A DNA stretch of 64,000 nt from Protonemura montana (lineage: Eukaryota > Arthropoda > Insecta > Plecoptera > Nemouridae): the NCBI GenBank assembly GCA_947568835.1, contig OX387603.1, positions 28,730,651-28,794,650 on the forward strand, given 5' to 3'. The notes under the pieces were generated by a model that was given only the letters and a program-made list of their open reading frames with translations, ran no database searches and had not been told where the DNA came from. A program made the position numbers and the translations under genes. Positions 1 to 64,000 of this stretch are shown here, in pieces; the first letter of the stretch is position 1; each line of letters opens with the position of its first letter.

Positions 1-865
1 TTGCTATCAAGTAAATAATCTACTTGCTTTTAACCATAAAATCAAGATCTGTTGAAAGTAACTTTCTGAGCTACCCTCGGTTCGTTTTGTAATCTTTTTA
101 ACCTCGCGGCCCACACTTAGCGTTACTCTCCTAAACATTTCTTAACATTTTCAATCACAACACTGTGATCCTGTGAGACTGGCACCTGAATTAAGGAAGG
201 AAATAATCTCTTAAGTTGGGTTTACTTTGAAACTAACAAAGAGGAAAGTTTCAAAAATGTATGCAATAATAACAACTGGGTTCACATCAGAACAAATCAG
301 ACTAGGAGCTGAATTTTTAGCAAAGACCTTCTGCAAATAATGAAATATCTGTCTGAGGTTGAATAAACCAATTACTTTGTAAGTAAAATATTGCATTGCT
401 TTTGCATCAACCAATTTTGAAGGATAAAAAGATCTTTCCGAGCAACTTGCTAAACAGTTTGTATTGCCCGTAAGGAAACGTTCAGCGGTAATATGCCGCC
501 AGCCGCCAATAGGTAGAAACAAATAAATGTCAAGAGATAAATCATAGAAATTTGCTATCAATTTATTCCAAGAATTATTTAACTGTAAATAAATGCTGGC
601 ATTAGATTGAGTAACACAAAATGTACAATGTAAAGAAATGCAAGTTTATAATGCATTCAATCAAGTGTTTTTTTTCAGCAGCAAATTGTTCTAGGATACT
701 TTTGTGCCTGATTTTGAACGTTAGATTCAGCTGCTTGCAATGTCACAACTCAACGGTGGAAATGAAAAAGCACTGCTAAATCGAGAAATGTTCAAGGTAG
801 CTCTCGCATCTCGAATCTGTTATCTACAAATAGACCTGAAGTGGCTCGTAGAAAAGCGAAGGGAA
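1..865. other. 3' UTR of ZRANB2 and downstream flank
   Basis: AT-rich DNA with no convincing gene. On the minus strand a poly(A) signal AATAAA (plus-strand TTTATT at 562-567) lies about 300 nt after the ZRANB2 stop, so roughly 550-865 is probably its 3' UTR. A 116-codon minus-strand open frame at 211-561 has no recognisable domain and is probably chance. Confidence 0.5.
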
Positions 866-3800
866 TTATCTTCGTCGGTCGTTGCTCGATGTAGACTTGC
901 TTGAACTTGAACGCGACGAAGTGGAACGACTGGATCTAAAACCAAACTTGGTGAAAATATTTTCATAATCATTGATTGTCTGACTTTCAATAGAAGCTGT
1001 TTATCAAGTCTATCATTGATTGTCTGACTTTCAATAGAAGCTGTTTATCAAGTCTATCATTGATTGTCTGACTTTCAATAGAAGCTGTTTATCAAGTCTA
1101 TCATTGATTGTCTGACTTTCAATAGAAGCTGTTTATCAAGTCTATCATTGATTGTCTGACTTTCAATAGAAGCTGTTTATCAAGTCTATCATTGATTGTC
1201 TGACTTTCAATAGAAGCTGTTTATCAAGTCTATCATTGATTGTCTGACTTTCAATAGAAGCTGTTTATCAAGTCTATCATTGATTGTCTGACTTTCAATA
1301 GAAGCTGTTTATCAAGTCTATCATTGATTGTCTGACTTTCAATAGAAGCTGTTTATCAAGTCTATCATTGATTGTCTGACTTTCAATAGAAGCTGTTTAT
1401 CAAGTCTATCATTGATTGTCTGACTTTCAATAGAAGCTGTTTATCAAGTCTATCATTGATTGTCTGACTTTCAATAGAAGCTGTTTATCAAGTCTATCAT
1501 TGATTGTCTGACTTTCAATAGAAGCTGTTTATCAAGTCTATCATTGATTGTCTGACTTTCAATAGAAGCTGTTTATCAAGTCTATCATTGATTGTCTGAC
1601 TTTCAATAGAAGCTGTTTATCAAGTCTATCATTGATTGTCTGACTTTCAATAGAAGCTGTTTATCAAGTCTATCATTGATTGTCTGACTTTCATTAGAAG
1701 CTGTTTATCAAGTCTATCATTGATTGTCTGACTTTCATTAGAAGCTGTTTATCAAGTCTATCATTGATTGTCTGACTTTCAATAGAAGCTGTTTATCAAG
1801 TCTATCATTGATTGTCTGACTTTCAATAGAAGCTGTTTATCAAGTCTATCATTGATTGTCTGACTTTCAATAGAAGCTGTTTATCAAGTCTATCATTGAT
1901 TGTCTGACTTTCAATAGAAGCTGTTTATCAAGTCTATCATTGATTGTCTGACTTTCAATAGAAGCTGTTTATCAAGTCTATCATTGATTGTCTGACTTTC
2001 AATAGAAGCTGTTTATCAAGTCTATCATTGATTGTCTGACTTTCAATAGAAGCTGTTTATCAAGTCTATCATTGATTGTCTGACTTTCAATAGAAGCTGT
2101 TTATCAAGTCTATCATTGATTGTCTGACTTTCAATAGAAGCTGTTTATCAAGCCTATCATTGATTGTCTGACTTTCATTAGAAGCTGTTTATCAAGTCTA
2201 TCATTGATTGTCTGACTTTCAATAGAAGCTGTTTATCAAGCCTATCATTGATTGTCTGACTTTCAATAGAAGCTGTTTATCAAGTCTATCATTGATTGTC
2301 AGACTTTCAATAGAAGCTGTTTATCAAGTCTATCATTGATTGTCTGACTTTCAATAGAAGCTGTTTATCAAGTCTATCATTGATTGTCTGACTTTCAATA
2401 GAAGCTGTTTATCAAGTCTATCATTGATTGTCTGACTTTCAATAGAAGCTGTTTATCAAGTCTATCATTGATTGTCTGACTTTCAATAGAAGCTGTTTAT
2501 CAAGTCTATCATTGATTGTCTGACTTTCATTAGAAGCTGTTTATCAAGTCTATCATTGATTGTCTGACTTTCAATAGAAGCTGTTTATCAAGTCTATCAT
2601 TGATTGTCTGACTTTCAATAGAAGCTGTTTATCAAGCCTATCATTGATTGTCTGACTTTCATTAGAAGCTGTTTATCAAGTCTATCATTGATTGTCTGAC
2701 TTTCAATAGAAGCTGTTTATCAAGTCTATCATTGATTGTCTGACTTTCAATAGAAGCTGTTTATCAAGTCTATCATTGATTGTCTGACTTTCAATAGAAG
2801 CTGTTTATCAAGTCTATCATTGATTGTCTGACTTTCAATAGAAGCTGTTTATCAAGTCTATCATTGATTGTCTGACTTTCAATAGAAGCTGTTTATCAAG
2901 TCTATCATTGATTGTCTGACTTTCAATAGAAGCTGTTTATCAAGTCTATCATTGATTGTCTGACTTTCAATAGAAGCTGTTTATCAAGTCTATCATTGAT
3001 TGTCTGACTTTCAATAGAAGCTGTTTATCAAGTCTATCATTGATTGTCTGACTTTCAATAGAAGCTGTTTATCAAGTCTATCATTGATTGTCTGACTTTC
3101 AATAGAAGCTGTTTATCAAGTCTATCATTGATTGTCTGACTTTCAATAGAAGCTGTTTATCAAGTCTATCATTGATTGTCTGACTTTCAATAGAAGCTGT
3201 TTATCAAGTCTATCATTGATTGTCTGACTTTCAATAGAAGCTGTTTATCAAGTCTATCATTGATTGTCTGACTTTCAATAGAAGCTGTTTATCAAGTCTA
3301 TCATTGATTGTCTGACTTTCAATAGAAGCTGTTTATCAAGTCTATCATTGATTGTCTGACTTTCAATAGAAGCTGTTTATCAAGTCTATCATTGATTGTC
3401 TGACTTTCAATAGAAGCTGTTTATCAAGTCTATCATTGATTGTCTGACTTTCAATAGAAGCTGTTTATCAAGTCTATCATTGATTGTCTGACTTTCAATA
3501 GAAGCTGTTTATCAAGTCTATCATTGATTGTCTGACTTTCAATAGAAGCTGTTTATCAAGTCTATCATTGATTGTCTGACTTTCAATAGAAGCTGTTTAT
3601 CAAGTCTATCATTGATTGTCTGACTTTCAATAGAAGCTGTTTATCAAGTCTATCATTGATTGTCTGACTTTCAATAGAAGCTGTTTATCAAGTCTATCAT
3701 TGATTGTCTGACTTTCATTAGAAGCTGTTTATCAAGTCTATCATTGATTGTCTGACTTTCATTAGAAGCTGTTTATCAAGTCTATCATTGATTGTCTGAC

Positions 3801-6800
3801 TTTCAATAGAAGCTGTTTATCAAGTCTATCATTGATTGTCTGACTTTCAATAGAAGCTGTTTATCAAGTCTATCATTGATTGTCTGACTTTCAATAGAAG
3901 CTGTTTATCAAGTCTATCATTGATTGTCTGACTTTCAATAGAAGCTGTTTATCAAGTCTATCATTGATTGTCTGACTTTCAATAGAAGCTGTTTATCAAG
4001 TCTATCATTGATTGTCTGACTTTCAATAGAAGCTGTTTATCAAGTCTATCATTGATTGTCTGACTTTCAATAGAAGCTGTTTATCAAGTCTATCATTGAT
4101 TGTCTGACTTTCAATAGAAGCTGTTTATCAAGTCTATCATTGATTGTCTGACTCTCAATAGAAGCTGTTTATCAAGTCTATCATTGATTGTCTGACTTTC
4201 AATAGAAGCTGTTTATCAAGTCTATCATTGATTGTCTGACTTTCAATAGAAGCTGTTTATCAAGTCTATCATTGATTGTCTGACTTTCAATAGAAGCTGT
4301 TTATCAAGTCTATCATTGATTGTCTGACTTTCAATAGAAGCTGTTTATCAAGTCTATCATTGATTGTCTGACTTTCAATAGAAGCTGTTTATCAAGTCTA
4401 TCATTGATTGTCTGACTTTCAATAGAAGCTGTTTATCAAGTCTATCATTGATTGTCTGACTTTCAATAGAAGCTGTTTATCAAGTCTATCATTGATTGTC
4501 TGACTTTCAATAGAAGCTGTTTATCAAGTCTATCATTGATTGTCTGACTTTCAATAGAAGCTGTTTATCAAGTCTATCATTGATTGTCTGACTTTCATTA
4601 GAAGCTGTTTATCAAGCCTATCATTGATTGTCTGACTTTCAATAGAAGCTGTTTATCAAGTCTATCATTGATTGTCTGACTTTCAATAGAAGCTGTTTAT
4701 CAAGTCTATCATTGATTGTCTGACTTTCATTAGAAGCTGTTTATCAAGTCTATCATTGATTGTCTGACTTTCAATAGAAGCTGTTTATCAAGTCTATCAT
4801 TGATTGTCTGACTTTCAATAGAAGCTGTTTATCAAGTCTATCATTGATTGTCTGACTTTCAATAGAAGCTGTTTATCAAGTCTATCATTGATTGTCTGAC
4901 TTTCAATAGAAGCTGTTTATCAAGTCTATCATTGATTGTCTGACTTTCAATAGAAGCTGTTTATCAAGTCTATCATTGATTGTCTGACTTTCAATAGAAG
5001 CTGTTTATCAAGTCTATCATTGATTGTCTGACTTTCAATAGAAGCTGTTTATCAAGTCTATCATTGATTGTCTGACTTTCAATAGAAGCTGTTTATCAAG
5101 TCTATCATTGATTGTCTGACTTTCAATAGAAGCTGTTTATCAAGTCTATCATTGATTGTCTGACTTTCAATAGAAGCTGTTTATCAAGTCTATCATTGAT
5201 TGTCTGACTTTCAATAGAAGCTGTTTATCAAGTCTATCATTGATTGTCTGACTTTCAATAGAAGCTGTTTATCAAGTCTATCATTGATTGTCTGACTTTC
5301 AATAGAAGCTGTTTATCAAGTCTATCATTGATTGTCTGACTTTCAATAGAAGCTGTTTATCAAGTCTATCATTGATTGTCTGACTTTCAATAGAAGCTGT
5401 TTATCAAGTCTATCATTGATTGTCTGACTTTCAATAGAAGCTGTTTATCAAGTCTATCATTGATTGTCTGACTTTCAATAGAAGCTGTTTATCAAGTCTA
5501 TCATTGATTGTCTGACTTTCAATAGAAGCTGTTTATCAAGTCTATCATTGATTGTCTGACTTTCAATAGAAGCTGTTTATCAAGTCTATCATTGATTGTC
5601 TGACTTTCAATAGAAGCTGTTTATCAAGTCTATCATTGATTGTCTGACTTTCAATAGAAGCTGTTTATCAAGTCTATCATTGATTGTCTGACTTTCAATA
5701 GAAGCTGTTTATCAAGTCTATCATTGATTGTCTGACTTTCAATAGAAGCTGTTTATCAAGTCTATCATTGATTGTCTGACTTTCAATAGAAGCTGTTTAT
5801 CAAGTCTATCATTGATTGTCTGACTTTCAATAGAAGCTGTTTATCAAGTCTATCATTGATTGTCTGACTTTCAATAGAAGCTGTTTATCAAGTCTATCAT
5901 TGATTGTCTGACTTTCAATAGAAGCTGTTTATCAAGTCTATCATTGATTGTCTGACTTTCAATAGAAGCTGTTTATCAAGTCTATCATTGATTGTCTGAC
6001 TTTCAATAGAAGCTGTTTATCAAGCCTATCATTGATTGCCTGACTTTCAATAGAAGCTGTTTATCAAGTCTATCATTGATTGTCTGACTTTCAATAGAAG
6101 CTGTTTATCAAGTCTATCATTGATTGTCTGACTTTCAATAGAAGCTGTTTATCAAGCCTATCATTGATTGCCTGACTTTCAATAGAAGCTGTTTATCAAG
6201 TCTATCATTGATTGTCAGACTTTCAATAGAAGCTGTTTATCAAGTCTATCATTGATTGTCAGACTTTCAATAGAAGCTGTTTATCAAGTCTATCATTGAT
6301 TGTCTGACTTTCATTAGAAGCTGTTTATCAAGTCTATCATTGATTGTCTGACTTTCAATAGAAGCTGTTTATCAAGTCTATCATTGATTGTCTGACTTTC
6401 AATAGAAGCTGTTTATCAAGTCTATCATTGATTGTCTGACTTTCAATAGAAGCTGTTTATCAAGTCTATCATTGATTGTCTGACTTTCAATAGAAGCTGT
6501 TTATCAAGTCTATCATTGATTGTCTGACTTTCAATAGAAGCTGTTTATCAAGTCTATCATTGATTGTCTGACTTTCAATAGAAGCTGTTTATCAAGTCTA
6601 TCATTGATTGTCTGACTTTCAATAGAAGCTGTTTATCAAGTCTATCATTGATTGTCTGACTTTCATTAGAAGCTGTTTATCAAGTCTATCATTGATTGTC
6701 TGACTTTCAATAGAAGCTGTTTATCAAGTCTATCATTGATTGTCTGACATTCATTAGAAGCTGTTTATCAAGTCTATCATTGATTGTCTGACTTTCAATA

Positions 6801-9800
6801 GAAGCTGTTTATCAAGTCTATCATTGATTGTCTGACTTTCAATAGAAGCTGTTTATCAAGTCTATCATTGATTGTCTGACTTTCAATAGAAGCTGTTTAT
6901 CAAGTCTATCATTGATTGTCTGACTTTCAATAGAAGCTGTTTATCAAGTCTATCATTGATTGTCTGACTTTCAATAGAAGCTGTTTATCAAGTCTATCAT
7001 TGATTGTCTGACTTTCAATAGAAGCTGTTTATCAAGTCTATCATTGATTGTCTGACTTTCAATAGAAGCTGTTTATCAAGTCTATCATTGATTGTCTGAC
7101 TTTCAATAGAAGCTGTTTATCAAGTCTATCATTGATTGTCTGACTTTCAATAGAAGCTGTTTATCAAGTCTATCATTGATTGTCTGACTTTCAATAGAAG
7201 CTGTTTATCAAGTCTATCATTGATTGTCTGACTTTCAATAGAAGCTGTTTATCAAGTCTATCATTGATTGTCTGACTTTCAATAGAAGCTGTTTATCAAG
7301 TCTATCATTGATTGTCTGACTTTCAATAGAAGCTGTTTATCAAGTCTATCATTGATTGTCTGACTTTCAATAGAAGCTGTTTATCAAGTCTATCATTGAT
7401 TGTCTGACATTCATTAGAAGCTGTTTATCAAGTCTATCATTGATTGTCTGACTTTCAATAGAAGCTGTTTATCAAGTCTATCATTGATTGTCTGACTTTC
7501 AATAGAAGCTGTTTATCAAGTCTATCATTGATTGTCTGACTTTCAATAGAAGCTGTTTATCAAGTCTATCATTGATTGTCTGACTTTCAATAGAAGCTGT
7601 TTATCAAGTCTATCATTGATTGTCTGACTTTCAATAGAAGCTGTTTATCAAGTCTATCATTGATTGTCTGACTTTCAATAGAAGCTGTTTATCAAGTCTA
7701 TCATTGATTGTCTGACTTTCAATAGAAGCTGTTTATCAAGTCTATCATTGATTGTCTGACTTTCAATAGAAGCTGTTTATCAAGTCTATCATTGATTGTC
7801 TGACTTTCAATAGAAGCTGTTTATCAAGTCTATCATTGATTGTCTGACTTTCAATAGAAGCTGTTTATCAAGTCTATCATTGATTGTCTGACTTTCAATA
7901 GAAGCTGTTTATCAAGTCTATCATTGATTGTCTGACTTTCAATAGAAGCTGTTTATCAAGTCTATCATTGATTGTCTGACTTTCAATAGAAGCTGTTTAT
8001 CAAGTCTATCATTGATTGTCTGACTTTCAATAGAAGCTGTTTATCAAGTCTATCATTGATTGTCTGACTTTCAATAGAAGCTGTTTATCAAGTCTATCAT
8101 TGATTGTCTGACTTTCAATAGAAGCTGTTTATCAAGTCTATCATTGATTGTCTGACATTCATTAGAAGCTGTTTATCAAGTCTATCATTGATTGTCTGAC
8201 TTTCAATAGAAGCTGTTTTATCAAGTCTATCATTGATTGTCTGACTTTCAATAGAAGCTGTTTATCAAGTCTATCATTGATTGTCTGACTTTCATTAGAA
8301 GCTGTTTATCAAGTCTATCATTGATTGTCTGACTTTCAATAGAAGCTGTTTATCAAGTCTATCATTGATTGTCTGACTTTCAATAGAAGCTGTTTATCAA
8401 GTCTATCATTGATTGTCAGACTTTCAATAGAAGCTGTTTATCAAGTCTATCATTGATTGTCTGACTTTCAATAGAAGCTGTTTATCAAGTCTATCATTGA
8501 TTGCATGACTTTCAATAGAAGCTGTTTATCAAGTCTATCATTGATTGTCTGACTTTCAATAGAAGCTGTTTATCAAGTCTATCATTGATTGTCTGACTTT
8601 CAATAGAAGCTGTTTATCAAGTCTATCATTGATTGTCTGACTTTCAATAGAAGCTGTTTATCAAGTCTATCATTGATTGTCTGACTTTCAATAGAAGCTG
8701 TTTATCAAGTCTATCATTGATTGTCTGACTTTCAATAGAAGCTGTTTATCAAGTCTATCATTGATTGTCTGACATTCATTAGAAGCTGTTTATCAAGTCT
8801 ATCATTGATTGTCTGACTTTCAATAGAAGCTGTTTATCAAGTCTATCATTGATTGTCTGACTTTCAATAGAAGCTGTTTATCAAGTCTATCATTGATTGT
8901 CTGACTTTCAATAGAAGCTGTTTATCAAGTCTATCATTGATTGTCTGACTTTCAATAGAAGCTGTTTTATCAAGTCTTGAACCAATGAATACAAGGTTTG
9001 TCTTGAGACAATCAACCTCCTTTGTTGTCCAACTATAAACATCAGTAACAATTTCCCTCACCATGAATTCTGACAACAATTGGTCTCAAATATCTAACAA
9101 TTAAATATCACAACAGTAGCCACATTATTCTGTCACTTTTTTTACATGTTTCATTGTTAGCATCTCATCTCATTCCATTTCACTGGAATGGCTTTCAAAA
9201 TAATTATAAGTTGTAATCTTCTTTTTGTGTTCAAAACCAGAAGATATGCTTTTAGGGGCACAGCTCCAACTGGCCGACAAAAAAAACTACCCGACAATTC
9301 GACCGGTCGAAAATAAAACACCCCGAATAGAAAACTGCACGAAAAAAAAAGTGCCCGACAGAAAAAGTCGCCAAAAAATAAACATAAAATGTCAGCTACT
9401 GTACCTAGACATAAACGCCCGCATTTTCAGATACTGGTGAATGTTTTTTCTCAGCATAGTAGCGCAAAGCAGAACCCCCACTGCCGACCAAAAACTATAG
9501 AGGCCCATCCTGCCAATGTACAGTAGCTGCCAAGATTATAGAAGTTTTGTCGGGCAGTTTGTTTTTCGACCGGTCGGATTGTCGGGTGGTTTTTTTGTCG
9601 GCTAGTTGGAACACTCCCGCTTTTGGGCAATATTAATAGTAAAGTTGTTGATACAAATCTCAAAAAAGAGGTAAGGCTCTCAGGGCCCAGACCCGACAGT
9701 GCAAAATGGACATTTTAAGAAAAGCTTACTTCAGTCAATTTCAAACTGTTCTGAACTATGTGGGGTAGCTTTTTGGGGAGCGTCACCAGGAGCCCGGCAA

Positions 9801-11145
9801 GTCTTCATAAAGCAAAAGAGAGCAATACTTAATATGCTGTCCCTTTGAAGAACAGATTCATGTTGAGGAAAGTTGAAGCAACTGTCTATATTAACGTTAC
9901 CCAGTTTGCACATCCAGGCTGTCGCATTGTTTGTCAGAAACAATACTGACTTATTTCTTAAAAGATGTGACTCATATGAAACAAGAGGAGAAAGAAATCT
10001 GAAAATGGGTCATCATCGGCTTCATATCATGAATGATGACCTGGTCAATGTTGGAGTGAAAATCATGAATAACTTTCCACTAAAACTTAAATGCATTGCA
10101 AGCAGGGATGCTTTCAAGAAATACCTGAAGATCTTCCTTTGCCAAGGAGAATTTGATAATTTAGATGAATTTTATAATAAAGATTATTAAGTGAGAGATA
10201 TTGAAACTAGATGACAATGTTTACACACTGAAGAATTGAATAGACAACTAATGAAATACAATACAATATAAATAGACTTAAAGCATAGCAACAGCAGTCT
10301 CTGATAAGTTTTTTAAATGTAATTTGATCACATTAAACAAAATATACAATTACTGTCAAGAACCCCATGCTGCCTCACTAAACAATATGAATTTATCAGA
10401 TCAGGTGAAGTTCTAACCTGCTGTTGGTGTTTGAACGAGAGCGTGATCGGGATCGAGACCGGTCCCTGCGTCGGCCCCGTGACGATGACCGTGATCGAGA
10501 CCGCTTCCCTCGGCTCCTACCCTCTCTCTCTCCTTCATCTCTTTGCTTCTGACGATCTTCTTTCGGCGCTTCATCTTCCCCCCATCCACTCAAATCATAC
10601 TTTGACAAATCTCCGTCATCTTCTTCAGAATCCTCATCATCGTCGTCTTCATCGTCTGGCTCAGCACGTGCTGGCACAGCCTTCTGTTTTTCATACTCGG
10701 CAATTTCAGATGCTGTCCGCTTCTTTTTACGGCGCCCAAACTCATCGTATTCATCATCTGACGAGTCCTGACGCTCAACATACTCTACAACACCTCTGTC
10801 GTTGTATCCTCCACCAAGTCCCGTGCGTTCTTCTACCTCGCCAAACTTAGGTGCATTACACATATTGCAAGTTTGCCTTCGTGCCCAATTAACATTTCCA
10901 CATTTGCTGCATTGCCAGTCGTCAGCAGAAAACAACCCTCGGCTCTTATCTGCTGCTGCTTTGCCGATTTCTTGGCTAAGTTTAGCAGCCTTCTTTTGAC
11001 TATCGCTTTTTTCAATGTTACATCGATTGCATGTCTCGCGTCTAGCAAAGTTTACGTTACCACAAGCCGCGTCGGGACATATCCAGTCACCAGCCGCAAG
11101 ATCAGGCCAAGATGTTGGTTTTGATCCTGGAATTGAGCTCTCCAT
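866..11145 (-). CDS. ZRANB2: ZRANB2, RanBP2-type zinc-finger splicing factor (two coding exons)
   Basis: Exon 1 is 10418-11145 and exon 2 is 866-935; the predicted protein has 265 residues. Two RanBP2-type zinc fingers are visible: residues about 19-46 ([14 protein letters not shown] then CNRC) and 74-98 ([21 protein letters not shown]). The family's RNA-contacting N-V-N-[FW]-A-R-R core is kept in both. An acidic stretch (about 160-180) and an Arg/Ser-rich tail follow, as in vertebrate ZRANB2, a nuclear protein that binds 5' splice-site-like RNA and spliceosome components. I infer the last exon from a good acceptor (TTTTAG), an exact phase match (AG plus A makes Arg), and 22 more residues of SR-type sequence ending in DRRR and a TAA stop. 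The intron is about 9.5 kb and mostly satellite. The gene is head-to-head with the zinc-finger gene at 11626. Family assignment is firm; the terminal exon is a strong inference. Confidence 0.92.
969..8977. repeat. 44-bp satellite array, about 182 copies
   Basis: An almost unbroken head-to-tail array of a 44-bp unit (begins TCATTGATTGTCTGACTTTC) inside the ZRANB2 intron. Copies are nearly identical. Recurrent single-base variants (CATTAG for CAATAG, AAGCC for AAGTC, GTCAGAC for GTCTGAC) recur in scattered groups, which fits recent block duplication. Two units near the right end carry one extra T. There is no spacer sequence and no coding capacity. Confidence 0.98.
9256..9618. mobile_element. 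Non-autonomous DNA transposon (MITE) with about 60-bp inverted ends
   Basis: Left end (CTCCAACTGGCCGACAAAAA) and right end (reverse complement TTCCAACTAGCCGACAAAAA) match as imperfect terminal inverted repeats that run through a shared CGACCGGTCGAAAA block. The flanks GCTTTTAGG (9247-9255) and GCTTTTGGG (9619-9627) look like a 9-bp target-site duplication with one mismatch. No transposase is present. The superfamily is not clear; an 8-9 bp duplication would suit hAT- or P-like elements. Confidence 0.75.
9745..10190 (+). mobile_element. LINE remnant: C-terminal end of a non-LTR reverse transcriptase
   Basis: The frame ending at the stop at 10188-10190 reads [20 protein letters not shown], then [18 protein letters not shown], then [14 protein letters not shown] and [20 protein letters not shown]. 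This is the usual tail of Jockey/CR1-type LINE polymerases (NILTLPS..., YNTRN..., GVKIYNxLP, FKxxLKxFLLxxxFYSxxEF). The upstream portion is out of frame or decayed. It lies in the ZRANB2 intron in antisense to that gene. Confidence 0.8.
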
Positions 11146-11625
11146 TTGGAGGAATTTTAAGAATACACAAATATTCGTATAGCCAATAACCTACTAGCTT
11201 TTTTGAGGACCACCATCAATATGAATTCTTGTTGACTTTTCTCGGGCTAGGGGCGCTGCTGTCGTTGATCACTTTTGACATTGACAGTTGTAGTATGGAT
11301 CGTGAAAAAGGAGACGCTGTAATTTGTGGATAAATCGGTGCTCGATAAAACTGGATAGTTTACCTTCAGATAATGCACAGGAATATTAAATGAATAACCA
11401 GTGAAATTTTGTTCGAAAACAAGGTTAGTTTATTTAATTAGAAGAGTCATCTCTGTGCGGCAATTCAGTTGAAGGTGGTGCATTCTATGCAGGGGAGAAC
11501 GACCAATGAGTCATTAGCCTTATTTCCCTGAGGGGTCAACTACCCATACACAGGAACTCCATTATCTGGATTTCGATACTATTTTGTTGTTTCGGCAAGT
11601 GACTTATGTTGATTTCCAGATAGCC
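11146..11625. promoter_or_regulatory. Divergent promoter region between ZRANB2 and the zinc-finger gene
   Basis: Only 480 bp separate the two start codons, which face away from each other, so the genes probably share a bidirectional promoter. No TATA box stands out. On the plus strand a possible 5'-UTR intron runs from a donor AACAAG|GTTAGT (after 11423) to an acceptor TTTCCAG just before ATAGCCATGG, which would place the start codon 7 nt into the second exon. Transcript starts are not visible from sequence. Confidence 0.55.
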
Positions 11626-14600
11626 ATGGAATCGAGTAGTGACTCAAATAGCACTAACAGCTCCAGCAAAAGTGGAGTTCCGGATAGTAATTTAGATTCA
11701 ACATCGCCAAAAGAGAAACCATGCTTCGTTGGCGAGAGCATCCTGAAAACTCTTCTTATGTCACCGTCATCAAGCAAAAACTTCAAGCAATGTTTCAAAT
11801 ACTCCTTCCACAACAATAGTTCAAACCTTTCAGACAATACAGTGGCCAGTGTGATTGTAAAAAAAGACAAAGAACCATTTCAATACGACGACCAGACAAA
11901 CTCGATTTCAACCACAGACCTTCGGAACAAATTTGTGTCTCGAAATGTGACAAACTCAATTACTACAGCAACGAGCTTGAAACAAGTAAACAGCTTTATC
12001 AACAAGTTTGGAAGTGAGTTGGTGTCCGTTGACAATATCATTTTGAAAAACGATGAATTTAAAGAATCGTCAAAAGTTATTCTTATGCCAGTGAAGCAAG
12101 ACTCAACTAAGGTTTCTAAATTGATAGTAAAGCACTTTGGAACAGATTTACTCAGTTCTGAAAAGCGAGAAAGTGTCGAGAAAGTGGAAGAATTGTCGAG
12201 CGATTCATACTATCAGGATGAAGATTCAAACGAATGCATACCGTCATTGAATGTTGAAGTTCAGCTAAAGGAAGGCCACGGGACTTATAACACCGAAAAC
12301 ATGGAAAGCCTGTGAGTGTAGAACAAGATCTGATTTTTCTCTCTGTACACTTATGTCATTAGGACGTTCCTACTTCTGAAAAGTATCTTGTAGTATAATG
12401 ATATGTTTTCTTGTAGGTACTCGCCGGATAATCTAACTACAGATCAAGGCAATGATGGCGATTCCAAGTTGGAGGCTGACGGAATGGTGGGCATTGATAT
12501 AATTAAACACAAAACTATTTGCTACCATGGAATTATGCAGATATGCTTCACTTTATTAGTAGTAAAGTGGCAATAAAATAGTAATAATAGAAAAAAGCAT
12601 TTCAATCAAAAAGTTACTTAGGATTTCAGATATAAAAATTGTATTGATAAATTTAGTTTTATCCAAACCTAAAAGTTGGGTAGTTTCTGGTGTTTTGATT
12701 GTAGAAGTTTGAAAGTTGAGATGCACATAACATGAGACATAGCTTCGAGGTGGTTTGATTGTAGAAGTTTGAAAGTTGAGATGCACATAACATGAGACAT
12801 AGCTTCGAGGTGGTTTGATTGTAGAAGTTTGAAAGTTGAGATGCACATAACATGAGACATAGCTTCGAGGTGGTTTGATTGTTTTGATTGTAGAAGTTTG
12901 AAAGTTGAGATGCACATAACATGAGACATAGCTTCGAGGTGGTTTGATTGTTTTGATTGTAGAAGTTTGAAAGTTGAGATGCACATAACATGAGACATAG
13001 CTTCGAGGTGGTTTGATTGTTTTGATTGTAGAAGTTTGAAAGTTGAGATGCACATAACATGAGACATAGCTTCGAGGTGGTTTGATTGTTTTGATTGTAG
13101 AAGTTTGAAAGTTGAGATGCACATAACATGAGACATAGCTTCAAGGTGGTTTGATTGTTTTGATTGTAGAAGTTTGAAAGTTGAGATGCACATAACATGA
13201 GACATAGCTTCGAGGTGGTTTGATTGTTTTGATTGTAGAAGTTTGAAAGTTGAGATGCACATAACATGAGACATAGCTTCGAGGTGGTTTGATTGTTTTG
13301 ATTGTAGAAGTTTGAAAGTTGAGATGCACATAACATGAGACATAGCTTCGAGGTGGTTTGATTGTAGAAGTTTGAAAGTTGAGATGCACATAACATGAGA
13401 CATAGCTTCGAGGTGGTTTGATTGTTTTGATTGTAGAAGTTTGAAAGTTGAGATGCACATAACATGAGACATAGCTTCGAGGTGGTTTGATTGTTTTGAT
13501 TGTAGAAGTTTGAAAGTTGAGATGCACATAACATGAGACATAGCTTCGAGGTGGTTTGATTGTAGAAGTTTGAAAGTTGAGATGCACATAACATGAGACA
13601 TAGCTTCGAGGTGGTTTGATTGTAGAAGTTTGAAAGTTGAGATGCACATAACATGAGACATAGCTTCGAGGTGGTTTGATTGTAGAAGTTTGAAAGTTGA
13701 GATGCACATAACATGAGACATAGCTTCGAGGTGGTTTGATTGTAGAAGTTTGAAAGTTGAGATGCACATAACATGAGACATAGCTTCGAGGTGGTTTGAT
13801 TGTTTTGATTGTAGAAGTTTGAAAGTTGAGATGCACATAACATGAGACATAGCTTCGAGGTGGTTTGATTGTTTTGATTGTAGAAGTTTGAAAGTTGAGA
13901 TGCACGTAACATGAGACATAGCTTTGAGGTGGTTTGATTGTAGAAGTTTGAAAGTTGAGATGCACATAACATGAGACATAGCTTCGAGGTGGTTTGATTG
14001 TAGAAGTTTGAAAGTTGAGATGCACATAACATGAGACATAGCTTCGAGGTGGTTTGATTGTTTTGATTGTAGAAGTTTGAAAGTTGAGATGCACATAACA
14101 TGAGACATAGCTTTGAGGTGGTTTGATTGTAGAAGTTTGAAAGTTGAGATGCACGTAACATGAGACATAGCTTCGAGGTGGTTTGATTGTTTTGATTGTA
14201 GAAGTTTGAAAGTTGAGATGCACGTAACATGAGACATAGCTTCGAGGTGGTTTGATTGTAGAAGTTTGAAAGTTGAGATGCACATAACATGAGACATAGC
14301 TTCAAGGTGGTTTGCAGGTAGATAAACTCATGCAACTCCTGTTTTGTTTATGTGTCCCAGTAGTGCCAGGTAATTCCCGATGACCAATGCTTTAATTTTA
14401 CTTAAATTATGTTACAAGTTATGAATTGACCAATTTAACCTGCCAGGGCATAGTTGTAGTTAATAAGTGTGAGCAAACCATAAATGTCGTTGTATTGAAA
14501 GTGTTTGAAGTAAGATCTAACCTCACTTTCTCTTGTGGCAGACATGTGACAGCGATCTCTGCTGTCCAGTTTGTCGCCGTCAGTTCAACTTCCGCAAGAA

Positions 14601-17600
14601 CATGAACAAACACATGCGTCACATGCACGGCATCGGAAGATTCACCTGCGCTGTTTGTCGAGCAGAGTTTGACAAGCGCCGGGACCTCATCAAGCATCGG
14701 TGAGTTGACAAGATGACGGGCAGTCATCAAACAAACTTTAATAACTCTGAAGTGAAGCAACACTGCACTGAGTTAGGTATTGGATGGGTGACCATCATAC
14801 ACATGACCAGTTCTGTTTGGGAGAGAGGTTGGAGGGATGAAAGTTAGTACAGCAACTTCACTCGCCTTGCTTATCAACTTCTCGACAGCATGGATTTGTG
14901 GAGGAATCCTGTTGTTCGAGTTGTACCGTCCTTCGGAAGGGATGTTAAGCCGGTGGTCCCCTTGGTGCTCTTCGACAGGAGTAGGCTACGTGCCGGCACT
15001 GGGTTTCCCCTCCTCCCTTCTAGGCTAGGTTAGGATTATCATCATCCACTCATTCACCGACGCCATTAGACCATTGCCACATGGCCAGATGTCAAAACAG
15101 TGCGTCGTTAAACAACACTAATAAATAAATATGTGTTTTGTAAGAGTTGTAAGATGAGTTAGAATGGTTCACATGGGAAGCTACCACGGTTCACAGCTCA
15201 AGCTAAGATGGTTTGAAACAAACGAGATGTTTGCTGCGACGATGGAGGAAAGAGCGGCCGTGTAACTTGATGGAGAAAAAGATTGGCATTGTTTTGTGCA
15301 CTTGTCGAGAAATTTCTTGAATTCCAGAGAATTTTTACATTTAGGCTCTAAACCACTTTTTTATTTCTTTGTTATCGATGTTCACTTTAGAATTATTCTA
15401 TCTCTAACAATGACAAATTCAACACTAAATTAACAAAAATAATTTGAAATTGGTTTTGAATGCTGAGTAAAGGACAACGTTGGGAAATTTATTTGTTCTT
15501 CACTTAGCATTCAAAACCCAGTTGAAATAGTTTTTGTTAAAACTAGTGCTAAGTTTACATCAAGTAGATATGAGTCTAAAAACACTAAATTGGTTTAAAA
15601 ATGCTTCAGAAATTTCTGATTTCTGAAATTTCAACTGAATTTTCTTAATGACTGATCCTGTCCTGGCCAATCAGAGATGTTCACTCTGAGAACGGCGTAG
15701 CGGGCGGCGGCTACCGCTGTGAAGACTGCGGTAAAGTGGTTGCGTGGTACAACCACTTCGTAGCTCACCGCAGAACACACAACGTTGTACCAACTCCCGC
15801 GCCAATCGTGCCGGCGCCGCAGGGAAGCTCCACCCACTGCGCGCGGGGAAGCTCCGCCCACTCCTGCGCCGAGTGCAGCAAGACTTTCCGTTCCGCTGCC
15901 GGGCTGCGCGTTCACCAACGAACGCACACCGGAGAGAAACCGTTTGCTTGTCACATCTGCGGTGTAACATTCGCACAGAAGAGAATACAGGTCAGTTCAA
16001 TGACCCTTGCAAGTCACATGCTACACTCAATACAACCATTGAGTGTGCAGATTCTAGGTAGAGACAGAACGTTAATGTTAAACTGTTGAGTGTGCAGGTT
16101 CTAGGTAGAGACAGAACGTTAATGTTAAACTGTTGAGTGTGCAGGTTCTAGGTAGAGACAGAACGTTAATGTTAAACCGTTGAGTGTGCAGGTTCTAGGT
16201 AGAGACAGAACGTTAATGTTAAACCGTTGAGTGTGCAGGTTCTAGGTAGAGACAGAACGTTAATGTTAAACCGTTGAGTGTGCAGGTTCTAGGTAGAGAC
16301 AGAACGTTAATGTTAAACCGTTGAGTGTGCAGGTTCTAGGTAGAGACAGAACGTTAATGTTAAACCGTTGAGTGTGCAGGTTCTAGGTAGAGACGGAACG
16401 TTAATGTTAAACCGTTGAGTGTGCAGGTTCTAGGTGGAGACAGAACGTTAATGTTAAACCGTTGAGTATGCAGGTTCTAGGTAGAGACAGAACGTTAATG
16501 TTAAACCGTTGAGTGTGCAGGTTCTAGGTAGAGACAGAACGTTAATGTTAAACCGTTGAGTGTACAGGTTCTAGGTAGAGACAGAACGTTAATGTTAAAC
16601 CGTTGAGTGTGCAGGTTCTAGGTAGAGACAGAACATTAATGTTAAACCGTTGAGTGTGCAGGTTCTAGGTAGAGACAGAACGTTAATGTTAAACCGTTGA
16701 GTGTGCAGGTTCTAGGTAGAGACAGAACATTAATGTTAAACCGTTGAGTGTGCAGGTTCTAGGTAGAGACAGAACGTTAATGTTAAACCGTTGAGTGTGC
16801 AGGTTCTAGGTGGAGACAGAACGTTAATGTTAAACCGTTGAGTATGCAGGTTCTAGGTAGAGACAGAACGTTAATGTTAAACCGTTGAGTGTGCAGGTTC
16901 TAGGTAGAGACAGAACGTTAATGTTAAACCGTTGAGTGTACAGGTTCTAGGTAGAGACAGAACGTTAATGTTAAACCGTTGAGTGTGCAGGATCTAGGTA
17001 GAGACAGAACATTAATGTTACACCGTTGAGTATGCAGGTTCTAGGTAGAGACAGAACGTTAATGTTAAACCGTTGAGTGTGCAGGTTCTAGGTAGAGACA
17101 GAACGTTAATGTTAAACCGTTGAGTGTGCAGGTTCTAGGTAGAGACAGAACATTAATGTTAAACCGTTGAGTGTGCAGGTTCTAGGTAGAGACAGAACGT
17201 TGATGTTAAACCGTTGAGTGTGCAGGTTCTAGGTTGAGACAGAACGTTAATGTTTAACTGTTAAGTGTGCAGGTTCTAGGTAGAGACAGAACGTCAATGT
17301 TAAACCGTTGAGTGTGCAGGTTCTAGGTGGAGACAGAACGTTAATGTTAAACCGTTGAGTGTGCAGGTTCTAGGTAGAGACAGAACGTTAATGTTAAACC
17401 GTTGAGTGTGCAGGTTCTAGGTAGAGACAGAACGTTAATGTTAAACCGTTGAGTGTGCAGGTTCTAGGTAGAGACAGAACGTTGATGTTAAACCGTTGAG
17501 TGTGCAGGTTCTAGGTTGAGACAGAACGTTAATGTTAAACTGTTAAGTGTGCAGGTTCTAGGTAGAGACAGAACGTTAATGTTAAACCGTTGAGTGTGCA

Positions 17601-20600
17601 GGTTCTAGGTAGAGACAGAACGTTAATGTTAAACCGTTGAGTGTGCAGGTTCTAGGTAGAGACAGAACGTTAATGTTAAACCGTTGAGTGTGCAGGTTCT
17701 AGGTAGAGACAGAACGTTAATGTTAAACCGTTGAGTGTGCAGGTTCTAGGTAGAGATGGAACGTTAATGTTAAACCGTTGAGTGTGCAGGTTCTAGGTGG
17801 AGACAGAACGTTAATGTTAAACCGTTGAGTATGCAGGTTCTAGGTAGAGACAGAACGTTAATGTTAAACCGTTGAGTGTGCAGGTTCTAGGTAGAGACAG
17901 AACGTTAATGTTAAACCGTTGAGTGTACAGGTTCTAGGTAGAGACAGAACGTTAATGTTAAACCGTTGAGTGTGCAGGTTCTAGGTAGAGACAGAACATT
18001 AATGTTAAACCGTTGAGTGTGCAGGTTCTAGGTAGAGACAGAACGTTAATGTTAAACCGTTGAGTGTGCTGGTTCAAGGTAGAGACGGAACGTTTATGTT
18101 AAACCGTTGAGTGTGCAGGTTCTAGGTGGAGACAGAACGTTAATGTTAAACCGTTGAGTATGCAGGTTCTAGGTAGAGACAGAACGTTAATGTTAAACCG
18201 TTGAGTGTGCAGGTTCTAGGTAGAGACAGAACGTTAATGTTAAACCGTTGAGTGTACAGGTTCTAGGTAGAGACAGAACGTTAATGTTAAACCGTTGAGT
18301 GTGCAGGATCTAGGTAGAGACAGAACATTAATGTTAAACCGTTGAGTGTGCAGGTTCTAGGTAGAGACAGAACGTTAATGTTAAACCGTTGAGTGTGCAG
18401 GTTCTAGGTAGAGACAGAACGTTAATGTTAAACCGTTGAGTGTGCAGGTTCTAGGTAGAGACAGAACGTTAATGTTAAACCGTTGAGTGTGCAGGTTCTA
18501 GGTAGAGACAGAACGTTGATGTTAAACCGTTGAGTGTGCAGGTTCTAGGTTGAGACAGAACGTTAATGTTAAACTGTTAAGTGTGCAGGTTCTAGGTAGA
18601 GACAGAACGTCAATGTTAAACCGTTGAGTGTGCAGGTTCTAGGTGGAGACAGAACGTTAATGTTAAACCGTTGAGTGTGCAGGTTCTAGGTAGAGACAGA
18701 ACGTTAATGTTAAACCGTTGAGTGTGCAGGTTCTAGGTAGAGACAGAACGTTAATGTTAAACCGTTGAGTGTGCAGCTTCTAGGTAGGGACAGAACATTA
18801 ATGTTAAACCGTTGAGTGTGCAGGTTCTAGGTGGAGACAGAACGTTAATGTTAAACCGTTGAGTGTGCGGGTTCTAGGTAGAGACAGAACGTTAATGTTA
18901 AACCGTTGAGTGTGCAGGTTCTAGGTGGAGACAGAACGTTAATGTTAAACCGTTGAGTATGCAGGTTCTAGGTAGAGACAGAACGTTAATGTTAAACCGT
19001 TGAGTGTGCAGGTTCTAGGTGGAGACAGAACGTTAATGTTAAACCGTTGAGTATGCAGGTTCTAGGTAGAGACAGAACGTTAATGTTAAACCGTTGAGTG
19101 TGCAGGTTCTAGGTAGAGACAGAACGTTAATGTTAAACCGTTGAGTGTACAGGTTCTAGGTAGAGACAGAACGTTAATGTTAAACCGTTGAGTGTGCAGG
19201 ATCTAGGTAGAGACAGAACATTAATGTTAAACCGTTGAGTGTGCAGGTTCTAGGTAGAGACAGAACGTTAATGTTAAACCGTTGAGTGTGCAGGTTCTAG
19301 GTAGAGACAGAACGTTAATGTTAAACCGTTGAGTGTGCAGGTTCTAGGTAGAGACAGAACGTTAATGTTAAACCGTTGAGTGTGCAGGTTCTAGGTAGAG
19401 ACAGAACGTTGATGTTAAACCGTTGAGTGTGCAGGTTCTAGGTTGAGACAGAACGTTAATGTTAAACCGTTGAGTGTGCAGGTTCTAGGTAGAGACAGAA
19501 TGTTAATGTTAAACCGTTGAGTGTGCAGGTTCTAGGTAGAGACAGAACGTTAATGTTAAACCGTTGAGTGTGCAGGTTCTAGGTAGAGACAGAACGTTAA
19601 TGTTAAACCGTTGAGTGTGCAGGTTCTAGGTAGAGACAGAACGTTAATGTTAAACCGTTGAGTGTGCAGGTTCTAGGTAGAGACAGAACGTTAATGTTAA
19701 ACCGTTGAGTTTGCAGGTTCTAGGTAGAGACAGAACGTTAATGTTAAACTGTTAAGTGTGCAGGTTCTAGGTAGAGACAGAACGTCAATGTTAAACCGTT
19801 GAGTGTGCAGGTTCTAGGTGGAGACAGAACGTTAATGTTAAACCGTTGAGTGTGCAGGTTCTAGGTAGAGACAGAACGTTAATGTTAAACCGTTGAGTGT
19901 GCAGGTTCTAGGTAGAGACAGAACGTTAATGTTAAACCGTTGAGTGTGCAGCTTCTAGGTAGGGACAGAACATTAATGTTAAACCGTTGAGTGTGCAGGT
20001 TCTAGGTGGAGACAGAACGTTAATGTTAAACCGTTGAGTGTGCAGGTTCTAGGTAGAGACAGAACGTTAATGTTAAACCGTTGAGTGTGCGGGTTCTAGG
20101 TAGAGACAGAACGTTAATGTTAAACCGTTGAGTGTGCGGGTTCTAGGTAGAGACAGAACGTTAATGTTACAGTCTCTGCGTGAAAGATGGTCGCCAAATG
20201 ATTACTTGACCGACAAAAATGCAGAGTACCGGAACATCACGTTAAGTGGAGCCACTGTCGTATGAATTTTAATTTCGATATTACCAGGGATTTATCATTT
20301 CAAAAATAGTTCTGTGACAAAATATTGACCTGACAAAAACTATTTGAACTCGGTTTTTCCACACATGTATTTGGTTAGATAGAAAATAAAGCTAATTTGT
20401 TTTGGATTATTTAGATGAAATCTTTTTTAAATTGCAAATGCTTGGAATGCTTGGAATACTTTACTATTATCAACATATTAACCGGCTCAAAAATTGATGC
20501 CTAAACGGTTTGGGCATCAATTTCTGAGACATCACTACAAGTTACCAAAATTACGAATTTATTAGTTGAATTGTAGCAGGCGCGTGTGGTCAGGGCATGC

Positions 20601-23600
20601 AGGGCATGGGCCGCATACCCTGACCAAATCACCAAGTTGGTTATGTTTATGTTGTTTTGATATTTACGATAATTATTTACAAACTTGGCGGGGAAAAAAG
20701 AATCAGACTGATGTTTTCAGTTTTTCGATGTTCTCACTTGCTCCCTCTCCTCTAGCTCTAGCCACGTAAGCTACGGCCCCGGTAGCTTCTAGCTATCGGC
20801 AGCAGTATTCTGTGAGATGATTTGAATAACTTCCCGCTCTTGCTTAGATTTCCTCTGGCGCCACGAGGCAGCTCGCTGCAGTCAATCAGTCATTGGCCGG
20901 CGCTGTTTTGGGTAGAATCACGTGGGGGACAATAACATTGCCCTGCAGCGTCCATATATATGAATATATATAATTTATTTTATTTTAAGAGCATACCTAA
21001 GTTCTAGCCCCGCCACACGCCACTAAATATTAGTACAAATTACAAGGTACAAATTACGAAACGTTGGGAAATTCAGTTGTTCTTTACTTAGCATTGAAAA
21101 CCCAGTTGAAATAGTTTTTGTTAAAACTAGTGCTAAGTTTACATCAAGTAGACATGAGTCTAACAACCATCTTATTTTTGAGACGGTTCTAGTGTTGATA
21201 ATAATAAAATACCCCGCGCATTGCAAACGTTTGCAATTTAAATATGATTTCATCTAAATATACACAATAGTTTTTGCTGCAAATTTGTGCTTATTCTTTC
21301 TAGAATTGTATTTATTTAAAGTAATGAGTATCTAAACCAAGCATAGTCCACGTAGCCACCTGCTAGATCTTGTGACACTTTGAAACGTAAGCTTTTGTTG
21401 AGGTTATGTTAGTGATTGCCTCGTACTTTTCACATTCCCTCGTATTTACAGTGAAACATGCACCAAGTTGAATGCTGTTATTTCAGTGCATGTTGAATGT
21501 ATTGATTGCATCTGCATCTGGATGTGTTTTTATTTCTCTCATTTGTTTCTGTAGTCGCCAGGCTCCGCATGAACAGTGTTTGCTTGCAACAATGCTTTGT
21601 CATCCGAACTCTTCACAATGTGAGTACAACTTGTATTTTCAATCGTACAATTGTTTCATGCTTTGATTGATTAGTTGATTGATTAGTTGATTGACTGACA
21701 CAATCTTTTGACATCTTGCCATGAGGCACTGGTCTAATGGCGTCGGTGAATGACTGGATGATGATGAACCTAACGTAGCCTAGAAGGGAGGAGGCGAAAC
21801 CCGGTGCCGGCACGTAGCCTACTCCTGTCGAAGAGCACCAAGGGGACCACCGGCTTAACATCCCTTCCGAAGGACAGTACAACGTGAACAACAGGATTCC
21901 TCCACAAATCCATGCTGTCGAGAGGTTGATAAGCAAGGCGAGTGAAGTTGCTGTACTAACTTTCATCCCTCCAACCTCTCTCCCGAACAGAACTGGTCAC
22001 CCATCCAATACCTGACCCAGCACAGTGTTGCTTAACTTCATCCCTCCAACCTCTCTCCCAAACAGAACTGGTCATGTGTATGGGTAACACATTCAATACC
22101 TGACCCAGCGCAGTGTTGCTTAACTTTTATCCCTCCAACCTCTCTCCCAAACAGAACTGGTCATGTGTATGATGGTCACCCATCCAATACCTGACCCAGC
22201 GCAGTGTTGCTTAACTTTCATCCCTCCAACCTCTCTCACGAACAGAACTGGTCATGTGTATGATGGTCACCCATCCAATACCTGACCCAGCGCAGTGTTG
22301 CTTAACTTCCCCTTGTTTCTAGGTAGATCATATGAACAAGCATACTGGTGCTCGTCCCTACCGTTGCCCGAGCTGTCCCGAGACATTCTCCAACTACATA
22401 ACGTTCAACGTGCACAAGCGTACGCGGCACAACGCTACGCCAGAGTTTGCATGCGACGTCTGCGGAGCTGGCTTCGTGTGGAAGTCCAACCTTGAATCAC
22501 ATCTACGGTGAGATTTGCACCCAAAGCGGGAATATATTAACATTGTGAATGTTGAAGACACTTTGTGACCTGCCAACAAAATGGTTTGTGTTTTTATTAT
22601 TATGATCACGTGTCAAAAATTGATGCTCAAAAGGTTTAGGCATTAATTTTTGAGACAGTTAGTGTTCATCATAATAAAATACCTTGCGCGGCATTGCAAG
22701 CATTTGCAATTTAAATAAGATTTCATCTAAATGGTAAGTGTTTTGCTAGAGTCGATACTTATACCCTTCTAACAAACTTGTTTTTTTTGCAATGAAAAAC
22801 TATGTTATCGTTTGGTTTGTTGAAGTGGTTCAGAGCTGTGGGTGAATGTTGTGTTGAGTCCAGGACTTGCTCTGTTGTTATTCACTTGTGGACCTAAAAA
22901 GTTGACGTTTTGTCGGCGTTGTTGTCGACATCTTCAGGACCGCTCGATGCCAAGACTAAACATACCCCACGTAGTCGGAACTGTAGCTAATCTTGCCGGG
23001 AAAGTTTACTGTGGAACGAACTCCCTGCCCTGGTCATGTCCCCCAAGAACGCAAAGGGATTTAGACGCTGATTAAAAGAAAACCAAAGACGGATCAATCC
23101 AAAAGACTAGTCCTGTAAATAACTTGGCTAATTTCATTGTATAACTTCACTGTATTACTAAATTTAATTTAATGTAACACTAACCGTACACCATACAACC
23201 GGCGATCATTATTTAATAGAAATGTACTTTCCTATTACTCTAAGAACTTGCGTTATAATATTAGGTTGTCATGGAATGCCCCCAACAAAGTGCAGTGGAT
23301 GACTTGTCTCACGATGGTTGTTCTTGCAGGTCTCACTCAAGAGAGAAAGTCTACGAATGCAAGGAATGCGACCGCACTTTCACGCATCGCAATTCACTTG
23401 CGTACCACAAGCGCGTCCATGCCGGTAAGCGAACACGTCCAAGTAGCTCAATTGGTTAGAGCAACACCCGCGCCAGGTGGAGATCGGGGTCCAAATAGCT
23501 CAATTGGTTAGAGCAACACCCGTGCCAGGTGGAGATCATGGTCCAAGTAGCTCAATTGGTTAGAGCAACACCTGCGACAGGTGGAGATCATGGTCCAAGT

Positions 23601-26600
23601 AGCTCAATTGGTTAGAGCAACACCTGCGACAGGTGGAGATCATGGTCCAAGTAGCTCAATTGGTTAGAGCAACACCCGCGCCAGGTGGAGATCTGGGTTC
23701 AAATAGCTCAATTGGTTAGAGCAACACCCGCGCCAGGTGGAGATCGGGGTCCAAGTAGCTCAATTGGTTAGAGCAACACCCGCGCCAGGTGGAGATCATG
23801 GTCCAAGTAGCTCAATTGGTTAGAGCAACACCCGCGCCAGGTGGAGATCTGGGTTCAAATAGCTCAATTGGTTAGAGCAACACCCACGCCAGGTGGAGAT
23901 CGGGGTCCAAGTAGCTCAATTGGTTAGAGCAACACCTGCGACAGGTGGAGATCGGGGTCCAAGTAGCTCAATTAGTTAGAGCAACACCCGCGACAGGTGG
24001 AGATCGGGATCCAAGTAGCTCAATTGGTTAGAGCAACACCCGCGACAGGTGGAGATCGGGGTCCAAGTAGCTCAATTGGTTAGAGCAACACCTGCGACAG
24101 GTGGAGATCGGGGTCCAAGTAGCTCAATTAGTTAGAGCAACACCCGCGACAGGTGGAGATCGGGATCCAAGTAGCTCAATTGGTTAGAGCAACACCCGCG
24201 ACAGGTGGAGATCGGGGTCCAAGTAGCTCAATTGGTTAGAGCAACACCCGCGACAGGTGGAGATCGGGGTCCAAGTAGATCAATTGGTTAGAGCAACACC
24301 TGCGACAGGTGGAGATCGGGGTCCAAGTTGCTCAATTGGTTAGAGCAACACCCGCGCCAGGTGGAGATCATGGTCCAAGTAGCTCAATTGGTTAGAGCAA
24401 CACCCGCGCCAGGTGGAGATCTGGGTTCAAATAGCTCAATTGGTTAGAGCAACACCCACGCCAGGTGGAGATCGGGGTCCAAGTAGCTCAATTGGTTAGA
24501 GCAACACCTGCGACAGGTGGAGATCGGGGTCCAAGTAGCTCAATTAGTTAGAGCAACACCCGCGACATGTGGAGATCGGGATCCAAGTAGCTCAATTGGT
24601 TAGAGCAACACCCGCGACAGGTGGAGATCGGGGTCCAAGTAGCTCAATTGGTTAGAGCAACACCTGCGACAGGTGGAGATCGGGGTCCAAGTAGCTCAAT
24701 TAGTTAGAGCAACACCCGCGACAGGTGGAGATCGGGATCCAAGTAGCTCAATTGGTTAGAGCAACACCCGCGACAGGTGGAGATCGGGGTCCAAGTAGCT
24801 CAATTGGTTAGAGCAACACCCGCGACAGGTGGAGATCGGGGTCCAAGTAGATCAATTGGTTAGAGCAACACCTGCGACAGGTGGAGATCGGGGTCCAAGT
24901 TGCTCAATTGGTTAGAGCAACACCCGCGACAGGTGGAGATTGGGGTCCAAGTAGCTCAATTGGTTAGAGCAACATCCGCGACAGGTGGAGATCAGGGTCC
25001 AAGTAGCTCAATTGGTTAGAGCAACACCCGGGACAGGTGGATATCGGGGTCCAAGTAGCTCAATTGGTTAGAGCAACACCCGCGACAGGTGGAGATCTGG
25101 GTTCAAATAGCTCAATTGGTTAGAGCAACACCCACGCCAGGTGGAGATCGGGGTCCAAGTAGCTCAATTGGTTAGAGCAACACCTGCGACAGGTGGAGAT
25201 CGGGGTCCAAGTAGCTCAATTAGTTAGAGCAACACCTGCGACAGGTGGAGATCGGGGTCCAAGTAGCTCAATTGGTTAGAGCAACACCCGCGACAGGTGG
25301 AGATCGGGGTCCAAGTAGCTCAATTGGTTAGAGCAACACCCGCGACAGGTGGAGATCGGGGTCCAAGTAGCTCAATTGGTTAGAGCAACACCCGCGACAG
25401 GTGGAGATCGGGGTCCAAGTAGCTCAATTGGTTAGAGCAACACCCGCGACAGGTGGAGATCGGGGTCCAAGTAGCTCAATTGGTTAGAGCAACACCCGCG
25501 ACAGGTGGAGATCGGGGTCCAAGTAGCTCAATTGGTTAGAGCAACACCCGCGACAGTTTGTAAGTTGTTTGTTTTTGCCCGCAGCTTCGTTACCTTTCAA
25601 GTGTGTCGACTGCCGAGAGTCATTTCGTTCGTGCAGCCACCTGGCGGAGCATCGCACAAACAAACACAACGACCAATCACAGGCTTGCGTTGACTGCGAA
25701 GACACGTTCGCGGGACCGGCCTCGTTGGCACGACATCGACGCAACTGCAAGGCAAAGAAAGTTGGAGATGTAGAACAAGTGGGAAGTGTTTACAAACCAG
25801 CTTCCTTGATAGCAGACGATCCAAAGACAATCGAGGAATCTGTTGCTTCTGTCGAAGTGAACTCCAAAGCTAACAAATCTGATAAACCGGCTAAAGTTAG
25901 CGACACTTCTCTTGTAGTTACCGTGGAAACTAAGGTTAAAGATCTCGCTGGTAAAGTTAGCAGCAAAGCAACGAAGAGCGGCAAGAAGTATCCGAAGAAG
26001 AAGTCGACTGCGGTTCGTAACATGGAGGCTACTGTAGCCCGGAAGGAGGCGAGCAAACAAGCGTTGATGATCATGATCACTAAACTAGAGTCAGCCAAAC
26101 GAGCCCGATCTTCCGAGACTGGGGAAAGTGACTCCGCCTCCAAGAAGATCAAGTCCGTCGCAGATTCCCGTCTCCAGAAAAGCTTGAGCGTCGTCAGAGA
26201 AGTTTCCATGCTCATCTCGAAGCCAGAGTTGGGAAGCGCGGCAAAAACTCGGTCACTAGTCTCGGAGATCGAGTCGCAGTCGGATCCGCCTGGCGATGGT
26301 TTCTTGACGGCATTTAATTTAACACCGGCTTCAAAACTAGACTCGATTGCGGCGGCAAGTCAACTTTCCAGTTCAAGATCGAGTGTTTTAACAAAACCTG
26401 ACAGTGCCACTGAGATAATTGAGTTTGATGGATCTTGTAATGATGTTGAAATGTCAAGTGGTTTCGCTGCTACTAACAATTCAGTCGACTCTAACAGTAG
26501 TATCTCAAAAGTATCCACGGCGCTCGTCAGCAAACTGCTGGCACCAAATTCTCTGGAGACGTCGGTGTCGAAGAATGATCTCAAAAGCACAATTCCCGCC

Positions 26601-27263
26601 GCTGAATCAGATTCGCTCGACATTTTTTCATCCAAGTCCGTCGAAGTCTCGTCTGGTTCGAATTATAAACCGAAGAAGAATCTGATTGAGATTTTCAAGC
26701 CGGCTACAAACGACGTCAAGACACGTCTGCAAATCCTGGACACATTCTTGGCCGTCAAAACAGACACCTCTCAGACTGATGTACCTAATCTCTCGTCACA
26801 CATTGATATTTCCAAGTCGGGCGTAAATAACGCGTCGATATCTCAAGCGATCGCAACAGAACGGTTCACTCTCGTCAAGTCTGGTGACAAGTTTCTAGTG
26901 AAAGACCGCCTCGAATCGCACGGAGCTCCGTGTAAAGAAGATCGACAAAACAAAGTTGTGAACTCGTTGTCAAAGTCGAAGATAACTGCATCGAGGCCCA
27001 AAGATCTCGATCATCGTGTTGTGAAGACGGCTCACAGTTCTAAGTCTGGATCTTTGTGTGGATCTCCTTTCAAGGATCTTGAGATCACCGCTCGAGACAG
27101 CGTTGGGCAAGTTTTTCTACCCTTAGACAAACCATTTGTCGACCAATTGCCAAAGCTTAAAGAAGGGAACAGAGGTGTAGGTGTGGTCAGAAAACGGAGG
27201 GTCAACCCTTCATTGATGGGCAGCGACCGGAAGAACAGGAAGACCAAGACGAACGTAGCGTAA
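11626..27263 (+). CDS. Ten-finger C2H2 zinc-finger protein, complete seven-exon gene
   Basis: Exons: 11626-12311, 12417-12486, 14542-14699, 15675-15990, 22323-22507, 23330-23424, 25585-27263. All junctions are GT-AG, phases agree, and the total (3189 nt) gives 1062 residues plus stop. The start has a strong context (GCCATGG). The N-terminal third is Ser/Asn-rich and unstructured. Ten fingers follow: CCPVC, FTCAVC, YRCEDC, HSCAEC (with a TGEKP linker), FACHIC, YRCPSC, FACDVC, YECKEC, FKCVDC and a C2HC-type QACVDC. Fingers 2, 5 and 7 are split by introns. The last about 500 residues are Ser/Lys-rich, with basic stretches like nuclear-localisation signals ([15 protein letters not shown] near the end). 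Probable nuclear DNA-binding regulator. There is no BTB, KRAB, SET or ZAD domain in the exons I can see, so I cannot assign an orthologue. Introns carry satellites, but no frame is damaged. Confidence 0.9.
12694..14313. repeat. 60/70-bp minisatellite in intron 2 of the zinc-finger gene
   Basis: About 25 tandem units with a 60-bp core (starts TTTGATTGTAGAAGTTTGAA, ends TTCGAGGTGG). Many units carry an extra 10-bp TTTGATTGTT, so the array is an irregular string of 60- and 70-bp units. Long open frames on the minus strand here (for example the repeated [10 protein letters not shown]) are only a by-product of unit lengths and low stop content. Confidence 0.97.
14745..15130 (+). mobile_element. 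5S-rRNA-derived SINE, 5'-truncated copy
   Basis: Starts inside the 5S-like head (AAGTGAAGCAACACTG, GGATGGGTGACCATC) and continues through the body (GGAGAGAGGTTGGAGGGATG ... CCTTCGGAAGGGATGTTAAG ... CTTCTAGGCTAGGTTAGG) to GTCGTTAAACAACACTAATAAATAAATA. It lies in the zinc-finger gene's intron 3, just downstream of the donor at 14700. The 63-codon open frame inside it is not a gene. Confidence 0.85.
15408..15575. mobile_element. Foldback MITE, about 170 bp
   Basis: Two arms mirror each other around about 15490: TTTTGAATGCTGAGTAAAGG on the left against CACTTAGCATTCAAAA on the right, extending outward through TTAACAAAAA and TTTTTGTTAA. A partial second copy of the right arm lies at about 21055-21165 and a diverged left-arm fragment at about 20318-20350. 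No coding capacity. Confidence 0.65.
16039..20169. repeat. 47-bp satellite array, about 88 copies
   Basis: Tandem 47-bp unit (TTGAGTGTGCAGGTTCTAGG then TAGAGACAGAACGTTAATGT) filling most of intron 4 of the zinc-finger gene, starting 48 nt after the donor. Variants (TAGAG/TGGAG/TTGAG, GTGTGC/GTATGC/GTGTAC, ACGTTAATG/ACATTAATG) recur in the same order in several blocks, which indicates duplication of multi-unit segments. The right edge runs into AGTCTCTGCGTGAAAGATGG, a sequence found again at 44325-44355. Confidence 0.97.
20405..21258. mobile_element. Pair of inverted repeat tails around about 0.6 kb of intron sequence
   Basis: The left side (ATTTAGATGAAATC, AAATTGCAAATGCTT, then a palindrome CTCAAAAATTGATGCC / GGGCATCAATTTCTGAG) is matched in inverse by the right side (ATAATAATAAAATACC, GCAAACGTTTGCAATTTAAA, GATTTCATCTAAAT) at 21165-21258. 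The tail is the same as the 3' part of the tRNA-like SINE described below. Between them are unique DNA and part of a foldback MITE. This is either a composite element or two separate insertions; no target duplication is visible. Confidence 0.5.
21660..22313 (-). mobile_element. 5S-derived SINE with its head amplified about four times
   Basis: In minus orientation, the 5S-like head (AAGTTAAGCAACACTGCGCT, GGATGGGTGACC) is repeated as about 91-bp units between about 21980 and 22313, followed by one SINE body and a tail rich in AATC (TGATTGATTAGTTGATTGAT on the plus strand). The amplified head ends only about 10 nt before the acceptor TTTCTAG of zinc-finger exon 5 (22323), so the SINE supplies much of the sequence just upstream of that splice site. 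Confidence 0.85.
22611..22737 (+). mobile_element. Palindromic SINE-tail element
   Basis: Begins with a hairpin (TCAAAAATTGATGCTCAAAA / TTTAGGCATTAATTTTTGA) and continues with the shared tail (CATAATAAAATACC, GCATTGCAAGCATTTGCAAT, GATTTCATCTAAAT). Same family as 20405-20556 and 31700-31905. It lies in intron 5 of the zinc-finger gene. Confidence 0.6.
22830..23080 (+). mobile_element. Probable LINE 3'-end remnant
   Basis: One frame reads [20 protein letters not shown], which resembles the closing segment of many non-LTR reverse transcriptases (xLWNxLPxxVRxxxSxxxFKxxLK). The upstream sequence is decayed and split among frames. It lies in intron 5 of the zinc-finger gene. Moderate confidence because only this short motif supports it. 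Confidence 0.4.
23431..25555 (+). repeat. 52-bp array of a tRNA-like SINE head, about 41 copies
   Basis: Unit begins GTCCAAGTAGCTCAATTGG and continues with a Pol III A-box-like TAGCTCAATTGGTTAGAGCA, a stem-loop CACCCGCGACAGGTG and GGAGATCGGG. It matches the 5' half of the tRNA-like SINE at 28868-29003. The array fills nearly the whole sixth intron of the zinc-finger gene: it starts about 6 nt after the donor at 23425 and ends about 30 nt before exon 7. Units are not functional tRNAs, since no acceptor or full T arm is present. Confidence 0.95.
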
Positions 27264-28865
27264 TTGGTGGGAAGGGGATCTGATCGTAGCTGGGATTTGT
27301 CTCCAACTCAAAATGTCAATCTAGAATAATTAAAAATTCAAGGCTCTACAACGATTCAGAACACTAGTCTTATCAACGTCTTCTGAGCTCAAAATCTTGT
27401 GAGGCATTTGCATTTGATCATTTCAATACCGCAGCTTCTTGTTTTTTGCTTTCTTGGTGTCTTTTTGATTGTGATTTGTAAAGTTGACGGAATAAGTTAT
27501 TTTAGTTAGTTAAAACCTCGATTGTATCTCGATAGCTAGAGTTTTCAGCTGCATTTTACAAGCCTACGGATAATTAAAACATTACTAGAATCGATTTCCT
27601 TGTGGATATCCTAACTGGTATGTATTGTGCACAAAATAACACTCGAGAAGATTCTGCCCTAAAGATTGTGTTTTCAATTTGCACTCTTCCTATTCTCATT
27701 CTTGCAGATGTAAATGTAAAGAAGAATGCAAGTAGCCTTATGTAGATCTGTAGTATGTCATCTTGAAGGTTTCCGACTGCATTCCTTGGACTACACCGTA
27801 GTGTAGTGTTCTCTAAAATGCGGTTCAAACAAACAATGTTCTAATGAGACTCAGCTGTTCCTATTCATTAACATAGAAAACAAGCAAAAAGTATTGAAGT
27901 CCAAAATGTGTAGCGGGTAAACAATGTATAGGTGGCAAAAAGTCAGTTTGTCCCAAGTCCAGTTTCATTGGAGAAGTCAACCTTATACTTCCAAATATTA
28001 TAACTTAATATGGCGTGTGACTTAAATATGTAAATAATTATTATCTAAGTAATACTAATAACTTGTGTGTATTGCTGAGGGTAGTTTTGCAGTGTTTTGT
28101 TCAAAATTACCAGAACCAAAATCCATCATAAAATCCTCCAATTGATGGGGTCATGAGTTCCGTCACATTTTAACAACACCACTGAAAACTCCTTTCAGGT
28201 GTAGCTTATTTATAAGGTAGCGTAACTTTCTTAACGTGTATTCAGCGTAAAATATTCAAGAAGTTTTGCCTTGTCTCGTGTGAAAGAGAATGTCACTTTG
28301 CTTGGAAGTTATTTACTTGACAGAAGGTGTGAAGAATCTTACGATACCAAATGTGTCAGTTCTATTGGAGTTGAAAAGCTAATTGTGTTCAAGTCAGTTA
28401 TAACAAGTCATGTACCTAGTCAAAGCACGGAGACCAATAGAAAGAGTTGCAAGTGAATGGATTATCAGTCACTAGACCCACAAATCACGTCACATATCGT
28501 AATCATAGATTATCACTTGTATTCATTCATTATTATATTTTAAAGTACAATTACGTATGCCAGGAATACAACTTTTGCCACGGCAAGCAAATAAAAATTG
28601 ATGGGCTTTTGAAATGCTAACAGCAAAGAAGAAATGTTTTAACAGTTACATAATACGTACCTGCACTCGAAGTTTTGTCAGATGCTAGGTGACATATTGA
28701 GATCGTGGTAATACTCGTGAAAATGTAATGTCTGGTGCGGAAAGATAGGGATAGGTATTTCCTAGAACCTAACCCAGTTCTTGTTTGCCATCATTGCTTT
28801 CACTTTTAAACTGTATTCTTTATCAACAATCAATTATCTGTCGTGCAATTTACCTTACTTTTCAA
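27264..28865. other. 3' flank of the zinc-finger gene; no gene seen
   Basis: The 3' UTR probably occupies the first few hundred bases (ATTAAA-type signals near 27327 and 27570). The rest is AT-rich, with only short frames that lack domain signatures or splice support. Confidence 0.5.
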
Positions 28866-28867
28866 AT

Positions 28868-29003
28868 GATTGCAATGGTCAGAGTATTTTATTATTACAA
28901 ACACTTATAACCTCTACAAAATTGGTGCCCAGTCGGGGACTCGAACCCGAATCTAGACACCTGTCGCGGGTGATGCTCTAACCAATTACACCGATTGGAC
29001 ATG
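28868..29003 (-). mobile_element. tRNA-like SINE, near-complete copy
   Basis: Read on the minus strand: head GTCCAATCGGTGTAATTGGT with A box, stem-loop CACCCGCGACAGGTG, B box GGGTTCGAGTCCCC, then body CACCAATTTTGTAGAGGTT and tail AATAATAAAATACTCTGACC, ATTGCAATCATTTG. It serves as the reference copy for the 52-bp and 88-bp arrays. Head and tail order identifies a tRNA-derived SINE rather than a tRNA gene; the anticodon loop lacks the usual T33. Confidence 0.75.
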
Positions 29004-29015
29004 GAGTTAATCCAC

Positions 29016-29083
29016 AACAGGTGGGGATCAGGATTCGAGATCCCAGTTGGACACCCACTTTTCAGAGGTCATTAGTATTCCAA
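29016..29083 (+). mobile_element. Fragment of the same SINE in opposite orientation
   Basis: ACAGGTGGGGATCAGGATTC, GAGATCCCAGTTGGACACCC and TCAGAGGTCATTAGTATT match the B-box-to-body part of the SINE on the plus strand. Together with 28868-29003 it forms a head-to-head inverted pair. Confidence 0.55.
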
Positions 29084-29502
29084 ATAAAAAAATTCTTACT
29101 AACCTATCTCTAAATATGTTCCTTTTTCTATCTGGTCTTTTTATCTGGTCATAATTTCTACTGTAAGAAGCATGGAATCTTGATAATAGAAATAAATAAT
29201 TTATGAGTACCACTCTGTCCAAGATCTTTTATCCCAGTGTCATTTTGTTGGCAATTTTGTCAACACCCTCTGAAGAAGTCTAGACGGAATCAAGTCTAGG
29301 GTCAAGTTGTCGATGCTGCTGTTTTTTTATTGGTGGGGGGGAGGGGATTGATACAATTTTGTTACTTGCTTTAAAGAGGTTAAATAGGGAGGAGTAAAAT
29401 ACTCCAAATGTATTTGAGTGCATCAGATGAATTAATTACTGAAGCCGATTGTTTAACAGAGCAACGGGAACCAACTCACGTTGACACATTTCAACGGACA
29501 AA

Positions 29503-29967
29503 ATGTCTACCCTGGTTCCACTGCATTTCATTGATTTTCCCACTGAAAAAAGGCAAGATGGCATGGCATGGCATCTGAGCAGCCTCCTCTCATGTCCTCT
29601 ATTCTGTCAGCAAGCCAACCTTCACGGCACTAGAAACATTTTTCAAGCATTGTTTACGAGTCGAAATCTTGCTACTGGTCGTCCTAAACCGCACGTAAGA
29701 ATACGATGTCCAGACCAGCGTAGCATTGTATGCCACTTGGATAGGACAGCTCAAGAGGCATTTCATTTCTGCCCAACGAGGCTCTGGGAGCAAAGAAAAA
29801 TCCAGGCAAGTCACTGGTGTACATTTACAGAACCAGCGTTGACCAGAGATGAACTTCATTCAATAAGAATAAAAGTGACCGAAAATAGGACAAGTCTTGT
29901 TTTACTATCAGCTAGTACAGCTCTCACTGATGTTTATTTCTGCATTGAAAGATGCAAGCAAAGATAA
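29503..29967 (+). CDS. Hypothetical 154-codon ORF
   Basis: ATG-started single-exon open frame (AAAATGTCT context) in non-repetitive DNA. The product is Cys/His-containing and mildly basic; I recognise no domain, signal peptide or membrane segment. It is longer than most chance frames in this AT-rich stretch but has no splice or homology support. It could be an exon of an unrecognised gene or chance. Confidence 0.25.
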   Translation: MSTLVPLHFIDFPTEKRQDGMAWHLSSLLSCPLFCQQANLHGTRNIFQALFTSRNLATGRPKPHVRIRCPDQRSIVCHLDRTAQEAFHFCPTRLWEQRKIQASHWCTFTEPALTRDELHSIRIKVTENRTSLVLLSASTALTDVYFCIERCKQR

Positions 29968-29969
29968 CA

Positions 29970-30430
29970 AAATATGAGAATGCATGTAGGATATTTTCTG
30001 CATTATACCTAACCTGCAAAGTAATTGTGACATAATAAAACACTTGAACAAATGCAGCTCCTGCATTTAATAAATGCTTCTAAAATCTATTAATGATTTC
30101 TTTAAATCCAAACTTAATTATTAGAAATTAGCAGGCACTGAAAGCAAAGTAACATGAGTATACAGTATGAGAGAAAAAAAAATAGTTTTATATAAAAAAT
30201 GAACTTCCAGCTGATTTACTATACTACTGATTTACTACAAGCATGTTGTGATAAAAAATATAGCAGGACATATTGTCGTAACGTAATTTACAGATAAAAC
30301 CAATATCTCAACCTAACTCAAATATAAATTCGGTTATCACACAGAAAATCTGAGTCCGCAAATTGTGCAAATGAGATAATTTGGTAAATATTACAGGCTT
30401 TTGAGAGCATCCTGTGTTCACCTGGGACAA
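29970..30430. other. AT-rich spacer; nothing recognised
   Basis: AT-rich sequence with short A and T runs between the hypothetical ORF and the nucleocapsid-like ORF. I see no repeat, RNA gene or coding signal. Confidence 0.4.
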
Positions 30431-30435
30431 ACAAA

Positions 30436-31329
30436 TTACAACAATACATTGTGTATGTCCTCTCCAGGATACAAAGCTCGTAGCTTGGCCATGCAAAAGA
30501 TGTTTGCTTTCGCCAGATACGATTCAAAGACCTCAACACCATTCACAGTCCTGAGCAAACCGAGGTGACTTTCTGTAGGCATGAGCGCTTTCAATTCATC
30601 AGGGCAGGAAGAAGAACAGCTACCACCTCTGAAATAACTTGCTATAGACATGAATGACCTTGGCCTAGAGGAGTTGATTGCATTGTCAATAAGCACTAAG
30701 CAGTACAAGCATATAAACTTAATGTGCTGAAGTGTAGCTTTGTCGAGCACAGAATGCACCTTCCCCGAGACGAAGCCTCTGGATGCATTGTCTGGAAGTC
30801 CAAGCTGAGCACGGGAGACGATAGCGTCGCCAGCACCTTCGTGGTAAATACGGACGACAAGATGAGGAAAAGTGGCTGCAACATGCCACATCGTCAACGC
30901 TTTGGGCTTCGAACGACAGCCACCCCGAGTTATCCCATACATAGAGCACAAAATTTCCAGGCATTCTTTTAACTCTCCCGAGGTTTTCTGGCGCCAACCT
31001 CTCCTCTCTGCAAAGGTCAGCAGGACTCGCATGTGAACAGATATTCCATCTTCTAGCTTGACGATGATCGTCTCCGTGTTCTCTCCCTTCTTGACTAGCA
31101 GCCTGAACTCAGATTTTGCTGGCTTGTCCTTGAGATTGCTTATACGGCGAGCTTTCGTCAGTGATTTCAAAGTGGTTTTGTATTCAAATGTCTGGTACTT
31201 AAACATCTCCAGAAAGAGGCCTAAGTTTTCGAAGGCCCCCATGTCACAAAGGTCCTCGAAGTCTTCGAATTCGTCAGGAGTCTCAAGGGCTGCTTGCATA
31301 GCATCATTTTCACCTGTAGGACTAGACAT
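30436..31329 (-). CDS. Endogenous bunyaviral nucleocapsid-like ORF (phlebovirus/tenuivirus N type), viral fossil
   Basis: Single-exon ATG-started frame of 297 residues. Landmarks occur in the order of the Tenui_N/phlebovirus nucleocapsid family: an early helix (MFKYQTFEYKTTLKSL, like viral EYAGYDxxTL), MRVLLTFAERRG, LEILCSMYGI, then LTMWHVAATFPHLVVRIY, which matches the family's LTLxRVAxxFPxxxxxV core, and AQLGLPDN. Known viral N proteins encapsidate genomic RNA; family members are usually 240-320 residues, so the length fits. No L or glycoprotein gene lies nearby and the flanks are host repeats, so I read it as an insertion in the insect genome. The ORF looks whole, with no breaks seen. It may be young or kept by selection. 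Assignment rests on motif order, not a database search. Confidence 0.7.
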   Translation of the reverse strand: MSSPTGENDAMQAALETPDEFEDFEDLCDMGAFENLGLFLEMFKYQTFEYKTTLKSLTKARRISNLKDKPAKSEFRLLVKKGENTETIIVKLEDGISVHMRVLLTFAERRGWRQKTSGELKECLEILCSMYGITRGGCRSKPKALTMWHVAATFPHLVVRIYHEGAGDAIVSRAQLGLPDNASRGFVSGKVHSVLDKATLQHIKFICLYCLVLIDNAINSSRPRSFMSIASYFRGGSCSSSCPDELKALMPTESHLGLLRTVNGVEVFESYLAKANIFCMAKLRALYPGEDIHNVLL

Positions 31330-31699
31330 CTTGATTTGGTATAAATATTTAGACAAAATTGCAATTTTATTGGTTCTTGCTCAGGAGCCAGGGTGGTAAT
31401 TTTCAGAGACTTGCTTTTCTTTTCACCTGTTTCTTTCTTGATTCCTCTTCTCAATTTTGAAGAGTACTTTCTTTGAGTGTGTCTAGAGCAGAAGAAAGTG
31501 TTTGTGAAGCAGGTCTGCACGCATCCACCTTCCTCGCAGAATCAATCCCGACTTACAAATGTGCTTTGTCTGAGCATGCACTTATTCTGTACTGCGCAGG
31601 ACTGTTCCAATGGTAACAGCTTGTTCCAGAGAAAATAGATCCTGCAAAAATTACGAAAAAAAGATCAAAAGCCATGATAGACAGAGCAGCAAGGAATCA

Positions 31700-31905
31700 G
31701 GTAATTTTATTATTATTATTAACACCCACTCAAAAGTTGATGTCCAAACGGGCATTAATTTGTCCGCGTTTGGACATCAATTTTTGAGAGGGTAGTAGAT
31801 TTGAGTGTGCACACTCAACGGTAGTAGTGTTTTCATAATAATAAAACTACCCCAAACATTGCCAGCGTTTGCAATTTAAATAATATTTCACATAATCAGG
31901 TAAGT
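31700..31905 (+). mobile_element. Palindromic SINE-tail element, long copy
   Basis: A hairpin with 22-bp arms (CTCAAAAGTTGATGTCCAAA / TTTGGACATCAATTTTTGAG) is followed by a perfect 18-bp palindrome TTGAGTGTGCACACTCAA (31801-31818) and the shared tail (CATAATAATAAAACTACC, GCCAGCGTTTGCAATTTAAA). Same family as 20405-20556 and 22611-22737. Confidence 0.6.
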
Positions 31906-32418
31906 AGTTTGGAGATGTATAAAAGGATGAAGGAACTATTACCCCATCACAACCTGTGACATAAATTGTCATGACAATAACGAAACAAACAAACGCATTA
32001 AATTACTATCTGAAGAAATTTGCAAGTGCAGGTTGGCCAACTAAAATGTATACTCATTAATATGTGTTCAATTTTTCACTACATACATATGAAATTATGC
32101 TTCATGCTAATTAAGCATGAGCTACGTTTTTTCTTGTTTTCCTGTCTCCTGCCACTGCCAGGGTAAAGAGGCGCCCATTTTTTACTTATCCATTTCCACT
32201 TAGGATCTGCCATCTTTCATGATCTCTCTTTGCAGATTTTTCCTAATTTTCCTCGAATTAGGAACATTCCTGAGGGAGGCAAGGGTGGGCACTCTTTAAG
32301 ACGTCTAATGCCCTAACATTAAATACAGATCCTAACATTGATAGACGAGTTCTCATCCTACTTTATATTTATCTTTTTATTTGTTTATAAAATTATTTAT
32401 TTATAGAACAAGGCTTGA
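31906..32418. other. Unassigned spacer
   Basis: No gene, repeat or RNA signature recognised. It contains a small inverted repeat (CCTAATTTTCCTCGAATTAGG near 32250) and AT-rich DNA. Confidence 0.35.
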
Positions 32419-32781
32419 ATGTTGAACTGCGGAACTTGTTGTGTAGGGGAATTTATTAACAAGAAAAGTCTGTTTAACAAGGACTATGTGTTAAAGGGAA
32501 AGAAGGTGTGGCGTGTGCGATCAGAATTTGGATATCGCTTGATACAGCTGAACAATCAAATCTTGCCAGCGAAATTACCTCCAACCGCGACCGTTAAACT
32601 TCGACACAGATTAGCACGGAGGAAACTTGCTGTGGTATATGATAGCATCGCAAGGATAGGTGTCTGTCGGGCAGTCAGACCGCATGTTCAACTTTCGGAA
32701 CTTCTCGGGCTTTCGAACGAATTGCAGAACTGCGAAACTAGCGAAATTCAAAAGTCCCAAACTAACCTAAAACCAGCTTGA
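32419..32781 (+). CDS. Hypothetical 120-codon ORF
   Basis: ATG-started open frame with a basic middle (RHRLARRKLAVVYDSIARI) and a Cys-containing N-terminus. I recognise no family. It is not inside an obvious repeat. It could be a small host gene, part of a decayed transposon, or chance. Confidence 0.22.
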   Translation: MLNCGTCCVGEFINKKSLFNKDYVLKGKKVWRVRSEFGYRLIQLNNQILPAKLPPTATVKLRHRLARRKLAVVYDSIARIGVCRAVRPHVQLSELLGLSNELQNCETSEIQKSQTNLKPA

Positions 32782-33122
32782 CCTTCAAACGTAACCTCCT
32801 AACTGAATACAACTGGCAGATATTTCCCCATTATAAAAATTAGCAAGATAGACAAGAATTTCAGTCAATGCAAAACGCACAACTGGCGCCTCTAATCTGT
32901 TCCCGAGTAGCTACGACGAGATGACGCACTCTTGCTGACAGCAGAAAGGTTATGGAATGTTTTATCTTGAGCAAAGATGGTGTAAATAAATCTAGAACTT
33001 GATCTAGAGGATGCATGTCATGTCTGTCGACTTTTATCTGAGATGAGCTCATCTCGAAGTTATGCAGATACAGAGGTGATAAACAAAGGAGGCTGGACGG
33101 ACGCTGTCATGTAAGTATATAA

Positions 33123-34237
33123 ACCATCAAAAAAAACGAACCAATTCGTTTAAAAAAAGACGACGTCTTCATTGATTGAGTGTACCAATAGGTACGAAAT
33201 GAAGCCACAATAAACTTTGTAAATAATTGCCAGAACTGGAAACATGTAGCGTTCAAAAGAATTGAAATATACGTAAATGCAGACGTCTATCCCCTCCCTC
33301 CCTCCCCCAGCCCATGCACTTTGAAATTTCAATCCTTGTTGATTGATTGATTTGTGGTGTTTAACGACGCACTGTTTTGACATCTGGTCATGTGGCACTG
33401 GTCAAATGGCGTCGGTGGATGAGTGGATGACGATGAGGGTGATGATGAACCTAACATAGCCTAGAAGGGAAGACGGGAAGCCCGGTGCCGGCACGTATTG
33501 TACTCCTGTCGAAGAGCACCAAGGGGACCACCGGCTTAACGTCCCTTCCGAAGGACGGTACAACGCGAACAACAGGATTCCTCCACAAATCCATGCTGTC
33601 GAGAGGCTGATAAGCAAGGCGAGTGAAGTTGCTGCACTAACTTTCATCCCTCCAACCTCTCTCCCAAACAGAACTGGTCATGTGTATGGTGGTCACCCAT
33701 CCAATACCTGACTCAGCGCAGTGTTGCTTAACTTCGGTGATCCAACGAGAACCGGTGTTTCCAACACGCCAAACCGTTCGGTTTCAATCCTTGTTTCCCG
33801 GGAGTCCATTCTCCCATAAGAGCAGTATTAAATTGCTGGTGATTTGTCAAAGTGCGGTCGTGCACGCACTCCCCGGCCGAGGCAACGTGCTCGTCTACTA
33901 TTTGACTTGGACGAATTGTTAGTTCCATAAGAGCAATGCTAATGGCCATAGCCGAAATCGTAGTCTCGTAAGCGCAAAGTGATTATTACCTTTGGCTATT
34001 GTCCTAATTTATGCATGGGGATGGGGTGACGATATCGTGCGATGGGCTGGGGGAGGGGGGGAGGGAGGGGATAGACGTCTGCATTTACGTATATTTCAAT
34101 TCTTTTGAACACTACATGTTTCCAGTTCTGGCAATTATTTACAAAGTTTATTGTGGCTTCATTTCGTACCTATTGGTACACTCAATCAATGAAGACGTCG
34201 TCTTTTTTTAAACGAATGGGTTCGTCTTTTTGATGGT
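33123..34237. mobile_element. DNA element with about 198-bp terminal inverted repeats, split by a SINE
   Basis: 33123-33320 and 34040-34237 are near-perfect reverse complements (outer ends ACCATCAAAAA and TTTTTGATGGT; inner parts include GACGTCTATCCCCTCCCTCC). The unique centre is under 300 bp once the 5S SINE at 33341-33781 is removed. No transposase is present. The superfamily is unknown and no clean target duplication is visible. Confidence 0.8.
33341..33781 (-). mobile_element. Full-length 5S-rRNA-derived SINE with target-site duplication
   Basis: A 441-bp insertion flanked by an exact 14-bp duplication TTTCAATCCTTGTT (33327-33340 and 33782-33795). On the minus strand it begins CCGAACGGTTTGGCGTGTTG and includes 5S-like segments CCGGTTCTCGTTGGATCACC, GAAGTTAAGCAACACTG and GGATGGGTGACC (box C region). 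It ends in an AATC-type tail. It defines the full-length family member. The duplication length is typical of LINE-mobilised SINEs. Confidence 0.92.
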
Positions 34238-34399
34238 TATTTCAATTATTTTTGCTAAAGGGTGGTTACTTCTGGAAATTCAATTTTTGCATATTTTCGC
34301 CGCCATTGCACTCGCCAGTGCCGACAGCGAGGAACCGAACATCTGTTGACGGCTGACGTGTTACTCTGGACGCCAACGAAAGAACTAACCCACTCACTC

Positions 34400-34675
34400 C
34401 CATTCCCTCTTTGAACACAGCCCACATTACCTCTGCACAAAAATTTATAACCATCTCCCAACATCCATCACTAATTTGCCAACCCGTACCATCTTTAACA
34501 CTACTCTCAAAGCTTTCTTAATCCAAAATCCGTACTATTATTCAATAGAAGAATATTTAAATACAATTAAAAGTTAAATATGGAACTAAATAGATGATAA
34601 AAGTTCCTTAACAATTAGGCTCACACAAATACTCTGTAATTGTACGTAGCATTAAATAAATAAATAAATAAATTT
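34400..34675 (+). mobile_element. LINE 3' end with (AAAT)n tail
   Basis: The frame CTKIYNHLPTSITNLP then FNTTLKAFLIQNPYYYSIEE matches the last residues of Jockey/CR1-like LINE polymerases (KIYNxLPxxI..., FKxxLKxFLxxxxYYSIxEYL). About 90 bp later the sequence ends in repeated AAAT (34657-34675), a typical LINE tail. Confidence 0.75.
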
Positions 34676-35591
34676 ACTGGTTGTATCAAATTAGACATTC
34701 ACTGTTCATACAGTTTAAAACTGAAAATGCAAAATATATACGTGCTCTGCGATACGAACCGGGCATCACGTTATTTGCGAAGCATCTGAACCGATCTGAG
34801 CTATCTGGCTTCGTATCTGGCTTCGGCACTAGACTTCCCGTCATCCGTGAACTTCCATCGGAAATAATTGATGAAATACTAGCATGAACCTAAGCTATCA
34901 CTGAATACTGGCCACTGGCTACTGAGGGTGAATGCATCCCTTATAAAAGTGTATTAATTTATTACACGCTACATATGTATTTCCAATTTTGGCTTCATCC
35001 AACTTTCAAAAAGCTCCAATAAATTGATATTAAATGTTAAATACTCGAGTTGAGGAATTCCACGCAGCGAGCATGCGCAGTCAGGACTTGTGGCGAAGAA
35101 CAACGACAAGAACAAAATGTAGAAATGTTACGATTTGGTATTTTTCGGAGCTATATGGCTTTTAAACGGGGAAATACGATAGTTAGGCGAATGTCACCGT
35201 CTACATCTTTCGATTGGTTTTTTCCAACAAATCGATTGGAAGAGGTTTCAAAGCTCTCCGACATACAGAAGCTATAGTTTTAAGATCGTGCTGTGACGTC
35301 ACGAAGTTCGTTCTTGTAATCCTAAGAGAGTCCATCCAGCCGTTAATGAAGACGTCTGAGTGATGGCCATCACTTAGAATTACCGCCATTAACGGGCTAT
35401 AACTGTAACTGGTATATTACTGGCCAAGCACGGGTGGTAATAATATTGAATTACTCCCTTAAACACAGTGTAAGTCCATTGAAAATTACTATAGGGTCAC
35501 CTTGTAGTGCAACTCATCTAATTGCATCGATTAGTAATATTAAATGCACTTATCAATTTTGTTTAGGGAGGTAATATTACCATGCGTTTTT
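34676..35591. other. Spacer with foldback-MITE material
   Basis: Mostly unassigned AT-rich DNA with short open frames of no recognisable content. The stretch 35400-35580 contains GTAATAATATTGAATTACTC and GGGAGGTAATATTACC, diverged relatives of the hairpin arms at 35592-35648, so the region is probably the outer part of a foldback MITE. Confidence 0.4.
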
Positions 35592-35648
35592 GCTAAAATA
35601 TCATTACCCTCCCTGTGTTTTACACAGGGAGGGTAATGATATTTTAGC
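35592..35648. repeat. Perfect 57-nt hairpin, 27-bp arms and 3-nt loop
   Basis: GCTAAAATATCATTACCCTC continues to CCTGTGT, then loop TTT, then the exact reverse complement. It is probably the centre of a palindromic MITE. Transcripts would fold into a hairpin of about pre-miRNA size. Confidence 0.9.
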
Positions 35649-36605
35649 TTAAACCTCGGCAGGGTAATAACTTGACTTCGTCGTCGCTTGTGTTCACTTT
35701 TCAACAACTGAACAACACTAGTTTGGAACACTTCTGCAATTGGTGAATCAGTAAATTACTCGAATCTAACAAGTTAATTCTCCTGTAAGTAGGTATGTGT
35801 CTAATAAGCCAGCAAAGTACTACATACAAGAATTGGAAGTCTCTCTTCACCCTTCTGGCCTCGGTAGACAGCAACCGGCTTCGACTCACTGCCGCACAGT
35901 TGTCGCTCGAATGATGGAGTTCGGAGTATGGAACCACTATTGCAACGTAGGCACGGCGTAAAGTCCATACCCAAGATGAGTCACCGACTCGCCTCGGCTA
36001 GCGATTAACAGGTAGAGAAATATGTGTACTATTTTTAGAAACGGGTAGCAAGCATTATTTTAACCAGTTGCAAGCTGATTTGACAAAACCACTTGAGAGA
36101 AATGATTCTAATGTTTACATGGACTAGGAAGATGGAAGACGGTTTGAAATCTAACATCAGTCTCACTCAGGTTCTTTAATTTTATGCTATAAACGTGAAA
36201 TTTCATCTTCGAGATATTTTCTTTCTGCATCTAATTAAAAAAATAAATAAATAATTCGAAATTCGAACAATTTTGGTAGGTTTCTGGATGATGGTTTTTT
36301 CAAGTTTTATGTTATAAAATCGTGACTTATGAAATATTATCCAATCAACAGCAATAATCCGATCCCTTCAGTTGCTTCAGTTAATTTGCAGTGCGAATTA
36401 GTTTCTCTAGGTTCAGAAAACATAAAGTGTCCCCGAGGTAAAGGTCGCCATCGTCAGGCCAAGAGAAACACCGGTCAGAGTCTTTAGGAAAAACAAAATA
36501 TATTAATACAAATTTGCGAAATTATATTTGTATTAACATTGTTGCGGACTGCATGTTTGCAGTTGGTCCTCGGGTGAGCTGTCGCGTGCTGTCCGGTGGC
36601 CCAGC
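35649..36605. other. Unassigned spacer
   Basis: AT-rich sequence; no domain-bearing frame, tandem repeat or RNA gene recognised. Confidence 0.35.
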
Positions 36606-36609
36606 TGTA

Positions 36610-36840
36610 TTCATGTGCTCAAAAAGTGAACCAGCTCCCGGTTTGAACGGTTGTTCTGGTGTACAACAGCTTTGGTAAGTGTATTAAGAGCAGCCAGGTT
36701 ATGGCCCAGGTGGGTGGAGAAAGAAAGGAGAGAAGGGAAGAGAGTTACAATAGTTCTCAGTTTTTGATCCCAGGGCCCCCACGATGAACGCATCCAGCCG
36801 GACGGCCCGACCAGCACGCGTCAGTTCCATGGCAGGGTAG
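36610..36840 (-). mobile_element. Possible LINE polymerase remnant
   Basis: On the minus strand a frame reads MELTRAGRAVRLDAFIVGAL then GSKTENY. The phrase xxDAFIVGALG resembles the C-terminal segment of some R2/R4-like retrotransposon proteins (DAFVVGSLGxWDPxND). The resemblance is short and the remainder is decayed, so this is tentative. Confidence 0.25.
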
Positions 36841-37083
36841 AGGCAACAACGTTGGCTATCGGTGGAAGCCGAGACAATGTTTGCATCTCATTTGCCAGTG
36901 GGAGTGGTTCAACCTAACCTTCAGCATTCTCACACTTTTTGTGCAAACGAAACAAATAATAATACGATTCCTAGCTTTGATGTTCTAGGCTTGATGTTCT
37001 ATTTGCAAGAAAATGTACAGCAGCGGCAAATAGTCCCGATCTTTAGTGCCAGAGCGTACGGCAACACCTTGCATGCATGCTAC

Positions 37084-37150
37084 CTACATAGAATAGAATA
37101 GAATAGAATAGAATAGAATAGAATAGAATAGAATAGAATAGAATAGAATT
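37084..37150. repeat. (AATAG)n microsatellite, about 13 copies
   Basis: Uninterrupted AATAG pentamers just upstream of a 5S-derived SINE. Confidence 0.95.
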
Positions 37151-37174
37151 ATTCTATTTCTTTCAATCTTGACT

Positions 37175-37955
37175 GTGCTTGATCGACCGAACGGTTTGGC
37201 GAGTTGGAAACACCAGTTCTCATTAGATCACCAAAGTTAAGCAACACTGTACTGGGTCAGGTATTGGATGGGTGACCATCATACACATGACCAGTTCTGT
37301 TCGGGAGAGAGGTTGGAGAGATGAAAGTTAAGCAACACTGCACTGGGTCAGGTATTGGATGAGTGACTATCATACGCATGACCAGTTCTGTTCGGGAGAG
37401 AGGTTGGAGGGATGAAAGTTAAGCAACACTGCCCTGGGTCAGGTATTGGATGGGTGACCATCATACACATGACCAGTTCTGTTTGGGAGAGAGGTTGGAG
37501 GGATGAAAGTTAAGCAACACTGCGCTGGGTCAGGTATTGGATGGGTGACCATCATACACATGACCAGTTCAGTTCGGGAGACAGGTCGGAGGGATGAAAG
37601 TTAAGCAACACTGCGCTGGGTCAGGTATTGGATGGGTGACCATCATACACATGACCAGTTCTGTTCTGGAGAGTGGTTGGAGGGATGAAAGTTAAGCAAC
37701 ACTGTGCTGGGTCAGGTGTTGGATGGGTGACCATCATACACATGACCAGTTCTGTTCGGGAGAGAGGTTGGAAGGATGAAAGTTAAGCAACACTGAGCTG
37801 GGTCAGGTATTGGATGGGTGACCATCATACATATGACCAGTTCTGTTCGGGAGAGAGGTTGGAGGGATGAAAGTTAGTACATCAACTTAACTCGCCTTGC
37901 TTATCAACCTCTCGACAGCATGGATTTGTGGAGAATTCCTGCTGTTCGAGTTATG
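37175..37955 (+). mobile_element. 5S-derived SINE with head amplified as seven 91-bp units
   Basis: Starts with the intact 5' end (GACCGAACGGTTTGGCGAGT, CACCAGTTCTCATTAGATCA). A 91-bp unit then repeats about seven times (AAGTTAAGCAACACTG ... GGATGGGTGACCATCATACA ... GGAGAGAGGTTGGAGGGATG). The last unit leads into the SINE body, which is cut off after CTGCTGTTCGAGTTATGAAC. Each unit keeps the 5S box-C-like GGATGGGTGACC. Confidence 0.9.
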
Positions 37956-38193
37956 AACAGACAATATGAACAGACAATATGTTTGCTAAAAAGAATATAA
38001 ATATGCACGTTCGATTAGATGGATATTTTTACCTAAAATATTAAATAACTTAGTAGCAGAAAAGTTACTAACCACCTGTCAAAACAAACAATCTCTTCCA
38101 GGAGTGTGAATTATGCACCGAAATGAATGCAATTTTCAGAATAGTAAGATATTTAGACGTCGAAGTAACCCGGATCAGTATTTTGCTTCTGGT

Positions 38194-41100
38194 ACTATTT
38201 GGAGTCGAGATTTGAACACTGGGACAACTTGCCCCTGAGACTTTTAGACCCCTCCTACCCTTGGAGTCGAGATTTGAACACTAAGACAACTTGCCCCTGA
38301 GACTTTTAGACCCCTCCTACCCTTGGAGTCGAGATTTGAACACTGAGACAACTTGCCCCTGAGACTTTTAGACCCCTCCTACCCTTGGAGTCGAGATTTG
38401 AACACTAAGACAACTTGCCCCTGAGACTTTTAGACCCCTCCTACCCTTGGAGTCGAGATTTGAACACTAAGACAACAACTTGCCCCTGAGACTTTTAGAC
38501 CGCTCCTACCCTTGGAGTCGAGATTTGAACACTAAGACAACTTGCCCCTGAGACTTTTAGACCCCTCCTACCCTTGGAGTCGAGATTTGAACACTGAGAC
38601 AACTTGCCCCTGAGACTTTTAGACCCCTCCTACCCTTGGAGTCGAGATTTGAACACTGAGACAACTTGCCCCTGAGACTTTTAGACCCCTCCTACCCTTG
38701 GAGTCGAGATTTGAACACTGAGACAACTAGCCCCTGAGACTTTTAGACCCCTCCTACCCTTGGAGTCGAGATTTGAACACTGAGACAACTTGCCCCTGAG
38801 ACTTTTAGACCCCTCCTACCCTTGGAGTCGAGATTTGAACACTGAGACAACAACTTGCCCCTGAGACTTTTAGACCCCTCCTACCCTTGGAGTCGAGATT
38901 TGAACACTAAGACAACTTGCCCCTGAGACTTTTAGGTCCCTCCTACCCTTGGAGTCGAGATTTAAACACTGAGACAACTTGCCCCTGAGACTTTTAGACC
39001 CCTCCTACCCTTGGAGTCGAGATTTGAACACTGAGACAACTTGCCCCTGAGACGTTTAGACCCCTCCTACCCTTGGAGTCGAGATTTGAACACTAAGACA
39101 ACTTGCCCCTGAGACTTTTAGATCCCTCCTACCCTTGGAGTCGAGATTTGAACACTAAGACAACTTGCCCCTGAGACTTTTAGACCCCTCCTACCCTTGG
39201 AGTCGAGATTTGAACACTGAGACAACTTGCCCCGGAGACTTTTAGACCCCTCCTACCCTTGGAGTCGAGATTTGAACACTAAGACAACTTGCCCCTGAGA
39301 CTTTTAGACCCCTCCTACCCTTGGAGTCGAGATTTGCACACTGAGACAACTTGCCCCTGAGACTTTTAGACCCCTCCTACCCTTGGAGTCGAGATTTGAA
39401 CACTGGGACAACTTGCCCCTGAGACTTTTAGACCCCTCCTATCCTTGGAGTCGAGATTTGAACACTGAGACAACAACTTGCCCCTGAGACTTTTAGACCC
39501 CTCCTACCCTTGCAGTCGAGATTTGAACACTAAGACAACTTGCCCCTGAGACTTTTAGACCCCTCCTACCCTTGCAGTCGAGATTTGAACACTAAGACAA
39601 CTTGCCCCTGAGACTTTTAGACCCCTCCTACCCTTGGAGTCGAGATTTGAACACTGAGACAACTTGCCCCTGAGACTTTTAGACCCCTCCTACCCTTGGA
39701 GTCGAGATTTGAACACTGAGACAACTTGCCCCTGAGACTTTTAGACCCCTCCTACCCTTGGAGTCGAGATTTGAACACTGAGACAACTTGCCCCTGAGAC
39801 TTTTAGACCGCTCCTACCCTTGGAGTCGAGATTTGAACACTAAGACAACTTGCCCCTGAGACTTTTAGACCCCTCCTACCCTTGCAGTCGAGATTTGAAC
39901 ACTGAGACAACTTGCCCCTGAGACTTTTAGACCCCTCCTACCCTTGGTGTCGAGATTTGAACACTGAGACAACTTGCCCCTGAGACTTTTAGACCCCTCC
40001 TACCCTTGGAGTCGAGATTTGAACACTGAGACAACTTGCCCCTGAGACTTTTAGACCCCTCCTACCCTTGGAGTCGAGATTTGAACACTGAGACAACTTG
40101 CCCCTGAGACTTTTAGACCCCTCCTACCCTTGGAGTCGAGATTTGAACACTGAGACAACTTGCCCCTGAGACTTTTAGACCCCTCCTACCCTTGGAGTCG
40201 AGATTTGAACACTGAGACAACTTGCCCCTGAGACTTTTAGACCCCTCCTCCCCTTGGAGTCGAGATTTGAACACTAAGACAACTTGCCCCTGAGACTTTT
40301 AGACCCCTCCTACCCTTGAAGTCGAGATTTGAACACTAAGACAACTTGCCCCTGAGACTTTTAGACCCCTCCTACCCTTGGAGTCGAGATTTGAACACTG
40401 AGACAACTTGCCCCTGAGACTTTTAGACCCCTCCTACCCTTGGAGTCGAGATTTGAACACTGAGACAACTTGCCCCTGAGACTTTTAGACCCCTCCTACC
40501 CTTGGAGTCGAGATTTGAACACTGAGACAACTTGCCCCTGAGACTTTTAGACCCCTCCTACCCTTGGAGTCGAGATTTGAACACTGAGACAACTTGCCCC
40601 TGAGACTTTTAGACCCCTCCTACCCTTGGAGTCGAGATTTGAACACTGAGACAACTTGCCCCTGAGACTTTTAGACCCCTCCTACCCTTGGAGTCGAGAT
40701 TTGAACACTGAGACAACTAGCCCCTGAGACTTTTAGACCCCTCCTACCCTTGGAGTCGAGATTTGAACACTAAGACAACTTGCCCCTGAGACTTTTAGAC
40801 CCCTCCTATCCTTGGAGTCGAGATTTGAACACTAAGACAACTCGCCCCTGAGACTTTTAGACCCCTCCTACCCTTGGAGTCGAGATTTGAACACTAAGAC
40901 AACTTGCCCCTGAGACTTTTAGACCCCTCCTACCCTTGGAGTCGAGATTTGAACACTGAGACAACTTGCCCCTGAAACTTTTAGACCCCTCCTACCCTTG
41001 GAGTCGAGATTTGAACATTGAGACAACTAGCCCCTGAGACTTTTAGACCCCTCCTACCCTTGGAGTCGAGATTTGAACACTAAGACAACTTGCCCCTGAG

Positions 41101-44100
41101 ACTTTTAGACCGCTCCTACCCTTGGAGTCGAGATTTGAACACTGAGACAACTTGCCCCTGAAACTTTTAGACCCCTCCTACCCTTGGAGTCGAGATTTGA
41201 ACACTGAGACAACTTGCCCCTGAGACTTTTAGACCCCTCCTACCCTTGGAGTCGAGATTTGAACACTAAGACAACTTGCCCCTGAGACTTTTAGACCCCT
41301 CCTACCCTTGGAGTCGAGATTTGAACACTGAGACAACAACTTGCCCCTGAGACTTTTAGACCCCTCCTACCCTTGGAGTCGAGATTTGAACACTAAGACA
41401 ACTTGCCCCTGAGACTTTTAGACCCCTCCTACCCTTGGAGTCGAGATTTGAACACTGAGACAACTTGCCCCTGAGACTTTTAAACCCCTCCTCCCCTTGG
41501 AGTCGAGATTTGAACACTAAGACAACAGCTTGCCCCTGAGACTTTTAGACCCCTCCTACCCTTGGAGTCGAGATTGGAACACTGAGACAACTTGCCCCTG
41601 AGACTTTTAGACCCCTCCTATCCTTGGAGTCGAGATTTGAACACTGAGACAACAACTTGCCCCTGAGACTTTTAGACCCCTCCTACCCTTGGAGTCGAGA
41701 TTTGAACACTGAGACAACAACTTGCCCCTGAGACTTTTAGACCCCTCCTACCCTTGGAGTCGAGATTTGAACACTGAGACAACTTGCCCCTGAGACTTTT
41801 AGACCCCTCCTACCCTTGGAGTCGAGATTTGAACACTAAGACAACTTGCCCCTGAGACTTTTAGACCCCTCCTACCCTTGGAGTCGAGATTGGAACACTG
41901 AGACAACTTGCCCCTGAGACTTTTAGACCCCTCCTACCCTTGGAGTCGAGATTTGAACACTGAGACAACTTGCCCCTGAGACTTTTAGACCCCTCCTACC
42001 CTTGGAGTCGAGATTTGAACACTGAGACAACTTGCCCCTGAGACTTTTAGACCCCTCCTACCCTTGGAGTCGAGATTTGAACACTGAGACAACTTGCCCC
42101 TGAGACTTTTAGACCCCTCCTACCCTTGGAGTCGAGATTTGAACACTGAGACAACTAGCCCCTGAGACTTTTAGACCCCTCCTACCCTTGGAGTCAAGAT
42201 TTGAACACTGAGACAACTAGCCCCTGAGACTTTTAGACCCCTCCTACCCTTGGAGTCGAGATTTTAACACTGAGATAACTTGCCCCTGTGACTTTTAGAC
42301 CCCTCCTACCCTTGGAGTCGAGATTTGAACACTGAGACAACTTGCCCCTGAGACTTTTAGACCCCTCCTACCCTTGGAGTCGAGATTTGAACACTGAGAC
42401 AACAACTTGCCCCTGAGACTTTTAGACCCCTCCTACCCTTGGAGTCGAGATTTGAACACTAAGACAACTTGCCCCTGAGACTTTTAGACCCCTCCTACCG
42501 TTGGAGTCGAGATTTGAACACTGAGACAACTTGCCCCTGAGACTTTTAAACCCCTCCTCCCCTTGGAGTCGAGATTTGAACACTAAGACAACAGCTTGCC
42601 CCTGAGACTTTTAGACCCCTCCTACCCTTGGAGTCGAGATTGGAACACTGAGACAACTTGCCCCTGAGACTTTTAGACCCCTCCTATCCTTGGAGTCGAG
42701 ATTTGAACACTGAGACAACAACTTGCCCCTGAGACTTTTAGACCCCTCCTACCCTTGGAGTCGAGATTTGAACACTGAGACAACAACTTGCCCCTGAGAC
42801 TTTTAGACCCCTCCTACCCTTGGAGTCGAGATTTGAACACTGAGACAACTTGCCCCTGAGACTTTTAGACCCCTCCTACCCTTGGAGTCGAGATTTGAAC
42901 ACTAAGACAACTTGCCCCTGAGACTTTTAGACCCCTCCTACCCTTGGAGTCGAGATTGGAACACTGAGACAACTTGCCCCTGAGACTTTTAGACCCCTCC
43001 TACCCTTGGAGTCGAGATTTGAACACAGGGACAACTTGCCCCTGAGACTTTTAGACCCCTCCTACCCTTGGAGTCGAGATTTGAACACTGAGACAACTTG
43101 CCCCTGAGACTTTTAGACCCCTCCTACCCTTGGAGTCGTGATTTGAACACTGAGACAACTTGCCCCTGAGACTTTTAGACCCCTCCTACCCTCGGAGTCG
43201 AGATTTGAACACTAAGACAACTTGCCCCTGAGACTTTTAGACCCCTCCTACCCTTGGAGTCTATATTTGAACACTGATACAACTTGCCCCTGAGACTTTT
43301 AGACCCCTCCTACCCTTGGAGTCGAGATTTGAACACTAAGACAACTTGCCCCTGAGACTTTTAGACCCCTCCTACCCTTGGAGTCGAGATTTGAACACTA
43401 AGACAACTTGCCCCTGAGACTTTTAGACCGCTCCTACCCTTGGAGTCGAGATTTGAACACTGAGACAACTTGCCCCTGAGACTTTTAGACCCCTCCTACC
43501 CTTGCAGTCGAGATTTGAACACTGAGACAACTCGCCCCTGAGACTTTTAGACCCCTCCTACCCTTGGAGTCGAGATTTGAACACTAAGACAACAGCTTGC
43601 CCCTGAGACTTTTAAACCCCTCCTCCCCTTGGAGTCGAGATTTGAACACTAAGACAACAGCTTGCCCCTGAGACTTTTAGACCCCTCCTACCCTTGGAGT
43701 CGAGATTTGAACACTAAGACAACAGCTTGCCCCTGAGACTTTTAGACCCCTCCTACCCTTGGAGTCGAGATTTGAACACTGAGACAACTTGCCCCTGAGA
43801 CTTTTAGACCCCTCCTACCCTTGGAGTCGAGATTTGAACACTGAGACAACTTGCCCCTGAGACTTTTAGACCCCTCCTTCCCTTGGAGTCGAGATTTGAA
43901 CACTGAGACAACTTGCCCCTGAGACTTTTAGACCCCTCCTTCCCTTGGAGTCGAGATTTGAACACTGAGACAACTTGCCCCTGAGACTTTTAGACCCCTC
44001 CTACCCTTGGAGTCGAGATTTGAACACTGAGACAACTTGCCCCTGAGACTTTTAGACCCCTCCTACCCTTGGAGTCGAGATTTGAACACTAAGACAACAG

Positions 44101-44317
44101 CTTGCCCCTGAGACTTTTAAACCCCTCCTCCCCTTGGAGTCGAGATTTGAACAGTGAGACAACTTGCCCCTGAGACTTTTAGACCCCTCCTACCCTTGGA
44201 GTCGAGATTTGAACACTGAGACAACTTGCCCCTGAGACTTTTAGACCCCTCCTACCCTTGGAGTCGAGATTTGAACACTAAGACAACTTGCCCCTGAGAC
44301 TTTTAGACCGCTCCTCC
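38194..44317. repeat. 62-bp satellite array, about 98 copies
   Basis: Tandem 62-bp unit (TTGGAGTCGAGATTTGAACA, CTGAGACAACTTGCCCCTGA, GACTTTTAGACCCCTCCTAC). Some units carry a 3-bp insertion giving CAACAACTTG or CAACAGCTTG. Blocks of several units with the same variant order recur (for example around 41330-41760 and 42390-42820), which shows segmental duplication within the array. No coding capacity. Confidence 0.97.
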
Positions 44318-44376
44318 CCTGTCATTTGGCGACCATCTTTCACGCAGAGACTACCTAGAACCTGCACACTCAACGT
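44318..44376 (-). repeat. Copy of the 47-bp satellite junction
   Basis: The reverse complement reads CGTTGAGTGTGCAGGTTCTA then GGTAGTCTCTGCGTGAAAGA and TGGTCGCCAAATGACAG. This is about 20 bp of the 47-bp satellite unit joined to the same unique sequence that borders that satellite at 20171-20201. It abuts the 62-bp array. Confidence 0.85.
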
Positions 44377-44385
44377 TGTTACTCT

Positions 44386-44450
44386 GAATCCAGTGTCGTA
44401 ACTACCGGCTTGGCAGGCGGGGCGACCGCTCCTAGGCCCTGATTTTGCGG
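44386..44450 (+). mobile_element. Possible hAT-like transposon end
   Basis: CAGTGTCGTAACTACCGGCT followed by GGCAGGCGGGGCGACC matches 47805-47840 (CAGTGGCGTAACTACCGGCA). Ends beginning CAGTGGCGTA are common in hAT-type elements. No partner inverted end or 8-bp duplication was found, so only the shared end sequence is secure. Confidence 0.3.
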
Positions 44451-45066
44451 GGTTTGAAAGCAATAGGGAGGTCCTGAGTTCGTATCTCAGTTCCGTTGCA
44501 CATTTTCCAGCCTAGCTTCCTTGCCAAAAGGAACATTGATCATTTTTCTTGGCAGTGTCCTCATAAACCTCTGATATCAACAACAGGGATATCTCTTAAA
44601 ATTTGAATTTTTTGAAATGTTTTTTTGTGAGAAAATAATGAGCACGTATTTTTTTATTTTCTTCTAAATTCAATTTTGAATAAAATATCTCTGTTTAAAA
44701 TGTTTGCGTTTCAATCTCGTACAAAAATGAGGGTCGCCATTTTTCATGACATGAAGTGATATCTGACGTCAGTATGACGTCACAAAACGTCAAAAAACAG
44801 AAGCGAACGCAAGGAATACAACAAAATGACGTCAGAACTACCTGTAGTTAATCACGGCCCGTTTTAATCTCGCCACGAGAATTCATATTTTAGCCATTCT
44901 TAAAACAAATATAAATAGAAAAGTTATGATCGGATTAAAAAAAGAAAAAATAAGTCAGATTTTATTTTAAACGTGTATTTGAACACAATGATAATAATTA
45001 AATAATAATCTTAAGGATATTTTCCCTATTCCCACTCAATCACTGTCCTGAATAAAGTGGATAAAT
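44451..45066. other. Upstream region of the odorant-receptor pseudogene, with three CRE palindromes
   Basis: Non-coding, AT-rich. TGACGTCA, the full cAMP-response-element palindrome, occurs three times at 44764-44771, 44775-44782 and 44827-44834. Earlier receptor exons were not found here; the satellite array lies immediately beyond. Confidence 0.45.
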
Positions 45067-47142
45067 TGTAACGGCGGCCGCTCCCTCAACGTCCCGCTCT
45101 GGGTGTCGTTCATCGATGTCTTTCAGTTCCCAACTTACGAGGTCGTACTCTTCTTGACCTCGTTCAGTGCATGGTTTACCATCAGCAAGAACATTGACTT
45201 CGACGGGTTCTTCTTTTCGTTGGTCGCGTTGTGACCGTCGGGAAGATCTTTGAGGACGGCCATGAGTCGGTGTTGTGGTGGTCTGGCTTTGAAGGTAAGT
45301 CAGCTTTTTGTGGTTAAATTCGTTCAGTCAAACATGACTACACGTCAAATACCTACAATCGACTTATGTCCTGCTATCGGTTTGTTATCATCGTAATCAA
45401 ACTTTGTTTACCAATAAAATCAGGAAGATTCAGAGTTTCAGAAGAATTTTCTCTCCTTTGAACCTGTCTGCTGAAGCTTTTTAAAAGTAGACTCAAAATA
45501 TTAATATTTTCAGATAAAATATCTGAATTGAACGTTTCAGGCCGCAACGAAGAGGGCTGTGGCCCCTCGGCTATCGTTCTGCCCTACACCCACGGTTCCA
45601 GTTTTTACCAACTTGCCAAGGGTGACAGAAACACAATTATGCTGGCCGAGATATCCGAGCTGAAAGTGAAGACAGAGATTCGGACAAATCTTGCCCTCTG
45701 GGTGCAACACCACCAGCAAGCAATGATGTAAATTACAAACAATCGCGCTTATTTCTCGACAATTGTTTTCTCTTGTGTAATTCGATGACCTGTAAATAAT
45801 TGTATCGTTTTTGCTCTTTCAAATAATTCTTTGATTTACCTCTGTCTGTCTTTGTTTATATGTTCTGTCGGTTTATCAGGGTTGTGTAAAATTAGTGTGT
45901 GAAATGTTCATCCTCTTGATGGCCTATGTTTCCCTATAGTGTGTTCCCCCTATGTTTCCCTATAGTGTGATACCCCTATGTTTCCCTATAGTCTTTCCCC
46001 CTATGTTTCCTGATGCAGACTCGGCGAGCTCCTCTACGACCTCTACTCGCCGATGATCATGGCTCAGTTCGTCACCACTACGCTCATTCTTTGCTTCATT
46101 TCCTTCACAATCACCTCGGTAAGTACTGGTGTCGGGTTTCCCCTCCTCCCTTCTAGGCTAGCTTAGGTTCATCGCCATCATCGCTCATTCACCGAAGCCA
46201 TTAGACCAGTGCCACAGCGCACGTTGTCAAAACAATGCGTCGTTACACCCCACAAAGCAATCAGATATGGCTCGGCTAATCGTGGCTTTATTTGCACGAA
46301 GAGCAAGAGAACAAAGTACTGCTGTTCACTGTGACGCTTGTTGTTGTATGGTCGCCGTGAAAACAATGTGTGTTCAAGCCTTGTGTGTGATTCACTTTGC
46401 AGGTTCACTTGGACGTTGTGCAGTATATGTCTTGACTTCTGTTTACTGTTGCGGGTGCACGCTCCAACTCTTCCTCTTGTGTCACTATGGGGACAGACTG
46501 GCAGACGCGGTAAGTTTCATCTTGATGATGATTTCTTTTCATCCCAGAAAGAAAACATTACACATAGTTCATACTTCTAACTGGGCATGTTTCACACTTG
46601 GGGCGTAAGGTTCGAAAGTTTGCCATCACCTCATTTCCAAAAGAAAATAAAAGTATTGATTAGAAACATTTTTCACAGAAAGACATAAAAATGTTCATAT
46701 GTGTTGGTTCCGCAGTCTCTTCAAACCCTGCGAGTAAGTTTAATATTAAAACGCACAATTTCCCCAGTCATTCGTTGACCTGTCTTTCGGTCCACTTTCA
46801 GAGCGTGTCAATCTCCGACGCATGTTTCGCCAGCGGCTGGTACCTACCGCACGCACGTAAAACAAGTGCGTACCAGTTTGGTGATTGTACTGCAACGCCT
46901 GACCTTCTCCTTCTACGGACTCTACCTGCTTTCCGCGGAGATGTTCGTCAACGTAAGATCTTGTCACATTATTTTTCTGATCATAACATTTTAAAGTGAT
47001 TGCGAAAAAAGAATGTGCATTTGGCACGGCGGGAAACCGAGGGTAGTCCTGGGTTCGTATCCTGTTGTATTTTGTTTTTCAGATAATGCAGGGTTCGATA
47101 TCGTACCTAATGATTCTCTTGAATATAACACAAGAAAGTTAA
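45067..47142 (+). pseudogene. Insect odorant receptor (Or, 7tm_6 family), C-terminal two-thirds, frame-broken
   Basis: Seven exon-like blocks: about 45067-45294, 45541-45727, 46019-46118, 46403-46509, 46716-46733, 46802-46952, 47083-47142. In order they read FPTYEVVLFLTSFSAWFTIS (TM3/4 region), NLALWVQHHQQAMI, LGELLYDLYSPMIMAQFVTT (the family's HHQxLxxxxxELxxLFSPxxxxQF), CTLQLFLLCHYGDRLADA, SVSISDACFASGWY, TSLVIVLQRLTFSFYGLYLL and IMQGSISYLMILLNITQES plus stop. Insect Ors are inverted seven-helix ligand-gated cation channels that work with Orco in sensory neurons. Splice signals are canonical, but the frame slips inside the first block, between the third and fourth, and inside the sixth. Neighbouring host genes are intact, so I read this as a pseudogene rather than poor sequence. 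The N-terminal exons are missing, and a SINE fragment sits in the third intron. Confidence 0.85.
46125..46255 (+). mobile_element. 3' fragment of a 5S-derived SINE
   Basis: GTGTCGGGTTTCCCCTCCTC, CCTTCTAGGCTAGCTTAGG and GCGTCGTTACACCCCACAAA match the 3' half of the SINE family. It begins about 6 nt after a splice donor of the odorant-receptor pseudogene. Confidence 0.8.
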
Positions 47143-47164
47143 TAGAACGGGAAGAAACAGAAAC

Positions 47165-47804
47165 TGTATCCAGCGTGACTGTACATTCGAACTCTTCACT
47201 TGTGCTTCACGTGCAAAGGAATTTCACAACAAGAAGGATTTTAGGCTGCATTTCACTGTCAAAGTACTTGCCCGAAAATATCTCCTGGCTCGCAGAGGAA
47301 AACCACTTGACAGGCAAAAACTGCAAGACACACTAACAACTTATGTTTGTGATGTTTGCACGAGGTATTTCTGCGGTTAACCTGCGTTGGAGAAACACTT
47401 TGCTCTTTTTCATTCTAAGAAACTGCTGCTTCCCAATACAGTTAGTCCAGAGCCCATTACTCCACAAGGGACACTCATGTTTCAAGCAGGTGAAACATTT
47501 ACAACAGTTGAATTACATTTGTGATGTTTGCAAGAAACTGCTAAGCTCTTAACAGAAATCAGTGCCACTCATGCATTTGCATTCTGGATATCTTCCGCAT
47601 GTTAGTTTGTTCTAAAGCTTACACCACACAATATCATCTCACGGTCTCACCGCTCATGCACAAACACAATGTGGAAAATAAAGCTTTCATTTGTGATGTT
47701 TACAAGAAACAGCTAGGATCTAAACAGACATTTGTGTCACACGTGCGTTTGCACACCAGAGAACATTCATATTCATGTAGAATATGTTTGAAGGCCTACA
47801 CCAC
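47165..47804 (+). pseudogene. Degraded C2H2 zinc-finger copy
   Basis: Finger-like pieces are scattered over several frames: FTCASRAKEFHNKKDFRLHF, TYVCDVCTRYFCG, YICDVCKKLLSS, then FICDVYKKQLGSKQTFVSHV with RLHTREHSYSCRICLKAYTT. Cys/His spacing and H-T-x-E-x-linkers are recognisable, but several ligands and frames are lost. It starts right after the odorant-receptor pseudogene and is cut by a hAT-like end at 47805. It is not an obvious copy of the gene at 11626. Confidence 0.65.
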
Positions 47805-47866
47805 CAGTGGCGTAACTACCGGCAGGGCAGGCGGGGCGAACCCCCCCCCCCCCCCCCCCCCCCCCC
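47805..47866 (+). mobile_element. hAT-like end with a 26-base C run
   Basis: CAGTGGCGTAACTACCGGCA and GGGCAGGCGGGGCGAA, followed by an uninterrupted run of 26 C (47841-47866). It resembles 44386-44450. The matching right end was not found. Confidence 0.35.
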
Positions 47867-49690
47867 GAGGTTTATCCACGAGCGTTGATTGGCCTTAAGG
47901 GAAAAACTTGGGCGCGTGCCGTACTCAGGCCGGCCGACGAGCCCGTGACCACGACCCACGTTAAATTTATTTGTTGTGTTAAGCCAAAATAATCTTGAAG
48001 TTAATAGTTGCATTGCAGGCATTCTCACTGCCCCACTGAGGCTGTAGGAAGGACTAGCCTATACTCCTGGTAATAGTTACATGGTACGTTGCTACTGCCG
48101 CTGGTTGCGTAGGCTACACACTCAATTCTACTGCCTTCTCTTTGTCGGCGCAAAATACCGAATTTGCTTTATTTTTGCGGGTCTAGGGCAACATATTTCT
48201 CCTAATTGTAGGAATTAATTGGTGTTACACAATACGGTAAGAAGTTTAGTAAAGTCACTGTTCATTGGGCTACGTTGCCTGACAGAAGTCACCGCGGGGA
48301 CATCGCGGTGCCTAAAGAAGACGTAGCAAATGTGACAATTGGGTCCATGAAAACGTAACAATGTAATTGGTGTGGATTCTCATGCTTAGAATTAACAAAA
48401 TATATAACACTCCAGTAATTTGCTCTCCAGAAAATTGCAGCGTGTACGCCACTGCACTCTTCCCGCGTAACTACGAGGACAACAATTTGGGAAACACTGG
48501 GTTTCTTTGTCAGGCCGCCTGCAAAGTTAGGATAGGCAACTTGTACTACAGGCATGCAACACGGGCAAGTATAGTTGACAGGCGATAGCACGTGCAGATC
48601 AATTCATGTTGAAACAAAAACAAGCATTTAGTTAAATGCAGTCAAATAAAAAATAAATAAAATAAATGAAGTGTACTTCTTGCCAAATTTCTTCCATGTA
48701 ATTTCTTTCTTATGTAATTTACGGCTTTTCTATTTTACATCTAAATGTTCACCCTTTGCATCGCTGCAGATGTCTTTGTTGAAATGCAGCGAACATTATG
48801 CATTTAAATGCAAGTACATTTTAGAGCCAGCGTTTTTCAACCCGATTGTGACAGCAAGACAAATTCCTTCACATTAATTTACACATTCCACATATTTCAA
48901 ACGTCACCTGCCAGGACTTCACTTGTTGGTCATGGCATGTTATTAGGATCAAATAAACGTACGTTTATTACGAGTAATCTTTCAATAACCTAACGTATAC
49001 AAATATTTAATTTATATTTCTTACCTCCAAGCATCTCCAGTTGTGTGACTTGGCGAGGAAGAAATAGCCGATTGCAGAAACTAAAAACCAAATCTTTGCA
49101 AATCTGACCCGAAAAATTTTAGTTCCTTTAAATCTTGTGCGAAAGGCCTTTTTTACCTCGGCAAACCTAATTAATTTACCGGTATTTTCACACTGGTGCA
49201 GTTCTGGGTAATACGTTATTCTCGCGGGCAACGTCTTCAACTTAACCCAGAGATTACAAAGCAGAATTTAAATTAAATACGGCAATTATATTTAATCGAC
49301 AACGGTTTGAACAGTTTAAATGCCATGAATTACGACACCATACCTCTATATAATTAGTTTTCGAAACGTTTTGAAGTATAACAAATAATAATGAAGACAA
49401 TTAAAACATAATGTATACCAATTGTCTTAAGAACCCGATCTAGAGCGGCAGCATTCTGAAGGGTTCAGACAGAAGGGAGTTAGATATATATTCTATCATT
49501 GACAGATTCAACTAATTACATCTCATCAACTAGAATTACTAAGTGTCGGCTACCTACACCCAATATAAATATACTACATACTATAATGTATGTCACTTGG
49601 ATAAGTATTAACTAATAATTATAATGCTGCGAATTTGAAGCATGAACTCGACAACCGCGACTCTTCTTCCACCGTCCAGGAAGCCCCCGT
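47867..49690. other. Unassigned region
   Basis: No convincing gene. It contains short frames without domains, AT-rich stretches and an A/T-rich tail-like sequence near 48645-48668. A possible MITE or LINE tail cannot be defined further. Confidence 0.35.
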
Positions 49691-49691
49691 A

Positions 49692-50484
49692 CTACTGTTG
49701 CAGCAGGGAGAGCGTGGACACCTCCGTATGTTCTACGTCCACCATGACAGCCGAGTACTGAACAATGTCAAGCAGTACTCGAAGCGTGACGCCAGATCGA
49801 TGCCAGTACGCAACCAACGCCATGCCTGGTGGGGTGTGCACGTTGTCACGTTGACGCTGGAGGTTCCACGGATCTAGGGGGTCGTTCCATGCGACCACGA
49901 ACCCGTCGAGGTCGGGCAAGATTATGGGCATGGAAACCACGATGGGCGCTGGAACAGACTCATCTTTTGTAGGAACTGAAGCAAAGACATTTTGTGGGCA
50001 TTGCCGACCCTAATCTCACTGAACAAGGTGGCTGATGAAAAGGGAACTGGTTTAGAAGAACGAGTCCCACGTCCCTGTCTGCGCTGGTAGCACACCTACC
50101 CGGGACTACCCCTTTATTTTTACAAGTTCGGAAGTTACATATTGACTTGGTTGTTTATAGAATGACATTGAATTTGAGTGTGGCAAAGCCCGAGCGTTTT
50201 CGTAAAATCGCCAGCATAACAAATCGGTCCACGGTTGGAAAGTGATACCGGGACCGGGAGTGGCGGGAGTGGCATACCTGGAGCTCGGCGCACCGGTAAC
50301 ACTGACACTGACATCGCAGCCATGACGCGGGCTGCAATGTCGCTGGTGATGACGCCGACATGGCGTTCATTGCGATGGACGAGCACGTACTGGGGAAGCT
50401 GAACGGTTGGTAGTGCGCTCTTCTTCAGGTATCGCTTTGCGGGGTCCACGGCTGTATTCAAGGGCAGGATAGACAAGGGCAAGG
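49692..50484 (-). CDS. Last two exons of an unrecognised protein
   Basis: Exon 50278 to about 50484 (ends CGAGCTCCAG|GTATGC) joins in phase to 49692-49975 (acceptor TTTGCTTCAG), ending at a TAG stop. The predicted C-terminus includes QYVLVHRNERHVGVITSDIA, then PIILPDLDGFVVAWNDPLDP and MALVAYWHRSGVTLRVLLDI. The GC-rich wobble positions, phase-compatible junction and residue mix look like real coding sequence and resemble the style of the gene at 52687-63011. I do not recognise the family. Upstream exons may lie between 50500 and 50800 but are not defined. Confidence 0.5.
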
Positions 50485-50499
50485 CTCTGGTGAATGTGC

Positions 50500-51247
50500 T
50501 AAGCCTCCAGTCTCGACCAGATTTATCTAGATCTTTCTTAAGCCCTCATTTACCAAATACTACCACTTTAACCAACAGAAACTTCTGACTGACAGAAACA
50601 TCATGGTAAATTTGATTTGAAGTTGTCGTGCCAATTGTTTCAATTAGGTACCTACCAGCCGAATGCCTGGTGAGACATGTCCAGGCTTCCTAGGCTTGTA
50701 TGAGATACCATGCCATGCCCAGTCAGTGGAGGACTGACTCAAGAATATGCCCGCGATGCTGGTGGCTGGTCACAGGCACCGCAACCCTCCCCATGTCAAT
50801 TAAAGGTAATGCTATTATAAAACAGTCAATACACAAATTCATAAACCAAGGTTTATTACAGGGATGGAATCATCCCCCACCCCCCTAGACTCCAACTTAT
50901 GATTTAGGGCCCCTTCTCAAAAAAAGTTGATTAGAACCAAAAATCAGAACCTTTTTAATTACGTTCCAACGATAGACTACTACAGTTTTTACTTAAAAAC
51001 TGAGAATGATATCAAAGATTGTGGGACGTGCCACAGAAAAAACATTTGGGGTTTGAAGAGGCCAGCAGAAAATGTTAAACTAGGTCGTAATTTTGGAGCA
51101 ATTTTATGCGTTTCTATTTAACATTTTGCACTCAATGGAGCCTACTTCGGCTTGGACCTATAAATAAATATTAAAAATGGAAATGCTTTAATGTTCGAAA
51201 TCATGTTCAATACAATTTTGCTTCTAATTGATAGAAATTGATAGAGA
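50500..51247. other. Unassigned region
   Basis: It may hold short upstream exons of the 49692 gene (for example a GC-rich minus-strand stretch at about 50650-50790), but no splice model is secure. The rest is AT-rich with no recognised feature. Confidence 0.3.
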
Positions 51248-51595
51248 CTAGGTTTTAAATAATAACCAACAGCAGTTTTCTGGGTCAAGAAAATCTCTTT
51301 GCATATCTTTGCCTAGCACACACTTATACGGCAACTTACTTGAATGAAGAAAATCTGACTCGTGGAAGTGTTCAGAGCACACACACGTATTTCTGGTGAT
51401 AGAAGTTCTTATTCGAAGACGATCCTTCCAAACCACTGCTCTTTGCATTTTCCTCAGCCTCCCTACCTGATTCGGAGCCAATACCAGCTCACTAGGGCGT
51501 GGAAATCTATGAAAAGATATGCCTGGCATTGACAACTTTGCCACTCTGTTACAAAATGCAACACAACACGACTTTTGTTTCAGTGGTTTTTTCAT
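51248..51595 (-). CDS. THAP-domain ORF, 115 residues
   Basis: From ATG at 51595 the frame shows the C2CH THAP zinc-finger layout: CCVAFC near the start, GISFHRFPRP, a central VVWKDRL, then CVCSEHFHESDFL. THAP domains bind DNA in host regulators and in P-element transposases. Only this domain plus a short tail is present, and the usual AVPTIF box is not evident. It could be the first exon of a THAP gene or a piece of a P-like transposon; no transposase catalytic region is seen downstream. Confidence 0.6.
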   Translation of the reverse strand: MKKPLKQKSCCVAFCNRVAKLSMPGISFHRFPRPSELVLAPNQVGRLRKMQRAVVWKDRLRIRTSITRNTCVCSEHFHESDFLHSSKLPYKCVLGKDMQRDFLDPENCCWLLFKT

Positions 51596-51599
51596 TCTT

Positions 51600-52545
51600 G
51601 TCTTCAAAAACAATGTTTGTTCCTTCTTTTGGAAAATTACTCTTTGAAAGTCTTGAAAGAAGGGCTTCAAAGCTGTTACTTGAGAACGGTTAGAAACACA
51701 GTCATCTGGATAGTTTCACGACGACAGTTAGTGCAGAGAAGAAAGTGTATAAAATTCAAAAATTTAGATACATATTTTCAAATAATTTAGGCAGCCAGCT
51801 CCAAACACAAAACTAGGTTAGGTATCATCTATTGCTTTTAGTTAGGAGTAAAGAGGACAATGGTTTAATTCTCAGGTAGTCATAAATAAGAATAATATAC
51901 TTTTATTTACAACAATAGAAATCTATTCCTTTTATCATTTAGCAAATCTGGTCAGAGCATTTTCTGTTTTCTTTCACAAACTGTGATGCTGTAAAGAAAT
52001 AATTCATGCAGAGACTGAATTCATGGATCCTGGAGGTTTTGGAATCATTTATTTTATGGCTGCTAAAGCTCCAGATCCTATTTCCTTGCCAACAGCGCTT
52101 ATCAAGATACAAAACTTGGTGAAAAGAAATAGGCAACGAAAAAGTTAAAAAAACACGGGATGCAAAAAAAGCGTCGTGATTCGGCTCATTTCCGTGAGAT
52201 CTGTCAATTTGACAGCACGTCGTCGGTTCTTGTGGTCAGTCGGTGCTCTTGTGCACAAACAGCTGAGAGTAAAATGTTCCCAAGTCCTGCAAAACAAATG
52301 ACATCAGGTTACCACTAAGCTATTGGTAGATGAGGACGGCATGATAAAGCTACTGCCGCGCTAGCATAGGGCTAACATTAAACTGCTTTAAAACAAATAC
52401 AGGATGCTACGAGGTAGAGTTACCAGAAATATATTAATGTAGATGAGCCGTCAAGGCTTTGTGAACAATTTTGTTTTGCTCTGAAAATTGAAGTAAAATG
52501 AAGTGCCGCAATAATTCCGCAATAATTATTTTTATTATTGGAAAG
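51600..52545. other. Unassigned AT-rich region
   Basis: No gene or repeat recognised. It lies between the THAP ORF and the SINE-like element in the 3' flank of the large minus-strand gene. Confidence 0.35.
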
Positions 52546-52554
52546 GAAGCTAGA

Positions 52555-52645
52555 CTGAAAAAATGTCCGTCTGATGTGGGATTCGAACCCAGGACCTCCA
52601 AATTACTGAGCTATCAGGACACACGGATTCCAGTTTCACAGGGTG
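52555..52645 (-). mobile_element. Second type of tRNA-like SINE head
   Basis: The minus strand reads TGTCCTGATAGCTCAGTAAT (A-box-like), GGAGGTCCTGGGTTCGAATC (B box) and CCACATCAGACGGACATTTT. The box spacing and missing arms argue against a tRNA gene. It falls in the likely 3' UTR or flank of the gene ending at 52687. Confidence 0.45.
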
Positions 52646-52686
52646 GGACAAGGGATTCCCTCATCTGCACAATCTATAAAACTGTC

Positions 52687-55600
52687 CTAGAATAAAGTGC
52701 AAACAAATGCTAGCTGCCAGTAGATGGGACAAGGTAAGAGACGTGCCTGTATGTTTGTTTGCATGACATAACGCAGAGTGTCTGTATACCGACGGTCAGG
52801 CCGGGAGCCCGGCAGCCCGGGATCGCGCCAACCTCGGCCCAGAGAGTCTCGCTGGAACAACGTCGGTGCCGGCACATGGTCCCGAAGGTAGCCCCACACA
52901 CAGTTCCTCAGCAGCTGCACAATCTGAAGCAGATTCAATCCAGTGGGACACATTACGGAGAGTTGGAAACTTCATACTCAAATATTTGTTTATAAACAAC
53001 TTTTGTCGAAGGCTCAACGACTGAACTGAATCTTTAAGAGGTCAATACTTAATTGACTTTTAGCAGTAAGCACTAGCACAAGCACTAGCACAAGCACTAG
53101 CACTAGCACAAGCACTAGCACTAGCACTAGCACAAGCACTAGCACAAGCACTAGCACAAGCACTAGCACAAGCACAAGCACAAGCACTAGCACTAGCACA
53201 AGCACTAGCACAAGCACTAGCACCAGCACTAGCACTAGCACTAGCACTAGCACTAGCACTAGCACTAGCACAAGCACTAGCACAAGCACTAGCACAAGCA
53301 CTAGCACAAGCACAAGCACAAGCACTAGCACAAGCACCAGCACTAGCACAAGCACTTTGCACAGATTGATACAACATGGTGGGTCTTACCTCTACTGGCT
53401 GGAGTGTGTTAACAATATCACGCATGGAAGACAGCGGTGGCTGTAGAAGCTGTCCGAGAGCCATGACACCGAGCAGGCGTTCAGTGGCTGTCATGAGCAC
53501 GACGCGGTCGCGTTGTCCTGCGCTGGCCCACTGCGCCATCAGCGTAGAGCACACGGCACGGAGCAGCACCGAGCAGTAGCACAGACTCGGGCGGTTGGCA
53601 GCCAGCAGCGAGAGCAACGCCCACGCTGCCGGGCGTTCATCCAACGCACGACGCACACGCAAGTCTCGTTCCACAGTCACCTAGATCACGTTACATCAAC
53701 TACACAACAATGTAAATAGGATGCCAAGAGGCTGGATATTGTGAATAGGATGCCAAGAGGCTGGATATTGTGAATAGGATGCCAAGAGGCTGGATATTGT
53801 GAATAGGATGGCAAGAGGCTGGATATTGTGAATAGGATGCCAAGAGGCTGGATATTGTGAATAGGATGCCAACAGGCTGGATATTGTGAATAGGATGCCA
53901 AGAGGCTGGATATTGTGAATAGGATGCAAAGAGGCTGGATATTGTGAATAGGGTGGCAAGAGGCTGGATATTGTGAATAGGGTGGCAAGAGGCTGGATAT
54001 TGTGAATAGGGTGCTAAGAGGCTGGATATTGTGAATAGGATGCCAAGAGGCTGGATATTGTGAATAGGATGGCAAGAGGCTGGATATTGTGAATAGGGTG
54101 CCAAGAGGCTGGATATTGTGAATAGGATGCCAAGAGGCTGGATATTGTGAATAGGGTGGCAAGAGGCTGGATATTGTGAATAGGATGCCAAGAGGCTGGA
54201 TATTGTGAATAGGGTGCCAAGAGGCTGGATATTGTGAATAGGGTGCCAAGAGGCTAGATATTGTGAATAGGATGCCAAGAGGCTAGATATTGTGTCCAGG
54301 GTGGTTTACCTTGCAGAACTCCTCATCTGGCCAGGGTAGTCCGTTGTACATGACGTCGGAAGACAGAAGCTGCACTGTGAGTAGAGCCAGCATTGTCATT
54401 GCATCGGTGGAGACAACAACTTCTCCGTTGACTGGAAAAACAGCAGCACAAGGTTGGTTGTAGTTTCTTGAATTATGTGTGGAGTTTTTTGCCGATCATT
54501 TAGTGACAAAGTCAATGGTTGTTGCAATGTACAGTTGCTTAGGTTGGTAAGGAATGTGCTAGGAAATGTAACAAAGTCAATGGTTGTTGCAATGTACAGT
54601 TGCTTAGGTTGGTAAGGAATGTGCTAGGAAATGTTACAAAGTCAATGGTTGTTGCAATGTACAGTTGCTTAGGTTGGTAAGGAATGTGCTAGGAAATGTA
54701 ACAAAGTCAATGGTTGTTGCAATGTACAGTTGCTTAGGTTGGTAAGGAATGTGCTAGGAAATGTTACAAAGTCAATGGTTGTTGCAATGTACAGTTGCTT
54801 AGGTTGGTAAGGAATGTGCTAGGAAATGTAACAAAGTCAATGGTTGTTGCAATGTACAGTTGCTTAGGTTGGTAAGGAATGTGCTAGGAAATGTTACAAA
54901 GTCAATGGTTGTTGCAATGTACAGTTGCTTAGGCTGGTAAGGAATGTGCTAGGAAATGTTACAAAGTCAATGGTTGTTGCAATGTACAGTTGCTTAGGTT
55001 GGTAAGGAATGTGCTAGGAAATGTTACAAAGTCAATGGTTGTTGCAATGTACAGTTGCTTAGGTTGGTAAGGAATTTGCTAGGAAATGTTACAAAGTCAA
55101 TGGTTGTTGCAATGTACAGTTGCTTAGGTTGGTAAGGAATGTGCTAGGAAATGTAACAAAGTCAATGGTTGTTGCAATGTACAGTTGCTTAGGTTGGTAA
55201 GGAATGTGCTAGGAAATGTAACAAAGTCAATGGTTGTTGCAATGTACAGTTGCTTAGGTTGGTAAGGAATGTGCTAGGAAATGTTACAAAGTCAATGGTT
55301 GTTGCAATGTACAGTTGCTTAGGTTGGTAAGGAATTTGCTAGGAAATGTTACAAAGTCAATGGTTGTTGCAATGTACAGTTGCTTAGGTTGGTAAGGAAT
55401 GTGCTAGGAAATGTAACAAAGTCAATGGTTGTTGCAATGTACAGTTGCTTAGGTTGGTAAGGAATGTGCTAGGAAATGTAACAAAGTCAATGGTTGTTGC
55501 AATGTACAGTTGCTTAGGTTGGTAAGGAATGTGCTAGGAAATGTAACAAAGTCAATGGTTGTTGCAATGTACAGTTGCTTAGGTTGGTAAGGAATGTGCT

Positions 55601-58600
55601 AGGAAATGTAACAAAGTCAATGGTTGTTGCAATGTACAGTTGCTTAGGTTGGTAAGGAATGTGCTAGGAAATGTAACAAAGTCAATGGTTGTTGCAATGT
55701 ACAGTTGCTTAGGTTGGTAAGGAATGTGCTAGGAAATGTAACAAAGTCAATGGTTGTTGCAATGTACAGTTGCTTAGGTTGGTAAGGAATGTGCTAGGAA
55801 ATGTAACAAAGTCAATGGTTGTTGCAATGTACAGTTGCTTAGGTTGGTAAGGAATGTGCTAGGAAATGTAACAAAGTCAATGGTTGTTGCAATGTACAGT
55901 TGCTTAGGTTGGTAAGGAATGTGCTAGGAAATGTAACAAAGTCAATGGTTGTTGCAATGTACAGTTGCTTAGGTTGGTAAGGAATGTGCTAGGAAATGTA
56001 ACAAAGTCAATGGTTGTTGCAATGTACAGTTGCTTAGGTTGGTAAGGAATGTGCTAGGAAATGTAACAAAGTCAATGGTTGTTGCAATGTACAGTTGCTT
56101 AGGTTGGTAAGGAATGTGCTAGGAAATGTAACAAAGTCAATGGTTGTTGCAATGTACAGTTGCTTAGGTTGGTAAGGAATGTGCTAGGAAATGTTACAAA
56201 GTCAATGGTTGTTGCAATGTACAGATGCTTAGGTTGGTAAGGAATGTGCTAGGAAATGTAACAAAGTCAATGGTTGGTGCAATGTACAGTTGCTTAGGTT
56301 GGTAAGGAATATGCTAGGAAATGTTACAAAGTCAATGGTTGTTGCAATGTACAGTTGCTTAGGTTGGTAAGGAATGTGCTAGGAAATGTAACAAAGTCAA
56401 TGGTTGTTGCAATGTACAGTTGCTTAGGTTGGTAAGGAATGTGCTAGGAAATGTAACAAAGTCAATGGTTGTTGCAATGTACAGTTGCTTAGGTTGGTAA
56501 GGAATTTGCTAGGAAATGTAACAAAGTCAATGGTTGTTGCAATGTACAGTTGCTTAGGTTGGTAAGGAATGTGCTAGGAAATGTAACAAAGTCAATGGTT
56601 GTTGCAATGTACAGTTGCTTAGGTTGGTAAGGAATGTGCTAGGAAATGTAACAAAGTCAATGGTTGTTGCAATGTACAGTTGCTTAGGTTGGTAAGGAAT
56701 GTGCTAGGAAATGTAACAAAGTCAATGGTTGTTGCAATGTACAGTTGCTTAGGTTGGTAAGGAATGTGCTAGGAAATGTAACAAAGTCAATGGTTGTTGC
56801 AATGTACAGTTGCTTAGGTTGGTAAGGAATGTGCTAGGAAATGTAACAAAGTCAATGGTTGTTGCAATGTACAGTTGCTTAGGTTGGTAAGGAATGTGCT
56901 AGGAAATGTAACAAAGTCAATGGTTGTTGCAATGTACAGTTGCTTAGGTTGGTAAGGAATGTGCTAGGAAATGTTACAAAGTCAATGGTTGTTGCAATGT
57001 ACAGTTGCTTAGGTTGGTAAGGAATGTGCTAGGAAATGTAACAAAGTCAATGGTTGTTGCAATGTACAGTTGCTTAGGTTGGTAAGGAATGTGCTAGGAA
57101 ATGTTACAAAGTCAAGAGCTCCTTTATTCCAAAAAGGAATACGAAATGAAAAAGTCTCCTTCACCAGCTCCAAGAATACTTCAGATCAAATGATGCAGTA
57201 AAGTCTGAATGTTTGTCAGAGTCTGGGTTCGAGTGCAACGTACCGTTGTCGCTGGCAGCAGCTTTAACGACATCGAGCAGCAGCTGAACGTTGCCGTGGG
57301 CGACGCCAGCGGGCATCGGCGGGCAGCTGGCGGGCAGTCGTCGCCGAGCAGGGAACGATGAAGACACGCGGTGGGCATGAGTTGTAGTAACACCCTACAA
57401 TCAACATGACCATCATACACGTGACCATCATACACATGACCATCATACACATGACCATCATACACATGACCATCGTACACATGACCATCAAGCACATGAC
57501 CATCATACACATGACCATCATACACATGACCATCATACACATGACCATTATACACATGACCATCATTCACATGACCATCATACACGTGACCATCATACAC
57601 ATGACCATCATACACATGACCATCATTCACATGACCATCATACACATGACCATCATACACATGACCATCATACACATGACCATCATACACATGACCATCA
57701 CACACATGACCATCATACACGTGACCATCATACACGTGACCATCATACACATGACCATCGTACACATGACCATCATACACATGACCATCATACACATGAC
57801 CATCATACACATGACCATCATACACATGACCATCATACACATGACCATCATTCACATGACCATCATACACATGACCATCATACACATGACCATCATACAC
57901 GTGACCATCATACACATGACCATCATACACATGACCATCATACACATGACCATCATACACATGACCATCATACACATGACCATCATACACATGACCATCA
58001 TACACATGACCATCATTCACATGACCATCATACACATGACCATCATACACATGACCATCATACACATGACCATCATTCACATGACCATCATACACATGAC
58101 CATCATACACATGACCATCATACACGTGACCATCATACACATGACTATCATACACATGACCATCATACAGGTGACCATCATACACATGACCATCATACAC
58201 ATGACCATCATACACATGACCATCATATACGTGACCATCTTACACATGACCATCATACATATGACCATCATACACATGACCATCATACACATGACCATCA
58301 TACACATGACCATCATACACATGACCATCATACACATGACCATCATACACATAACCATCATACACATGACCATCATACACATGACCATCATACACATGAC
58401 CATCATACACATGACCATCATACACATGACCATCATACACATGACCATCATACACATAACCATCATACACATGGCCATCATACACATGACCATCATACAC
58501 ATGACCATCATACACATGACCATCATACACATGACCATCATACACATGACCATCATACACATGACCATCATACACATGACTATCATACACATGACCATCA

Positions 58601-59525
58601 TACACATGACCATCATACACATAACCATCATACACATGGCCATCATACACATGACCATCATACACATGACCAGTTCTGTTCGGGAGAGAGGTTGGAGGGA
58701 TGAAAGTTAGTACAGCAACTTCACTCGCCTTGCTTATCAACCTCTCGACAGCATGGATTTGTGGAGGAATCCTGTTGTTCGCGTTGTGCCGTCCTTCGGA
58801 AGGGACGTTAAGCCGGTGTCCCCTTGGTGCTCTTCAACAGAAGTAGGCTACGTGCCGGCACGGGGTTCCCCCTCCTCCCTTCTAGGCTAGGTTAGGTTCA
58901 TCATCATCCAGTTATTTACTGATGCCATAAGCACAATCCCACGGTGCCAGATGTTGAAACAGTGCGTTGTTTTAATCCGAATAATGAAATAATGTTACTG
59001 AAATGTTGAGACTGAAATGTTGAGACTGACCAGTTTGTGAACTTGCTCTGTGAGTGAAGTATCAGGTGTTGCTACTACTTGTGTTGCTACGGTTGCACCA
59101 AACAGCGGCGCCTCCCGACCGAAGAGTGAGCGCTGCGTTAGTTCCACCAGCGCCTGACATCGAGCCGCAGCCTTCAGTGATGCCAACCTCGAGAGAAGAC
59201 GGCACGCGCAGCGCACTCCACGCAATCGATTGAAGTCTCCTGCAAGATGGAGGCAATCCATTATTCATGCTTTTGTTTTTGTGTGTTGAGTATTTGTTTC
59301 TGCTTTGCTTTGATCCAAACTACAGAGCAAGTTACGTGTAATCAACCTAGAAGACCGTGCTTTGAAAGAAAAAATAAAGTCTAATATTTGTAGAACGGTT
59401 CTAAATTTACAAAAATGTTAAGACTTTCAAAATATGTACAAAACGAAATTGCGGAGTTATTTATTAAAACGACGGGAGGATAAAACAGGCAACGAGAAGT
59501 GTAGGTACACAGGGGTGAACATGAC

Positions 59526-59562
<37 letters not shown>

Positions 59563-62500
59563 GCAAAAAAGAATTTAAAATCAAATTTTTAAGATCAGAT
59601 TTTAAAATACTAAAATACTTGTCTGAAATACGGATTTATACCAAAGTGTTTTGTGTATTTCATGAATAATTTGTGATAATGCATGATTATCTATGGCTTC
59701 ATCTCATATATATCATTGTGTTTCACAACCTAAGCTTGCATACCTAACCTAACCTAACTTAACATAACCTAACCTAACCTAACCTAACTTAACATAACCT
59801 AACCTAACCTAACTTAACATAACCTAACCTAACCTAACCTAACCTAACCTAACTTAACATAACCTAACCTAACCAAACCCAAGCAAACCTAACGTAACAT
59901 TACCTAACCTAACCTAACTTAACCTAACCTAACCAAACCTAACTTAACATAACCTAACCTAACCAAACCCAAGCAAACCTAACGTAACATTACCTAACCT
60001 AACCTAACTTAACCTAACCTAACCAAACCTAACCTAACCTAACGTAACATTACCTAAATAAACCTAATGTAACAAAACCTAACCTAACACAGAAATAAGC
60101 TTGACATTCCCGACCAAGTCACCTGATGTTTCCGGCAGTGCAACGCAGAGGAAGAAGTAGTCTACGGCGGCCTGTGAGAGCCGTAGCGTGAGCTGCACTG
60201 TGGGTCTGCCGAGATCACAACGATCCAGTGCACCAGCCACGCCCTGTGCCAAGCTGGCACTAACGTTCCTACTTGACAGGATCTGCGCTGCAGCTGTCAG
60301 ATTGCTTCGTAGAGCGGAGCACGCCTGTATAGAAGGCGCTCGACTTTCCCATCTTGACAAATAGAACGACATTATAGCGTCGTGTTGGCGCTCACTGACA
60401 AATCAGGCAAACGCTTGCAATGCAGGAGATGTTTTATTATAAAGAGCACTAAATATCTTCTCAAATATTGGTGTTCAGACGGGGACTCAAACCCACATCT
60501 CCATCTTTAAATCAAACTCCCATCAACTCTTTCCATCATTAATCATCATCAAATATTGGTGTTCAGACGGGGACTCAAACCCACATCTCCATCTATAAAT
60601 CAAACTCCCATCAACTCTTTCCATCATTAATCATCATCAAATATTGGTGTTCAGACGGGGACTCAAACCCACATCTCCATCTATAAATCAAACTCCCATC
60701 AACTCTTTCCATCATTAATCATCATCAAATATTGGTGTTCAGACGGGGACTCAAACCCACATCTCCATCTTTAAATCAAACTCCCATCAACTCTTTCCAT
60801 CATTAATCATCATCAAATATTGGTGTTCAGACGGGGACTCAAACCCACATCTCCATCTATAAATCAAACTCCCATCAACTCTTTCCATCATTAATCATCA
60901 TCAAATATTGGTGTTCAGACGGGGACTCAAACCCACATCTCCATCTTTAAATCAAACTCCCATCAACTCTTTCCATCATTAATCATCATCAAATATTGGT
61001 GTTCAGACGGGGACTCAAACCCACATCTCCATCTTTAAATCAAACTCCCATCAACTCTTTCCATCATTCGCTTGCTGGTTTCATCTCCCAGGTTGAAATG
61101 CCAGAAAAACAAAAAACCTTGTCAACAAAAGATTATTGATAAGCTTCCAACCAGGGCTATATTTTTTAAAATAAGAAGCAATTTTTTTTTAATCTTCATA
61201 AATATCTACAACCTTTTGAGATTTTTTGCAAAATTTAAAAACTTAATGAGATTTTGCTTATATGTGGACCCCTTTGAGATTAAAATTAGGGTTTTGCAAT
61301 TTTTTCCATTCCTGAATTCTATGATTTTTTTTCAAGTTTTTAATCAGGATTTTGGAAAGTATTTATGCCTTAAACTGACAACTGAGAATCAATTCTAAAA
61401 CATTTCGCATCACCACATTTTTAACCGAAACAAAACATTTGTCCCACTCTGAAAATATAGGAGATAAACGTCTAGTTTTGGAGTAAAATCTGTCATCTCA
61501 AGCTAACGATCTATCATAAAGCCGCCGTATATTCATAATCTTACTTGATGAGCGTCTCAACGTTGGTCCAGACAGCGAGGGCCTGCGCCGGGTCTGCACC
61601 TGGTGCCAGACTGGCACGATGTGCATGACCCAGCGCCTGCGCCAGCACGCCAGGCGCAGAGCTCAGCCGCGCCAGCGCTGCCACCTGCGTTGAAGTCGTA
61701 GCGTGAAGCAACAGGTAGCTGCCGGCGCCGACCAGCGCTGACGGACTCTGTTCTCCTAGCAGGCCTGGCAAACATCTTCCAGTTCATTCACAACTCTTGG
61801 TCATACAGAACTTGACTTATTTGGAATCTGAATAAAATTCCAAACGCTTGCAATGTTCAAAGTGTTTTATTATTAGTAATACTAATAACCTCTCAAATAT
61901 TGATGCCCAAACGGAGACTCGAACCCCGATCTCCACCTGTCATGGGTGTTGCTCTAACCAATTGAGCTACTTGGACCCCGATCTCCACCTGTCATGGGTG
62001 TTGCACTAACCAATTGAGCTACTTGGACCCCGATCTCCACCTGTCGCGGGTGTTGAACTAACCAATTGAGCTTCTTGGACCCCGATCTCCACCTGTCGCG
62101 GGTGTTGCTCTAACCAATCGAGCTACTTGGACCCCGATCTCCACCTGTCGCGGGTGTCGCTCTAACCAATTGAGCTACTTGGACTCCAATCTCCACCTGT
62201 CGCGGGTGTTGCTCTAACCAATCGAGCTACTTGGACCCCGATCTCCACCTGTCGCGGGTGTTGCTCTAACCAATTAAGCTACTTGGACACTGATCTCCAC
62301 CTGTCGCGGGTGTTGCTCTAACCAATTGAGCTACTTGGACCCCGATCTCCACGTGTCGCGGGTGTTGCTCTAACCAATTGAGCTACTTGGACCCTGATCT
62401 CCACCTGTCGCGGGTGTTGCTCTAACCAATTGAGCTACTTGGACCCCGATCTCCACCTGTCACGGGTGTTTCTCTAACCAATTGAGCTACTTGGACCCCG

Positions 62501-63011
62501 ATCTCCACCTGTTGCGGGTGTTGCTCTAACCAATTGAGCTACTTGGACACATAATCTTTAAGAGGATTTAAGTGCATTCATTGAAGACATTAATGAAAGG
62601 GTTTAAGTTCCTTATAAGAAAATACTTGGTAAGATTTAGAACTCTTATTGACTTGACCAACTACAAATTGTATATCGTATAATATGATATGATATGAACA
62701 TCACTTTAGGCAAGCGACCGCATATCAATGAACGGATAAAACAGGTTTGCAAACTGAAACATAATAAACACAGAAATACTTAACACTGGAAGTGAAGACA
62801 AAACTTTGCTCGCTACGCTCATCAATCTTGCGACCCTCGCGTGAGAACTCACCTAGCAGCCTGACAGCGGTCGCTAATCGCAGCGGGTCGTTGCTAAGCA
62901 ACAGCGGCTGCAGCGCAGAGACTTCACTGCCGCGGCGCAGGCACGCCAACAACGGCACTGACACGACACGAGATGACCTCAGCAGCGTATCCATCTCTTG
63001 CAGAAGCAACT
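52687..63011 (-). CDS. C-terminal 552 residues of a large helical-repeat protein, candidate rotatin (RTTN/Ana3)
   Basis: Eight exons in transcription order: 62853-63011, 61545-61764, 60123-60394, 59031-59239, 57244-57394, 54310-54431, 53390-53680, 52687-52923 (stop). All are GT-AG and phase-compatible; upstream exons lie beyond the right edge. The protein is Leu/Ala-rich and helical, like ARM/HEAT repeats (VPLLACLRRGSEVSALQPLL; GNVQLLLDVVKAAASDN). The most distinctive part is VTVERDLRVRRALDERPAAW with NRPSLCYCSVLLRAVCSTLM, then LRNCVWGYLRDHVPAPTLF and a final YTDTLRYVMQTN. This fits my memory of the conserved C-terminus of rotatin, a centriole assembly and ciliogenesis protein of about 2000 residues, but I could not check it. 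No signal peptide or membrane segment is seen. Most of the introns carry a tandem repeat. Gene reality is near certain; the name is tentative. Confidence 0.85.
53068..53356. repeat. Hexanucleotide array AGCACT/AGCACA, about 48 copies
   Basis: A run of AGCAC followed by T or A in irregular order, with occasional AGCACC, in the last intron of the large minus-strand gene, starting about 33 nt after a splice donor. Open frames here (LVLV, ACAS) are repeat artefacts. Confidence 0.97.
53707..54294. repeat. 29-bp minisatellite, about 20 copies
   Basis: Unit AGGATGCCAAGAGGCTGGAT + ATTGTGAAT, with variants GGGTGCC and GGGTGGC. It occupies the intron between exons 54310-54431 and 53390-53680 almost completely: about 26 nt from one splice site and 15 nt from the other. 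Confidence 0.97.
54503..57114. repeat. 65-bp satellite array, about 40 copies
   Basis: Unit ACAAAGTCAATGGTTGTTGC, AATGTACAGTTGCTTAGGTT, GGTAAGGAATGTGCTAGGAA, ATGTT or ATGTA. Very uniform; the main variation is the last base (T or A), with runs of each type. It lies in an intron of the large minus-strand gene. Confidence 0.97.
57406..58670. repeat. 15-bp minisatellite grown from a 5S-SINE, about 84 copies
   Basis: Unit ATGACCATCATACAC. The array runs straight into ATGACCAGTTCTGTTCGGGA of the SINE at 58671. Intact SINE heads contain GACCATCATACACATGACCA, a single partial duplication of exactly this motif, so the array seeded there. The left end lies about 11 nt from an exon (57394). Long frames across it (VYDGH repeats) are artefacts of a unit length divisible by three. 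Confidence 0.97.
58671..58975 (+). mobile_element. 5S-derived SINE body, head replaced by the 15-bp array
   Basis: CAGTTCTGTTCGGGAGAGAG, GGATGAAAGTTAGTACAGCA, CCTTCGGAAGGGACGTTAAG and CTTCTAGGCTAGGTTAGGTT follow the family body, ending near GTGCGTTGTTTTAATCCG. The 5S-like head is absent. Confidence 0.85.
59519..59561. repeat. (ATG)n microsatellite
   Basis: About 13 ATG/GAT triplets in an intron of the large minus-strand gene. Confidence 0.9.
59738..60088. repeat. Interstitial CCTAA (TTAGG-type) array, degenerate
   Basis: Mostly CCTAA pentamers mixed with CTTAA, CATAA, CCAAA and CGTAA, giving a larger duplicated pattern (CCAAACCCAAGCAAACCTAA occurs twice). CCTAA is the complement of the ancestral arthropod telomere repeat TTAGG. 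It lies inside an intron, about 35 nt from exon 60123-60394, so it is not a chromosome end. Confidence 0.9.
60411..61070 (-). mobile_element. tRNA-like SINE with its body amplified as seven 88-bp units
   Basis: On the minus strand the SINE tail lies at 60411-60465 (plus strand AAACGCTTGCAATGCAGGAG, TGTTTTATTATAAAGAGCAC). Next to it an 88-bp unit is repeated seven times, holding CAAATATTGGTGTTCAGACG and GGGACTCAAACCC (complement of the B-box region) plus CATCTCCATCTTTAAATC and CCATCATTAATCATCAT. A single A/T change (CTTTAAATC or CTATAAATC) distinguishes unit types. Confidence 0.9.
61075..61540. other. AT-rich intron sequence
   Basis: Intron of the large minus-strand gene. The open frame at 61072-61398 is Phe/Lys/Asn-rich because of base composition and shows no domain. 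Confidence 0.5.
61828..62552 (-). mobile_element. tRNA-like SINE with its head amplified as about twelve 52-bp units
   Basis: On the minus strand about 12 units of the 52-bp head (plus strand CCCGATCTCCACCTGTCGCG, GGTGTTGCTCTAACCAATTG, AGCTACTTGG) lead into one SINE body and tail: CAAATATTGATGCCCAAACG, TGTTTTATTATTAGTAATAC, CCAAACGCTTGCAATGTTC. Same unit as 23431-25555 in the opposite orientation, here still attached to its SINE. Confidence 0.92.
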
Positions 63012-63045
63012 CTGTGTAAAGTCACAGCAACGTACAACAGTTATA

Positions 63046-64000
63046 ACCTGGGAAGAGCATAGGATCCAGCCACCTGATCTCAAATAACCTGGATAGAGCA
63101 TAGGATCCAGCCAGCTGATCTCAAATAACCTGGATAGAGCATAGGATCCAGTCAGCTGATCTCAAATAACCTGGATAGAGCATAGGATCCAGTCAGCCGA
63201 TCTCAAATAACCTGGATAGAGCATAGGATCCAGCCAGCTGATCTCAAATAACATGGATAGAGCATAGGATCCAGCCAGCTGATCTCAAATAACCTGGATA
63301 GAGCATAGCATCCAGTCAGCTGATCTCAAATAACCTGGATAGAGCATAGGATCCAGCCAGCTGATCTCAAATAACATGGATAGAGCATAGGATCCAGCCA
63401 GCTGATCTCAAATAACCTTGATAGAGCATAGCATCCAGTCAGCTGATCTCCAATAACCTGGATAGAGCATAGGATCCAGCCAGCTGATCTCAAATAACCT
63501 GGAAAGCGCATAGGATCACCCAGCTGATCTCAAATAACCTGGATAGAGCATAGGATCCAGTCAGCTGATCTGTAATAACCTGGATAGAACATAGGATCCA
63601 GCCAGCTGATCTCAAATAACCTGGATAGAGCATAGGATCCAGCCAGCTCATCTCAAATAACCTGGATAGAGCATAGGATCCAGTCAGCTCATCTCAAATA
63701 ACCTGGATAGAGCATAGGATCCAGTCAGCTCATCTCAAATAACCTGGATAGAGCATAGGATCCAGTCAGCTCATCTCAAATAACCTGGATAGAGCATAGG
63801 ATCCAGTCAGCTGATCCCAAATAACCTGGATAGAGCATGGGATCCAGCCAGCTAATCTCAAATAACCTGGAAAGAGCATAGGATCCAGCCAGCCTTAAAT
63901 AACCTGGATAGAACATAGGATCCAGCCAGCTGATCTCAAATAACCTGGAAAGAGCATAGGATCCAGCCAGCCTCAAATAACCTGGATAGAACATAGGATC
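63046..64000. repeat. 41-bp minisatellite, about 23 copies, running off the window
   Basis: Unit AATAACCTGGATAGAGCATA, GGATCCAGCCAGCTGATCTC, A, with CAGTCAGCT and CAGCTCATC variants and a few shortened units. It begins about 35 nt beyond the splice acceptor of exon 62853-63011, in another intron of the same gene. Confidence 0.97.

Follow-up and report, generated by a model that had tools for sequence, protein, structure and literature searches.

SINE-derived satellites (sSats) have been described in squamate reptiles by Vassetzky et al. 2023 (PMC10702118). As set out there, the tandem unit comes from part of a tRNA-derived SINE, part of the head included, a longer terminal unit continues to the SINE end, and arrays with alternating unit variants occupy thousands of loci in most snakes. 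The snake unit, 67 nt long, covers the B box together with some of the body, and sSats prefer subtelomeric regions. The same paper judges the published SINE-satellite examples inconclusive. An invertebrate satellite with a SINE-derived segment, PcH-Sat of the limpet Patella caerulea, has a 179-bp unit, is mainly pericentromeric and makes up about 10% of the genome, in all of which it differs from the array reported here; its abstract mentions no nested SINE intermediates (PMC11121367). Tandem repeats with tRNA-like parts are also described in amphibians, namely Hy/polIII, OAX/satellite I, Rana/polIII and newt PolIII/TAN (PMC10702118, PMC9659126). Finally, the Helenus and Ajax TRIMs are short non-autonomous retroelements with tRNA- or 5S-derived sequence and a Pol III promoter, bearing LTRs, PBS/PPT and 4–5 bp TSDs (PMC10886601).

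We analyzed a 64,000-nt stretch of DNA (hereafter, the window) whose host, unlike the squamate hosts of the sSats in PMC10702118, has a COX1 open under the invertebrate mitochondrial code. This COX1, on contig C34, is open under code 4 as well as code 5, and it may be arthropod-like. TRF delimited an array at 23437–25556 (+) with a period of 52 bp, 40.8 copies and 94% matches, a few bases away from the 23431–25555 array that an earlier note had described as filling an intron. It occupies 2,120 bp of a 2,160-bp intron (23425–25584, +) of a C2H2 zinc-finger gene, recognized by splice-site-like ends (GTAAGC, donor-like, at 23425; CAG, the acceptor, at 25582–25584), exon frames and Pfam; the translations of both adjoining exons match the C2H2 zinc-finger family PF00096 (E 2.3e-6 at 23331–23423 and 5.3e-7 at 25587–25760). 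The unit derives from a SINE head, as the note had claimed: it matches positions 1–52 of a tRNA-like head that belongs to a dispersed element, and this parent element is also present as single-headed copies elsewhere. Within the array, an 11-unit (572 bp) block stands as a tandem pair at 23801–24944 (+) whose copies are identical at 567/572 positions, an in-place multi-unit duplication. Neither the element's body nor its upstream segment U was found adjoining the array, and no TSD was seen on inspection by eye. The array's distance to the end of contig C2 is about 1.05 Mb.

The array appears to be a SINE-derived satellite, a kind already known in squamates, with a route of formation that seems close to the reptile one. 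The derivation from part of a tRNA-derived SINE with part of its head, the longer terminal unit, the thousands of loci and the alternating unit variants all recur here. However, the 52-bp unit begins with the head start and reaches as far as the B box, and the U-linked arrays and exchange hybrids at the unit junction set this system apart from the sSats as described in PMC10702118, the main text of which contains neither the word “microhomology” nor “junction”. Unlike the amphibian families as presented in PMC10702118 and PMC9659126, single-, few- and many-headed forms occur within one genome here.

The tRNA-like head, dispersal and variable-length TSDs of the parent element identify it as a probable tRNA-derived SINE-like retroposon. 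Both ARAGORN and Rfam called a tRNA at 61904–61976, inside a 12-headed copy (61822–62548, −) whose last head is complete and followed by the body and a tail segment. The 73-nt sequence spanning the head and the start of the body adopted a cloverleaf fold (z −2.03; 5/200 shuffles equally good), and A and B boxes were identified in the head by eye against the consensus. Head–body junctions numbered 4,188 genome-wide (36-mer, up to 3 mismatches), and reversed-pattern controls yielded 0. Direct repeats scoring 9 or more bounded 23/66 element clusters versus 3/198 mispaired flanks, and these TSD-like repeats varied in length from 9 to 18 bp, in contrast to the 4–5 bp TSDs of the Helenus and Ajax TRIMs (PMC10886601), which the element resembles as a short Pol III-derived retroelement. 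TSDs of 4–5 bp were not found by this test, in which repeats that short are indistinguishable from chance. Clusters with scored direct repeats included copies with 10, 8 and 3 heads, and three multi-headed copies were flanked by 12–18 bp target-site duplications; such duplications are compatible both with insertion of an already multi-headed element and with later growth of a single-headed copy.

Inverted tail–body–head arms are common among the copies, as they would be if the element were a foldback-type DNA transposon with tandem repeats in its inverted arms and no retroposon; such transposons are a known source of satellites, and a review table lists Tetris as one of them. Element-part matches revealed three headless foldback copies in the window, at 20414–20530 (tail–body/body), 22592–22727 (body/body–tail) and 31707–31890, the last with a 10-bp TSD (AATCAGGTAA) by TSD scoring. 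Nonetheless, the TSD-like repeats vary in length, the head is complete, tRNA-like and able to form a cloverleaf, and the ends are unequal in 16 of the 23 scored elements, where one terminus consists of the tail segment and the opposite terminus of the body end (near AATAATAAAA). We regard the foldback interpretation as the least probable of those considered. The SINE that the earlier note had placed at 28868–29003 is indeed a diverged single-head family member, with a body/head match at 28885–28985 (−) in which the head starts only from position 14, but the note had not reported a second head, partial and inverted, at the distal end, with which the copy spans 28885–29044 (−). A related element forms an array in another register at 60407–61068 (−); its 88-bp unit, which comprises the head end and the first part of the body, is repeated 6.9 times at 60461–61068, and a tail piece lies at 60407.

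One junction prevails among the tandem heads. Head–head junctions of the 52-bp register numbered 14,086 genome-wide (33-mer, up to 3 mismatches; 0 in reversed-pattern controls), and in them the octamer GTTCGAGT of the B box is aligned with GTCCAAGT of the head start, the two matching at 6/8 bases. All head-start bases are present in the dominant junction (237/284). The earlier note had instead proposed a fusion at a shared GTCC, which would give GGGTTCGAGTCCAAGTAGC and a 58-bp unit; this pattern, with up to 2 mismatches allowed, occurred once in 258 Mb, although it ended in the TTGG head subtype and left less tolerance for TGG-type cases. The breakpoint is consistent genome-wide, as that note had anticipated, but falls at the octamer and not at GTCC.

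With the breakpoint corrected in this way, the model of the earlier note becomes one of recurrent local birth, in which slippage at the match between B box and head start may give rise to an array in any SINE copy. The 6/8 octamer match and the use of the same register in arrays of both head subtypes are in line with this model, as are hybrid octamers in both directions: GTTCGAGT was present in 66 among the first 100 listed of 195 head–head hybrids (counted by eye), and reverse hybrid octamers made up 11 among 21 matches. These hybrids uphold the part of the claim that concerns exchange at a built-in short match. Yet offsets 52 and 58 each match at 6/8 bases, offset 58 has the longer exact run, and only offset 52 is used, so a short match is not sufficient for array birth. 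Moreover, exact matching at the 52 register extends over no more than 3 consecutive bases, which about 5% of the element's breakpoints attain, and the bias toward one head subtype is strong. Recurrent local birth is an unlikely origin of the tRNA-type arrays, even though exact 6-bp repeats do fit the arrays of a second, 5S-derived family described below.

Arrays of heads are nested in many elements. Among sampled runs of at least two heads (n = 29), the body followed 25, segment U preceded 17, and both were present in 16; many of the loci were picked for a head–body junction, which inflates the body-bearing share. The longer terminal unit, a complete head plus body, was thus seen in 25/29 runs from partly chosen loci, including the copy at 61822–62548. 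A terminal body was missing from the window array, from L079 and from the second run of L032, which is cut by the locus edge, and in L060 the final head is complete but no body was scored after it.

The complete head-start sequence in the dominant junction is also what copying from that end would give if heads were duplicated during reverse transcription, the cDNA end, having reached the head start, slipping back to the RNA's B box and the elements thus inserting in multi-headed form; the TSDs bounding multi-headed copies agree with this. However, DNA slippage predicts the same junction, and in the 17/29 runs in which U precedes the first head, the head start was not an RNA end; template jumping with the head start as the RNA 5′ end was set aside on the same ground. 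Furthermore, L110 (7 heads) and L111 (6 heads), in which the head order agrees, changed unit number without reverse transcription. We consider head duplication in reverse transcription highly improbable. L110 and L111 had been candidates for two insertions of one multi-headed master, but their common non-element flanks point to segmental duplication. Likewise, L115 has its upstream flank in common with L033 and its downstream flank with L114. An unsystematic comparison of the loci examined yielded no pair that agreed in head order but differed in flanks.

Multi-headed elements also differ in subtype from single-headed ones. The last head was of the TTGG subtype in 13/19 multi-headed versus 3/35 single-headed elements (Fisher p 9e-6), and GACAGG was present in 16/19 versus 11/35 (p 4e-4). 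In exact genome-wide counts, heads after a head comprised 7,895 of the TTGG versus 653 of the TGG type, whereas heads after segment U comprised 404 and 790, respectively. On contig C1, the only contig for which place was compared, the terminal 3 Mb at either end held 30/30 TTGG heads after U and 51/82 TGG-type heads (18% expected if uniform); this may parallel the subtelomeric preference of sSats (PMC10702118) and means that subtype is confounded with chromosomal place. Units differed at nearly as many positions within arrays (2.50 of 52) as between them (2.87; 287 units, 22 arrays), in line with inheritance from few founders. The nearest-neighbour unit came from the same array in 33% of cases versus 6% in shuffles, indicating some clustering by locus.

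The prevailing subtype and register suggest few founders, their spread and later in-place length change. In this manner, the tRNA-like head of a short retroposon probably gave rise to the array as a satellite. In one or a few founder copies, the head would have been duplicated with the B-box bases GTTCGAGT replaced by the head start GTCCAAGT, creating a 52-bp unit that retains the A box but lacks the tRNA's second half. Multi-headed elements would then have spread through retroposition, presumably of the multi-headed form itself, and through segmental duplication, with unequal exchange or slippage altering the unit number in place. The window array would be a 41-unit descendant, the rest of the element having been lost or never there. 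TGG-type unit arrays exist (653 junctions; for example, L117), and the founder model therefore needs further founding or conversion. The SINE family thus seems only partly “pre-set to become satellites”, as the earlier note had put it, with one head subtype and one register prevailing; the 5S-derived family fits that description better.

The beginnings of satellites are usually visible only afterwards. Here, one assembly holds single-headed, few-headed, many-headed and free-standing forms, and the prevailing junction and exchange hybrids can be counted; one-off founding with spread can therefore be tested against repeated birth at built-in repeats. The two families hint in opposite directions, the tRNA family combining a weak match with strong subtype inheritance and the 5S family showing exact 6-bp matches. 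A broader, tentative possibility is that Pol III-derived retroposons here act as mobile satellite seeds: tRNA- and 5S-derived families would hold arrays of promoter half-units, planted by retroposition and grown at short head repeats, with a variable, inherited unit number. Among the literature titles listed, none evidently matched 5S-derived SINE satellites, which is not proof of their absence.

In the window, a single-copy 5S-derived element lies at 33638–33781 (−), with a 5S match at 33663–33781. A single copy contains exact 6-bp direct repeats 91 and 15 bp apart, the unit lengths of the family's arrays, and the short-repeat mechanism of the earlier note appears to fit this family better than the tRNA family. 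The 91-bp unit is present in about 7 copies in an element at 37186–37900 (+), with the 5S-like start and the body at opposite ends, and in 3.5 copies at 21957–22308 (−). The 15-bp unit, equal in length to the TGACCA spacing in the single element, forms an array of 84.6 copies from 57404 to 58672 (+), the right end of which passes into the body of a 5S-derived element ending at 58709.

The 52-bp array lies at 23437-25556 (TRF, 40.8 copies, consensus unit GTCCAAGTAGCTCAATTGGTTAGAGCAACACCCGCGACAGGTGGAGATCGGG) of the window, which corresponds to C2:28730651-28794650 in a 258-Mb genome of 34 contigs. It is bracketed by a splice donor (GTAAGC) and an acceptor (CAG), C2H2 zinc fingers are readable in both flanking exons, and it accounts for 2,120 of the 2,160 bases of the intron. 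It has 41 heads, the tRNA-like parts of a dispersed element; the longest run in loci fetched from the same genome (L066, which reaches the locus edge) holds at least 33.

For this analysis, the element was divided into an upstream segment (U, 169 bp), a head (H, 64 bp), a body (B, 50 bp), and a tail (T, 47 bp). The head and the start of B together form a 73-nt tRNA-like unit with a cloverleaf fold (z = −2.03), while the 52-mer alone folds no better than its own shuffles (z = −0.06). ARAGORN and Rfam called a tRNA at 61904-61976, the complete head ending the window's second array. Direct repeats scoring ≥9 (length minus three per mismatch, ≤1 mismatch allowed) flanked 23 of 66 element clusters versus 3 of 198 mispaired flanks; these repeats were 9-18 bp long, as in L034 (10 heads, 15 bp), L036 (8 heads, 18 bp with one mismatch), and L027 (3 heads, 12 bp with one mismatch). 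We take the element as a SINE-like retroposon. Inverted pairs of arms make up many of the copies, some of which are headless; foldback copies at 20414-20530, 22592-22727, and 31707-31890 and in many loci consist of inverted tail-and-body arms, some without a head, and often one end shows the tail and the opposite end AATAATAAAA. At L018 1383-1662, a tRNA-family element with a target-site duplication of 12 bp is nested in a 5S-family element.

The full order of a multi-headed copy is U, n truncated 52-bp heads, one complete head, B, and T, the last present or absent. Among 29 runs of at least two heads in the fetched loci and the window, a biased sample in which some runs end at locus edges, B follows 25, U precedes 17, and both are found in 16. 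Loci L009-L038 and L090-L109 were picked by the exact head-body junction, L039-L068 by the head-head junction (five non-overlapping loci used), and L002-L008 through similarity to the window copy; only L069-L088 were random: 60 places were drawn from seven contigs, and the first 20 were used. Three of the 29 runs adjoin neither B nor U: the window array, the second run of L032, which reaches the locus edge, and L079, the sole multi-headed run among the random loci. Genome-wide, at ≤3 mismatches, we counted 4,188 head-body, 14,086 head-head, and 3,102 U-head junctions, with no match for any reversed control; diverged copies escape such pattern counts.

The earlier note had proposed that the unit junction is a fusion at the GTCC common to the B-box end and the SINE start. 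This fusion, 58 bases past the head start, had one match in the genome at ≤2 mismatches and is not the junction in use, although the pattern ended in the TTGG head subtype and was less tolerant of TGG-type cases. At the actual unit of 52, GTTCGAGT, the octamer of the B box, falls opposite GTCCAAGT at the start of the head, with 6 of 8 bases equal and a longest exact run of 3 bases, a run reached by ~5% of breakpoints in the element. Offset 58 likewise gives 6 of 8, with a longer exact run, GTCC. Use of a single register is therefore unexplained by the match alone. Across 284 sampled head-head junctions, aligned ungapped from base 1, GTCCAAGT occupied 237 and GTTCAAGT 26. Hybrid junctions keeping the B-box G ahead of the resumed head numbered 195; several pairs are spaced by 52 bp within a single array, so not every hybrid is an independent event. 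The first 100 listed, counted by eye, comprised 66 GTTCGAGT, 31 GTCCGAGT, and 3 GTCCGAAT. The reverse hybrid, GTCCAAGT in the terminal B box, made up 11 of 21 exact matches, and a single-change form made up 10. Since both hybrid directions are present, exchange within the octamer occurs, and pairing of whole heads could also produce it.

The two head subtypes differ at approximately positions 15-22 (TTGGTTA versus TGGKTYA). The last head was of the TTGG type in 13 of 19 multi-headed versus 3 of 35 single-headed sampled elements (p = 9 × 10−6) and carried GACAGG in 16 of 19 versus 11 of 35 (p = 4 × 10−4); the subtype count omits L040, L047, L054, L060, L066, L089, the window, heads without adjoining B, and single heads truncated past position 12. 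Exact genome-wide counts were 7,895 TTGG and 653 TGG after a head and 404 TTGG and 790 TGG after U, an odds ratio of ~24 in which units of one array are non-independent. In a comparison of 287 units from 22 arrays with ≥5 heads, mean differences were 2.50 per 52 within arrays and 2.87 between arrays, the within-array mean being the larger in 7 of 22. The nearest-neighbour unit came from the same array in 33% of cases versus 6% in shuffles, which counts against a shared pool. Arrays of mixed subtype are present, and L117 consists almost entirely of TGG units. We read these sequence patterns as few founders, which would then have spread with partial local homogenization. Chromosomal place confounds this founder reading of the subtype bias: on C1, the contig for which both sets of U-head junctions are complete, TTGG heads after U lie <3 Mb from an end in 30 of 30 cases, versus 51 of 82 for TGG heads. 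Elements concentrate near the ends of C1.

Unit number also changes within established arrays. Two C1 loci separated by ~1 Mb, L110 and L111, have common flanks beyond the element and identical head order, with 7 and 6 heads, respectively. An 11-unit block at 23801-24372 of the window array recurs at 24373-24944, the two agreeing at 567 of 572 bases. Each case directly indicates that whole units were gained or lost once the array was established. Separately, L115, near the start of C5, matches L033 (near the C1 end) in its upstream flank and L114 (near the C4 end) in its downstream flank, suggesting duplication between chromosome ends.

A 5S-derived dispersed element, with 5S matches at 33663-33781 and 37186-37306, forms 91-bp arrays at 21957-22308 and 37233-37876, within copies at 21957-22308 and 37186-37900. 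Such arrays also occur in several fetched loci, with single copies in others. In one single copy, L038, AAGTTA recurs at a spacing of 91 bp and TGACCA at a spacing of 15 bp, the latter being the period of the array at 57404-58672; the right end of that array passes into the 5S-derived element body, to 58709, and its left end shows no 5S part. An exact run of ≥6 occurs at 0.27% of breakpoints in this element. The kind of mechanism the earlier note had envisaged, array birth at a short match built into the element, is well supported for the 5S-derived family, whose 91- and 15-bp units equal the spacing of exact 6-bp repeats, sought only once the arrays had been seen. A further array, with an 88-bp unit, at 60461-61068, derives from a relative with a tRNA-like head and is built of the end of that head together with body sequence.

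Satellites of this kind are already known: SINE-derived satellites that have nested SINE ends and favour subtelomeric regions have been reported in squamates (PMC10702118), as has a limpet satellite containing a SINE segment (PMC11121367), and reviews give further cases (PMC9659126; PMC12692304). As far as the open-licence papers among the matches listed show, the new features are the host, the half-head unit together with the hybrids at its octamer, and two Pol III-derived families forming arrays in one window. We hold the arrays to be probable by-products, barring evidence of Pol III factor occupancy.

Two other window arrays were noted. The 44-bp array at 968-8977 (182 copies, 99% matches, >8 kb) had no further match within the working set of 272,728 bases, which includes the window and was in large part picked by similarity. 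The 47-bp satellite unit at 16034-20169 had matches at L028, L010, L004, L031, L024, L054, L027, and L009. Finally, COX1 matches of equal score were found at C34:3504-4841, on a small contig, and at C4:5760925-5762262, the latter reflecting either mitochondrial DNA recently copied into the nucleus or a misjoin.
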